Assembly (NCBI RefSeq): GCF_032854445.1
Contig: NC_088305.1
Span: 28,606,628-28,670,627, forward strand
Direction of reading: 5' to 3'
DNA: 64,000 bases
Origin: Liolophura sinensis
Lineage: Eukaryota > Mollusca > Polyplacophora > Chitonida > Chitonidae
Of the stretch, positions 1-64,000 are shown one piece after another (position 1 is the stretch's first letter; each line of letters starts with the position of its first letter). The notes beneath the pieces are model-generated. The model searched no databases. It had not been told where the DNA came from and saw nothing but the letters and a program-made list of their open reading frames with translations. The position numbers were made by a program, and so were the translations under genes.

Positions 1-417
1 TGCATGGAATAACGCATGATATATGTTCATTGGACTTGTGGAATGTGAAGGGTCGATTGGAAGATTACACCGTGTCAAGGCGCTTTTACGAATGACGTCG
101 CGTCGTAAGTTGCACTGGTGATATAGCTCGACTGCGGCCTAATGACAGGTGGCTGAATAGGCGCGGTGATTTCATCCTGTGATGGGTTTCCTTCACAGTT
201 AAATATGATTAGCGTTGTCTTTAATTGAATAATTCAACACAAATATAGATAATTGTATAAAAGTACCAATGTATTAAGCGAATATTTCAATAAATAAAAA
301 AGCAAACAAATTAAACCCATTATTCGTGCATGATAATCCACATAAGTATTATATACTTGTAGACATATTTAGGCACTTTTATTGTATTGTATGAACGTAA
401 AACTGACTTTACCTCAG

Positions 418-3400
418 ACATGGATGTGCGGTGGTACACTGGAGATCATTCCGTGCTCGCACGTCGGCCATCTTTTCCGCACGAAATTGCCGTTCTCCTT
501 TCAAGGCCGTGAGGTTGGCGAGACAGTTCGCGAGAACAACGCCCGTATTGTGGAGGTCTGGCTGAACAACTACAAACACTTCTTTTACGACAGAATATTT
601 TATGAAAAGGTAAGGGAATTTTACGTTGGTAGATATCTCTGATATCGAAAACTATCTAAGAGAAATAGTTGTAAAGTAGTTTGGATTGTATTGTTTTAGG
701 CAGAGAAGCTGATTATGGCGCCGCACACACCATTCCCACAAGATTCTATAAAGAATCATTAATATACAGATACGAAAATTCTCTATAGGAGGCGATTGTT
801 TATAGAGAAACGTAAAAAGGGCTCCTGGATTATTATTTATGAGGGGATGACCAAGGCATTGGGAACAAGAATTGTGGTTAAGATTCGCATACCTTACTCT
901 CGATGGTCGGCTGCGGACTCACGCCTAGGCTGCTAATTCCTGCATATCGTATCCCGCTGTGTGAACAAAGTGTTAATGTAGTTTTCACGTATTGCAGTAG
1001 AAAAACACAAGCAATCCAGCTTGGACCCGAGTGGGTCCAAGTGACTTGATGGGAAACGGTCCCCCATTAGTTTAGGTGCGTATGGTATCATAGAACTATT
1101 ATAGATCACTTTAAGGTAATCGATATGACTTTCCTGATTTACAGTTCAATCGGTGACATATACACTGGAAGTGTTCAATGTGACTAGCATTCTCCAAACA
1201 CCTGCTACTGTTACAGGTAGATGTAGGGGACGTAACTGAGAGAGAAAATATCCGTGAAAACTTGAAGTGTAAATCTTTTGACTGGTACCTTGAGAACGTG
1301 TACCCCGAGTTATACGTACCCTACGACAGTAAAGCTACTGGTATGGTAGGTCCAAAGTGCAACAAACATTTGTTGATAAAATTGCAAAGGATGCTAATTA
1401 AGTGTGTATTGTAGAAAATACAAAATATTTAGACTTTATTAGTAACTGATGCGACATCTAACCAAAGAAAACACAGTGAATAGGCAGTGTCTCTTTATGT
1501 AAACGTTTTTAATCAGTTTGTTTATTCACTGCTGTCCGTCATTAGTACCAGACAACTCTCCAGCATGACTTAAAACTGCAGCTGTTCAAGCGAGGGCTGG
1601 ATCCGAACCTAACACAGCCAACTGGGTGCGATACTAAGTTAGCTAGAGCCAGTTAATGTACCCATTTTAGTGAATTGTACTACCTGTGTTAATTTTACAC
1701 TAAAATCCCCATAGCAACGTAATTATGCACAATCAAATCTGCTGATAGCGACATGACCTGTAGTCCCTTTACTTTGAGTAACTGGTTATTCTGCGAGAGG
1801 TCCTTTCTGATACAAGTGAGAGTGTATAATTTCCGTCATCTGTTTGCAGATAAAGATGTCGAGTGGAGGAAAAGACTTTTGTATGCAGTCCACGCAGTCT
1901 TGGTTCCTCAATGGTAACGTCTTTCAGACGTTCCAACCTTGTAGCAAGGATGTGCCCCCTCAGGTATTCCATGACACCTGGGGCATTTTAATTAATTATT
2001 TAATTGCAAATTACCAAGGACGTATTATTCTGAGTTACTTTTTGGATTGTTGTCTTTTACGCCATATTCAAGTTTTTCATATAAACTTGTATATCAAAGT
2101 TGAATATCAGCTGAAGCATGAAACTGACATGAATAATTTCTACCTAATTTCTGGATGAAATTTGAAGTAAGGGATATTTGGAAGTTAAGAGTGACACCAC
2201 AGCGAGATATACATGTATATGGATTAGGGCTTATTTTCAATGAATACAAATACAAATAAAGAATGATAATGTTCATTGTTTATTTATTTGCTAGGTGTTT
2301 TACGTCGTAGTATTCGTTGTTTAAACCGGCATAGGATTATATTTCACCTTCTATTTCTTTTACGCCTTTCCGTAATTGATTTTGCGCTTATATTGTTGTC
2401 TCTAGCACTGGACATTAACTCGTGAGAATCAGATCAGGCGTGACGAGGGCTGTCTCACGGTGGACCGGAAGGACAACAAGGTCATCATCACCGGGTGTGA
2501 GGAGTTGGCCGGGAAAGGCACGTGGACATATCACCAGGTGGGTGATTAACAGAAATGGTAGTCATGGTTTTGATTTGTCGATAAACCCAGTCGGTTTTAG
2601 TCATCTTATAAACTATCACATTACACGATTTGGACAGTGAAGTAATTTTGATAAAATTTCGGATAAAACATTACTCGCGTCTTTCCAACGTCACTGAAAG
2701 CTGTTGACGGTTTTTCTTTACATGAATCTGTTATAATTTGGTGGTTTGTGTTGAGCGTTGTTGTGGGCATTGGCCTATGGTGATTAATCACATAGAGTGT
2801 CCATTTTTGTTGACGGCTGGTATACGAATACCTGTTTTGAGCGCCTAGACTCCCGACAATATCATCACAGAAAAGGTACATGGCTCTGACAAACTGCCTA
2901 GTCCCAAAATAAAAGCTATTCAGTTGCACGCCAATATATCTGTACAGTGTGATTATGAAAGTCCGCTTTCGGTTTTTACTCTTCGGACTCACCATCATCG
3001 TTTGATTGATGTTTGGGAACAATCTAGGATTGAAAAACAACCGTTGTTGTCTTTTGCCCATGCATGAACCTTAATGTCTTAGGTGCAGTGGTCAATAAAA
3101 AGACACGCTCGCTGTGAGTTCAAGTCCAGCTCATGCTGGCTAACTCTCCGGCCGTACGGGGAAGGTCTGCCAGCAACCTGCTGATGGTCGTGGATTTCCA
3201 CCGGGCTGGGCCCGGTTTCCTCCCACCATTCTGTTGGCCGTCATCGTATTAGTGAAATATCCAATCAAATAAATAAATTAAAAGACACGCGAAAAACTGT
3301 TTGCTGTTGCCTACACCCCCACCACCTCCTGCCCACTTCTGACAGAATGGCAAGCCGCCTGTGGAACCATGAGCGTGCGATTTATTTGATACGTATAGCT

Positions 3401-3573
3401 GCTTTTATTATTATTTTCAGAACAACACAATTTCCCATGACGAGACAGGGAAGTGTTTGACGTTTCAATCGGGATCAGAATTTGCCCTTGTGGACAAATG
3501 TTCCGATAACAGCAATCAAGTGTGGCAATGGGAGCGACGGGTGCTGAAACTTAAACCAGAAATCAACGACTGA
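418..3573 (+). CDS. GALNT: Polypeptide N-acetylgalactosaminyltransferase, copy A, last five exons (5' part outside window)
   Basis: Golgi enzyme that transfers GalNAc from UDP-GalNAc to Ser/Thr of mucin-type proteins. Visible exons: 418-609, 1217-1345, 1850-1963, 2406-2537 and 3421-3573 (TGA), all phase 0 with AG/GT borders, giving 239 codons. The first exon opens with the Gal/GalNAc-T motif (WMCGG, then PCSHVGH and FR; the second His is the family's metal ligand region). The second carries a C[15 protein letters not shown] end of the catalytic domain. The last three form a ricin-B-type lectin domain, with CMQS, CLTV and CLTF cysteine segments and a QVW motif. Compared with copy B the coding exons differ at seven bases by eye count, two of them amino-acid changes (Ser instead of Asn in exon 3 shown here; Ser instead of Leu in the last exon). 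Earlier exons must lie before base 1. Family assignment is firm; the paralogue is not determined. Confidence 0.93.
3096..3290 (+). mobile_element. tRNA-derived SINE, family 1, 5'-truncated, with flanking repeats
   Basis: Starts within the tRNA-like box B (TGAGTTCAAGTCC), continues with the family-1 body (GGTCTGCCAGCAACCTGC, CGGGCTGGGCCCGG) and ends in AATCAAATAAATAAAT. It is bracketed by AAAAGACACGC on both sides, read as a target-site duplication. It sits in the last intron of GALNT copy A. The same insertion is in copy B (33433-33632), so it predates the duplication. Confidence 0.85.
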
Positions 3574-5989
3574 ACTTAGGTTTTCTTCCAATTTTTTATT
3601 TTTATCAGAGTTTTATGTCGACCTTGGAGCCGAGAGATGTGTGAGAAATAAGTTGTCTTGTCGTAGTTAGTTTTTAGAAATTGTAGGAAAATGTAGTTTT
3701 TTGTTAATCAATCATCTAATTTAGATTTTGAAAACAAATATACATAACATACATAAAATGTACATATAAAGAGTTATTGCAAAGTTTCTACAATACATAT
3801 ATGACATCTGCTGCAATTTGAGTTTAGGAGTCTTTTTTTCTTAATCCTCCGAACACTGAGGATAAAACTAACCGAGACTTTCAAACACATATTTCTAACC
3901 GCTTTTTTTGTTTTTTTTTTTGTCATCGTATTTGATGTTAACTGCCGAATATGAAAGGGGGGCAACAGTCCATTTCCTTTCACACTATTTAGACATAGTC
4001 GCCTGATGTTCTACTCATTATTACTTCCTCTGAATACCGTGAGACAAGATCAGGTCAAAGGTCTGTGTGTTCTCAGGCGTGTTTATAAAGGAGATGTAAT
4101 TTTGACTGGTGATAAACGAAATACTGAAGAATTTTTATACCCCTAACTCAGACGAATAGCTTCATAGTATCGTGATTTTGTCAGATTGTATGTATATATA
4201 TGATGTATAAGAAAGTATGACTTCGTGTGCAGGATATAACTATTGCCATTTCAGGTATAGAACTATTTTTCCGGCAAGTGCAATATTAGTTTTTAGTGGA
4301 TACATAGACACAGGCGTGAGAATGTGTCCCGCCTTACACGATAATCCTTACCGGATTTCTCCGGTTGCCGGATTAACCAGATTGCCAGAGTCTCCCTATG
4401 TCCACTATATGGATAGTTATGACTACGTGTCTGAGGTACAACTCAAGTTGTTTACCATGTGTAGTTTTAGGTTTTGGTGGATATACATACAGAAGTGACG
4501 ATGTGTTCAAAGCAAAAATCCCCCTAAAATAATAAACGTGAAATTTAGCAGTGAAAAAATAATGTTTTTATGTGTAGAAGAAGCCTTTGTGCTTGGAGTG
4601 TGTAGATAATAAGTACCACTGTTCAGACTGCGTAAGGCCATAGAAACACGGTAAAGCAGCGTACTCCACAAACTAAGACGGTCACGTTTAGTCGATTGCA
4701 GAATATTGTCTCACAGAAAGCATGCATTTTGTCATCCATCTGTGAACGGACTAGAAGTTCAAGGAGCCCAGTATTTCCCGGTATTTGTCTTTTAATGAAG
4801 TATTTCTTTCGGCCATCGAATATGATACATGATCCACTACGTCAAGTACCTACACAAGATATTCAATTCATGTCGCAACAAGGTTAATTATACACCTAGC
4901 TCTGCTCAGTTAAGTACCCTACCCTGCTTTACACTGTCCTGTGTCAACTTTAATTTATCCTTAGCGAAATATAACCTTTGGCTTATATTAGAAGGCTGTC
5001 AGTTTTTGGTGACTAAGCTAAGTGATTGGTTATTGACTGGGTATTTCATTTCTTGAGACGTTTATATTTGCCTCAAGAGACATTGGGCTAAAACTCACAA
5101 CGCCATTGTTTCTTTAATAACCCTTCTTCACAAAAAGTTAATTGAATCCCCCCCCCCCCCCCACCCCACCTCTCAAGGGAGAGACGGCTAAGTTGACACC
5201 ACACGGGCCTCGTTTGTAGAGTCTCGACGCTGACTTTTATTGATCGGTTTGAACCTAATACATAGGATGTCAGGCCAGGACAGGGTATGAGGTACATGTA
5301 CGTTTCGTGACTCTACCCAAGAACTAAACTCACAGGGTCTCGTGTTTGAATCCAGCTCTGGCAGAGTATCTTTGTAGCTTTTGTGTTACTTTATAACATC
5401 GGCTTTCTGGTTTGTAGGACTATTTAAACCAGCTGAATTTCGTTGATGAACACTTGTCTTTCGCCAGCAGGCCCGAGGCAGCAGGGTTGTTTGTCTCAGG
5501 CAGGAAAGTTTACGCAATCAATCAATTAATCAATCAATCAATCAATCAATCAATTAAATAATCAATATGTTGGTCTTTCTACCGCTACATACCTGATCTC
5601 AATTTTCAGAGAAAATGCCACAAAAACAAACTGACCGCAAATGATGAACAATGTAATTCCTGATACATGGTATATGCGATTAAGATACTCTTCACCTTTG
5701 AACAAAGGTGCTAGAGGGTATGTAATTTGCAACTATTTAAGCATTTACAGTGAACAGTTGGAAAAAAAACACTGCGATAAACTGACAAGAAGCCGAATTT
5801 TATCGGGCACGTGTGACCATTGGCCAGATATAACACCGTCGTCGCTGCTTTGGTTTTACACTGTTTAATAATATTGCAACGCTGCGAAGTCAATCAATTG
5901 CTTCACAATCCCAACAGTTCGGTCACAGCTCAGAACAGCCTGTGTCTAATTATAATTTCAATGACGGAAATCAATGCCTATACAATACT
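3574..5989. other. 3' flank of GALNT copy A, no gene seen
   Basis: AT-rich sequence without a supportable exon. It includes a poly-C tract near 5150, a (CAAT)n run at about 5516-5563, a tRNA-like box B (GTTTGAATCC) near 5345 and a dispersed repeat at 5690-5880. Nearly all of it recurs after copy B (33903-36430). A 93-codon open stretch at 4217-4498 is only partly kept in the second copy and matches nothing I know. Confidence 0.6.
5690..5880 (-). repeat. Dispersed repeat family R-B
   Basis: On the minus strand it reads AAAACCAAAGCAGCGACGAC, then a GGCCAATGGTCACA segment, a CGGCTTCTTGTCAGTTTA segment and AACTGTTCACTGTAAATGCT. Recognisable copies occur at 26286-26440 (+), 29060-29230 (+), 36160-36340 (-), 40710-40790 (-), 42407-42545 (+), 55440-55585 (-), 57433-57525 (+) and 61075-61200 (+). 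About 150-190 bp, non-coding, family not recognised. Confidence 0.7.
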
Positions 5990-6541
5990 ACATCTACCCC
6001 GACTGCACACATCTACTCGGCCGCACACATCTACCCCGACTGCATACATCTACTCGGGTGCACACATCTACTCGGGTGCACACGTCTACTCCGGCTGCAC
6101 ACATCTACCCCGCTGCACATATCTACCCTGGCTACACACATATACCTTGGCTACACACATCTACTCGGCTGCACACATCTACCTCGACTGAACACATCTA
6201 CCCTAGCTGCACACATCTACCCTGGCTGCACACATCTACTGGACTGCACACATCTACTCCGCTGCACGCATTTACTCGGCTGCACACATCTACCCCGGTT
6301 GCACACAGGTACTCTGCTGCACACCTCTAAGTCGCTGCCTACATTTAATCTGATGAACACATCTTCCCCGACTGCACACATCTACCCCGACTGCACACAT
6401 CTACCCCTGCTGCACACATCTACTCTGCTGCACTCATCTACTCGGCTGCATACATCTACTCGACTAGACACATCTACGCCGACTGTACACATCTATTCGG
6501 CTGAACACATCTACTCTGCCGCACGCATGTACTCGGCTACA
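5990..6541 (+). repeat. 18/19-bp minisatellite, array A
   Basis: Tandem CTGCACACATCTACTCGG (18 bp) and CTGCACACATCTACCCCGA (19 bp) variants, roughly 30 units. Mixed unit lengths make all forward frames open by chance, producing long Thr/His/Leu-rich reading frames. The array marks the right edge of the duplicated block and is shorter than its partner at 36440-37135. Confidence 0.93.
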
Positions 6542-6584
6542 CCCTAACCCTAACACGTACCTACTGGAGTCAGTAGGTACGTGT
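6542..6584. other. CCCTAA pair and perfect 14-bp hairpin at the duplication edge
   Basis: Just after the minisatellite come two telomere-like CCCTAA units, then ACACGTACCTACTG, a GAGT loop and the exact reverse complement (6553-6584). The partner array at 37135 ends differently, so this structure belongs to the breakpoint on this side. Confidence 0.75.
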
Positions 6585-6795
6585 CTATTTAGAATGGGGC
6601 GTAAACTAGGCTGGAGAAGTTTATTTGTAAGTTCGTGGTATGATAAACTTTGTTTCAGAAACTGTTTGCAGTTCAGCTGTTAACCTAACCTAAATGTACA
6701 CAGCAACGAGCTGTTAACCAAGGCCACCATTCACAGTACAGCCAGGACACATTCTGTGGCCGATACAGATATCATTGGACCAATATCGTTGAACC
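6585..6795 (+). promoter_or_regulatory. Probable 5' UTR/promoter of the SLC5 gene
   Basis: About 210 bp of unique sequence before the transporter start codon. It contains an ATTGGACCAAT palindrome (inverted CCAAT boxes) about 20 bp before the ATG and a good initiation context (GAACCATGG). Pyrimidine-rich segments ending in CAG near 6659 and 6672 could be 3' splice sites of a non-coding first exon. No TATA box is obvious. Confidence 0.4.
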
Positions 6796-9700
6796 ATGGA
6801 TACGAGTAGCATCAGTACCTTCCACGCTGCAGATTACGCCCTCTTTGGGCTTAGCCTCGCAATATCTGTCGGTGTCGGGATATTTTACGCCATCAAAGAC
6901 AGGAACAAAGTGGACACCGAGGAAGTGTTTCTGGGCGGACGTAAAATGTCAGTTATCCCCGTGGCCTTGTCTCTGCTCGCCAGTTTCCAGTCCGCAATAT
7001 CTATCATCGGGATACCGGCGGAGGTGTATTTCAGGAATACAATGTATCTATTATTCGTACTTTCCAGCCCCATTGGCTATTTTCTGCTGCAACTACATCT
7101 ACATACCCATTTTCTACAATCTGAGAATAACTAGTGCCTTCGAGGTATGATCATATTTATTTACTCTTTTCTTCATTCTTTGTTTTTTAACACTGCACGC
7201 TGAGCAGTCTCTTACTTAGTGACACATATTGTGTTGACCTTTCAGTTTATTTGTCACGAATAATATATATTTATATAAACAGTGTAACAGAAAACGTAAA
7301 CAAATATATAGCAACCACAGAATTATTAAGAAAACAATTAAATACTTATATTATCAAACGCTCAAGCCTTTATACTGCTAAATAATTAAGGACATGGCAC
7401 TTAAAATGATGTCTCAGATATTAAACAGGGAGAACAGTCATAGTAAACACCAGCTAGAGTAGGTCTCCAAGCAGGCAAGGTGAACACAATGCCGTGAACC
7501 ACCTATATATCTCTCGACCGAACGCGGAAGATCACCCCTCCTTCTCTTAAGTCAATACAATCCTTCACTACCCTGCTGACATTATTCAGTGTCCCCCAAG
7601 ATAAACAGGCATGCAGGCTGTTCTTGACCTACATACGCATTGTAATCATGTCCTTTTTATCTTCAGAAGGGTGTTATATATAGCATAGAATAGACGCACA
7701 TAAACACATTTCATGTATAACGTATGAGAACATACTATAGAACTATATAGAACGCGTGTGTATGAATTATGATTAAAACAAGAGTTTTTGTGATTTCTGC
7801 TGTCGGTTTTTGCCTCATGATCCTGGTGGCCTTAGGCGTTGCTCAAGATTTCTGTAAAAAATTTGCTAGTTCTTGTAGTGATGTAAATGAGAGAGAACGG
7901 CGCATTCGCTGTAAGGAGCATGACAAGTAACCTGCGCATGGTCATGATTTTTACCCAGGTTTTGACCGTTTTCCTCCTACCATAGTGCTGACCGCAGTCT
8001 TAATACACCTATCAAATAAATAAACAAATACATAAATATTCGTTTTCTGATTAAAGAATGGAATGGATGTATCCAACACATCTGATGTTCCGCCACTCCT
8101 TCTTTCATGATAACGTTACCTTTTCTTCCATTTCAGGTGAGGGCAATTGTGACGTCATGACGTCAAAGAAAGATTAAACATTTGCAACAAATTACAACTT
8201 ATGATTGGTCAAATGCGTGATCTTGATTGACAGTTTGGAGAGGTCTATTGTGACGTCATGACGTCACAGAACTATGGAACATTGTAAACAATGTGTGGTA
8301 TGCCTATAACGTAAAACACCATATATTTATCTATTTACTACAGGATTTTTAACGCGGTACTTGGGAGTTTCCAGATCTTAAGATTTACTGGATTCGAACA
8401 TTCGACGTTATGGCATGGTCTGAGTCCAGCACTTCATCCGCGTGAACTGTAAAACATCACACATTTGATACATACGGGGAATAAAGTGTAGATTTTATAG
8501 ATGCTTTCTGTTGTAGTACTTGTCACTTCGCTTCCACATCTCGCTGAGGACGGCCACATCGGTGCTGTACTCCATCCAAATGGTGAGTGTACGTTTATAC
8601 ACCATACTAAAAAATCAGTGCATGGTTGTTTAAGATGAAGACGTGTTACTCTCTACCTGTCGCCTTACATCGCTGCCACCACAAGCAAGTTTTGTACAGA
8701 TGTCTTGAGTAACGCTGAGGTCACTGGGGTCACCGTGATGAGGAAGCAAGTGATGTCAGAAAACACAATCAACCCGTCTCAACCTTGGTCTCTAACAATA
8801 CTTTGCGTACATGCATTCTATTTATCTAGAGTATGTACAAGATGACATCCTAAAACAACTGTATAGATGAACGCTCATTAAATAGTTCTGTGGGATAATG
8901 AGGTTAAGCCTAAGCAAGTCTACGAGGCTCGCACAGGCTCCAAAGGTAAAACTTATCTATTGTTGACAGTGATGTAAAGCGAAAGGCAGAGAGCGCCGCA
9001 TGCCCTGCTTGTGCTGCGTTTTGTCACTTTACATACAGTTGTACATTCAGTTGAATACGCAGATTTCGAATGGCGTCATTATGACGTCCCGGTGTGAAAA
9101 GGCGTCGCCTCTTTATGGCACGGCACACCCAAAAAATAATCTGTTAGTATGAAAGTTTGTTGTCTGAGTGATGCTGGAATGTATTCTGTTATTATAACAG
9201 AATGGTATGTCATATTCTACATAATGTCCTGTTAGTCTAATAGAATATATATATTGAATTAGTAGAATATATGTGTGATATTTAACAGAAAATTCCATTG
9301 AAATAGCAGAATGCATTCTATCATCACTTAGACAACAGACTTCGTGTTAAGTTTAACGGATTATTTTTTTTAGTGTAAGGCTACTTGCCTATATAACCTT
9401 GCATAACTAGTGTTGGCAGAATATCATTATTTGTTGATTTGATTCAACATTTAATGCCCAAGTATGAACTATTTTGGGTCAGTATCATAACCTTTGCACC
9501 ATTTTTTAACAGTTGTTGTATATGTCGGTGGTGCTCTACGCCCCCTCGCTGGCGCTAAGTGCAGGTAGGTGATAATACATGTATGTCTGTTTTTTAGGGG
9601 CTGGTTAAATTACTTAAAACCACCTGAAACTGGCCGAGATAAACTTTAGAAACTGATAAACTTTTAGTGGTGAATCAAACAATAATCTGTTAGTGTTAAC

Positions 9701-12700
9701 AAAGCGTTTGTCGCCTGGGTGATGCTAGGATGTATTCTGTTATTATAACATAATACTCTGTCTTTTTCAACACAATGTCCTGTTGGTATAATGGAATCTA
9801 TAACAGAAGAGGTCAAATGGTTTGTAATGGTCATAAGTCAACTGGATGGCATTGGATGTCAAGAATTGTTTATAGTCATTAAGTCAACCGATTTCGATAC
9901 TTAAACACCAGACATGTTGAAATATCAACAGCAATGGCATTAAAAAAAAACAACAATTCAAAATGAAAAAGTATTGTTACTGTTCATTTTACAACAAAAA
10001 TGTGTGTCTTTTGTGCACAAATGTGTCTTATCCTTCAGAGTGCATTGCGAGCTAGACTTGATACACACTTTTTAACACTATTGTTATTTTATTCGGATTC
10101 ATGTTTGTTGCCTCTTCCAGTGACTGTTCTGCCGTTGTGGCCAGTTGTAGCCGCTGTCGGAGTTGTCTGTATCTTTTATACCACGATAGTAAGTAACATT
10201 CTTTACATCAGAACATGCATATTTTATTGGGTTAAACACCGTTTTGGGAACTGGCTTTGCGATTATTTACATGGAACGTCCATCTTGATTAACGGTTGAA
10301 ATAAGAATGTCTGTTATGCCTCCTTAATAGACAGATAGTATAAAAAATTTGCGACACGCAAAAAATTAAGATGCGCGCAATAAGACGTGGGAGTGTAAAG
10401 ATCGTCGGCAAATCCGTGTCCCGCACGTGGGAAGGTCTGTCAGCAGCCTGCAGACGGCCATGGGTTTCCCTCGGGCTGTACCCGGTTTCCTCTCACCATA
10501 AGGCTGGCCTCCGTCGTACCAGCGAACACTAATCAAATACATAAACAAAGCAAAACCGTGTCCTAAATAACAGTTTACGCTTTTGTTTCCTGGCAGGGCT
10601 TCAGGTGATGACTCACTGCATTGACAACTCATTTAGTGGAACAGAATAAGTGGAAGAATTGTTCAATTTTGTGGTTAAATACAGGGCGGTATGAAGGCGG
10701 TGGTGTGGACGGACACGTTCCAAATGCTAGTGATCTTTGCCGGGTTGCTGGCTGTTTTGATACAGGGGAGTGTAGTGACTGGCGGGTTAGCGAACGCTTG
10801 GACCATCGCCAGTGATCACGGAAGAATAAAGTTCAACGAGTAAGTAAACAGACAGGCCATTCCCCTAAATTAATGATTCAACGAAAATCCATCATTTTAT
10901 TTTTCATCAGTTGCTCACTTGCTCAAAGTGTATTAAGACTAAAGCCCCTGTTTTTAACTTTCTTCTGGCCTATTTTGATATTTGCTTTTCATTTGTGTAC
11001 ACTCGTTAAATGTAAAAATAGTCCTATCTTCATTCTTGTGACTTATAAAAATGTTGGACAACCATTGCTGACATTAATTCACCGATGACCGGTCTTACCG
11101 ATTCCTATAGCCACAAATAACACCTCTTTTATTGAGAAAGTTCTCAAGTTCACAGGCGTTCAGCGTCCCACTTTTCTCTATTGCTCGTCTACTCTAAATA
11201 ACGTTTTGTCAAACGTTTTCCAGACGCCCATGTTATAGTAAATGTGATCAGTAACAGTTGCCTAACAGCTTTGACAGACTTCATATTACAGTGATTTGAC
11301 TGAACGTCACAGTTGTTATTTTATATCCCCCCAGAATCAGTGATGAATTGACAGAACGCCACAGTTGTTGATGTATTTCCTCCTAAAATCAGTGATGATT
11401 TGACAGAACGCCACAGTTATTGTTGTATTTCCTCCCAAAATCAGTGATGATTTGACAGAACGCCACAGTTGTTGTTGTATTCCCACCCCCCGCAAATCAG
11501 TGATGATTTGACAGAACGCCACAGTTGTTGCTGTATTTTCTCCCAGAATCAGTGATGATTTGAATGAATTGCACAGTTGTTGTTGTATTTCTCTTCGACT
11601 TTACGTGAAAGTTGTTGTTGTATTTCCCCTAACTGTGATTTGACTAAACGTCACAGTTGTTGTATTTCCCTCCCAGAATCAGTGGTGATCCGACAGTACG
11701 GCACAGTATCTGGTCCTTGATCATTGGCGGGACATTCACAAATATGGCGGTTTACGGGACGAACCAAGCTCAGGTGCAGAGAGCCTGCACATGCCCAACC
11801 CTGACTAAAGCACGACTGTAAGTCACCGTTATACTGTTTCAGAGTCTAGGAAAAGGTTCATGCAGCATTGAAAATAGCTATGGACGCTTTTCACTGGCTA
11901 ATGAGACCAGTATGTCGCCTAGTTGCGTGTTCGAGAGCGTGTACTATGATCGACGATTCCAATGTACGTCATAAAACATTGCTGCTAAAGCGTGTCACTC
12001 AAGGCTTTAGCATCAAGCGCCTCTACTTTTCGCCAAACATATAGGCCACTAATTACAACTTGTTACAATTGTTAAAACACTGGCTTGTTACAATTCAGGG
12101 CCTACTGGCTGAATGTTCCCGGCCTAATGATCAGCGTTTTGCTCTACGTCCTCATTGGCGTTGTCATGTTTGCGTATTACGTTGATCGAGACCCGCTGGA
12201 TTCTGGCAGGATTGCCGCCCCTGATCAGGTACGAGTAACGAGGTTATAGTGTTGTAGGACCTTGTCTATCTAGGCAGGTAATTCCCGACAGTAGCTTACG
12301 CATGCTATTTACAGCGCATGCGCCAATCTTAAATGTTCGTTTTACCTCACTCGTGCCACTAGTAAATTTTGTACGGGAGCCCTGAACACGGCCGAAACGA
12401 CTGGCGTAATTGTGGCGAGGCTTATACGACACGAAGTGATGCCAGAGAAAGTCTGTCAAGCTTTGTTTCTAATAATACACTCTCTATATCTAAAGAATTT
12501 ACAGTATAATTCTAACCAACATCTGAAACAATTTTATTGATGAACACTGATTAAATTGCCCCGTGCGAGAGCACAGGTGGGTGAGGCTAAGCATAGCACA
12601 GACTCCAATGGTCAAGCTTGTCTGGTGACGGGAGAGATGTATAGCGAACGTAGGGAGCGGCATTTTCGCTAAGGGTATGGACAGTACGGGGTTTTGCGAG

Positions 12701-15700
12701 ACCAACTGGGTTGTGAAAGACCTTGTCAATCGCGCAAACTCACTTTGATGACGGAAATTGACGAATTCAGCCCACTTTGCGCTAACTGGTCATCCGGACA
12801 AGCATAACGCTAACCTGAACACGTGGTATTCCTCACTTTATATATACCACATACCTGATTGTCCCCCACAGTATCACTGAGAGCTAAACATAATTAAATT
12901 TAAAATAATTTACTACCACCCGTCGCAACACACACATTATTTTTCACTCTGGAAATCTCAGAACTGCTTAGTTTTGAATTTCTCCAACTATAATTTTGTC
13001 GCTATTTCAGTTAACAAGTAATTATTTTTCACTGTCCTTGTATAGACCGTACCGATATTTGTTATGGATACCCTCGGGAACTACCACGGCGTGCCGGGAC
13101 TGTTTGTGGCCTGTATGTTTAGTGGAGCTCTCAGGTAGGTCTTGATCTCCACAGGAGTTGCAGCTTCGTCCTACAATTTACAACTTGCCAACATATAGTG
13201 GAGAGATATGTGTTAAAATGATACATGCGCTAGACGTCGCGTAGCTGTGGTTGGGAAAACGAGCCTGGCGTGTAGGACGTTTGGTGTTATCCTTCATTCA
13301 TGCTGAGTCATTGTTGAATTCGGGTAAGCCAAGTCCATTTCAAACACCACTGACCATGGTGTTTTTCAAGTAACCATCAAATCATTATCATTATTCTTCC
13401 ACATGGTTCCCCTGGTTACTGATTGCTGTCGTATAAGTGAAATGCTTAGTTGGTTAGCTCCTTAGCGCAGTGCAATGGCCCATGAGCCTCTCACTAATGC
13501 GGTCGGTGTGAGTTCAAGTTCTGCTCATGCTGACTTCCCCTCCGGCCGTATGTGCAGAAACCTGCGGATGGTGGTGAGTTTCCACCGGTTTCCTCCCACT
13601 ATAATGCTGGCTGCCGTCGTGTAAGTGAAATATTCTTGAGTGCGGTGTAAACACCAATCAAATAAATCAATAAATAAATAAATAAATAAATAAGTATAAG
13701 TGAAATGTTCTCGAGAAGGATGCAAAACTCCAATCAAAAAAATAAATCAAACATTATTATTTATAATATGATTTTCATTCTCTGAGCACGATATCCTCTG
13801 GACTGAACGCTATGGCGGCTGTGACCCTCCAGGACGTCGTCAAACCTCACATCGCCCCGAAAATGAGCGAGACAACAGCCACCTGGGTTGCCAGGGGCCT
13901 GGGTAACGAAACTTGTACTATTCATGTAGTTGTCTCATTTGGAATTTGGAACGATTCAGTGGCCTAATGCTTAGAGCGCACGCCTCGATGTCGTGCGACT
14001 CAGGAAGAAACCAGGTTCTGGTGATTGCAAAGACTTTAAAAATGGTACTTGTTGCTGCCTCGCTTGGCGCCCAGCACTGAGATGTTAGAGAAAGGAAACA
14101 CGAGTGGTTGGCCTGATGTCAGTATAATGTAACTGGGTGGGGTGTCATGTTTAGTATCTTCGGCATGATTGTTCAGTGGTGGCATCACTTTGGTGGCATG
14201 GGTTGGCCCTGCCATAAGAAGAGACAGTATATGTACACACACTTAATAACTCCTCGCCGTCAGATGACTCAAAAATTGTTAAACGTTAAACCTCAGGAAT
14301 TCATTCATTCATTCGGAATTTGCTTGATTCTCAGAAACGTATAACTTCTACATCGGCGGTCAAGTGTAATGTAGTTTAGGTTTTGTATGGAAATGAGATA
14401 AAAGAATGACTGCTGATCACTTACAAACTGCGCTTTCTTCGGTCAATGCAACTGGATAATGCGGAATAAAACTGTGGTGAGCAAGCCGTATTTTCTTGCA
14501 TTAGTAGTGGGCGGTAAATTCCATTCGTACGATGTATAAAAGTTCCATCTGCGAATTTCAGCATCCTTTCGGTTCCAATTGCAAACACAGCGCAGTTCAA
14601 CATGCCCGTGTGAGAGGTTTTCAAGCTACAGTATTTGAGGAAAAGGCATTGAAACAAATCATGTAACAAACTTCAAAGTAGCTCAGTTGAGACAAATTCC
14701 ACCCTAAGGAATTAACACATGTCCACCTGAGAAAGGATTGTGATGGGACATACCCACCCACCGCGCCTTTACTAAGGTCCCAATGTACAACAGTTTGCTA
14801 TATTTATTTATTTGATTGGTGTTTTACGCCGTACTCAAGAATATTTCACTTATAAGACGGCGGTCAGCATTATGGTTCGAGGAAACCGGACAGAGCCCAT
14901 GGGAAATCCACGACCATCCGCAGGTTGCTGCAGACCTTCCCACGTGCGGTCGGAGAGGAATATAACAATTTTAACCCTGAAATATATTATGAAATAAGCC
15001 TTGTAAGTTAGGCGATTTCCTACTAGATCCACCTACATCTTGAAAAAATTCAAATCATTTGTAATTAGGAATTTTATTTGAGATCCAACTTCTTCCTGTC
15101 CCATTTAAGTGATCATATGATTGTGTTTAGTTATTTGATTTTAATGTTTTCACGTATTTATTGTGTTTTACATCTTTGATTGGTTTATTTACATAGATAT
15201 GTATTTTTTTTTTACGAAAACTATCTTCCTTTCATTCCGTTGACAGCCATCGGGTTAGGGGTGATATGTCTTGCGTTAACCTATGTGGCATCCTGGATGG
15301 GCAGCGTTATCCAAGTAGGTGGAAATATACCTCAGCCAGATATGGTTTTACAGGATTTTGTTAAGAAAGACAAAATAAGTATTACTCCTTAGTGCGCATG
15401 CGCTGTTCTCTACACTCAATCTACTTCACATCACGGCCACCACTAGACAAGCCTGTGGCACCGAAGTAAACTTGTTTCGAATCAGCCGCATCATTTGCCT
15501 CCTCGCGTGGATCTTTTCACTCAGTATTCATCAATAAAATTATTTCAGATACTCTTTGAACCATGTTTTGCATACTTTAAATAAAGAGAATATGTATGTA
15601 TCAAGAGTTAAGAGAAACAGATTAGACTGAGACTGAGCAAGACTTTTTGTTGTTTTCTGACATCACTTCCTGCCTCATTACCATGACCCCAGTGACCTTA

Positions 15701-18700
15701 ACCTTTTTCAAGATTTGTGTACAAGATTTGCTATAGTCTATTTCTTTTAGAAAATCCCCTATATTCTACAATCAGCCATAGTTGCTACCAAAATTACCTT
15801 TAGCCAGTGACATGTAAGAGCATAAGCTGTACACATTGACATGTTGAACCTCCGTATCATTACAAGGAAATTTCAGTTAGAATACTTTTACTATTTCATA
15901 ACGTTAAATTCCATAAGCTTAGTTTCGACACCAAAACCCTATTGCCTCGGGTGACGTCATAATTATTCACAAGCAAGTTGCATGCTGGACAATGGGCGTG
16001 GAGAGTACTTTGTTTTACAATGGCTGAGCCTACAAAAAACCTACAAATCCCTGCGAATCGACTTCATGGTTTTAAATTCCTAGCATCCATCTCTAAATCC
16101 ACAGCGCGGTCGGATCATAAACTGCAAGAGATAAAATAACATTCATTTACTAAGGTTATATCATATTAAGACGTGTAAACAATTTCAAATATGGCTGTGT
16201 CTGTAAAGGGTTTACAGTAAAGTAGTTTACGTGACTGGTGTCGCCCTCCGTCAAAACACGTTAACCTCCGCCCAATATCCAGCATGCCACTGGTTCTGAA
16301 TAATTATGACGTCACCCGGGCAATGGGTTCTTGCCACCGAAACCGAGCTTATGGACTTTAACATCGAATTAGAAAAAGCGCTCTAGCTTTATTTTCCTTA
16401 CAATAGTATAGACTTCAAACATATCCATGTGTAGAGTTTGTGTTGTTGCGGGTGACTGACTAAAGGTAATCTTTGTAGCGAGTATGAATGAGTTTACAGA
16501 GAGCTGAATAGAGGCGACTAAAAGAAATAAACTTTAGTGACAAGGAGAGCGGTGCATGTGCTATAAGGAGAAGGAACGTTAATACATGAATGAAGTCTTA
16601 GCCGCGTTTATTTAAAATCCATTTAAGAAAGCGCACCCCTGCGGTCCCGTAGCAAACTGCACGTAGTAGGCGCGGTCATTGTGCCTGTGCAGTTTGAAAG
16701 CTTAATGGGTAGTTTTTACGCAACTTTGTATCTAAGTTTTTATTGGTTACCTAATCTTTGCTTTGCAGACGGTCCAGTCCTTCTTCGGTGCTATTGGAGG
16801 TCCCATCCTGGGCGTGTTTACTTTAGGCATCCTCTTTCCATGCGCAAATACTTACGTAAGTTTTACTGCTCCATTCTCAGTACACATTCAGCCATGAATT
16901 GGCAACAGCGTTACTATTTCTAAATCATGTTGTTTTTTTATTTTGAGTTTGGGGTTTAGTCTTGCCTGTAACAACATTATATCGATTATACCACGGCAGT
17001 ATCTCAGTGAAAACGGCCAGTCTTTATTGCTTCACTAGAACACCCGATCAATAGACACAATATATGATTCTCCATTCCGTTAGGTGCACTATTTTCTTTT
17101 CACGCTTTATCACGCGAGATCTGTAATATTGGAGCATAGACTTATGTGGGAATTTTCGAGTCACATTGTCTGCCCGGCCGAGAAAAGCCAATAGTGCACC
17201 TTAATGGCATGGCGACACCGAAACACAGCACAGTGACGCCCAAACACAGCATAGTGACAACAGTCCTGTCCACTTATACGGTAATCAAGGAATAATTGTT
17301 AGTGTTCTTTATTGGCTGGTGATGTTTTTCAGGGCGCCTTCGCTGGCCTCATCTCTAGCCTCGGTCTCAGTGTGTGGGTTTTGATTGGCGCTAAGGTGAC
17401 AAAGACACCATCAACTCTACCTAACGACAACAGCACATTTGCCAACATGACCACGTAAGTAGCGTCAGACTCAGAAACTCATGTCGAGTAATACCAAAGA
17501 CTTTAAAAATGGTTCTTGTTGCTGCCTCGCTTGGTGCCCAGCACTGAGAGACTAGAGAAAGGAAACAGGACTGATCGGACCGGTGTAGGCATAATGCAGC
17601 TGCGTGGGGTGTCATATCTGGTTGTATTTGGCATAATACTTGAGTCACGGGGGCACTCGCTCTGCCACAAGAAAACACAGTATATGTACACACACCTAAT
17701 AACTCTTCGTTTTCATGTGACTGAAAAATTGTTAAGTACGACGTCAAACCTCAAGCATACATGCATGTATACATAGATAAATCTTTCTGGGATATGTTGC
17801 TATATTTTCTTTACCAAAGGTCGCGAGTTCAACTTTCCTTTCTTTCTCGATTTTGATTCTCTTCATGAGATTTATAAATCATCCAGTGTGATATACTGAA
17901 GCGATCAAAACTGAACTGAAAGTTATCGAAAGTTAAGTCAGGTTATGAAAAATACCAACCTCATCCTGATAATAATCCACGGTGCTTAAGTTCAGAGTTA
18001 ATACCCGGCTTACATCTTTATAGAGAGCATTTCTCGTCATAAATATTCAGGTCCAAGTTGTGCAGTTTACAGTTCATTTCTGCCTTCTCACGATTTTTGT
18101 GAACAAACTAGTAATGATTTGTATATCAGATATAGACTGTATGGCTAATTTCAAAATGACAATGTTCTTATCTGCCCTCAAATAATTAATCTGTTTATTT
18201 ATTTATTTATTTGACTGGTGTTTTACGCCGTACTCAAGAATATTTCACTTATACGACGGCGGCCAGCATTATGGTAGGTGGAAACCGGGCAAAGCCCGGG
18301 GGAAACCCACGACCATCCGCAGGTTGCTGTCAGACCTTCCCACATACGGCCGGAGAGGAAGCCAGCATGAGCTGGACTTGAACTCACAGCGACCGCATTG
18401 GTGAGAGACTACTGGGTCATTACGCGGCGCTAGCGCGCTAACCAACTGAACCACGGAGACCCTTTAATTAATCTGTTAATTTTTGTTGTCTGAGTGGTGT
18501 TAGAATGTATTCTCTTAGTTTCTATATTCTGTCATGTTCTACATAATAGTCTGTTAGCCTAATATTTATTTTATTGGTGTTTTACGCCGTACTCAAAAAT
18601 AATCACTTATACGACGGCATCAAGCATTATGGTGGGAGGAAACCGGACAGAGCCACGACCATCCGCAGGTTGCTGCCAGACATTTCCACTTACGAGAGGA

Positions 18701-19979
18701 AGCCAGCATGAGCTGGGCTTAAACTCACAGCGACCGCATTGATGAGAGGCTTCTGGGTCATTACGCTGCGCTAGTTAGCCTAATAGAATCTTTGTACTAG
18801 ATTAATAGAATATATGTGTTATATTTAACAGAATTTGCTGTAATAGCAAAAATACTTTCTATTAAATATAACAGATTATTTTTCGAGCATGACAGATATG
18901 TTTTTTTCTCCAGCGTAAGCCCATCGGCCAACACCTTCACCAATCCGCTACTCCCACTGTATCAGCTATCCTACCAGTACTACAGCCTGCTCTCTGTCGT
19001 GGTCTGTATTATTGTTGGCTTACTCGTAAGCGCAGTGACGTGTAAGTATGCAAAGTATGGTACACCGTATTATGTAATAATTCACGAGTAATTACGCTGC
19101 AACCATTTAACATAATAAAAATTTCCTTGATATGTAATATCACTGCGTAACGTAATAAAATTTACTGGTTATGTAATACTGCCGTGTAACCTACAGACAG
19201 ACAAATTGACAAGAAAGTTTTCATTTTTGTTGCCCTTGAACGATTTTGTTTTTGAAGGTCATCAGGGCTGTGCATACACTGTCCTTGAAACTGTTGCTTA
19301 TGATGGAAAGGTATTTATAGTGCATTGCACCTTGTTTAATGATTTTGTCTTAGGTTTTAAACAGCGTCACCCACCGGGATCAGACCTGATATTTCCGTAT
19401 CGCTCTGTACTCAACCCCTGCTTGCCAAAGGGTCATCGGCTTCGAAAGAAGGAGGTGAGAGCTCTATTACAGTTTAGTTTCAGTGATCTGGTTCTATTTC
19501 CATGTCATATCGATCTTCTTGTTGATTTATTTATTTATTTGATTGGCGTTTCACGCCGTACTCAAGAATATTTCACTTATAAGACGGCAGCCAGCATTAT
19601 GGTGGGAGGAAACCGGGCAGAGCCCGGAGGAAACCCACGACCATCCGCACATTGCTGGCAGACCTTCCCACGTACGACTGGAAAGGAAGCCAGTATGAGA
19701 TAGACTTGAACTCACAGCGATCGCTTTGGGGATCTTATTGTCTTTCCAGTTCAATTTTCTTTTATTGAGTAACAGTTGTTTAGGTTTCGTTACTATATAA
19801 AACTTTTAATTAAAATAACTCATATGAATTAGTTCACTTTCATTTTTATCCCTTGTATCTTTTAATGATAGTTGTAAATAACATTTTGATTTTGCTATAC
19901 AGTTAATGTCTTTTGCCAGTTAAACCATCACATTGTTTGATTTCATTTTCAGGAATATCAACTTGATACTGTATCTTAA
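6796..19979 (+). CDS. SLC5A: SLC5-family sodium/solute symporter, 15 exons, frameshift in exon 1
   Basis: Sodium-coupled solute symporter of the plasma membrane; the substrate cannot be told (closest in feel to the SLC5A5/6/8/12 group). Exons: 6796-7144, 8517-8582, 9513-9564, 10121-10188, 10685-10839, 11677-11817, 12099-12228, 13046-13134, 13787-13902, 15247-15314, 16769-16855, 17333-17454, 18914-19041, 19354-19454, 19953-19979 (TAA). All introns are GT-AG and phases agree across every junction, for about 565 codons. Recognisable segments: [20 protein letters not shown] (exon 1), [12 protein letters not shown] (3), [13 protein letters not shown] (5), DPTVRHSIW (6), the sodium-site-like [13 protein letters not shown] across exons 8/9, [16 protein letters not shown] (11) and YQYYSLLS (13). 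Two N-glycosylation sequons lie near residues 473 and 478. Exon 1 is 349 nt, one base too many: the frame must change near 7081-7085 to reach NYIYIPIFY and TSAFE. Confidence 0.9.
7790..7870 (+). repeat. Intronic dispersed repeat family R-E
   Basis: A TGCCTCATGATCC...GGCCTTAGGCGTTGCTCAAGAT...TGCTAG segment. Related copies lie at 8660-8765 (reverse orientation) and 15640-15745. All are in introns of the SLC5 gene, and the last forms the outer edge of the long inverted repeat. Related traces occur near 8930-9010 and 12560-12680. Family not recognised. Confidence 0.5.
8150..8266. promoter_or_regulatory. Two doubled CRE palindromes in SLC5 intron 1
   Basis: TGACGTCATGACGTCA, two overlapping-style full CREB/ATF sites back to back, occurs at 8150-8165 and again at 8251-8266. 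The copies share some flank (ATTGTGACG...) but the DNA between them is unique. Position in the first intron of a transporter fits an enhancer; whether it binds anything is inference. Confidence 0.5.
9135..9365 (+). mobile_element. Small inverted-terminal-repeat element (MITE-like), family M1
   Basis: 231 bp bounded by AATAATCTGTTA and TAACGGATTATT (11 of 12 bases complementary), with an internal palindrome ATTCTGTTATTATAACAGAAT. It has no coding capacity. Related copies are a partial one at 9677-9810 and one at about 18183-18885 that is split by two SINEs. Lies in SLC5 intron 2. Confidence 0.65.
9677..9810 (+). mobile_element. Partial copy of MITE-like family M1
   Basis: Shares AATAATCTGTTAGTGTTAAC, GGGTGATGCTAGGATGTATT, CTGTTATTATAACA and AATGTCCTGTTGGTATAAT with 9135-9365 but lacks the right terminal repeat. 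Confidence 0.55.
10380..10545 (+). mobile_element. Degenerate family-1 SINE fragment
   Basis: CACGTGGGAAGGTCTGTCAG, GGTTTCCTCTCACCATAAGG and the AATCAAATACATAAA tail match the family-1 body. The tRNA head is lost. Located in SLC5 intron 4. Confidence 0.6.
11290..11676 (+). repeat. Minisatellite made from the SLC5 exon 6 splice-acceptor junction
   Basis: About seven units of roughly 53 bp, of the form AATCAGTGATGATTTGACAG AACGCCACAGT, then TTGTTGTTGTATTTCCTCCCA. The real exon begins at 11677 with AATCAGTGGTGATCCGACAG after TATTTCCCTCCCAG, so each unit contains the pyrimidine tract, the acceptor and the first 31 or so exon bases. At least two upstream units keep a full CCAG|AATCAG acceptor (ending at 11334 and 11546). 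The family motif DPTxRHxxW shows the exon is the ancestral part. Confidence 0.85.
13445..13680 (+). mobile_element. Family-1 SINE with tRNA-like head
   Basis: tRNA-like head (TTGGTTAGC box A region; GTGTGAGTTCAAGTTC box B), the body with CCTCCGGCCGTATGTG and CCTCCCACTATAATGCTGG, and tail CACCAATCAAATAAATCAAT followed by (AAAT)n. In SLC5 intron 8. Confidence 0.8.
13955..14335 (+). mobile_element. SINE family 3, full length
   Basis: Head with TAGAGCGCACGCC, body CAAAGACTTTAAAAATGGTA and CAGTATAATGTAACTGGGTG, a microsatellite-like CAGTATATGTACACACAC segment, then CAAAAATTGTTAAACGTTAAACC and (CATT)n. The last part is the same 3' tail as family 2. In SLC5 intron 9. Confidence 0.75.
14796..14960 (-). 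mobile_element. Family-1 SINE, head missing
   Basis: Reverse-strand copy: (TTTA)n, GATTGGTGTTTTACGCCGTA, ATATTTCACTTATAAGACGG, ending in CCCACGTGCGGTCGGAGAGG. The tRNA-like head is absent. In SLC5 intron 9. Confidence 0.8.
15735..16535. repeat. Long imperfect inverted repeat (foldback element) in SLC5 intron 10
   Basis: The left arm, about 15735-16000, is complementary to the right arm, about 16255-16535. Matching stretches include TATTTCTTTTAG with its complement near 16520, AATTACCTTTAG near 15790 with 16465, ATAAGCTTAGTTTCG near 15914 with 16345, and GGGTGACGTCATAATTATTC near 15950 with 16300. Arms of 250-280 bp flank a spacer of about 250 bp. Each arm carries a full CRE octamer. No coding capacity; read as a non-autonomous foldback/MITE. 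Confidence 0.75.
17490..17775 (+). mobile_element. SINE family 3, body and tail
   Basis: ACCAAAGACTTTAAAAATGG, GTTGCTGCCTCGCTTGGTGC, CAGTATATGTACACACACCT and TGAAAAATTGTTAAGTACGA are in the same order as in the copy at 13955. It starts 36 bp after SLC5 exon 12. Confidence 0.75.
18196..18464 (-). mobile_element. Full-length family-1 SINE with 13-bp target-site duplication
   Basis: Reverse orientation: (TTTA)n, TTTTACGCCGTACTCAAGAA, GCCAGCATTATGG, CCATCCGCAGGTTGCTG, GGACTTGAACTCACAGCGAC and CGCGCTAACCAACTGAACCA, which is a tRNA-like head. TAATTAATCTGTT flanks it at 18183-18195 and 18465-18477. Confidence 0.92.
18565..18773 (-). mobile_element. Family-1 SINE with 12-bp target-site duplication
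   Basis: Same family and orientation as its neighbour, with small internal deletions. GTTAGCCTAATA flanks it at 18553-18564 and 18774-18785. The tRNA head is partly truncated. Confidence 0.9.
19522..19735 (-). mobile_element. Family-1 SINE in the last SLC5 intron
   Basis: TTTATTTGATTGGCGTTTCA, ATATTTCACTTATAAGACGG, GGTGGGAGGAAACCGGGCAG, through ACTTGAACTCACAGCGATCG. Flanks GATCTTCTTGT and GATCTTATTGT look like a slightly decayed target-site duplication. Confidence 0.85.
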
Positions 19980-22125
19980 TTGGACGATGAATCGTCAAAT
20001 ATGGACAATTGTCACATTTCATTGGATGAGATGTTCTAGCAGACCATTTCTCACAATTAAAATTCGATTAACATTTGCAATTTTCAGCATACGATTTATA
20101 AGGCAAAGAAAACAGTATTGTGAAGCACATGTCAAATTAAAAAGATCATCAAACCCCGAAATAGTTGGGTTTATTTTTTTATAATTTTTTTTTAACCCGG
20201 CTAAAACGCTTTTGAAAGTTTGGAATCTAAGGCGGCCTTTTCTCACCTTATTGGGATCAGTGACGCCACGTTAGGTTTTTGCCACTTAACACAGATAAAC
20301 TGCGAGATGGACTATGTCAAGTAAAAATATGGACGTGACGTCACTGATAAAAGTACCTCATGGATCTCAAACTTTATTCCTGGACACTGTTGAATAGCCT
20401 TTAATCTGACATATATTTCATTTTAGAATTTTCTTTGCCTTTTAATGGCTTATAAGCCCTCATATGGAAAAGCAATAATTACAAATGTTGTTAAGCATTG
20501 CCTCTGTTCTGACGTTCCTGTTCGGTTTTACGTGAGGTCTGTCAACAACCTGCGGGTGTCTTGGGTTTTCCCTGGATTCGGTCTGGTTTCCTCCCACCAT
20601 AAAGCTAACCATAAATGCTTGCCTAGCTTCATGAAACGAACAAAAGGTTGACAAAGAGCCGGAAATATATATGCTATATATAGTCAAAATAGAACACCAG
20701 AAGAGTGTTGCTTGAAGATTTGAGGAAGAAAGCAAATTTTGTTCAATTGTTGAATCTTGCGTGTATTTTGAGAAATGATTACCAGCTTATATACTTCACA
20801 GTGTTGTAATACACTCCATATAGTTTATGCCAAAAAAGGCATTGTAAATATTATTATCCTTTGTTCCAAATTAAACACTTGGTGGTTTATTTTGTTTTGT
20901 TTCATGCTTATTGTCTGAGAGTAGGACTTGTTTAGGACGTATTGTAACAAAATTTAGACTGATATATCGAAGTGCGAATATATCAACGCTTATACAAAAA
21001 CTGATATCTATTTTAAAAGCGGACCTCGGTGGCCGAGGTTGTTAGCACGCCGGGGCCAACATGTAGTAGTTATATCGTAGTATTTTTATCGAACACCATG
21101 ACCCAAGAGCTTCTCGCCAGTGCCTTCGTTGTAAGCTTAAGTCCAGATCAGGCTAATTTACCTTCTGGTTATACGTGGGAATGTTTGCCAGGGTTTTCCC
21201 GTTCTCTGTCCCGTTTCGTCACAACATAATGGTGACGCCAATCAAAATGTTGGATTGTTGGTGACACCGATCAAATAAATAAATAAATTTAATAAAATAA
21301 GTGTTTTTCTTGCGGGTTGTTCCAAAATTGTTTGTATGACGCTTTTAACAGATTATATTTTTATAATGTGTACACAGTGGTTGATTTGACTACTGGTCAC
21401 TTCTGGAAGTGCATTAGACCTGGGTTCGAATCCTGGTCAGGCAGGCTTGCAAATTGCTTTATGTCTAGATGAATGTTAGGTAAAAAAACATTAAGAGATG
21501 CGGTATAGTTTCTGTTAAATTTTGTTTTGTTTTACTCATTCATTAAGCGATTGGTTATTATGTAGGTGCTTGGTCAAAACACCAATGAAATAAACAGATC
21601 ATTGCGCCTGAAGTCTTGTGGGTTTAAAAGAAAGGTGGTCAGCAAAAACAATCATTTGACCTCTTATCTGTATTAAACTATCTTCCGTTAACCCAATGTT
21701 GAGCTAAAGGCTGATACATACAGCTTTCATTGACATTCCAAATATTACCGTTGGTTCTTTTTGGGTTTGTGCATGACTTTGTAGCGATTGTTTAATTAGA
21801 CTGAAACTTCAAACACCAGTAAATTGACGCAGTTACATGTAGGTCGGGATGACGTTATATATTTGCGAGTTGATTTGTTTAATGTCGGCTTGAGAGTCTT
21901 GTATGGACTCTACTTGTTAAAACTATCGATTTTAACTTGAACTTTTTGAGCTGTCGCTTAAAAACACACACTGTACAAGTCATCAACAACACGTCCTACA
22001 CACAGGACGTCTTCGTCATGTGGCGTCATGAGCTCAAAGGGAAGTAATAGGACTGCTTGCACAATGTACTCCTGAAGTGAGTTAAACCAAAGCAAGGAGC
22101 AACGTGTTACTGGCAATAAATACTA
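19980..22125. other. Intergenic region between SLC5 and GALNT copy B, first part
   Basis: The 3' UTR of the transporter must lie at the left edge, but no canonical AATAAA is clear. Degenerate family-1 SINE bodies are at 20520-20610 and 21020-21290. A tRNA-like box B (GGTTCGAATCC) at about 21423 has no matching acceptor stem. No exon recognised. Confidence 0.55.
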
Positions 22126-22127
22126 TC

Positions 22128-22760
22128 CTCAGATAGGATCAGCCACAGTAAAACCAAAAGGAACATTCCAAACGTTATTGACAATAACACTGTTCAGATA
22201 GGATCGGCCACAGTAAAACCAAAGGAATACCCAACGTCTTGCTGATAATAATACTGTCCTCGGTAAGGATCGGCCACAGTAAAACCAATGGAACACCCAA
22301 AGTGTTATTGACAATAATACTATCCACAGGCAGGAACAGTCGTAGTAAAATGAAAGCAACACCCCAATTGTGATTGACAATAATACTGCCCTCAGGTAGG
22401 ATGGGCCACGGCAAAACCAAAGGGACAAGTGTTGTGGACAGTAACACTGTCCTCGGCTAAGATCAGCCACAGTAAAACCAATGGAACATTTAAAACGTTA
22501 TTGACAATAACACTGTTCAGATCGGATGGGCCACAGTAAAAGCAATGCAACACCCAAAGTGTTATTGACAATAATACTGTCCTCAGGAAGGATCGGCCAC
22601 AGTAAAACCAAAGCAACACCCCAAATGTTTGCTGACAATAATACTACCCTCAGGTAGGATCGGCCAGAGTAAAACCAAAGCATCACCCTAAATGTTGACA
22701 ATAATCCTGTCCTCAGATAGGTTCGGCCATAGTAAAATCAAAGCAGCGACAAAATGCTAT
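22128..22760 (+). repeat. Approximately 62-bp minisatellite
   Basis: About ten units built on AGGATCGGCCACAGTAAAAC, CAAAG(C/G)AACACCC, AAGTGTTATTGACAATAATA and CTGTCCTCAGGT. On the minus strand the units are open in more than one frame and give repetitive Val/Leu/Trp-rich translations; these are not taken as genes. Confidence 0.9.
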
Positions 22761-23049
22761 GTACTGTAATGCTGTTAGCTCCGTTGAGGTTTCTGAAAGC
22801 CCATAATTTGGGTTAATAATGAAGTTATAGTGATAAGAGCGGTAGTTGCCATGATATGACGAAATATGTTAGTATTGTACACCAGTCTGTCCGAGTTATG
22901 TATAAGTAAATATGTTGATCGACCGATCAGTTTTGTTGCGCTCTTCCCTCCCTGCACATCACATATATGACCGTGGTTTAAATCAGGAAGCAGGCTCTGA
23001 TGTGGGCCTATGATTGGTGAAATTATGTATCTAGACGTTAAGAAAGACA

Positions 23050-23505
23050 TTTTATACCAGCCGTCAACCAAACAGGGCGTTCTTGGTCAATGATCGATGG
23101 CCAATTCCCGAAACAACGTTCAACGCAAACCACCAAACAAACTAAGAAAGTTTACAAAGTGCAACATTAAGGCGGATTCACACACAAAGATGCAGTCAGC
23201 AGTTTTTGAGCGATGTTTATATACCCAGCCTGGTGATCTAACTGAACACGACGTATATACTGTCCCTAGCTTCCGGTTAAGCGGAATACAACGCGGTTAA
23301 TGAGCAGAGAGAGGGAGATTCTAGACGCTCTATCCATATTAACTTTCAAGAAAGTTTTTCCCATTGTAAAACGTAAGAAACTCAAAGTGAAGGGTTTTGA
23401 TGGAATAACCTTGACATTCCAGCTTTTGCAGTAATAACTTGTGACGTTGGTTGAAATCATCACATAACACATGGGATCTAACAAATGCTACAAGGCGTTA
23501 TGTGC
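23050..23505 (+). repeat. Dispersed repeat family R-A
   Basis: CAGCCGTCAACCAA, CTAAGAAAGTTTACAAAGTG, GATCTAACTGAACACGACGT, GACGCTCTATCCATATTAAC and GGATCTAACAAATGCTACAA, in this order. Other copies: 45340-45440, 46255-47180 (interrupted), 48280-48560, 50790-51045 and 58425-58765. Length about 450-600 bp. No conserved reading frame; family not recognised. Confidence 0.65.
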
Positions 23506-24393
23506 ATGTACATGCTACACAGAAGGTCTTTCCTGTCACTGGACTTTTTATAATATATTTTTTGGGAGAGAACCATAACTGCTATATAACAAAGCCAGTT
23601 GAATCAAATTTATTGATTTTGGTCTTTTTATGCTTTACTCTAAAGAAGAGTTCATATGTACAGTTAATTGTCAGGCTAAGGTTAAACTAGTAGCGAACAG
23701 GGTCTCGTTTAAAATGTTTGTACAGCTGAGCTAACGTTATGTATACACCTGCTAGACCACTCAACTGGTTCTGTAGATCGATGATTTGATGACACAACGC
23801 CAAAGATTGAGGCATTGCCTCGTTGACACAGTCGCCCGTAAAACTCCAATACTTTGGAGTAGTGTTACCCTATACATCGATAATCTATGACGTGGCGCTC
23901 TCTGATTGGTAAAAGTTATCCATCGCGATCAAGTGGTTTAATTTTTACATTTGTCGAGTCTGTATTTCCGTTCACTTTGTGTATCGATCAGTTTTGTTAT
24001 AATTACTCAGGCCAAAATCAAATGCAAACATGCAAAATTCACCTGGATCTGAAATGTTGTTCTTTAATCGATCTGGGGTGTATGGCCCTTTTTCTGTCAC
24101 GACAGTTTTTCCTGGTCGGCTAAGCATTGCCTCATTTGGACTAGAGGAGAACGGACTAACCGCACTGAAGGAAAACAGATACTAACAAAATTTCCTTGCA
24201 TGTTAAGGAGTGGTTGGACAGCCAAGATCGCAGTCGACATCCATGGCCGTTTCTGTTCAATGCTGGTTTAAAACTTTTGCTCTCTTATATACAAGAACAA
24301 GTTTTATCAGATTCGGCACCTGTTATTCGACGGTTTGTATGTGGTAGTGGCAGTGTGCTCTTTGTTCAGGAAAGTACGATTGTCGCTTGAAAA
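23506..24393. other. Region upstream of GALNT copy B
   Basis: Probably holds the promoter and 5' UTR. A TATA-like CTTATATACAAG lies at about 24291, 100 bp before the ATG. Nothing else is assignable. Confidence 0.35.
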
Positions 24394-27300
24394 ATGGCTG
24401 GCAAAACGAAAGTCGTCAAAACGTTTCACATAAATGAATTGCACATATGCCTGTCCGTCCTCAGCGTAAGTGTGGCGTTTCTCTTCCTACAATGGCTGTC
24501 ACTCGAGGCAGAGGTGCGTTCGTTCAGGTCCGAAATGGACCAACTATCAGGGCAGAGAAGTCCAAAGATGTACCACCGGCAGGGTAAGCAGCAGGATCCG
24601 GGTGTAGCATCCGGACAGAGAATCAGAGACGGTGGGTGGGGAGAGGAGCCCCGGTTTGTCGGTCACGATTGGGCTCGTCCCGGGGGTGGGGCACATCCCG
24701 ATCAACCTTTTAGGGGAATGGGGCCAGCTCCCCAAGGAGTACCGTTCAATAGGGCAGGACATCCTCTTCAGCCGGGCATGCCACTGGGAGGACACGGCCC
24801 TGACACGGTTTCAGGATATAATCAACATGCACCAGGTATGACGCTATTTATTTATTTACTTATTTGGCATTTTAACATGTGGGAAAGGTTGTCAGTATAT
24901 TGGCAAAGGTCGGTGGTTTATTGCCGGATACTCCGTTTTCCTTCACCCATAAAACTGATCGCCATTGTATAAGTGAAAAATTCTTGAGTATGGCGTTAAG
25001 CTAAGGTCAAATAAATAAGTACATAAATAAATAAATAAGTAAGTAAATAAATAAAAAATAAATAATAAATATTGGGAATGTCACACAAGATTGTTGAGTG
25101 TTTTACTTACTCCACGACAGCCTTGTTTATAGGTGGAACAAATCTATATCTGGTGTACAGTAATCCCATCCAAGAGCTCATCTGTATAAATTTATCGGCT
25201 TTGAAGAGCTACTTCAGTGTCAAGATCTATATGTATTAAAAGCAAGGCAAAATGATAAGGATCGCGATAGCCTGAATTACTTTCATAAGTTGTAAAAAAA
25301 ATTTGCATTGTATTAAAACCGCTGTTCAAGAAAACTTGGCGTTACCCATAGCCGACGTATAGATATATATGACGTCGTACTGTAAAACGCGCAAGACGTC
25401 ATTCCAGTATAAATGCCTTATTCGACGTCTCATCTGTCTTATCCGTCGACACATAAGAAATATTATTACATCACATCAGGAAATTTTTGCACAGGTGGTA
25501 AAGTTCTTTAAAAAATGCGGAAGTTCAGTGGTTTTCCTCTGGCAATTGTCCTGCCTCCATCCATGACAGTGACAGCCATTGCAGAAATGAACTAATTATT
25601 GAATATGGCCTTAAACCCCAAAGAAATCAATATAACTTTTTTTTTTTACACAGTCAACCGCGCATAACTTGGAGGATGTATGAACAAGTTAAAGTTGCCA
25701 AATAGATTGAGCCGACTTGATTACATTGACATGTCAACCTAGACACATCCAACTGCCATTCTGAATCAAATAATGTGCTATATTCTATAATCAACTTGTC
25801 CTATGTTTAATTCTCACAATGCAATACAGTTTAACGTATTCATCAGTGCATATCTTAACGACTGGCCAGATTTCAACAGATGTAATATTTTGGTAACATT
25901 TCCATCCTCCTGACAGTACAGATTTTAACTAGTGGCCAGGTTTCAAGAAATGCAATTTTCGTCCTCACTTTAGCTCTCCGCACAAAGTGATGCCTTCCAC
26001 ATTATTGAGAATACCACTTGTGATACGTGTGGTCCCATACCTGTACCAACGCCAACTGCTTTGTTGTGATTTAAGGCCTATTTGTCTTTAGGCGAATGGG
26101 GTACTCCCGTGATTACTGACCCTGGCATGATGGATGACCATGACAGACAGCTTTACGAGAAGGGCTGGGAGAAGCATTCCTTCAACTCTTTCGCCAGCGA
26201 CTTGATTTCCGTAAAACGCCAACTCTGGGATGTGGCCGGACCAGCGTAAGTGGAAAAAGAGAGAGACGTAAACAAAAAGTAAATAAAGACGTACAGAACA
26301 TCGACGACAGTGTGATAGCTGGCTAATGGTCACATGCAAGCGGTGAAATTCGGCCTCTTTCCAGTTAACCTCAGTCAGGGTTTTATTCTAACTGTTCATG
26401 TAAATGCATAAATAGCAAGTTACACGAATTGTCACTGTATGTGACAATTCCTTGTCCAGCCAATAGTTTTACGCAAGAAACCTGACATTTATAATGCAAG
26501 CAACGATAACTTTTATAAGATCTTTTTCAGTTAGCTTTTATTCGTTTAAAGACAGATCGAATTTACTTACTTTTACATCGCTGTTGTGAAGCTGTTGTAA
26601 AGATACAGCATGTACAATCGTGATATAATCACCAAATGAGTCAAATTAAATAATTGTCCTGATAAGGTGCCGAAAGAGGGCGTTGTCCTACCGCACTGAT
26701 CTACCGGATGTGGGCGTGGTCATCATTTTCCACAACGAGGCTTGGAGCACTCTGCTCCGCACTGTTCACAGCGTTATTGACAGAACACCATCCAATCTGC
26801 TCAAAGAGATAATCTTAGTGGATGACTTTTCCTCCGAAGGTTAGATCTCACTCATGCATATTATTAGAGTGATATTTCTGATCCAACACAACTCTTCAAC
26901 GATTACACTTGAATATTAAACCCTCCAAAAAATGTCATATCGTGTGTGCTTGTGAGGCGTGTACGTTTGAATGCGATGTATTAACGGCAGTGTATATTTG
27001 TAGTTTTTTTGGCGTTTTTCACTTGAGCAACGTTTTATACCTTTTAATTTCAGTACATTACATATGTGTATATAACTGTTTGTATATATGTTTTCCTGCT
27101 TTTTTGTATTGTTTGGATGAGGAACCCTTGTGACGATATAAGCGTGGCTTTGAGAGATCACTGTAAAAAGTTAAATGCATGACATACTGATGCATACATT
27201 TCCAGAGTTTTTGAAAGATAAACTTGACGAGTACGTTGCCTCGATAGACAAAGTCCGGATCATCCGGGCACCTCAACGTCAAGGTTTAATCCGTGCTCGT

Positions 27301-30300
27301 CTACTGGGTTTTGAAGCCGTCACTGCTAAGGTGGCCATGTTTCTGGACTCTCACTGTGAATGTACTGATGGTAAGATTTTATATTCATTTCAAATTACGA
27401 AAACAGAGGACGGAAAAGCTCCTTCATCCCACTAGTTATAATAATATATGAATATATGAATATTATGTTAAAGTTAATGTGAAAAATAGCCAAAAAATGA
27501 ACAATAAACATCAGAGGAAAGGTTTCAGCAAAACCGTATCTGAAACAAGCTTTGCTTATATTTTTGGACTGAATAAAACGTTGTCAGATCTAACATTCCC
27601 AGGTCGACATTATGGGTCATACCCAGTTCTTTCTACTTTTTTTATGGACTTTGGGGTCAGCTCTTGTAAGGTTAACTCGTGCAAGATTTGGGAAAACAAA
27701 ATCTAGGTTGTGACGTCATGGATACGAAAAGTGGTCAAAGAAGACCCACAACATACCAGTATGCGTGGTTGTTGCACCGAGATGTACCCATTTCTGTTTG
27801 TTTGTGCCACTTACCGCCATTTATTACAATAACAAAATGGCATGCATCTACTTGTCCTTTCATGTGCACTGAGGCAGTTAGTGTAACGAACCGTTGGAAA
27901 AATGCACACATATGCCCTGGAAGTAAACTAATTACGTAGGGTGCACCCACACCATGGTGGTAAAACAAAAGTCATAGTTCCTATGAATGTGTTTATTTAT
28001 TTGATTTGCGTGTTACGCTGTTCTCAAGAATATTTCTCTTATACGACGGCGGCCAGCATTATGGTGGGAGGAAACCGGCCTGATTTCGGGTCGAATCCAC
28101 GATCATCTGCAGGTTGCTGTCAGATCGGAGAAGAAGCCAGCATGAGCTGCTTAAACTCATTGGGTAGTTTCTATGAATGATAGGTGCAAATACGTTTGTC
28201 AAGCAATACGTCATTTATCGGCTAATTCAGGTTGGCTTGAACCCTTACTGGACCGCATCGCCCGCGACGAGAAGACCGTCGCCGTCCCCGTCGCCGACCG
28301 GATCAAATCGGACACCATGGAATTCGTGCCAGGAAATGGAAGTGAGATGTTCTGTGGGTTTGAGTGGGACATGACATTTAATTGGTTTAAATTACCGGAG
28401 CGCGAGCGTCAGCGGCGGAAGGATATTTTAGACCCGATTCGGTAAGCTGACCTGAACCTGGGCATCAAGACATACATCCGTATTCGAGCCGTCAACCAAA
28501 AGTGAAGATATTCGCCCACTGTTTTTGTACACAAGCTAAAAAAAGCAACAGGTCCCAAAATGATAGCTTTGGAGTCAAAGTAGTGCCCATAATCTTCTAG
28601 AAGAAATAAATGCGTTTACGCTGATTTGTTGAGATAAAAGCATGCATTGGATAAGTCGTGAAGGACACAGTAATTTGCCAAACATAACTGTCCACAATTT
28701 GCCCAGAGACGTTGAAAGAAATATAATCCATCTTGAAAGGATTGTAAGGAGAAAGGCTAGCCGGAGGACACATTCCATTTTGGCGTGAAACTGTAGATGG
28801 ACATAACAAGATCGCCTTTCCTAGCCACTTTCACAATTTCAGGAGACAGCTAACAGATGGTACACTTCATATTAAACAGTGTCTTTTGAAGGATGACAAC
28901 AGCGATAATTCCGGCTTCGGGATCGAAACATCCTGACATGAGTAGAAGTGTACGAAATGGGTCTGCACTTGATGTACATATATCTACCCTTATCTTGTAG
29001 GATGTATCATTAGCTCTATTTATATGAAAGACCACAGCTTGGAGCATGAAAATAGAGCAGCTGCGATAGTGTGGAATGAGTGTACTGACGGCTATAACCT
29101 GTGAAATCCGGCTTCTTGTCAGTTTACCTTGGTTACCTTGGTTACCTTGGTTATTCGATACCTGTTTGTGTAAATGCTTAGGTAGCAGGAACGTAAACGA
29201 TTCATAGCGCCATGACTTAAGAAGAATTATGTAATGTATGCAGTGGTGTTATTAGATACCTAGCTTTGCTGATTAGGCTGTTTTTCATGAGGTTTACCCT
29301 ATGGCTGGCTGAGGGCGATACTCCGGTTTCCTTCACCCACAAATCTTCAACCGTCGATCGTAAAAGAGAAATCGTGAATTCATGAGTATACGGCGCTAAA
29401 CACCAATCAAATAAATGACTACATCGATGATTTAGTTCAGCAATTGAGGGAAATGGGATCGAGAAAAGGGAAATCACGTTATACGTTTCCTTCTCTGAGC
29501 AGGTCACCGACTTTCCTGGGCTGTTGTTTCGCCATAAGTGTCGACTTCTTCAACACTCTGGGTAAATACGACACCGGCTTGAACATTTGGGGAGGTGAAC
29601 ATCTAGAGTTATCCTTTAAGGTAAACACCTAAAGTTATCCTTCAAGGTAAACCCCTAAAGTTATCCTTCAAGGTAAACCCCTAAAAGTATCCTTCACGGT
29701 AAACACCTAAATTTATCTTTTAAGGTAAACAGCTAAAGTTATCCTTTTAGGTAAGCAGCTAAAGTTATACTTCATTGTAAACACCTAAAATTATTCTTCA
29801 TGCTATAACACCTAAAGTTATCCTTTAAGGTAAGCAGCTAAAATTATCCTTCATAGTAAACACCCCATCCACCGTCCTATAAGTGAATCGTCTCATGTAC
29901 GGCGGTGAACACCAGTGGAATATATAAATCATGATAAACACCTGAAGTTACTATTATAGATCAGGACATCTGACTAAAAACCTATTTTACTGACCATCTT
30001 TGAGGATGAACACCTCAAGTTGTCCTCCAAGGTCGACAGTTTTACTCACAGAGCATATGGGAGTGGGAGTAAACACAGAGAATTATGCTTCAAGGTTAAG
30101 GCTTTGACTGGAAACCAATTTTTCTGACTGGAGACCAAATGTAGTGAACATTTAGGGGCAGGTGAAGACCTAGCATTGTCCTTTAGGTTCAGGATTTGTT
30201 CCTGACTAAAGACAGCTTTGACGAAACAGCTTAATGGCTGATACCCCTAATACTGGTTTGTATTATTAGCGTACATGGAGGTCATATAGGTAGTCTATCG

Positions 30301-33300
30301 GTGTAGAGTGCTTGTTTGAAGATCAATACGCCGAATTCGACAAGCGGGATGAAAATAGGAAAAATCTGTTTCATAAGCCACGTTCTGACGGTGCGATTTG
30401 TCGATTCTACAATTGCATGGAATAACGCATGATATATTTTCATTGGACTTGTGGAATGTGAAGGGTCGATTGGAAGATTACACCGTGTCAATGCGCTTTT
30501 ACAAATGACGTCGCTTCGTAAATTGCACTGGTCATATAGCTCGACTGCGGCCTAATGACAGGTGGCTGAATAGGCGCGGTGGTTTCATCCTGTAATCGGT
30601 TTCCTTCACAGTTAAATATGATTAGCGTTGTCTTTAATTGAATAATTCAACACAAATATAGATAATTGTATAAAAGTACCAATGTATTAAGCGAATATTT
30701 CAATAAATAAAAAATCAAACAAATTAAACCCATTATTCACGCATGATAATCCACATAAGTATTATATACTTGTAGACATATTTAGGCACTTTTATTGCAT
30801 TGTATGAACGTAAAACTGACTTTACCTCAGACATGGATGTGCGGTGGTACACTGGAGATCATTCCGTGCTCGCACGTCGGCCATCTTTTCCGCACGAAAT
30901 TGCCGTTCTCCTTTCAAGGCCGCGAGGTTGGCGAGACAGTTCGCGAGAACAACGCCCGTATTGTGGAGGTCTGGCTGAACAACTACAAACACTTCTTTTA
31001 CGACAGAATATTTTATGAAAAGGTAAGGGAATTTTACGTTGGTAGATATCTCTGATATCGAAAAATATCTAAGAGAAATAGTTGTAAAGTAGTTTGGATT
31101 GTATTGTTTTATGCAGAGAAGCTGATTATGGCGCCGCACACACCATTCCCACAAGATTCAATAAAGAATCATTAATATACAGATAGGAAAATTCTCTATA
31201 GGAGGCGATGTTTTAAGGTTCTTTATAGAGAAACGTAAAAAGGGCTCCTAGATTATTATTTATGAGGGGATGACCAAGGCAACGGGAACAAGAATTGTGG
31301 TTAAGATTCGCACACCTTACTCTCGATGGTCGGCAGTGGACTCACGCCTAAGCTGCTAATTCCTGCATCGTATCACGCTGTGTGAACAAAGTGTTAATGT
31401 AGTTTTCACGTATTGCAGTAGAAAAGCACAAGCAATCCAGCTTGGAGCCGAGTGGGCCCAAGTGACTTGATGGGAAATGGTCCCCCATTAGTTTAGGTGC
31501 GTATGGTATCATGCAACTATTATAGATCACTTTAAGGTAATCGATATGACTTTCCTGATTTACAGTTCAGTCGGTGACATATACACTGGAAGTGTTCAGT
31601 GTGACTAACATTCTCTAAACACCTACTGCTGTTACAGGTAGATGTAGGGGACGTAACTGAGAGAGAAAATATCCGTGAAAACTTGAAGTGTAAATCTTTT
31701 GACTGGTACCTTGAGAACGTGTACCCCGAGTTATACGTACCCTACGACAGTAAAGCTACTGGCATGGTAGGTCCAAAGTGCAACAAACATTTGTTGATAA
31801 AATTGCAAAGGATGCTAATTGAGTATTTAGATATATTTAGATATATTTAGACTTTATTAGTAACTGATGCGACATCTAACCAAAGAAAACACAGTGAATA
31901 GGCAGTGTCTCTTTATGTAAACGTTTTTAATCAGTTTGTGTATTAACTGCTGTCCGTCATTAGTACCAGACAAATCTCCAGCATGACTTAAAACTGCAGC
32001 TGTTCAAGCGAGGGCTGGATCCAAACCTAACACAGCCGACTGGGAGCGATACTAAGTTAGCTAGAGCCAGTTAATGTACCCATTTTAGTGAATTGTACTA
32101 CCTGTGTTAATTTTACACTAAAATCCCTTTACTTTGAGTAACTGGTTATTCTGCGAGAGGTCCTTTCTGATACAAGTGTGAGTGTATAATTTTCGTCATC
32201 TGTTTGCAGATAAAGATGTCGAGCGGAGGAAAAGACTTTTGTATGCAGTCCACGCAGTCTTGGTTCCTCAATGGTAACGTCTTTCAGACGTTCCAACCTT
32301 GTAACAAGGATGTGCCCCCTCAGGTATTCCATGACACCTGGGGCATTTTAATTAATTATTTCATTGCAAATTACCAAGGACGTGTTATTCTGAGTTACTT
32401 TTTGGATTGTTGTCTTTTACGCCATATTCAAGTTTTTCGTATAAACTTGTATATCAAAGTTGAATATCAGCTGAAGCATGAAACTGACATGAATAATTTC
32501 TACCTAATTTCTGGATGAAATTAGAAGTAAGGGATGTTTGGAAGTTAAGAGTGACACCACAGCGAGATATACATGTATATGGATTAGGGCTTATTTTCAA
32601 TGAATACAAATACAAATAAAGAATGATAATATTCATTGTTTATTTATTTGATTGGTGTTTTACGTCGTAGTATTCGTTTTTTAAACCGGCATATGATTAT
32701 ATTTCACCTTCTATATCTTTTACGCCTTTGCGTAAATGATTTTGCGCTTATATTGTTGTCTCTAGCACTGGACATTAACTCGTGAGAATCAGATCAGGCG
32801 TGACGAGGGCTGTCTCACGGTGGACCGGAAGGACAACAAGGTCATCATCACCGGATGTGAGGAGTTGGCCGGGAAAGGCACGTGGACATATCACCAGGTG
32901 GGTGATTAACAGAAATGGCAGTCATGGTTTTGATTTGTCGATAAACCCTGTCGGTTTTAGTCATCTTATAAACTAGCACAATATGCGATGTGGAAGTAAT
33001 TTTGATTCGGATAAAACATTCCTCGCGTCTTTCCAACGTCACTGAAAGCTGTTGACCTTTTTTCTTTACATGAATCTGTTATAATTTGGTGGTTTGTGTT
33101 GAGCGTTGTTGTGGGAATTGACCTATGGTGATTACTCACATAGAGTGTCCATTTTTGTTGACGGCTGGTATACGAATACCTGTTTTGAACGCCTAGACTC
33201 CCGACAATATCATCACAGAAAAGTTACATGGCTCTGACAAACTGCCTAGTCCCAAAATAAAAGCTACTCAGTTGCACGCCAATATACCTGTACAGTCTGA

Positions 33301-33902
33301 TTATGAAAGTCCGCTTTCGGTTTTTACTCTTCGGACTCACCATTATCGCTTCATTGATGTTTGGGAACAATCTAGGATTGAAAAACAATCTCTATTGCCC
33401 ATGCATGAACCTTAATGTCTTAGGTGCAGTGGTCAATAAAAAGACACGCTCGCTGTGAGTTCAAGTCCAGCTCATGCTGGCTAACTCTCCGGCCGTACGG
33501 GAAAGGTCTGCCAGCAACCTGCTGATGGTCGTGGATTTCCACCGGGCTGGGCCCGGTTTCCTCCCACCATTCTGCTGACCGCCATCGTATTAGTGAAATA
33601 TCCAATCAAATAAATAAATAAAAAGACACGCGAAAAACTGTTTTCTGTTGCGTACACCCCCACCACCTCCTGCCCACGTCTGACAGAATGGCAAGCCATG
33701 AGCGTGCGGTTTATTTGATAGGTATATCTGCTTTTATTATTATTTTCAGAACAACACAATTTCCCATGACGAGACAGGGAAGTGTTTGACGTTTCAATTG
33801 GGATCGGAATTTGCCCTTGTGGACAAATGTTCCGATAACAGCAATCAAGTGTGGCAATGGGAGCGACGGGTGCTGAAACTTAAACCAGAAATCAACGACT
33901 GA
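24394..33902 (+). CDS. GALNT: Polypeptide N-acetylgalactosaminyltransferase, copy B, complete, 11 exons
   Basis: Starts mucin-type O-glycosylation in the Golgi (UDP-GalNAc to Ser/Thr). Exons: 24394-24835, 26092-26245, 26667-26839, 27206-27370, 28231-28441, 29503-29620, 30831-31022, 31638-31766, 32210-32323, 32766-32897, 33750-33902 (TGA); all GT-AG, phases consistent, 660 codons, normal for the family. Layout: short cytosolic tail, signal anchor at about 16-35, Gly/Pro-rich stem to about 150, then GT-A catalytic domain with [20 protein letters not shown] and the metal-binding DSH at 304-306 ([10 protein letters not shown]), [10 protein letters not shown] near 411, and PCSHVGH near 433-439. 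A ricin-B lectin domain follows at about 526-655. Odd point: the usual AGGLF before the second half of the domain reads LGCCF in exon 6. The ATG is the first in frame and begins the anchor. Exons 7-11 duplicate copy A. Confidence 0.93.
24845..25070 (+). mobile_element. Degenerate family-1 SINE remnant with A-rich tail
   Basis: CGGATACTCCGTTTTCCTTCACCCATAA, TATAAGTGAAAAATTCTTGA and GTATGGCGTTAAGC resemble the family-1 3' half. The tail is a long imperfect (AAAT)n. In GALNT copy B intron 1, just after exon 1. Confidence 0.5.
26286..26440 (+). repeat. R-B repeat copy in GALNT copy B intron 2
   Basis: GACGACAGTGTGATAGCTGG, AATGGTCACATGC, GGTGAAATTCGGCC and CTAACTGTTCATGTAAATGC. It begins about 40 bp after exon 2. 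Confidence 0.65.
28000..28165 (-). mobile_element. Family-1 SINE with flanking repeat
   Basis: TTTATTTGATTTGCGTGTTA, TATACGACGGCGGCCAGCAT, CATCTGCAGGTTGCTGTCAG, GAAGCCAGCATGAGCTG. Flanked by GTTCCTATGAATG and GTTTCTATGAATG. It lies about 65 bp before GALNT copy B exon 5. Confidence 0.85.
29060..29230 (+). repeat. R-B repeat copy with a short TTACCTTGG tandem
   Basis: GTGAAATCCGGCTTCTTGTC and AGTTTACC, followed by three TTACCTTGG-type units, then TGTGTAAATGCTTAGGTAGC. In GALNT copy B intron 5. Confidence 0.6.
29595..29875 (+). repeat. 26-bp minisatellite made from the GALNT exon 6 splice-donor junction
   Basis: The exon ends ATCTAGAGTTATCCTTTAAG and the donor is GTAAAC. Directly after it come about nine units of the form AAACACCTAAAGTTATCCTT CAAGGT, so exon end and donor are repeated together. 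Several units keep a usable AAG|GTAA(A/G)C donor. More decayed, longer-period copies appear near 30000-30190 (for example GGGGCAGGTGAAGACCTAGC). Reading past the true donor meets a TAA after three codons. Confidence 0.88.
33433..33632 (+). mobile_element. Family-1 SINE, orthologous to the copy at 3096-3290
   Basis: Same truncated body at the same place in the last GALNT intron, ending (AAAT)n before AAAAGACACGCG. Present in both copies, so inserted before the duplication. Confidence 0.85.
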
Positions 33903-35914
33903 ACTTAGGTTTTCTTCCAATCTTCCGAGTTTTATGTCGACCTTGGAGCCGAGAGTTGTGTGACAAATAAGTTGTCTTGTCGTAGTTAGTTTTTAGAAAT
34001 TGTAGGAAAATGTAGTTTTTTGTTAATCAATCATCTAGTTTAGATTTTGAAAACAAATATACATAACATACATAAAATGTACATATAAAGAGTTATTGCA
34101 AAGTTTCTACAATACATATAGGACATCTGCTGCAATTTGAGTTTAGGAGTCTTTTTTTCTTAATCCTCCGAACACTGAGGATAAAACTAACCGAGACTTT
34201 CAAACACATATTTCTAACCGCTTTTTTTTTGTCATCGTATTTGATGTTAACTGCCGAATATGAAAGGGGGGCAACAGTCCATTTCCTTTCACACTGTTTA
34301 GACATAGTCGCCTGATGTTCTACTCATTATTACTTCCTGTGAATACCGTGAGACAAGATCAGGTCAAAGGTCTGTGTGTTCTCAGGCGTGTTATAAAGGA
34401 GATGTAATTTTGACTGGTGATAAACGAAATACTGAAGAATTTTTATACCCCTAACTCAGACGAATCGCTTCATAGGATCGTGATTTTGTCAGATTGTATG
34501 TATATATATATGATGTATAAGAAAGTATAACTTCGTGTGCGGGATATAACTATTGTCATTTCAGGAATAGAACTATTTGTCCGGCAGGTGCAATATTAGT
34601 TTTTAGTGGATACATAGACACAGGCGTGAGAATGTGTCCCGCCTTACACGATAATCCTTACCGGATTTCTCCGGTTGCCGGATTAACCAGATTGCCAGAG
34701 TCTCCCTATGTCCACTATATGGATAGTTATGACTACGTGTCTGATGTACAACTCAAGTTGTTTACCATGTGTAGTTTTAGGTTTTGTTGGATATACATAC
34801 AGAGGTGACGATGTGTTCAAAGCAAAAATCCCCCTAAAATAATAAACGTGAAATTTAGCAGTGGAAAAATAATGTTTTTATGTGTAGAAGAAGCCTTTGT
34901 GCTTGGAGTGTGTAGATAATAAGTACCACTGTTCAGACTGCGTAAGGCCATAGAAACACGGTAAAGCAGCGTACTCCACAAACTAAGACGGTCACGTTTA
35001 GTCGATTGCAGAATGTTGTCTCAAAGAAAGCATCAGCAGTGTCCATATGCATTTTGTCATTCATCTGTGAACGGACTAGAAGTTCAAGGAGCCCAGTATT
35101 TCCCGGTATTTGTCTTTCAATGAAGTATTTCCTATTTCGGCCATCGAAGATGATATATAATCCACTACGTCAAGTACCTACACAAGATATTCAATTCATA
35201 TCGCAACAAGGTTAATCAAACACCTAACTCTGTTCAAGTTAAGTACCCTGCCCTGCCCTGCTGTACGCTGTATTGTGTCAACTTTAATTTACCCTTAGCG
35301 AAATATAACCTTTGGCTTATATTAGAAGGCTGTCAGTTTTTGGTGACTGGCTTAGTGATGTGGGTTATTGGCTAGGTGTTTTATTTCTTGAGACGTTTAT
35401 ATTTGCCACAAGAGACATCGGGCTAAAATTCACAACGCCATTGTTTCTTTAATAACCTCGCGTGCGGAACTACTCCAGTTCGAATTCATCCGTAATGGCT
35501 TATGAACTCGGTGGACTTCCCTTCTTCAGAAAAGGTTAATTGAATCCCCCCCCCCCCCCCCCCCGCCACCTCTCAAGGGAGAGACGGCTAAGTTGACACC
35601 ACACGGGCCTCGTTTATAGAGTGTTGACGCGGACTATTATTGACCGGTTTGAACCTAATACATAGGCTGTCAGGCCAGCATAGGGTATGAGGGACATGTA
35701 CCTTTCGTGACTCAACCCAAGAACTAAGCTGACACGGTCTCGTGTTCGAATCCAGCTCTTGCAGAGTGTCTTTGTAGCTTTCGTGTTACTTTATAACATC
35801 GGCTTTCTGGTTTGTAGGACCATTTAAGCCAACTGAATTTCGATGATGAACACTTGTCCTTCGCCAGCAGACCCGAGGCGGCAAGGTTGTATGTCTCAGG
35901 CAGGGTAGTTTACG

Positions 35915-35958
<44 letters not shown>

Positions 35959-36439
35959 TAATCAATATGTTGGTCTTTCTACTGCTACATACCTGATCTC
36001 AATTTACAGAGAAAATGCCACAAAAACAAACGTTCTCGGCGAAGAACCTGGAAATGTTTGAGAAATGGGGTCGTATGCTTTAGTGGTAAAATTACCGCAA
36101 TTGATGAACAATGTAATTCCTGATGCATGGTATACGCGATTAAGATACTCTTCACCTTTGAACATAGGCGCCAGGGGGTATGTAATTTGCTACTATTTAA
36201 GCATTTACAGTGAACAGTTGGAATAAAACACTGAGGTAAACTGACAAGAAGCCGAATTTTATCGGTAACGTATTGGCCAGATATAACACTGTCGTCGCTG
36301 CTTTGGTTTTACACTGTTCAATAATATTGTAACGCTGCGAGGTCAATCAGTTGCTTCACAATCATAACACTTCGATAACAGCTCAGAACAGCCTGTGTCT
36401 AGTCACAATTTCAATGACGGAAATCAATGCCTATACAAT
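33903..36439. other. 3' flank of GALNT copy B, no gene seen
   Basis: Duplicate of 3574-5989 with the same poly-C (about 35549-35562), (CAAT)n (about 35915-35960) and R-B repeat (36160-36340, minus). Nothing coding is supported. Confidence 0.6.
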
Positions 36440-37135
36440 ACTACATCTACCCCGACCGCACATATCTACCCCGGCTGCACACATCAACTCGGCGGCACAC
36501 ATCTACTCTGCTGCACACATCTACTCAGCTGCACACATCTACTCGGGGGCACACGTCTACTCCAGCTGCACACATATACTCGGTTGCACACATCTACTCT
36601 GCTGCACACATATACTCGGTTGCACACATCTACTCTGCTGCACACATCTACTCGGTTGCACACATCTACTCTGCTGCACACATCTACTCAGCTGCACACA
36701 TCTACCCCGGCTGTACACATCTACTCGGCTGCACACATCTACTCGGCTGCACACCTCTACTGTGCTGCACATCTTTACCCCGGCTAAATCTACTCGGCTG
36801 CACACATCTACCCCGCTTCACACATCAATCAGGACTGCACACATCTACACCGGCTGCACATATCTATCCCGACTGCACACATCTACCCCTCTGCACACAT
36901 CTGCCTTGCTACACACATCTACTCGGTTGCAAACATCAAACCCGGTTGCACACATCTTCCCCGGTTGCACACATCTGCTCTTCTGCTCACATCTGCCCCT
37001 GCTGCACATATCTATTCGGGCTGCACACCTCTACCCCGACTGCACACATCTACTCGGCGGCACACATCTACTCGGTTGCATACATCTACCCCAGCTGCAC
37101 ACATCTACCCCGACTGCACACATCTACTCGGCTAG
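36440..37135 (+). repeat. 18/19-bp minisatellite, array B
   Basis: Same CTGCACACATCTAC(TCGG/CCCCGA) units as array A, about 38 copies, longer by roughly 140 bp and with a different unit order. Followed by three CGGACCCTC units at 37151-37180. The long open frames through it are a by-product of the repeat. Confidence 0.93.
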
Positions 37136-37180
37136 ACTTTAGGCCACTTCGGACCCTCCGGACCCTCCGGACCCTCCGGT

Positions 37181-40100
37181 TTGCTCATCTCATAAGACGT
37201 GACCACTATGTATACGTATAGCATACTTAGATATCCCGTTATGCATCAAACAGATAAATAATAAAATAATAACGGTAGTGTGTTAGCCTGTATTTTAACC
37301 CTCAGTTCCAGTGATGTACGGATCCCCCTAGGTGGCCAGCAGACTAATGCAAAATAAATGTTGACTATTCAGACGTTTCGATAGCAAGGGTGATAGTTTC
37401 TTATAGCCCAGAAGCATTCTTACAAAAAAAATAATGCCTTATCATGAATAATACATACTAAAGAGAGAGTTAATAAATAGTATGACAGCGCAGCAATGAT
37501 TGCTTGGGACACGAGGGCCTTTGGCGATAGCTCCCGCTATACCAGTAGCCAAAAGTTTCTATCTACGGGAAATTGGAAACACTGTGACACAAGACATTTG
37601 TCGGAAGTAAGATTACGAAACTTACTCTGGAGGGAGCAAGTGTAGACTTGAATCAGCCAGATGTATTAAAGATTGGCTGTCGTTTTTAAAACTTTTTTGA
37701 GATATAAATGAAAAAAACGGCTGTGCGAAATGTATGAATCTGCGTAGTTGATACAAAAGTTGGTCCCACTTTCACAAAACTTCGTCAATGCAATTTCGCG
37801 ATTTCTCACGTAAATGGAACTACCAAAATAAGAACGGATTGTTTGCCATGGAAACGAATTTACAAAATTTGGTGAATTGGGAATCTTAGTTGTCGACCAC
37901 AGTCATACATTTCGTACTTCCTGATGGACTGTGTCCTTATGCTTAGTATCAAGCAAGGGAATACAAATATTGCAAATTTTGGACAAGTTTTCGAAATGAA
38001 CGCACACCGTCTGGCCTTTTGGTCGTCATCAGAATGACCAATTAATGTGAGGACCTTGGGTCAAGGTGACCCTTTCCAAACCAAGAAGTCTTTGTCCTCT
38101 TCTAACTAGATCAATGTCCACTTCTAGCAGAGCTGTCTGGGTCAATGCACACTTCGGTCTCTCTATACTTATTATGGCTTTCCCGGAGGGTATGTATCAG
38201 ACTTCGTGAAAATCTCAAGTGACGTCTATAGAATTCTGAATTACCTTTGTCTTTACACCTTGAAGAGACTGGTTGTAGGAGTTGACGTCGGTTTTCCAAG
38301 GTGGAGAACGGTAAAGCTGGAATCTTATTAGTTATGCATAACGGTATTAAAGGTGAGCAAGACATGGCACGAAGACTAAACTCAGTGAAGGGATAACTTT
38401 GTTAAGTGTCAGACATCCCTCACTACAGGGTATCGTAAATCTAAGCGTTAGATGCGACATACATAAGCCACTCCATCTCCTCAACCGAAAAGAAACGTTC
38501 CTATATGAAAACCGCGGTGACACATTTCCAACACAGGCAACACTTACATGTATTTCTAATGATAGAAAAGGAGTATAAAATAAGAGCTGCTGTTAATGTA
38601 TGTTTTTCACATTTTAGAATGATAGCAATTTTCGGGTAAACAAGTAAAACAAAAACCGGTTGCGTACAAGATGGACTATCGTGAGATTGTCTGAAATTTG
38701 GTTGAAGGGTTTACTTTGCTGGTCACACCGATTTTTGAATTTAGATTTCCTTACCTCCACAAAATGCGCTAAGTGGAAGTGTCTTCGAGCTGCTGCTAAT
38801 ATAGTACAATATAGGCACTGAATAGCTGCTGCCGATCCAACATTTGGTCATGTGGTATACACCCTTTAGTCAAAAGTTAGGGTGCTTAGAGGTTAGAGCG
38901 TTCGCCTTAAAGTCGTGAGCCCCGGGGATAAAACCCGGGTCGGATCGTACCAAAGACTTTAAAAATGGTACTTGTTACAGCCTCGCCAAGCACTGAGAGG
39001 TAAGGGCAAGGAAACGGGAGGGGTTGGTCCGGTGTCAGTATAATGTGACTGGGTGGTGTGTCGTATGGTGTCTGGTGTCTCCGACATAATACTTATCCCA
39101 CCATAATGCTGGCCGCCGTCGCATAAATGAAATATTCTTGAATACGGCGTAAAACACCAATCAAATAAATAAATAAATAAATAAATAATCTTTCTGACTG
39201 GTTGGAATCAGTGGCGAGTATCGAAAGTATGGAAGCCGTATGTAACCATATATTTAAGGAACCTTTCCCGCCAGGGTAATTTTGGGCCTAAGCCTTGTCT
39301 TTTATCGATTTTTCTTCCCTGTGCAATGATGTTTGTTGGAAGTGGTGACATACTACTCATGCATTACAACGGAATACTGGCCAGTTCAGCTTGGTATCGA
39401 GTTGCCGTTGTGCTTGAAAAGGTATCCCATTATTCATGTTTTCGCTCTCCTTTAATTCTCTGATTTTTTTGCCAAACTAGACTCGTTTATTTGGGTTTTT
39501 GTATGCTGTGGTCAATAATGTTTTGCTAAAGCAATGGCTTTCAGACTTTTACCTGGTGAGAATCTTGCACGGGACTCGACGACACAACTTTCCCTTAACA
39601 CTTACCTCACAAGCTTCGAAGCTTAAATCGTTCTCACTAACCTTACAATTTTGCTTGTGTATTTCCTTAGTTAACCAAGTCGTGTTTTTAGTCATCAACG
39701 TGGGGAGGATTTGGGTTTATTTTACATTCAAGAGCTTTGTTTCACAACCAGATAACTAAGTAATGATGAGATGACGCAGAACATATATATATTTTCAGAG
39801 AAATATGAACGGTAACTAACGAGACGAAAGCACGATATTCAGATATCTGACTTTCGGAAGTCGCCTCCTAAGGGCATTTCCTTAACACAAAGGTTCGATT
39901 TTAATTGATTTATTTATTTGTTTGATTGGTGTTTTACGTCGTACTTAGATTGCATAGCACTTAATAAATTAATATACACTCATATCGTTCTTTCATCGCA
40001 TATACTTGTAGCAGATACTTTCATCATTTTCATGCAAAATATATGTTATAAACATTTTGTTCTTGAGATTCAAATAAGTAAGTTCACATATTCTTGAGCA

Positions 40101-40323
40101 AACTTTCTCAGACCGAGATCAATACGCAGGCATGACCTCTGCTATTATTCGAGACCATTATTCAACTCCCAACAGCAGTGGGCCTCCCTGGGGATTCCGA
40201 ATCTTATATTGGGTCTTGCCGTGTTGAACAAGAATGGGAACAAGAATCGTGCTCTCCCAAGCCAGACGCATGCCATTCCCCGGGAGACACTAACACGCTC
40301 CACAATAACAGTTGCTGGACATG
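37181..40323. other. Intergenic region between GALNT copy B and the coiled-coil gene
   Basis: Holds a family-3 SINE (38885-39080) and a family-1 SINE tail (39095-39188). A possible short coding-like stretch at about 39328-39420 ends in a GT donor but has no convincing acceptor or homologue. No other feature is supported. Confidence 0.5.
38885..39188 (+). mobile_element. Family-3 SINE joined to a family-1 SINE tail
   Basis: Head GTTAGAGCGTTCGCC, then ACCAAAGACTTTAAAAATGG and CAGTATAATGTGACTGGGTG (family 3). At about 39095 it switches to CCCACCATAATGCTGGCCGC, GAAATATTCTTGAATACGGC and (AAAT)n (family 1). This is either an insertion or a composite element. Confidence 0.7.
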
Positions 40324-40544
40324 ACTATAAAAAATCCGTGACACATTCTCTTTCTAAGATATACAAAATAAAAGCCGCGTGTATTTATAGTGTTGTTGAC
40401 GCTGTCACTCAGCAAGACGTTTTCGGAGACTCACGGGGCGTTTACAGTTTTGTATAAGGATATACCCAGACAGAGCAGGACGGCTGTAGAGAGTTTTGTG
40501 GGTGTGGGGACAGACCACAGCAGGAGCGGAATTTGAAGAGATCG
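40324..40544 (+). promoter_or_regulatory. Candidate TATA box and 5' UTR of the coiled-coil gene
   Basis: CTATAAAAAAT at 40325 is a fair TATA box, with an AAAATAAAAG run and TATTTATAG further down. About 200 bp would form the 5' UTR before the ATG at 40545. This is inferred from position only. Confidence 0.3.
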
Positions 40545-43500
40545 ATGAGCATCTGGAAATCAGGTATAAGAAATCATTTTCATGTTATAATGCAAATTGT
40601 ACTCACGTGTTAATTCATTGTAGATATGTTAGGCTACCCTGATGTGAAAGGATTTGTAACACATCCACATCGCAACACCTGAACACGCACAACCCCAACA
40701 GTAGATCGCAGTTCACAGGTTACGTGTGACAATTTGTCAGCTATCACACTGTCATCTCTGCTCTGGTTTTACTCTCTATGCCCAAGTTTTTATAATATGA
40801 GGTATTAGTCAAATGATACAAATCACGTGCATTTGAATAGTTACTGCGGCGGAATTACTCTCTCATCAATGCCGTCGCTGTGAGTTCAAGTTCAGCTCAT
40901 GTTGACTTCCTCTCCAACCGTGCGTGGGAAGGTCTGGCAACAACCTGCGGATAGTCGTGGGTTTCCCCCGGGTTCTGTCTGGTTTCCTCCCACCAGATGC
41001 TGGCCACCGTCGCATAATGGAAATATTCTTGAGTACGGTTCAAAACACCAAATAAATAATTAAATAAATAAATAAATAAATAAATAAATGAATGAATAAA
41101 GTTTGAGGCGTTGATTAATGTTATACACAGCGACACTCTCATTCTGAATACAATTTATATTCATGATGGTTTTTAAATTAACTTAAAAAGGGGAAATATA
41201 CTTCAACTGACAAAGACGATTTGACCTTTGAGAGGAAAAATTGAAACATTGAAGTTATTGACGTCAATAAACCGGGCTTTATGCTCCCTGCACTGGCCAT
41301 GAGATCATAAACTGTATTAACTCACATTGTTCTTTGCTCAGTAAAATTTGCTGGCATTTTGAGCTATGCAGTGCATTATCCTATAGACGAGCAGTATTCT
41401 TTTAGTTGTGAATTTATATTTAGTTGTGTAGTTACATATATAAGGGGCCGAAAAGTACAACATCGAACAGTTTGTGTAAATAGTAGCTTATATGTCCCCC
41501 AGCTATATGGCTTAAGCAGAAGTAGAAACCAAAATTTCTAAGGGACCAAATTCTTGTAGATTTCTAGCATCCTCCAGAAGAGTTCTGTGCAATTATTCCT
41601 ATTTATTTCTATTTATTTATGTATTACTTACTTACAGTTATTATGTTGTAAAGCACCTTATTAAAACTGTTTTTGTTGATTTTAAATAATATTAAAACTG
41701 AGAAGTTACAATCAGCAAACTGTCAGTAGGTAACATCGGGTAGTTTGGTAAGCAGGTACATGAAATAAAACGTAACACTCGGACATAAGCCGTAAACAAT
41801 AAATCAAGCTGCATTGGTTGCTGAAAAGAAGTTCCAAATGAACTGAGCACTATTTGTAAGACTGACATCTTTTCGTTTATTGAAATTGTTATTCTGATTA
41901 TATGTAAAACAAAACCCCCCAAAAAATTAATAAATGGAAAAAATAAAAAGGAGAAAAGAAAGAAAACAAGATAGTTTTTACATAAACAAACTGTGGGTAT
42001 GACGGGTGATAATTGTTAACGTGTTCTCATGATGTACTCTTTCCTGCAAATAGAGTGTCTTCATAATAATTGTTACCTTACAAGTTGACGTTATTATATT
42101 TACTTATAAAGTATGCGGGGCCTCCGCGGCTCAGTTGGCTAGCGCGCTAGCGCGTAATGACCCAGGAACCTCTCGCCAATGCGGTCGGTGTGAGTTTAAG
42201 TCCAACTCATGTTGACTTCCTCTCCGGCCGTATGTGAGAAGGTCTGCCAGCAACCTGCGGATGGTCGTGGGTTTCCCCCGGGTTCTATCTGGTTTCCTCC
42301 CACCATAATGCTGGCTGCCGTCGTAAGTGAAGTGAAATATTCTTGAGTAAGGCGTAAAACACCAATAAATAAATAAATAAATAAATATAAAGTATGCTAA
42401 TACCAGAGCAGTGACGGAAGTTGGATGAGCATTAAATGGTCACACAAACAGGTGAAATACGGTCTCTTGTCAGTTTACCTCAGATAGGATTTATTATAAC
42501 TGTTGCTTAAATAGTAACAAATCACACGCCCCAAAACATCATGGTTTAAGCAGAATTAGGTAGGAAAATGCAGTGATGTTAATTGCAAATTAATTACACG
42601 ACTAGTGTTACTAAAAATATTGTGTTGTCATCTGCGATTCACATTCAACATACAATGACATTAAAACAATAAGACAATGTAGTCGTGTACAGTTGTTTCT
42701 TAAGGAATTTGTATGATGATTTGTCTTGAAAATGGGTGTATCAGTGCGATAAGACCACAAAGCTCGTTGTCTTTGGGCAAAGTCATAATATATAGCCGTC
42801 GACATGTAGAATAAATTCTAGTAGCATTTAACATTCAATTTTTCAGATGCTAAGCGCAAAATGGCAGAGCAGTGTCATCAGCAGCTAATATGCGGACACA
42901 TTCAATCGTTAGAAGAGAAAATAACGCTGTGCAAAGAGAAAATATCTTTGCCTCTGATGGCAAGGATGATAGCCAACTGCTCCATTTTGATTGGCGGGTA
43001 TGGCAATCTGCAGCACTGCAGAAGTTTACGTCATATCTGGTCCTTGGTCGAAGAAGCGACAAGCCTTCGCAGAACAGTACAGAGGGGAAAAGATCCAGAC
43101 TTTGACATGGTTCTTCTATACTTCGATTGGGCTTTCAGTTTTTATCTGTGTTTGGGAACTCTGGTAGACACGTTTAAAAGGCAGATTTACCAGCCCCTAC
43201 TGGAGAAGTACCAAGAGCAAAGGGGACTGGGAAAAGCCAAAGTGGACAGATTGACACTGTCCTCACGACGGAGCCAGTTGTCTCCCTTTTCTTCAGATAG
43301 CGGGTTCAGTGCGACGTCATCTGGGCAACTTGTGACAGACATGGATACAAATATGACGAGCGTTCCGAGCGGATATGACATCACTCAACAACGACCTTGT
43401 GCAGCGATTGGCCAGTTGTATGGGGAATACGAAGAATTAAAAGAACTGTACGATTTTAAGGAAATCGAACAGACGTTGGAACGTATACAGTCGCTATTGT

Positions 43501-44282
43501 CAAGTCTTGACATACTGTTAAGTAGCGGAGACATCGACGAAGATTTGTTCAGCCCTGACAGTTTTGCGACAATATCTCATTTCATGATAAAGCAGCCTGT
43601 TTTAAATGTGCTGAGGTTGTTTCCGGATGTCCTTATTAAACTGGAAAAAGCCGCTTGGTTAGCAAATAAATGGGTACGGTTGAACGAATCCAAGACAAAC
43701 AGTGTTATGGAGAAACTAGAAAAATTGACAAAAGTTGAGAGAGCTTTGTCAACACGTGTGAATAAAGTCAAGACAGAGGTTAACGTTATGGAAGAACGGT
43801 TGGAGAAGCAGGTTTTGGAGTTGAACTCTTATCTGGTTAGAGAACAAAAAGCCGGAGAGATGAAAATTGCCTTATATGAACTAGACACCAAGATAGCTTT
43901 GTTGAAAACAGAGTTGGGTAATGTAAGACATGAAAAAAAGCAAATCAAGCACTACATATTTCTTGCCAGCCGAAAGAACCAATCAGCATCGCTGAAACAA
44001 CTTGAGAATCACTATCGTCGAAATCAGTTACAGCGCTATTCATTGGCTGTTCGCATATCGTCTTTGTCCTACCAGCGCGCTATAATGCAGGACGATCTAA
44101 AGACTGAACTCAATTTAAACCCATCTTACGTGGCTTTTACAAACTCATCACAGGAGATTTGTGACGAATTGGAAACTTCATTGAATGCAAAGTGTAGAGA
44201 AGAGACCTTGTTACAAAGAGCGCTTGTATTTATAAGGGAAGATCAGCAATCGCTGTTGTCCAACATGAAGGCGAAACCATAA
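40545..44282 (+). CDS. Unrecognised coiled-coil protein, two exons
   Basis: The main exon 42847-44282 has a long open frame. It is preceded by a good acceptor (ATTTTTCAG at 42846) and the frame stays open to that acceptor, so coding probably begins upstream. A fitting first exon is 40545-40563: ATG with six codons and one base, then donor GTATAAG. Joining gives MSIWKSDAKRKM and about 484 residues. The first 110 residues are helical, with Cys/Trp/Tyr-rich stretches (SLRHIWSLVEE, FDWAFSFYLCLGTLVD). A Ser-rich linker at about 145-175 (SRRSQLSPFSSDSGFSATSS) looks like a phosphorylation region, and residues about 285-400 form a Lys/Glu-rich coiled coil (MEKLEKLTKVERAL, EERLEKQVLELNSYL). I cannot name the family. 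If the first exon is wrong, translation may start at 42861. Confidence 0.8.
40865..41095 (+). mobile_element. Family-1 SINE in the intron of the coiled-coil gene
   Basis: GTCGCTGTGAGTTCAAGTTC (box B), GGAAGGTCTGGCAACAACCT, GGTTTCCTCCCACCAGATGC, TATTCTTGAGTACGGTTC and (AAAT)n. The 5' head is truncated. An R-B fragment precedes it at 40710-40790. Confidence 0.8.
42117..42385 (+). mobile_element. Full-length family-1 SINE with 12-bp target-site duplication
   Basis: The cleanest copy in the window. Head GGGGCCTCCGCGGCTCAGTT GGCTAGCGC (box A region), GGTGTGAGTTTAAGTCC (box B), the body, CGTAAAACACCAATAAAT and the tail. TATAAAGTATGC flanks it at 42105-42116 and 42386-42397. In the intron of the coiled-coil gene, next to an R-B copy at 42407-42545. 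Confidence 0.95.
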
Positions 44283-44432
44283 GTTTTCGACCCGAGGTTT
44301 CCTGGAACACTGCGGACATTTATCAAACCAACGATAAAAATAAGTTCAAGTGATTCTCCTGCAGACTGGTCGCCACAATCCGCTAGTCAGGACAGTTTAG
44401 AGTCAACACTAAGTAATATTCCATCTTCATAA
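44283..44432 (+). other. In-frame open extension after the coiled-coil gene's stop codon
   Basis: After TAA at 44280-44282 the same frame runs 49 codons to TAA at 44430-44432. The translation is protein-like: VFDPRFPGTLRTFIKPTIK, then a Ser/Asp-rich tail with SSSDSPADWSPQSASQDSLE. It resembles the Ser-rich linker of the same protein and is not what the AT-rich flank would give by chance. It is read as part of the ancestral coding sequence, cut off by a nonsense change, or as a readthrough extension. Confidence 0.55.
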
Positions 44433-46254
44433 TATTTTCATCTTCATAAAAACACTATTTGTGTCAGAAAAATCGTATATTCCCATACAAACGTTATATT
44501 TCCATTTTTGGAAAAAATCCGTACACTTAAAAAACACAGGGTTTGATACTCACATAGTGGATGGGCACCTTCTGTGCGTTTTAGGTTTTTTAAAATTTAT
44601 CTTAAGTTTAAACTATATTGCTGTTATCAGATTATCTCTTTCTACTGCTACCTCATATGGGCTATATATATTAGTCATACAATCTTGTCGTGTAACTATT
44701 TGATGCTAAGTTATAAATGAATTTTAATTTAAAGCCGCAATTTATATGTTTGCTAACCGAAATTTACAGGTCTACATTAAAACATTCTGGATTATCAATA
44801 TATAATCCAGTTTCAACTGACATTGATAAAATGTACTGAAAAACTTATTTCTTATTTCTAAATATATGCATTTTAGATTTGCTTGAAGGCATTGTTTGTT
44901 TATATCCCTAGTGATTCCTCAACAAGTGAATGCGATTTTTTTTATTGCCCAGGCAATGTCACAGGTGTGATCAGTGAGTCTTTTAGAACACAACACATGC
45001 TGTTACATCACCGTTTTTGTTGTCTTCATCTTTAACGAGACAAGAATATGTGACCCGTATCAAGGCGGTGTCTTCTCGTGGCAGGCCGCAAAGCTTGTTT
45101 GGAGCGCTGCTTCACTGGAGCGGGATGCTGCAGACACCAAATATGACACGACACCCAGTCACATCATACTGACAACGGATTGACCACGTCTTATCCTATC
45201 CTGTGGAAAAGAGCTCTAGACCACGGATACAACAGTGCCAATTCATGCCGAGGTCTTTACCCCTAAAACTTACTGACGTCATTCAAGTGGAAAGTTCTTG
45301 AATCTAGGCGTCAGAGAGACATTCGTGTACTAAAATACTAATCATACAATCATACAAAGTAGACGTTCCAGGTCAATAATTGCAAAGTCAATTCCCAAAA
45401 CAAAATCCAACACAAACCAATGAAGAATTAAGAATGGATATAAAATATGAAAATAAGTACGTCGTTAAACACGAGTAAAATATTTCGCTGAAGATCAGTA
45501 TGTCGGTTGCCTGAGAAAGGAATTTGGCAGAGATCGAGTTAGTGTTCGTCGTCTTCTATGAAAATCGAGAAGTGATCAAGAAAATGCTCTCTATTATCTG
45601 CATTAACTAAAACGGGTAACATTCAGAAAGAAACCCAAGCATTTATTGAAATAGATAACTATTACGGAATCAGTGAACCAGAAAATACGGAAAAGGAAAT
45701 CTCTCACCAAATATGATGCAAAAATCATCTAAATCAAACGGTTTCCGCTCACATCATGCGCTCCCATCTCTGCCTCCGAAACGTACAGTACTATGTGGCA
45801 TGGTGTTGCTAAAGCATAAATTTCAGCAGTCATTTCACTTTACTTTACTCATTTATCTTTAATGACGTTCATCTGGGTTCAGTTATGGTGCGAAAATTGA
45901 CATTTATCGACGTACGGACCAAAAAAGGGTTGTAACTGTAGTCTTTTCATCCATACGTTACAAAGACTGTTGTCGAAATGAAAGCTGGTGATGTAATTTT
46001 TTTATCAACGAGCCGAGGTGTACATTATGGTTATTGAGGGCACGTTACAGGACAGCTTTGGATTCTGTGGAAAAGAACGACTTCTTCGTAAACTGTTTCT
46101 AACTTTGGGTTATCGCTGTTTGCAAAATAATTTGGTTTGGAATCTGAGGAACGCGGCTCAGTCCGAGTCCCGTTATGAAAGGAGATATATTAGGTCTCCA
46201 CCAGTGCCATTATCCCTTTGAAACCGTTCTGTCTTTAAATCTTAGCCTGGAAAC
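44433..46254. other. Intergenic region after the coiled-coil gene
   Basis: AT-rich. Contains a family-3 SINE fragment in minus orientation at about 45085-45200 (ACACCCAGTCACATCATACT) and a partial R-A repeat at 45340-45440. No gene supported. Confidence 0.5.
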
Positions 46255-47180
46255 AGACAATCGTATGCCAACCGTCAAATAAGGTGGACATTCCCTGTGA
46301 ATAATCGCAAGGCCAATTTCCAAAAAAACGACGTTTAACACAAGCTTCCAAAGAACTAAGAAAGTATATAAAACAAGAAAATATGACGGAATCACACAAA
46401 GACAAGCAGTCAACAGTTTACAATGATGTAGGAATGACGCAAGGTACATGTATCTTCTAGGCGACTGAGTGAAATCAGTATTCAAACCGTGTACCATGTT
46501 AGATTATCAGTTATCGATAATAAAATATGTATCTCAGTCGCGCTTTTGTTGCAACTGTTCATATATCCAACGTGGCGATTTAATTCAACACGATGAATAT
46601 AAAACCTCTAGCTCCGGGTTAACAGGAAATAGGGACAATCATGAGGCAGAGTGCCAGAGACTTTGGAGTGAGTGAGTGAGTGAGTGAGTGTTTGGGGTTT
46701 AACGTCGTACTTAACAATTTTTCATTCATATGACGACAAAGGAGTCCTCAGATGGTATATGATGTGCCTCCTTGTTGCAGTACAGATTTCCACCGCTCTT
46801 TTATCTAGTGCTGCTTCACTTGGACGGCTTACCGAAGGCAAGTAAGCCGCCCCACCCGAGCTATTATACTGATACTGGTCAACCAGTCGTTGCACTATCC
46901 CCTTAATGCTAAACGCCAGGCGAGGAGTTACAACTTGCTCTTTTAAGGTCTTAGGTGTGACCCGACTCAAGATTGACCCTTGATCTACCTCCCGAAGCGG
47001 ACGCTCTACCACAGGCACTCTGGACGCTCTGTCCATATTTACTTACAAGAGAATTATACTCATTGTAAAATTTGGGGTGAAGGCGTTTGATGGGCTATCC
47101 AGCATTTGCAGTAGTAATTTGCGACGTTGACTGAAATCGTCACACAACACGTAGGATCTAACAAATGCTACAATGCGAGA
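46255..47180 (+). repeat. R-A repeat copy interrupted by a family-2 SINE
   Basis: Left part 46255-46670 (CAACCGTCAAATAAGGTGGA, CTAAGAAAGTATATAAAACA, TTAATTCAACACGATGAATA) and right part 47019-47180 (GACGCTCTGTCCATATTTAC, GGATCTAACAAATGCTACAA) are contiguous in other copies. The SINE lies between them. Confidence 0.7.
46672..47018 (-). mobile_element. SINE family 2, full length
   Basis: Reverse-strand element: (GTGA)n, GTTTGGGGTTTAACGTCGTA, CTTAACAATTTTTCATTCAT, CGCTCTTTTATCTAGTGCTG, CCAGTCGTTGCACTATCCCC and the tRNA-like head (CCCGAAGCGGACGCTCTACC). Its 3' tail matches that of family 3. Confidence 0.85.
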
Positions 47181-47480
47181 TATGTACACGCCATATGTAA
47201 AACCCTTTGATATATTGCTGCCCAAGTATGGATAATTTACAATGCTACAAATTGAAATTACCCCTCTTGTTCTACAGTCTGTGAGAGAGGATTGTCGAAC
47301 AGTCTGCGAGAGAGGATTGTCCAACAGTTTGCGAGAGAGAAAACCGTTTTGATCTTTGTACAAATATAGGTCCAGATAAGATGTACCATCTGGAAAGTCT
47401 GTGTTTTCCTTTAAATCCAGCGAAGGTGGATATATATCTTTCACAGCCTTTGCTATATATAGATTGTTTAAAGCAAACGG

Positions 47481-47662
47481 GGGGCCTCCGTGCCTCAGTT
47501 AGGAGTCTCTCATCAATGCTATCGCTGTGAGTTCAAGTCCAGCTCATGTTGGCTTTCTCAGGCCGCACGAGAGAAGGTCTGCATTATGGTGGAGGGAAAC
47601 CGGGCAGAGCCCGGGGGAAACCCACGACCATCCGCAGTTTGCTGGCAGACCTTCCCACGAAA
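47481..47662 (+). mobile_element. Head-to-head chimeric family-1 SINE
   Basis: Bases 47481-47581 are a forward SINE head (GGGCCTCCGTGCCTCAGTTA, GAGTTCAAGTCCAGCTCATG, GAGAAGGTCTGC). From 47582 the sequence is the reverse strand of the same family (ATTATGGTGGAGGGAAACCG, CCACGACCATCCGCAGTTTG, CAGACCTTCCCACGA). The two halves share a complementary GGTCTGC/GCAGACC segment that can pair. Confidence 0.8.
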
Positions 47663-48279
47663 AGCATTTTTAACGTTGGAATTTTATACATGTAGACAGA
47701 TACGTGTACATCATGGTGAAACGATATATTTCTTCCTTTATCTATAGAGGAGCGAGTTAGTTAATATGTCAAGCTCCAAATTCAATAAAATAACAAATTT
47801 CACTGACAAATCCTAACAAAATGTAATAAGAGAACAAGAAACGAATTGTGGCTGGAACATCAAAGAAGATAACCATCAAGATAAAGTCCTAAAGCCCTCA
47901 ACTTTCGGCATCATCTATATTTGGAATAAAAACTAAACATAGTATTTCAATACCCATCCATTATTGTGGTTCAGAACCCAGTTTGATGTCGATATATGAG
48001 CTAAAACAAAATGGCAAATTCTGTGAAATAGGGACGCAATTTGTTCTCTTTTTAGATACATTTCTTTCCGTAACTTTTTGATGGGAATCTCTTGTCAATA
48101 AACCCATACAAGTAGTGTGGTGATCGATATCGCCTTTTAAAATAGCCTGACCTTTGAAGGTAATTTGTCACGGCATGCTCACATAAAAACAAAGCTGGTC
48201 CATTATTGTAAGTTGAGCTGCCCCGACCTGGGAATAGGCTTGTGTAACGTGTAGTTTCAAATGTGTGCGTCAAAACCGA

Positions 48280-48560
48280 CTAATGGTCCAGGCGTATGAA
48301 TAAAATCAGAATTCAAATCGTGTACACTGCTGGCATATAAGTTGTCGATAATGGAATAAAATATATCCAATCAAATAAATAAATAAATATATGCAACGTG
48401 GCGATCTAACTGAACACGACGAATAATAAGCCCCTAGCCCAGGGTTAACCGGAATTTACTCAAATACGAAATTCTGGACGCTCTGTCCATATCTGCTTAC
48501 AAGACAATCATACTTACGTAAAACTTCCAAAACTTGGGGTGATGGAATAACTACGGAGTC
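48280..48560 (+). repeat. R-A repeat copy
   Basis: ATCAGAATTCAAATCGTGTA, CAACGTGGCGATCTAACTGA, ACACGACGAAT, GACGCTCTGTCCATATCTGC. A short (AAAT)n run from a SINE tail lies inside near 48370. Confidence 0.6.
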
Positions 48561-48599
48561 GTAAAACGGAAATGGCGATTTTCTTCTTTTAACTGAGCG

Positions 48600-49145
48600 T
48601 TTCTTTTTTTCCACGGAGTTTTTCTCTTTTTTTTAACAGCCCCCCCCCCCCACCCTCAAAAAAAAGAGAAAAAATCCCACAAAAAGAAATCGTGTGGAAG
48701 TTTTTCTCTTTTTTGAGCAGACGAGAAAAAAAATCCCACATCTCAGGCCCCGACATAATAGGCCTATCGAATTATGTCGCTTTTGTTGAAACACTCATGT
48801 ATGTGACACATTCGTTGGATGATTATCTCGGGCCCCGACTTAGCTAAGTTGGGCCCGGAGTTAATCAGCCAATGGGTACTCGACTCTGTTTGCTAGGCCT
48901 TTTTGCAAACAAGATTGGATGAGTTGGATACGCAGAGTGAGGAGATCGCTGGCCAGTTTGATTTTGAACTACAGGTTAAACACATAGGACATTTTAAAGA
49001 AAAAAAAAAATAAAAACTCCCATTCGATTTTTTTTGTTGTGGGAGTTTTAGTTTTTTTTTTCGTCTGCTCAAAGAAACAAAACAAAAAAAACAAATCTCC
49101 CAACCGATCCCCTAATGTGGAAGTTTTTCTTTTTCGGGGGTGGTG
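48600..49145. repeat. Foldback region of alternating purine- and pyrimidine-rich blocks
   Basis: GAGCAGACGAGAAAAAAAAT near 48714 is inverted as TTTTTTTTCGTCTGCTC near 49050. TGTGGAAGTTTTTCTC pairs locally with GAGAAAAAATCCCACA. Poly-C near 48642, long T and A runs and a GGTGGTGGTGG stretch are present. It can form several hairpins. No coding sequence. Confidence 0.6.
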
Positions 49146-49324
49146 GTGGTTGGGATTATACACCCCCGACGCCGGGTGCCTTGTATCGTTTTAATGTTAT
49201 TATATGTGAAATGTGATGACAACACTGTATTTGGAGTATTTCTAGACCAGTAACGTAATTTTTTAACCTAATTCTGCTTAAACCTTCATGCTATGGGTTG
49301 GTGGAGGTGAAGTGTGGGGTGAGG

Positions 49325-49475
49325 TGGGGGTGAGTCAGCAGCCTGCGGATGGTGGTGGGTTTTCCCCGGGCTCTGCCCGGTTTCCACCCACCATAATGCT
49401 GGCCGCCGTCGTATAAGTGAAATATTCTTGAGTACGGCGTAAAACACCAATCAAATAAATAAATAAATAATATTT
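49325..49475 (+). mobile_element. Family-1 SINE, 5'-truncated
   Basis: CAGCAGCCTGCGGATGGTGG, GGGCTCTGCCCGGTTTCC, ATGCTGGCCGCCGTCGTATA, TTGAGTACGGCGTAAAACAC, (AAAT)n. The sequence is close to consensus, so fairly recent. Confidence 0.85.
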
Positions 49476-49479
49476 GGAT

Positions 49480-51990
49480 GAGATCAAAATTCCCGAAGTA
49501 AACCCCTGCCGATCTATACACACCTGGAAAACCTCCCAACTTCAAGCCACGTTTGGACTAGAAAAATGTGGAATCAGGTATGCCAGGTAACTAATAGAGA
49601 GCCGACAAGCTTGCACGAGCAAAACGCTTTATGTAATATAGCAATCAGGTACCCTGCACCAATAAGGATTCCCCTGGTTCCGCTTAAACAGCTATTTTTT
49701 TCTGGCAGCATAGTGACGCTTTCATTTTTTGTGCATACATTTAATGCATTGTTCCATTTGCCAATCACATGGATTTTTAACAGGGAATAGAGTAACTGGT
49801 ATATTTCTAAAAATTTAATATGTTTAATAAATTTTGCTTAAAATTAGCTCAAAAAAAGGGTCCCTGGGTAAAGTCATACACCGTTGTGTCGTTCAATTAG
49901 CAAAAGGGAAGGCAGAAAAAAAGAACACAACCAATAAATCAACGGAATACAAGACACGAGGTACATTTGTCAAAACCAACATGCTGTGAAAGACATATCA
50001 ACTTTGACCTTGGGCAATTTCGTAGATGTGTAAATCCATCATGTCTCAACGCACACATGTAGAACTAATCCCCTAGCACCTTTCGAGTAAAAGGCTTAAA
50101 AAAGGTGAAAACACCCGGTAAAGTGATACACTGGCCTGTCATCCAGTTAGCGAACAGAAGACACAAAAAGCAGCCATTAAGACAATAGACTACATGACAC
50201 GAGGTTTTAAATAAATTATTCAGAAGGAGGTAATGAACTATTTATAAGTCTCAAATACGATTGTCCAATCCTGAAAAGTTTTGAGGTTCGTTTATTAAAT
50301 TGCAGTTTAGGATGGGTGGTACATGTTGCGTGAAAAAGCATAACAAAAGCTTCTCAACTTCTTCTTAGAGAGTAAAAATTCTCCCGATTTAATTTTTAAG
50401 TTAGGTTCATCGATGACGTCGTCATCGAAAATTTGCTACAATGGGCGGAAAATGTGCATAAAATACGGTGATTGTTAAATGATATAAAATATGCTTTCAA
50501 ATTCCTTAAAATTTTTCCATGCTTTTGACATAGATTTCATCATTTTTTAAAACCATAATATACGTTTACGTATGTATTTATGTGTTATTGACCTGGTACC
50601 TCCATCTTGGATGACTTCTGGCATACGAATGTCTGTTTCGACGCATAGATTTAGCAATTTTTCAGTCAGAAGGTTAAGAGGCATTATGCGTGTGTGTGTG
50701 TGTGTAAATACTTCGTCTTCGTGTGGCAGGGCGAGTCCACGCCTACAAAGTGACACCGTCGCTAAATCCATGCGCTTAAACAATCATTTGTACACCAGCC
50801 GTCAACCAATAAGGACGTACCAGGTCAATAGTTACAATGCCAAGGTGGCGATCTAATTCAACATGACGCAGATACGGTCCCTAATTGAGCGGAAATAGCG
50901 GAATTAGACACAACCATCAAGAACAGTGCCAGGGATTCTGGATTTTCTGTCCATATTTACTTTCAAGAGAATTATATTCAGTGTAAAACTTAAGAACCTT
51001 AGAATGAAGGAGTTTGATGGAATAACCTTAACTCGCTAGTTTTTGTATCTTGTCGAAGGCATCAGACATGACATCCAATCCAGTAGCATTATACGGACAT
51101 CAGGCCGACCAGTCCTCTTTTCATGCTCTAACCTTAAAGTGCTGAGCGCCAAGCGAGGCAACGACAAGTACTATTGCTAGTCACTTGTATGACCCCATCT
51201 GGGTTTGTCCATTTTTGTTGAGCTGTGTCCCGGTTCAATGAACAGGAAATGGTATTGTTCGTTGGGCTTTAGTAAACACAAACTGACCAACCCAGTTACC
51301 TCCACTTAACACTATATATTTTTGAAAACAACTCATTGTTACCTGCCGAACGGTGAGGGAAATATAGAGTTACGGCGCTAAGGTGTATAAGCCTAAAGAA
51401 GGAAGTATATCGATTTTACGGCAATACCACGACTGGCAGCGAATAAAGGATGTGATTAATTTAATTGCCGCAGATATTGTGATGAAAAATACGGTATTTA
51501 TGGCATTTACCTCTAAGGTATCTTATATCAATAATAGCCGCATTCAAATTAGTTTTATGGCGGACAACACTCCTAACTCAAGTTAGATTGAGATTAAAAG
51601 CTCGTTGATGTACTTTGACTGTAAGTTTATTCTGGTATGTGCCAGCTACACTTCCTGCTCTGATACATAGTTGGTTTTATCAAACAATAGCTGTCAAAGT
51701 CACAGTTTCGGTCACAAAATTGTTGTTATCTTTGGGTTGAAACAGTCGGGACCTGTAATGAAAGCTGCTACCTTATTCTGTTTATTCTTTTCTTTTCGGT
51801 TTTCGCCATCTTTATGTTTAATGCACTAACAGCAACATAATAGCATAATCCGCAGGATTCTGAAACATTAAATGAGCCGATGTATTCTTATCTGAGAACT
51901 TCATTTTAAAAGCCGGTAAGGTTAATCATCATAATAGAAAGCGGGTTTACAACCTCCAACTTTAGTCTAGGCCTACAATCAATTTGCGGC
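49480..51990. other. Intergenic region with an R-A copy and a family-3 SINE fragment
   Basis: R-A copy at 50790-51045 (CAGCCGTCAACCAATAAGGA, GGCGATCTAATTCAACATGA, TCTGTCCATATTTACTTTCA). Family-3 SINE fragment, minus, at about 51065-51190 (GCTGAGCGCCAAGCGAGGCA). A (GT)n run lies at 50690-50704. No gene supported. Confidence 0.5.
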
Positions 51991-52004
51991 TATCTTTCAA
52001 CAAA

Positions 52005-52640
52005 TTAGATTCTGTGGTACGACTGGCCATGATTAAAAAGGACTTGTTACCGTGACAAACAATGGCGGTCTTTTCATTCAGATGTTCCTTTACCCTGTTT
52101 ACATAGAAAACTGTATTCCTGTGGAAACACAATAACTGGACTCAACGGCGGGAGAAGTATCAGGCGTTGACAGGCTACAGTCATCGCTTTCAAACAGAAT
52201 AAAACTTTTTATAAAACTTTCACGCAAACAATAACAGTTGAAAAGGTATGGAAGCAGTCGATGCTGAGTATGACGCCATATCGAAACCACGAAGTGCGTA
52301 ATAAGTCCTCTAGGACAAAATAGCGGACGAGCTGAGAGGAAGTGGCGTCTAGTACAAATCCACTGTATCCAATAGCATCACGAAACAAGGTCAAGTCAAC
52401 CTCCTTTAAAATGTTTCCTGAATAGGATTTTCGCCGATGCTTTCATCAAGAAGCTCGAAGTCGGAATTGCTGTTCAGCTTTGGTTTTACACGACTCTGTC
52501 TGCAACAAACCCAAGGGACACACTGGGTAACGTGGTTTCCACAAAGTTCAGATCATTTCCTAACTAGAAGAAAGAACATTCATTGTCCGGGGATGGCATT
52601 GCGTTAGTCGGCACCAGGTCGACCAGGGAACGTTCTAAAT
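52005..52640 (+). repeat. Repeat family R-C, copy 1, with decayed open frame
   Basis: TTGTTACCGTGACAAACAAT, GAGGAAGTGGCGTC, then an open stretch from about 52425 (GTCGGAATTGCTGTTCAGCT, GGTTTTACACGACTCTGTCT, CACTGGGTAACGTGG, TTCAGATCATTTCC) stopped by TAG. Copies 2 and 3 are at 59815-60620 and 63150-63790. Translations share KKxxVGIAVxLWFYTTLS; not recognised. Confidence 0.6.
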
Positions 52641-53586
52641 AATCTACATTTTCAAATGCATGTACATAAAATATTGCATACAATGCCTGAAAAACTGACT
52701 CAAAATGCATATGTGACGACAGGCGCGAGGTAATACTGTGAATTATAGATATTGCCTGATTGCAATGCTAAATATTTCAACTAACCAAATTGAGTATAGT
52801 GGCAGATGTTACGAAAAATAAACTTGACATTAGAGAAAGTCAGCTTTTGCCATTTTGTTTGAATACATATGTCTACACGGTTGTGTGAGAGGAAAGCTGA
52901 ACCCCAGTCGCCGACTGGGGTATGTTTTTAAATAGCCAATGAAGTCGCACTATATGAATTCCCGTCCACAAATATTTAACATCATATTTTTTAGACTGCC
53001 GGATATATGTTTTATCGGTTAATTAAGGCGATGGGGTTTTGTGTCCACTGGCTTTTTTGTCCTCCGAGTTTTTTGCCCGCGGGGCTTTTGTCCTGGATTT
53101 ACATCATGGCTCCTCACGCCAGTTTAAATCCATTGTCCTGCTGTTCAAAGCACAAGTATGCCTGCCCGGCTCCAGGTAGCTGCACACAAGTAAATGCCAC
53201 TAGTTCTACATCACCTGTATTCGTCTTTCGCTCAACTTTCGACGGCTGCATCTTACATATTCTCCTCAACTGCATTCGTTCAAACTCCTGCGTGCCGGCG
53301 ATAAAACTTCCAACTGAGTGATTTCGTGACATTAATATGTTTGTTCGTATGCTTCATTGATGAATTTGTATTCTCTTACCAGTCAAATAGTTTGCATTTA
53401 TAATTTAATTTAATTGTAAGGATTGACTAAATTTATTTTATTTCATCGGAGTATGAACAGAATAAAACAAACAAAAAACAACAACAACAAAAACATTGTC
53501 GAAACTTTTGATGAGTCGCTTATTAAAAAGTTACATTCTATCCTACGTCTACAAATGTTTGTATGTCTATTTTTCCGACTGTACAG

Positions 53587-54180
53587 AAGGCTACATATAT
53601 AGCTATGAGACTGGCGGATGTATTGAAAGAACTACACGACCTGAGGTTTCGCCTCAGCCTTTTCCGGTCTATTGCCACTTTTTTAATGGTTTCACGTTCG
53701 TAATGTACAGAGCAGCAATGTCCACGCCCATGCTAGACTTCTTTCAGACCTGGCAAGCATATCAAGAGGGGTTCGAAACAACAGGGTTGGCCACGAGCAC
53801 CTACATCAGATCACGAGACAACGGGTTTACGTATTGAAAATTGGCGTACTAAATCCTGATCATGTCACATTCTACAATGTGCTCTACGACCAGATGTCGG
53901 AAGAGAACGACAGCGAACATTACACTCTGAATCTTGGACACCTGGAAGACCTGGAACGTTTGGGAAAGATTCCATGACACCGACAAACGACCCATTGCGT
54001 AACATCAACGGTAAACCGCTCAGCGCCTTTGACAGCGACGTCGGCAACAATTGCTCAGCGACCTTGTGAGCCGGTTGGTGGGCGGCCAATCTGAACGGGC
54101 CCATGGATTCCCCAAACCCCCCGCAAGCGTACTTGGTTTTATCCTTATGGATACAGAGTAATACGCGTGAAAGTCTCGTG
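53587..54180 (+). pseudogene. Broken fibrinogen-related domain gene
   Basis: Fibrinogen C-terminal-like domain (lectin-like, secreted; expanded in molluscan FREPs) in three frames. Part 1, from 53587, begins after CGACTGTACAG and holds PVYCHFFNGFTFVMY and DFFQTWQAYQEGF, then stops at 53837. Part 2, from 53834 in another frame, holds VTFYNVLYDQMSEEN and HYTLNLG. Part 3, from 53974 in the third frame, holds RNINGKPLSAFDSD, NNCSA and AGWWAANLNG, with a TGA at 54067-54069 inside it. Order and spacing match the domain from its start through the calcium-site and NC-GWW region. Two frame changes and an internal stop within 600 bp, without splice sites to explain them, make it a pseudogene. Upstream exons were not found. 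Confidence 0.8.
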
Positions 54181-54199
54181 AAAATCTAATGGCCTCCAT

Positions 54200-55260
54200 C
54201 GACCAAGACACTGTGGATGTCCAGAGGTAACCTTATGTCCAAGTGCATCTACAGAGCTAACCTTATGTCGAGGTGGATGTACAGCGAGACGTAAATCATC
54301 GGCGAACAAGGCTATGTGGATGTACAGAGCTAACATTGTGGTCATGTAACCCACTGGCGGACACGACAGTGTCTATGTGCAAAGTTAAACTTGTGGCCAC
54401 GTTATTCACAGGGGAACCAGGCAAATGTGGATGTACAGAGCTAACCTTGTGGCCACGTTATCCACCGGGGAACCAGGTAAATGTTGATGTACAGAGCTAA
54501 CATTGTGGTCATGTAACCCACTGGCGAACCCGACAGGGTGAATATACAGAGCTGATCTTGTGGCCACGTTATCCACCGGGGAACCAGGCAATGTGGATGT
54601 AGAGAGCTGATCTTGTGGCCACGTTATTCACCGGGAAACCAGGCAATGTGGATGTACAGAGCTAACCTTGTGGCCACGTTATCCACCGGGGAAACAGGCT
54701 ATGTGAATGTACAGACCTGTTCTTGTGGCCACGTTATCCACCGGGGAACCAGGCTATGTTGATGTACAGAGCTAATCTTGTGGCCACGTTATCCACCGGG
54801 GAACCAGGCTATGTGGATGTATAGAGCTGATCTTGTGGCCACGTTATCCACCATGGAACCAGGCAATGTGGATGTACAGAGCTGATCTTGTGGCCACATC
54901 ATTCACCAGGAAACCAGGCAATGTGGATGTACAGAGCTAACCTTGTGGCCAGGTTATCCACCGGGGAACCAGGCTATGTGGATGTACAGAGCTAATCTTG
55001 TGGCCACGTTATTCACCGGGGTACCATGCTATGTGGATGTACAGAGCTAATCTTGTGGCCACGTTATCCACCGGGGAACCTGGCTATGTGGATGTACAGA
55101 GCTAACCTTGTGGCCACGTTATTCACTGGGGTACCAGGCTATGTGGATGTTCAGATCTAACCCTGAGGCTGCCTTATCCACCAGCGAACCTGGCAATGTG
55201 GATGTGCAGAGCTTACTTTGTGGCCGTGTAATCCACCGAGGAACCAGGTCTATGTGTCAC
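54200..55260 (+). repeat. Approximately 56-bp minisatellite
   Basis: About 18 units of GTGGATGTACAGAGCTAACC, TTGTGGCCACGTTATCCACC and GGGGAACCAGGCAAT. Starts directly after the fibrinogen-like pseudogene. Central units are nearly identical; the outer ones are decayed. Confidence 0.93.
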
Positions 55261-56640
55261 GTCCAGATAATCAGCAAAACAAGTACTGGTGGACTCATCG
55301 TTCCATAGGCTTAGCCCCTTTGCATTTTGTGGATGCTAACAACACAGCATTCTGAGTAATTCTAGACAATAGTGATGCCTGACGAACTCCACTTAGCATC
55401 ACTGCATTTTTTTTTACCTGATTCGGGTTAGGTCATGGCGCTAGGGGGCGTTTAGTTTGCTACTACATGTATTTAAGCATTTACATGAACAGTTAAAATA
55501 AAACTCTAACTGAGGTATGCTGACAAGAGGCCGTGTTTTATTTGTGATTAGCTATGTCATTGGCGTCGCTGCGGTGGATTTACTTTCTTAGCTGTATATG
55601 TTTCATTAGATCATTTGATTTTCAGTGGTGTTGTAAGTGTCCTTCACAATAAGGACAAAACCTACGTTCAGGTTTTGGTATCAATAAACTAAAAATCACT
55701 CTGAACTCTGAAAATTTTAGTTTTTAGTTTTTCATGTGTATTTTAGAGAGGCTTCTCAGGTTAAAACTGGTTCTAAACTGTAGCTTTCCTAAGACCACAG
55801 CCAATTTCATTTTTTTCATAACTGTCTTTATTTACATTAGTTCACCGATTTGCTTGAATTTCTCATTAATAACATCTATGCGAAATTGGGTGATATCATA
55901 TACCCACACTGCATAGGAATACCAATGGCTACAAATCACTAGCCTCATTTAGAAGACCTGTATTTGTTTATTTTCATTTATACTATATGCAAAGTTTAAA
56001 ATTTGTATAAAATTCAGATGGCTGTTAAAGAGACAACATGTACATAGTCATGCGAGTGAGGGGGGGGGGTCTTATTTGATCGCTTATCTATTAAAGGATG
56101 ATCAATGTCCTCTGTACATAACGCAGTGCATACGAAGGAATCCTTAGAGTGCCTCCTTGTAGCAGGACGGATTTCCATCGCTCTTTTATCTAGTGCTGCT
56201 TCACTGAGACGACTAACCGAAAGCAAGTAAGCCTCCCCGCCCGAGCCATTTTACTGACACGGGTCAACCAGTCGTTGCACTATCCCCTTCATGCTGAACG
56301 CCAAGCGAGGAAGTTACAACTTTCTCTTTTAAAGTCTTAGGTGTGACTCGATTAAGGATTGATCCTGGATCTACCGGTCCCGAAGCGGACGCTCTACCAA
56401 CTTGTTTGTTAAATTTAGACTGTAACGTATCAAGGCGTCCTGCTAGATGTGGTATATACATGTCGCCATAGAGCATTTATTAGGCACTGAGTTACAAAAT
56501 GAGATTTCAGTCTACACCACAAGTCACTGATGTGAAAACAGGTGTGCCAGGGATACTTGGTCAAACTCCGGTGGGCTTCAGTTCTATTACATTTTATTAC
56601 ATCAATATCATGCTTTATGAACAGTTGCATTGAAGGTGCG
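55261..56640. other. Intergenic region with R-B and SINE copies
   Basis: R-B repeat, minus, at 55440-55585 and a family-2 SINE, minus, at about 56130-56402 (CGCTCTTTTATCTAGTGCTG, CAACCAGTCGTTGCACTATC, CCCGAAGCGGACGCTCTACC). No gene supported. Confidence 0.6.
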
Positions 56641-57400
56641 ACTGAAGTACCCTTTTTATAGTTGACCTGTCTGGGTGGTGAGAATGATGGCAGTCTGTTG
56701 TCTGGGTAGTGAGAATGGTTATTGACTATTGTCTGGGTAGTGAGAATGATGATTGGCAATTGTCTGTGTAGTGAGAATGATGATTGACAATTGTCTGGGT
56801 GGTGAGAATGACGATTGACAATTGTCTGGGTAGTGAGAATGACGATTGACAATTGTCTGGGTGGTGAGAATGATGACAAGCTGTTGTTTGGGTAGTGAGA
56901 CTAATGGCAGTCTGTTGTCTGGGTAGTGAGAATGATGGTGGGTTCCTGTATAGATAGTGAGAATGATGATTGACTGTTGTTTGGGTGGTAAATATGATGG
57001 CGGGCTTTGTCTGGGTGGTGAGAAATATGGCTGACTATTGTCTGCGTGGAGAGAATGATGGCTAACTATTGTCTGTATAGTGAGAATGATGGCGGGCTTT
57101 TGTCTGGGTAGCGAGAATAATGGCAGTCTGTTGTCTGGATAGTGAGAATGATGACAAGCTGTTGTTTGGGTAGTGAGAATGATGGCGGGCTATTGTCTGG
57201 ATAGTGAGAATGATGACTGGCTAGTGAGAATGATGGCGGAACCTTGTTTGGGTGGTGAGAGTGATGGCGGGTTCTTGTGTGGATAGTGAGAATGATGACT
57301 AACTGTTGTCTGGGTAGTGAGAATGATGACTAACTGTTGCCTGGGTGGTGAGAGTGATGACTAACTGTTGTCTGGGTAGTGAGAATGGTGGCTGAGTATT
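56640..57400 (+). repeat. Approximately 30-bp minisatellite
   Basis: About 25 units of TTGTCTGGGTAGTGAGAATG plus ATGATTGAC or ATGGCGGGC variants. The minus strand is open through part of it, giving a repeated His/Pro/Asp-rich translation that is not taken as a protein. An R-B fragment follows at 57433-57525. Confidence 0.92.
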
Positions 57401-57525
57401 GCCAATACAATAGACGTACAATATAATTAAGACGTACAGTGTAGAGATAAAATAGAGCTGGGACGACAGTGTGATAGCTGGCAAAGGCCACACGTACCTT
57501 GTGAAATCAGAGTCTGTCCGCTGTC

Positions 57526-59814
57526 CTCCAACTAGAGGACTGACCTTTGTCCTTTAAAGTGTGAAGCAGAGTGGCGAAAGCACTGAACATTAAACACCGC
57601 TAACAGAAATCAAGGAATACATGTGGATAAAATTGACGGAGATTTAAATCGATCAGGATTAAAGGAAAACATATGGAGCTCAGCTTGAAAGCATATAACA
57701 CATTTGTGCCCCGGGGTTGACGAGTTAATGGGCTTTCTAATTCATGAACCTTTCGTTAACATTGATCGATGCATAGATTAGAAGACCTAGGGTTGACATA
57801 TTAATGAGAAGTCGGTTAATTACATTTACTACATTTACTTAGGACTGTATGGAAAACTACGAAGGCTGGATGTAAAGGATACACAATTTACATGCAGCGA
57901 ACCGTTGAGTTTATAATCATGTTAGTGGTGTCTGACCGACTTTGAATTTTGTTTTGCTTTTGTAGATTAGTTCTAATGTAAATATAAATGGCACGCAAAA
58001 TAAATTCGTCACCAATAGTGAAAGAGGAAAAGAAATGGATGGGAGCATAAACGATCTGGTGCAACATGCCAAAAATATTGAATTGGATTTTGATTTTGCG
58101 TAAAGGATATTTCGATAAAAGATTAATGTCAGCCTATTTTCGTAAAAACTGATTTTCAGGAAAGAGTAACTCTGAGAAACAGTTTGAAGGCTATGTGCAA
58201 GACATGTAAGAGAATCGGGAAAAAATTAGGTTTAAAAGCGTGAGCCGAACGTATACACTATCTTAAACCTTAATATATCTGCTTGATTGTTGTTTTTAAC
58301 GCCGTAATTCGAGATGTTTTTACTAATCTGATGAAGGCCAGTATAATGGGTTTTGAAATCCGCACTTCTCGGGAGTAAACCATCTACTTTTGGTAAGTTA
58401 CTGATGAACTTTCCCACATTCAAAGAATGGATATGCACACTGGAACAGAAATGATCAGCAATAATCGCAAAGCCCGTCCCAAAATCGACTTTTCACGCAA
58501 ACTACCAAAGAGCTAACAAAGTATACGAAGCAGAAAATTAGGACGGAATCATGCAAGGAGAAACACTGAACAGTCTTCAATGATGTTAGAAATCCCAAAG
58601 AATGTTTTAGGCGAATGAGGGAAATCAGTATTCAAACCATGTACCATACTAGTATATAAATTATGGAGAATAAAATATGTATCTCAGCTGGGCTTTGATT
58701 ACCACTGTTCATATATCCAACGTGACAATCTAATTCAACATTCAACATTGGATATTAAATCTTTCATTGTAGCGCTCGTATTCAATATGGATAAGGAATT
58801 CATGACGATCGGATTGACAATTATTGTTTTTAGGATTTAGGTAGTTACAAGAGTTATAATATTTTTATGTTGGCTTGATTTCTAAAACTTTTTCCTCATT
58901 TAGTGATGGGCTTGGAAGCGGCTTTCTTTATACTCTGAATGAGACCTGCAGGGCACGCCCAAGGGATTAAGGTAGTAATAATCTTACAAAGCAGTTCATT
59001 ACAAACAATTTGGGTCCTCGTTAAAATTTGTCTCTGAATTCACTAGCGGACTCGTCTCGCTAGTGTATACGGAATGTTTAGCCGGGTACGTCTAGCATGA
59101 TTGGAGCTAAAGTGAAGATAAGGTTTGTTTTGGTAGGGTTTTCCAAAAATATCTGAAATTACCGTTCTTTTCCGATTTCTTGTTATAAATGTTGACTGTA
59201 TGAAAAAATATGCACAAGTAATTCGGAGTATGACGCTCACAAACAGCAAGCAATATATAATGAAAGAACTTCCGCTTTTATTACGTATACAGGGCAATGA
59301 AAAATTTCAGATCCCAGGCGTCAATAAGGTCAATTTCCTATAGCGCATAGATTAATTTTATGTATCATTTGTGAGACTGCGTCTCATGATTTTTTATAAG
59401 GGCTTGCAGTTATGAAAGATCAATAAATGAAATCATGTTGGCATCCTCGCTGATATGGTAAGTAAAGCTGCGGTTTAAGTTCTAAAATTGTACGAAGTTC
59501 GCTGTTTTTACAAGAACTCGAAATTTAATGTAAATTCAGGGGAATTCAGAGAAACAATTTTGTTTGTATTTGTTTACGGCGTCTCCTTTAATGCATTTGC
59601 TTTATTGCATTCCTACGATACATCCCACTCCGTTGAAGCGACAGTAGTTGAAAAAGTGACAGAATTATTGTCTTCTTCCATTTGTTTTACCATATAATAC
59701 CGTCTTCCAGTAAGATAATACAGGTAGCATCCTACTATTATTTGTCTTTATTTTATTTTGAATTCCATTATCTGTAAATGTCATGTGTCAGTACTTACCA
59801 TGGCTAGGCTGTAC
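57526..59814. other. Intergenic region with an R-A copy
   Basis: R-A copy at 58425-58765 (CTACCAAAGAGCTAACAAAG, GAAATCAGTATTCAAACCAT, TTCATATATCCAACGTGACA). Otherwise AT-rich sequence with no exon recognised. Confidence 0.5.
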
Positions 59815-60620
59815 AGTAAGAGTGGGTATGACTGAAAATGACTTGTTATCCCGTGATCAACGATGACGGTATTGTCCTTCGAACCTTTCGTCAACCTCTT
59901 GACTCGACTCCACTCGGCAGCTGTGGATTTGCGGAGATTCCATAACGGGATTCAATGACTGAAAGACGGGTGTTGAGAGGTTACATTCTTCGATTTTATA
60001 CAGAAAAAAATCAACTTGTTACAAAGCTATTGTGCTGAGTATGGTGTTAAAAACAAACAGAGAGGTATATGTTAAGTGCATTGTAAGTACCAGACGAGCT
60101 AAGAGGTACCAGTGAAGTCTGCTAAACGTCCACCGTATCAAATAACGTGATGGGGAAAAATTCTTAGTAAACCATTGACCAAACAAAAGACAAAATAAGC
60201 AGGGCTTTTATGTTTATCACAACCTCATTGATTACAAGACTGACTTCCAATGAAGTTTTTTTCTACACAGTATAAGCTGGCAGCCAGAATCGCTCTTCAG
60301 CTCTGACTTTTACACGACCTCATTCGGCCATTAAATTTTTATCTACTCAGGGTTTTTACAGATCCAGCCCTGAAAAAGTTTGGAGTTGGAATCGCTGTTT
60401 ACCTCTGGTTTTGTACGACTCTGTCCACAGCAAACCATAGGGACACATTGGGTAATATGGTCGCCACAAAGTTCACATCGTTTGCTAACCAGAAGAAAGA
60501 GCTCTCAGGCATGGGGACGAGATGGCGTTGTTTGGAACCAGATCCGCCACGGAGTGCTGCGTGAAATGATTGAACCATGATATTTGCATGTCCTTCAATG
60601 TTTGTGATGAAAATTACCAA
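59815..60620 (+). repeat. Repeat family R-C, copy 2
   Basis: Best-preserved copy. From about 60360 one frame is open through KKFGVGIAVYLWFCTTLS, ANHRDTLGNMVATKF and FANQKKELSGMG. A second, shorter version of the same block lies inside at about 60280-60330. Upstream ACCAAACAAAAGACAAAATA is shared with copy 3. Confidence 0.6.
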
Positions 60621-61429
60621 GGTTATCCAGTCAGGTGTGAACTATTCAAGAAGAGAGCTCTGCACACAAACTTCCAGCCGTTAACGTGTAGTTACTACGA
60701 AAGGGTAAGATATAGTCACATATAGTACAGTCACAGGCAACAGCTTACGTATGAACTGTATCCTCAGTCCTCAAACTTACAACCACTGACATGTCATAAC
60801 GACGAAAGGGTAACAGTCACAAAGGAGAGCGACTGGGATTATCCTGCGCAATGGCTCTTTCGAGATTACTTAACAAACTGCAGTTGCCAAAACCTAAGCG
60901 AAGTGTCCAACGTATAGCTTAGGTAAGAAAGAACAATATCCAAAGTCCAGTTTGCAAATGAAATTAGCTTCATTTGCATTAAAAATAATAGATATATGTA
61001 ATTTTAACCGAAATATAGTTACCTGGAAGACAATGTAGGAAACTGTATAAAGGACTAAACCGTGGCGAGTAATATCAGAGCAGGGACTACTGTTTGATAG
61101 AAGACAAATGGTCACATGTGACCGATGAAATCCAATCTCCTACCAGTTTAACTCAGTTAAGCCTTTTTGTGTTAGGGTTTCATTGTTTTGGTTTGATTAG
61201 TACCAACTTGCAAACCCCCTTGCAAGACTTTTATCGCCTATCCGAGTGTCACTGTTTCTCACAGGGCACATCGTGACATCATCAGGCCACAAGGAGTCAC
61301 CATCTAAACAATGCAATAATCACTAAATCCACTAAAACAATGAAGTTACTGCCCCAGTCGATCTCCAAGAATGTGTGTGTAGTATATAAATGTTACCAGA
61401 ATGTTAACAGAATAAATGTTAATGGTATG
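60621..61429. other. Intergenic region with an R-B copy
   Basis: R-B copy at 61075-61200 (AAATGGTCACATGTGACCGA, CCTACCAGTTTAACTCAGTT). Nothing else assignable. Confidence 0.5.
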
Positions 61430-61951
61430 CAGGCAGCGAAATTTGGCGCGAACGAAACCGTCGGTCGTGCAACGGTTACGTGCGGTTCAATTTGGCTAAC
61501 CGGAAAATCGGTTAGGCCAACTGTCCAACGAGAACGTCCTTAGAGTCAGTGTGCATTAGGTAACAACAGATAAACTGGACTGAACAGCTTTCATAATCAC
61601 AACGCGGTTAGTATGGCAACGCGTCTAAAAATAGAAACATCGATTTCAGCCACAGCCAGCTGCCTGTGCTGGTCACATGGAAATGTAATCATTCATATAT
61701 GCCTTACAGGCTTTGAGATAATACTCAAATTATTTATTTTGACTTATCTTTTCACGATCACGCAAGTAAATAAAACAAGGTTACCTTTTCATGTACTTGT
61801 AGTTTAACTGCTACTCGAGCCCAAATTAGTCGAGTCTACCGTACAGATTGATGGAACCCTTACGGGACCTCACCGGCTGCGTTCTGATTTAGAGCACAGG
61901 CCTGTGACGCATAGGCCTGTGATGTCAAGGTCTCTCCCGGCCCTGTAGCGA

Positions 61952-62048
<97 letters not shown>

Positions 62049-62540
62049 TATATATCACTGTGGTAAGACTCACACCACGTGCGTTGGAAACTGCGTTAAT
62101 TATCAGTAATCAGGGATACCAAACTCGCTCCCCAATACCGTAATGACACTTACTGGAAGTACTTAATGTTGGACTGGGCATATTGCAAACATATAAGCCT
62201 GTATAACGGAATTCCACGTAAAAATGTGCCACAGGAGTCAAGTACCAACCAGGCAACACACAACGTTGAAACACCGTGTGAGTGTAAAATTTCTCTTTCT
62301 TTTGTTCACCAACCTTACGGTATGAGCTGCTAGATATAGAAAAGAAAAACAAACATAACATTGAGCTGAATACTTTTATTAATGATCCAGAATGATGCCT
62401 GAAACATAAACCACGTAAACAATTAGCGTAACCGATCGGGTTGATAAACATACGTGGCGTAACCGAATGATCGGTTAGGCGAGGCGGAAAAGACGTAACC
62501 GATTTCTGGGTTTCGCCGGCAGGCCAAATTTCGCTGCCTG
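61430..62540. mobile_element. 1,111-bp DNA-transposon-like element with 18-bp TIRs and 6-bp flanking repeat
   Basis: Left end CAGGCAGCGAAATTTGGC (61430-61447) and right end GCCAAATTTCGCTGCCTG (62523-62540) are exact reverse complements. GGTATG lies directly outside both ends (61424-61429 and 62541-62546). Inside each end are several (G)CGGTTACG / CGTAACCGAT copies, like subterminal transposase sites. The middle contains a long (TA)n. No transposase frame is visible, so it would be non-autonomous. Confidence 0.75.
61953..62055. repeat. (TA)n microsatellite
   Basis: About 45 TA units with one interruption, inside the TIR element at 61430-62540. Confidence 0.98.
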
Positions 62541-62546
62541 GGTATG

Positions 62547-63149
62547 GGGGCATGTCGACAATAAGCAAAGGGCCGCTGATTCAAGTACACAGTATATTTG
62601 TGAAGGCAAGTCATTTATAGGCATCGAGCCATGGGGAGGTGGACAGACGGGGGGTAGTCAGGTGTATCAGCACGAAAATATAAAAGGACGAGTGACAGAG
62701 AATAACGGATGTGATCAGCTTAGATTCTAACAATGCGGAATGGATGGCATTTCCCTGCAATGTAACCCGCAATAATAGCTGCTTTTAAATTATTTACATT
62801 ATTCACCTTTATCACCTTTAATCACCTTTACTTACGCTTTTGTGTTTAGATATTCCGCGGCTTTTACTGAAAAGATTGTTGATATCTTTATTCTGTATTT
62901 TTCTGGCGTTTTCTTTACTGCATGTGAAAGACGTCGACAAACCCCATTTCAAGATATCAATGCTTTCTCTTTTTTCTTTTTTTTCTCTTGTTTTGTTAGC
63001 CTACCACACAATGCCTCAGCAAAGTAATGGAAACATTACTTTGATCCATTTTGTTTTGGTTTCTTTTCCATTTTCATCAACTTTAAACATCATTTGTTAA
63101 CATGTAACATCCATGTACTATCCAGGTTCTATTGTAATAGCTCGTTATG
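62547..63149. other. Intergenic region, no feature seen
   Basis: AT-rich and T-rich sequence, including repeated ATCACCTTTA near 62810. Short open frames look random. Confidence 0.5.
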
Positions 63150-63790
63150 GTTGAAACTTTCATACCGTCCCGTGACACACAATGCGCCTCCTGCTGTTCA
63201 CTTGTGTCGTCAGGCTTTTAACTTCATTTAAAAGTTAAAATTTGTTATGTAAATACAGTAACTGGTTTCAGTGACGAGAGAATCGGTGTTCGCAAGGTAC
63301 ACTCATTGACTTCAGAGGAAAAGACTTTTCAGCAAACTATCGCACAGGAAACAAGAGGTAATCGGTATCGTGTTGGATCCAAACTGAGAAGTATACTTGC
63401 AATATCGTCATGGGGATACAAATGGATGTATACAATAGACCAAACAAAAGAGACGTAACGATGTCGGGGCTTTCATGTTTGTCACTAAGTCCTAAAATCG
63501 AATCACGAGACTGACTCGTATTAAAGTGTTTTCTACTCAGGATTTTCGGAGTTGCAGCCATGAAGAAGTTTGGAGACGGATTCGTTGTTCAGCTCTGATT
63601 TTGCACGGCTCTATCCGCAGCAAACCAAACTAAATTATTCTGTCGCCACAAGTTCAGATCGTTTGCTAAGCAGAAGAAAGAGCTCTTCGATTCTGAAGAT
63701 GAATAGGGTTTTTTTTGGCACCGGGTCCGCCATGGGCAGGACAGGATATTTGCATGTCCTTCAATGTTTGTCAGGAAAGATTCCAAGGAA
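63150..63790 (+). repeat. Repeat family R-C, copy 3
   Basis: CCGTCCCGTGACACACAATG, ACCAAACAAAAGAGACG, TTCTACTCAGGATTTTCGGA, AAGAAGTTTGGAGACGGATT, CTAAGCAGAAGAAAGAGCTC. The open frame seen in copy 2 is stopped by TGA within ten codons here. Confidence 0.6.
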
Positions 63791-64000
63791 ATCTTGTTAG
63801 GTGTGAGCTATATAACATAGGAGCTGTGTATGCAGACCTGAGCCTGGTCTATTTCCTTTTGTCAAGGTGTAATTGAAGACTTCTTTTTATGGAAATGAAG
63901 TCTCATTTGTGCCGTATATTTCAGCCATAAACGGGAAGATAACGCTTAACACGTTGGAAAAGACACAAATAAATTCACTTAATCATCGTCTGCCTGCTAC
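63791..64000. other. End of window, no feature seen
   Basis: Unassigned intergenic sequence. Confidence 0.4.

What the first reader, a model, noticed from the sequence alone, without database searches (positions are those of the whole stretch)
29595..30190. A splice donor and the end of its exon turned into a minisatellite (GALNT exon 6)
Right after exon 6, a 26-bp unit containing the last exon bases and the GTAA donor repeats about nine times, with older, longer-period copies further on. Several repeated donors look functional. The first inter-donor segment brings a TAA after three codons, so donor slippage would give a protein without the second half of the catalytic domain and without the lectin domain.
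Basis: partly seen in the sequence, partly recalled or inferred. Interest (0 to 1): 0.75.

Follow-up and report, generated by a model that had tools for sequence, protein, structure and literature searches.

The report
Tandemly repeated exon end ("mirage") in GALNT
The last 26 bases of one exon of a sugar-transferase gene, with the splice site that ends it, have been copied about ten times in a row into the neighbouring intron; this is a kind of repeat already known from lancelet genes as a "mirage", where it has been reported not to disturb normal splicing.

Summary
Ten 26-bp units (29595-29855, one after a 1-nt insertion) start with the last 26 coding bases of GALNT exon 6 and run into intron 6. 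Four degenerate copies follow at 29934, 30006, 30069 and 30162. The exon is the source, because its peptide matches solved GALNTs. Six of ten unit ends keep AG|GT. The two best-scoring donors (29750, 29829) lie downstream and score above the native donor at 29620. Any downstream donor brings TAA after VNT (424 aa, predicted NMD target).

Splice-signal columns are no better conserved among intronic copies than other columns, so nothing shows selection to keep them. The structure matches "mirages", minisatellite-like duplications of exon-intron boundaries described in lancelet Adh, globin, troponin C and PGBD5 genes, where splicing is reported or thought to be normal. A minisatellite that really supplies donors is on record for human IFI6.

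Best explanation: a mirage seeded by slippage between AGGT repeats, mostly passive, with leaky donor use possible. The AG|GT design also means that a retained segment begins with GT and ends with AG and might be spliced out later. No RNA, second allele or organism identity could be obtained.

The parts
24394..33902 (+). GALNT gene (polypeptide N-acetylgalactosaminyltransferase), 11 coding exons; the joined frame was read to 33890 (657 aa), the same frame runs three more codons to a stop that ends at 33902
   Evidence: exon joins with GT..AG borders and an open 657-aa frame; stop from the ORF list; Pfam Glycos_transf_2, Glyco_transf_7C, Ricin_B_lectin; best solved relative, from exons 5-7, is GALNT9 6e4r/6e4q, E 6.8e-58
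29503..29620 (+). exon 6, 118 nt, ends ...[11 protein letters not shown] in phase 0
29595..29620 (+). unit 1: exonic source copy GTGAACATCTAGAGTTATCCTTTAAG, preceded by AG (AG|GTGAAC)
   Evidence: peptide conserved in the five solved GALNT alignments shown
29621..29855 (+). units 2-10, intronic copies; the unit at 29804 follows a 1-nt insertion
29856..29864 (+). partial 11th unit (GTAAACACC)
29621..29622 (+). native donor GT (AAG|GTAAAC), 3.38 bits, U1 duplex -6.8 kcal/mol
29751..29752 (+). downstream donor-like GT (TAG|GTAAGC), 5.73 bits, U1 duplex -9.4 kcal/mol
29830..29831 (+). strongest donor-like GT of exon 6 + intron 6 (AAG|GTAAGC), 7.19 bits, U1 duplex -9.5 kcal/mol
29630..29632 (+). 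TAA met after VNT if any downstream donor is used
29934..29959 (+). older degenerate copy (19 of 26 matches to unit 2)
30006..30031 (+). older degenerate copy (21 of 26), still reads EHLKLSSK
30069..30094 (+). older degenerate copy (21 of 26)
30145..30187 (+). older copy (30162-30187, 18 of 26) with, directly upstream, a 13-nt match to the exon 6 bases that precede the unit; together score 23 against exon 6 + 26 nt, maximum 19 in 300 shuffles of the rest of intron 6. The upstream match on its own is not significant (score 11, reached in 57 of 300 shuffles)
29621..30830 (+). intron 6 (1210 nt)

Best explanation
This is a 'mirage': a minisatellite made of the 3' end of a coding exon plus its splice donor. 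Shown: the exonic unit is the source, units are tandem, the repeat begins at an AGGT in the exon (29593), and the next AGGT is the exon-intron junction 26 bp on (29619). Inferred: slippage or unequal exchange between those two AGGTRAAC stretches duplicated the 26 bp between them, and repeated events lengthened the array into the intron, with the oldest copies decaying distally. Inferred: the copies are not kept by selection. The spliceosome mostly uses the first donor at 29620, perhaps helped by the exon/array G+C contrast (0.47 against 0.32), with an unknown amount of leaky use of later donors whose products should be removed by NMD.
For: Tandem units and older copies far above shuffles. Exonic peptide conserved in the solved GALNTs shown, so exon to intron is the direction. 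AGGT seed at the left edge. Neighbouring intronic units differ least next to the exon (0.04, 0.12) and most at the far end (0.35). Donor columns drift like the rest. Exons 7-11 of the near-identical upstream copy differ at 7 of 708 sites against 104 of 2759 in introns, without gaps, 5 silent and 2 replacement codons; this points to coding constraint on the 3' part of the gene, while exon 6 of that copy is not in the window. Same architecture in lancelet Adh3, globin, TnC and PGBD5 genes, with splicing reported (Adh, globin, TnC) or thought (PGBD5) to be normal (passages read, PMC3087553; PMC3902484).
Against: Two downstream sites score clearly better as donors than the native one, so clean use of the first donor is not guaranteed. 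The base frequencies were recalled, human-like, and not trained on this species. No RNA and no second allele were seen. The donor-column test has only nine units and little power. The host was not identified, so the lancelet parallel may be across phyla.
Confidence: 0.78

Rival explanations
1. Donor-multiplying minisatellite with function: several repeated donors are really used, and retained segments (26, 52, 104, 130 or 209 nt) bring the TAA, so a share of transcripts goes to NMD or makes a 424-aa product; array length would tune GALNT output.
For: Five downstream AG|GT sites score equal to (three) or above (two) the native donor. Exon 6's native donor lacks G at +5, which 8 of the gene's 10 donors have. 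The stop lies 581-764 nt before the last junction in all five simulated isoforms. Precedent: human IFI6, three mRNAs with repeat units used as donors (passage in PMC4526556, citing Turri 1995, which is not held).
Against: No preferential conservation of donor columns. Lancelet mirages with AG/GT repeats are reported to splice normally. In IFI6 the extra units keep the frame, as far as I recall; here every extension meets the same stop.
Confidence: 0.13
2. Self-erasing array: because most units end in AG and the next begins with GT, a segment kept by use of a downstream AG|GT donor is itself a GT...AG intron and can be removed by a second splicing step (or the sites act as recursive splice sites), restoring the normal SFK|TWMC junction. 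This would explain how such arrays are tolerated at exon ends.
For: Array AGs at 29724 and 29750 score 2.25 and 2.10, above 5 of the 10 real acceptors of the gene; those at 29620, 29646, 29672 and 29829 score -0.24 to -0.13, above 1 of 10. Ten donor-acceptor pairs 78-209 nt apart exist within the array at a cut-off of 60 nt. Precedent for splicing across tandem AGGT units: 24-bp exonic AGGT repeats in two fission yeast genes, and ATP2A1/ATP2A2, as told in PMC4974935 (passages).
Against: Acceptor scores use a recalled matrix; A before AG is disfavoured; four of six array AGs are weaker than 9 of the 10 real ones. No RNA evidence.
Confidence: 0.07
3. Assembly artefact: the repeat number or the array itself was created by misassembly.
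For: Positions 1-6536 repeat 30414-37137 at 92-96% in three main pieces (82% in the fourth, which holds a minisatellite), which may be two haplotypes joined; repeats are a usual place for errors.
Against: Units 2-10 differ from one another by 4-35% (mean 20%), which assembly copying would not produce; four dispersed older copies lie beyond the array.
Confidence: 0.02

Closest known systems
Lancelet (amphioxus) 'mirages': Adh3, globins BflGb6 and BflGb9, troponin C, PGBD5
   Same: Minisatellite-like tandem duplication of an exon-intron boundary, many units with AG/GT signals; unit lengths of 10-72 bp given for Adh3 include the 26 bp here. BflGb9 duplicates the 3' boundary of an exon, as here.
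   Different: Gene (GALNT) and perhaps species; globin units are longer (150-160 bp); here ten short units plus decayed older copies; no RNA or allele data here. Whether this window is a lancelet was not established.
Human IFI6 (6-16, G1P3) minisatellite
   Same: A minisatellite whose repeat units offer splice donors.
   Different: There downstream donors are really used and give three mRNAs. Here use is unknown and would bring a stop.
[quoted passage not shown] ATP2A1; fission yeast SPOG_01682 and SOCG_00815)
   Same: Tandem copies carrying AG|GT, so that segments between copies start with GT and end with AG.
   Different: There a new intron is made inside an exon; here the copies lie in an existing intron and need add no intron to the mature message.

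Membership tests
Mirage (minisatellite over an exon-intron boundary) | tandem units that span or start from an exon-intron boundary | tested here: met
   first unit is the last 26 nt of exon 6, array continues into intron 6
Mirage (minisatellite over an exon-intron boundary) | many but not all units carry AG/GT | tested here: met
   AG|GT at 6 of 10 unit ends: 29620, 29646, 29672, 29724, 29750, 29829; not at 29698, 29776, 29803, 29855
Mirage (minisatellite over an exon-intron boundary) | length instability between haplotypes or cells | not testable with these tools
   own assembly could not be searched (no answer); the corresponding part of the upstream gene copy lies before position 1
Mirage (minisatellite over an exon-intron boundary) | normal mRNA in spite of the array | not testable with these tools
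   no transcript data
Mirage (minisatellite over an exon-intron boundary) | host is a lancelet (the cases named in the two papers seen) | not tested
   organism not given; not identified here (one literature search for a dispersed repeat, 0 papers)
IFI6-type donor-supplying minisatellite | transcripts that use repeat units as donors | not testable with these tools
   only site scores available
Intron gain by AGGT tandem duplication | a new intron at the duplicated site, absent from relatives | not tested
   no animal relatives compared at the DNA level; one literature search for GALNT intron positions gave nothing usable

The most novel reading that the evidence does not exclude
The array is a length-variable unproductive-splicing dial with a built-in repair: stronger donors at the far end compete with the weak native donor and divert part of the GALNT message to decay, while the AG|GT layout lets a second splicing step remove the retained segment, so that the balance depends on repeat number and differs between individuals or cells.
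Probability: 0.06. Interest if true: 0.7.

Novelty: new member of a known kind. Interest (0 to 1): 0.36.

Why it matters
It adds a clear short-unit example of an exon end turned into a minisatellite, in a conserved enzyme gene, with an unusual twist: the best donor sites by score sit in the middle and at the far end of the array. That makes it a natural test of why the first of many near-identical donors is chosen (if it is), and of whether AG|GT arrays are tolerated because retained pieces can be spliced out again. Such arrays are also a proposed source of new introns.

Tried and rejected
Duplicate exon 6: the part of exon 6 upstream of the unit (29504-29594) has no significant copy of its own in the rest of intron 6 (score 11; 57 of 300 shuffles reach it), so there is no sign of an old whole-exon duplication. 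Its best match, 13 nt, does lie directly upstream of the 30162 copy, but alone it is chance level.

RNA hairpins hiding the donors: AAGG of a donor can pair with CCTT of the same unit, but mean unpaired probability at the array sites (0.26-0.55, nine sites) overlaps that of nine other donors of the gene (0.17-0.68), so nothing special.

Selection on the donors: tested and not found. Changes against the exonic unit by codon position (first 20, second 8, third 24) were not interpreted, because shared changes are counted many times.

Other minisatellites of the window as mirages: repeats of the 55-bp family start near 54206, about 230 nt after a weak fibrinogen-like frame that ends at 53977, and I saw no splice site there; the 52-bp array at 11292 was only looked at by eye, no exon model was made. 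The arrays at 5990, 22080, 36443, 47267 and 56668 were not examined for exon borders beyond the ORF lists, so I cannot say that this is the only mirage in the window.

Organism: a literature search for three stretches of the dispersed repeat found 0 papers. GALNT intron positions: one search, two papers listed, one passage read, not usable.

An off-by-one in exon borders made the first coding comparison of the two gene copies run out of frame; it was redone with right borders, and only that result is used.

Full report
What is there. The window holds a complete GALNT gene on the plus strand. Joining eleven exons with GT..AG borders gives an open frame of 657 aa from 24394 to 33890, three codons short of its stop. 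Pfam finds Glycos_transf_2 (216-391), Glyco_transf_7C (381-440) and Ricin_B_lectin (529-645). The piece from exons 5-7 matches 16 distinct solved sequences at E up to 0.001, the best being GALNT9 6e4r and 6e4q (E 6.8e-58); the five alignments shown, of those 16, read GGENLE[LI]SF[KR] where this gene has [10 protein letters not shown]. Exon 6 ends with that peptide at 29620, in phase 0.

The array. Tandem Repeats Finder gives 29593-29864, period 26, 10.4 copies. The unit in the exon is GTGAACATCTAGAGTTATCCTTTAAG, and nine intronic units follow, one after a 1-nt insertion. Four separate copies lie at 29934, 30006, 30069 and 30162. In 29500-30300, 14 sites match unit 2 at 17 or more of 26 positions; 200 dinucleotide shuffles gave at most 2. 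In 29865-30300 alone there are 4 sites, and at most 1 in 500 shuffles. Aligned to exon 6 plus 26 nt, the rest of intron 6 gives score 23 at 30145-30185 (at most 19 in 300 shuffles); the part of that match upstream of the unit is not significant alone (score 11, reached in 57 of 300 shuffles).

Direction and age. The exonic unit encodes a peptide conserved in the family, so the exon is the source. Intronic units next to the exon are most alike (adjacent differences 0.04 and 0.12), those at the far end least (0.35); the mean pairwise difference of units 2-10 is 0.20. Eight of nine intronic units read K where the exon reads the first E (the unit at 29804 reads a stop there), as do the older copies at 29934 and 30069, while those at 30006 and 30162 still have GAA. 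The array proper may thus come from one altered unit; that is inference. Left of 29593 there is no repeat, and the repeat starts with AGGT. AGGTGAAC at 29593 and AGGTAAAC at 29619 stand 26 bp apart. Direct repeats of 5-10 bp around a longer stretch are one published way to start a minisatellite (Haber and Louis, as told in PMC3389668, passages read). That this happened here is inference.

Splice signals. Of ten unit ends, six keep AG|GT: 29620, 29646, 29672, 29724, 29750 and 29829. With a recalled human-type matrix the native donor scores 3.38 bits and -6.8 kcal/mol with U1; three downstream sites score the same; 29750 scores 5.73 and -9.4; 29829 scores 7.19 and -9.5; the gene's ten donors run from 0.30 to 7.26 bits. 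In the window 79 of 4067 plus-strand GT sites reach 3.38 bits and four reach 7.18. So several units look usable, and the two best lie downstream. Any downstream donor gives the same 424-aa frame ending in SFKVNT, with the stop 581-764 nt before the last junction in the five cases simulated, which by the usual rule marks the message for NMD. Among units 2-10, however, donor columns changed in 12 of 81 cells and other columns in 16 of 153 (permutation P of as few changes or fewer = 0.81). Nothing shows that the extra donors are kept by selection, though nine units give little power.

An added point. Where a unit ends in AG and the next starts with GT, a segment retained by a downstream donor is itself a GT...AG stretch. 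Array AGs at 29724 and 29750 score above 5 of the gene's 10 real acceptors, the other four above 1 of 10. A second splicing step could therefore restore the normal message. This is a hypothesis; splicing across tandem AGGT units is on record in fission yeasts and vertebrate ATP2A genes (PMC4974935, passages read).

Literature. Tandem repeats over exon-intron boundaries are known in lancelets as mirages: Adh3 (units of 10-72 bp) and globins BflGb6 and BflGb9, with many but not all units carrying AG/GT, length differences between haplotypes of BflGb6, somatic instability at Adh3, and RT-PCR results that suggest no interference with regular splicing (PMC3087553, passages read). Lancelet troponin C and PGBD5 are added in PMC3902484 (passage read). 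In human IFI6 repeat units do serve as donors for three mRNAs (PMC4526556, passage read; the original paper is not held). Human paralogs in segmental duplications also show boundary repeats tied to new introns (PMC2812944, passages read). The finding is a new member of this kind.

Surroundings. Positions 1-6536 repeat 30414-37137 in four main pieces at 95.9, 94.6, 92.2 and 81.7% identity, the last holding an 18-bp minisatellite. Exons 7-11 differ at 7 of 708 sites, introns (with the part of intron 6 present) at 104 of 2759 (Fisher P 5.8e-5), with 5 silent and 2 replacement codons. This is either a tandem gene copy or a second haplotype placed in line. The array of that copy would lie just before the window. 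I could not reach it: the genome search did not answer in eight tries.

Verdict. Observation confirmed; interpretation partly supported. Most likely a mirage that is mostly passive; leaky donor use is possible and untested.

Noticed in passing
1-6536 and 30414-37137: A block of 6.5-6.7 kb at 92-96% identity outside its minisatellite, with the 3' part of a second GALNT copy (exons 7-11) at the window start; fewer changes in exons than introns. Tandem gene duplication or a haplotype assembled in line.
   Followed up: partly
29503-29620 (exon 6): PTMAGGLF of the five solved relatives shown reads PTFLGCCF here, and their GGEN reads GGEH. From recall these positions line the UDP-GalNAc pocket, so activity or donor choice may be changed.
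   Followed up: no
5990-6542 and 36443-37133: An 18-bp minisatellite in both copies of the duplicated block, 553 against 691 bp, so array length has changed since the copies parted.
   Followed up: no
3106-3260, 13444-13680, 14795-14960, 18185-18462, 19519-19732, 33447-33601, 40860-41074, 42129-42387, 49336-49470: A dispersed repeat of about 150-270 bp on both strands, several copies next to an AAAT microsatellite, SINE-like.
   Followed up: partly
42825-44282: A 485-aa open frame (stop to stop) without a Pfam match at E 0.01.
   Followed up: no
53466-53977: Frames with a weak fibrinogen C-terminal match (E 0.0089, below the Pfam cut-off), split between two frames; perhaps a decayed fibrinogen-like gene, followed by a 55-bp minisatellite.
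   Followed up: partly
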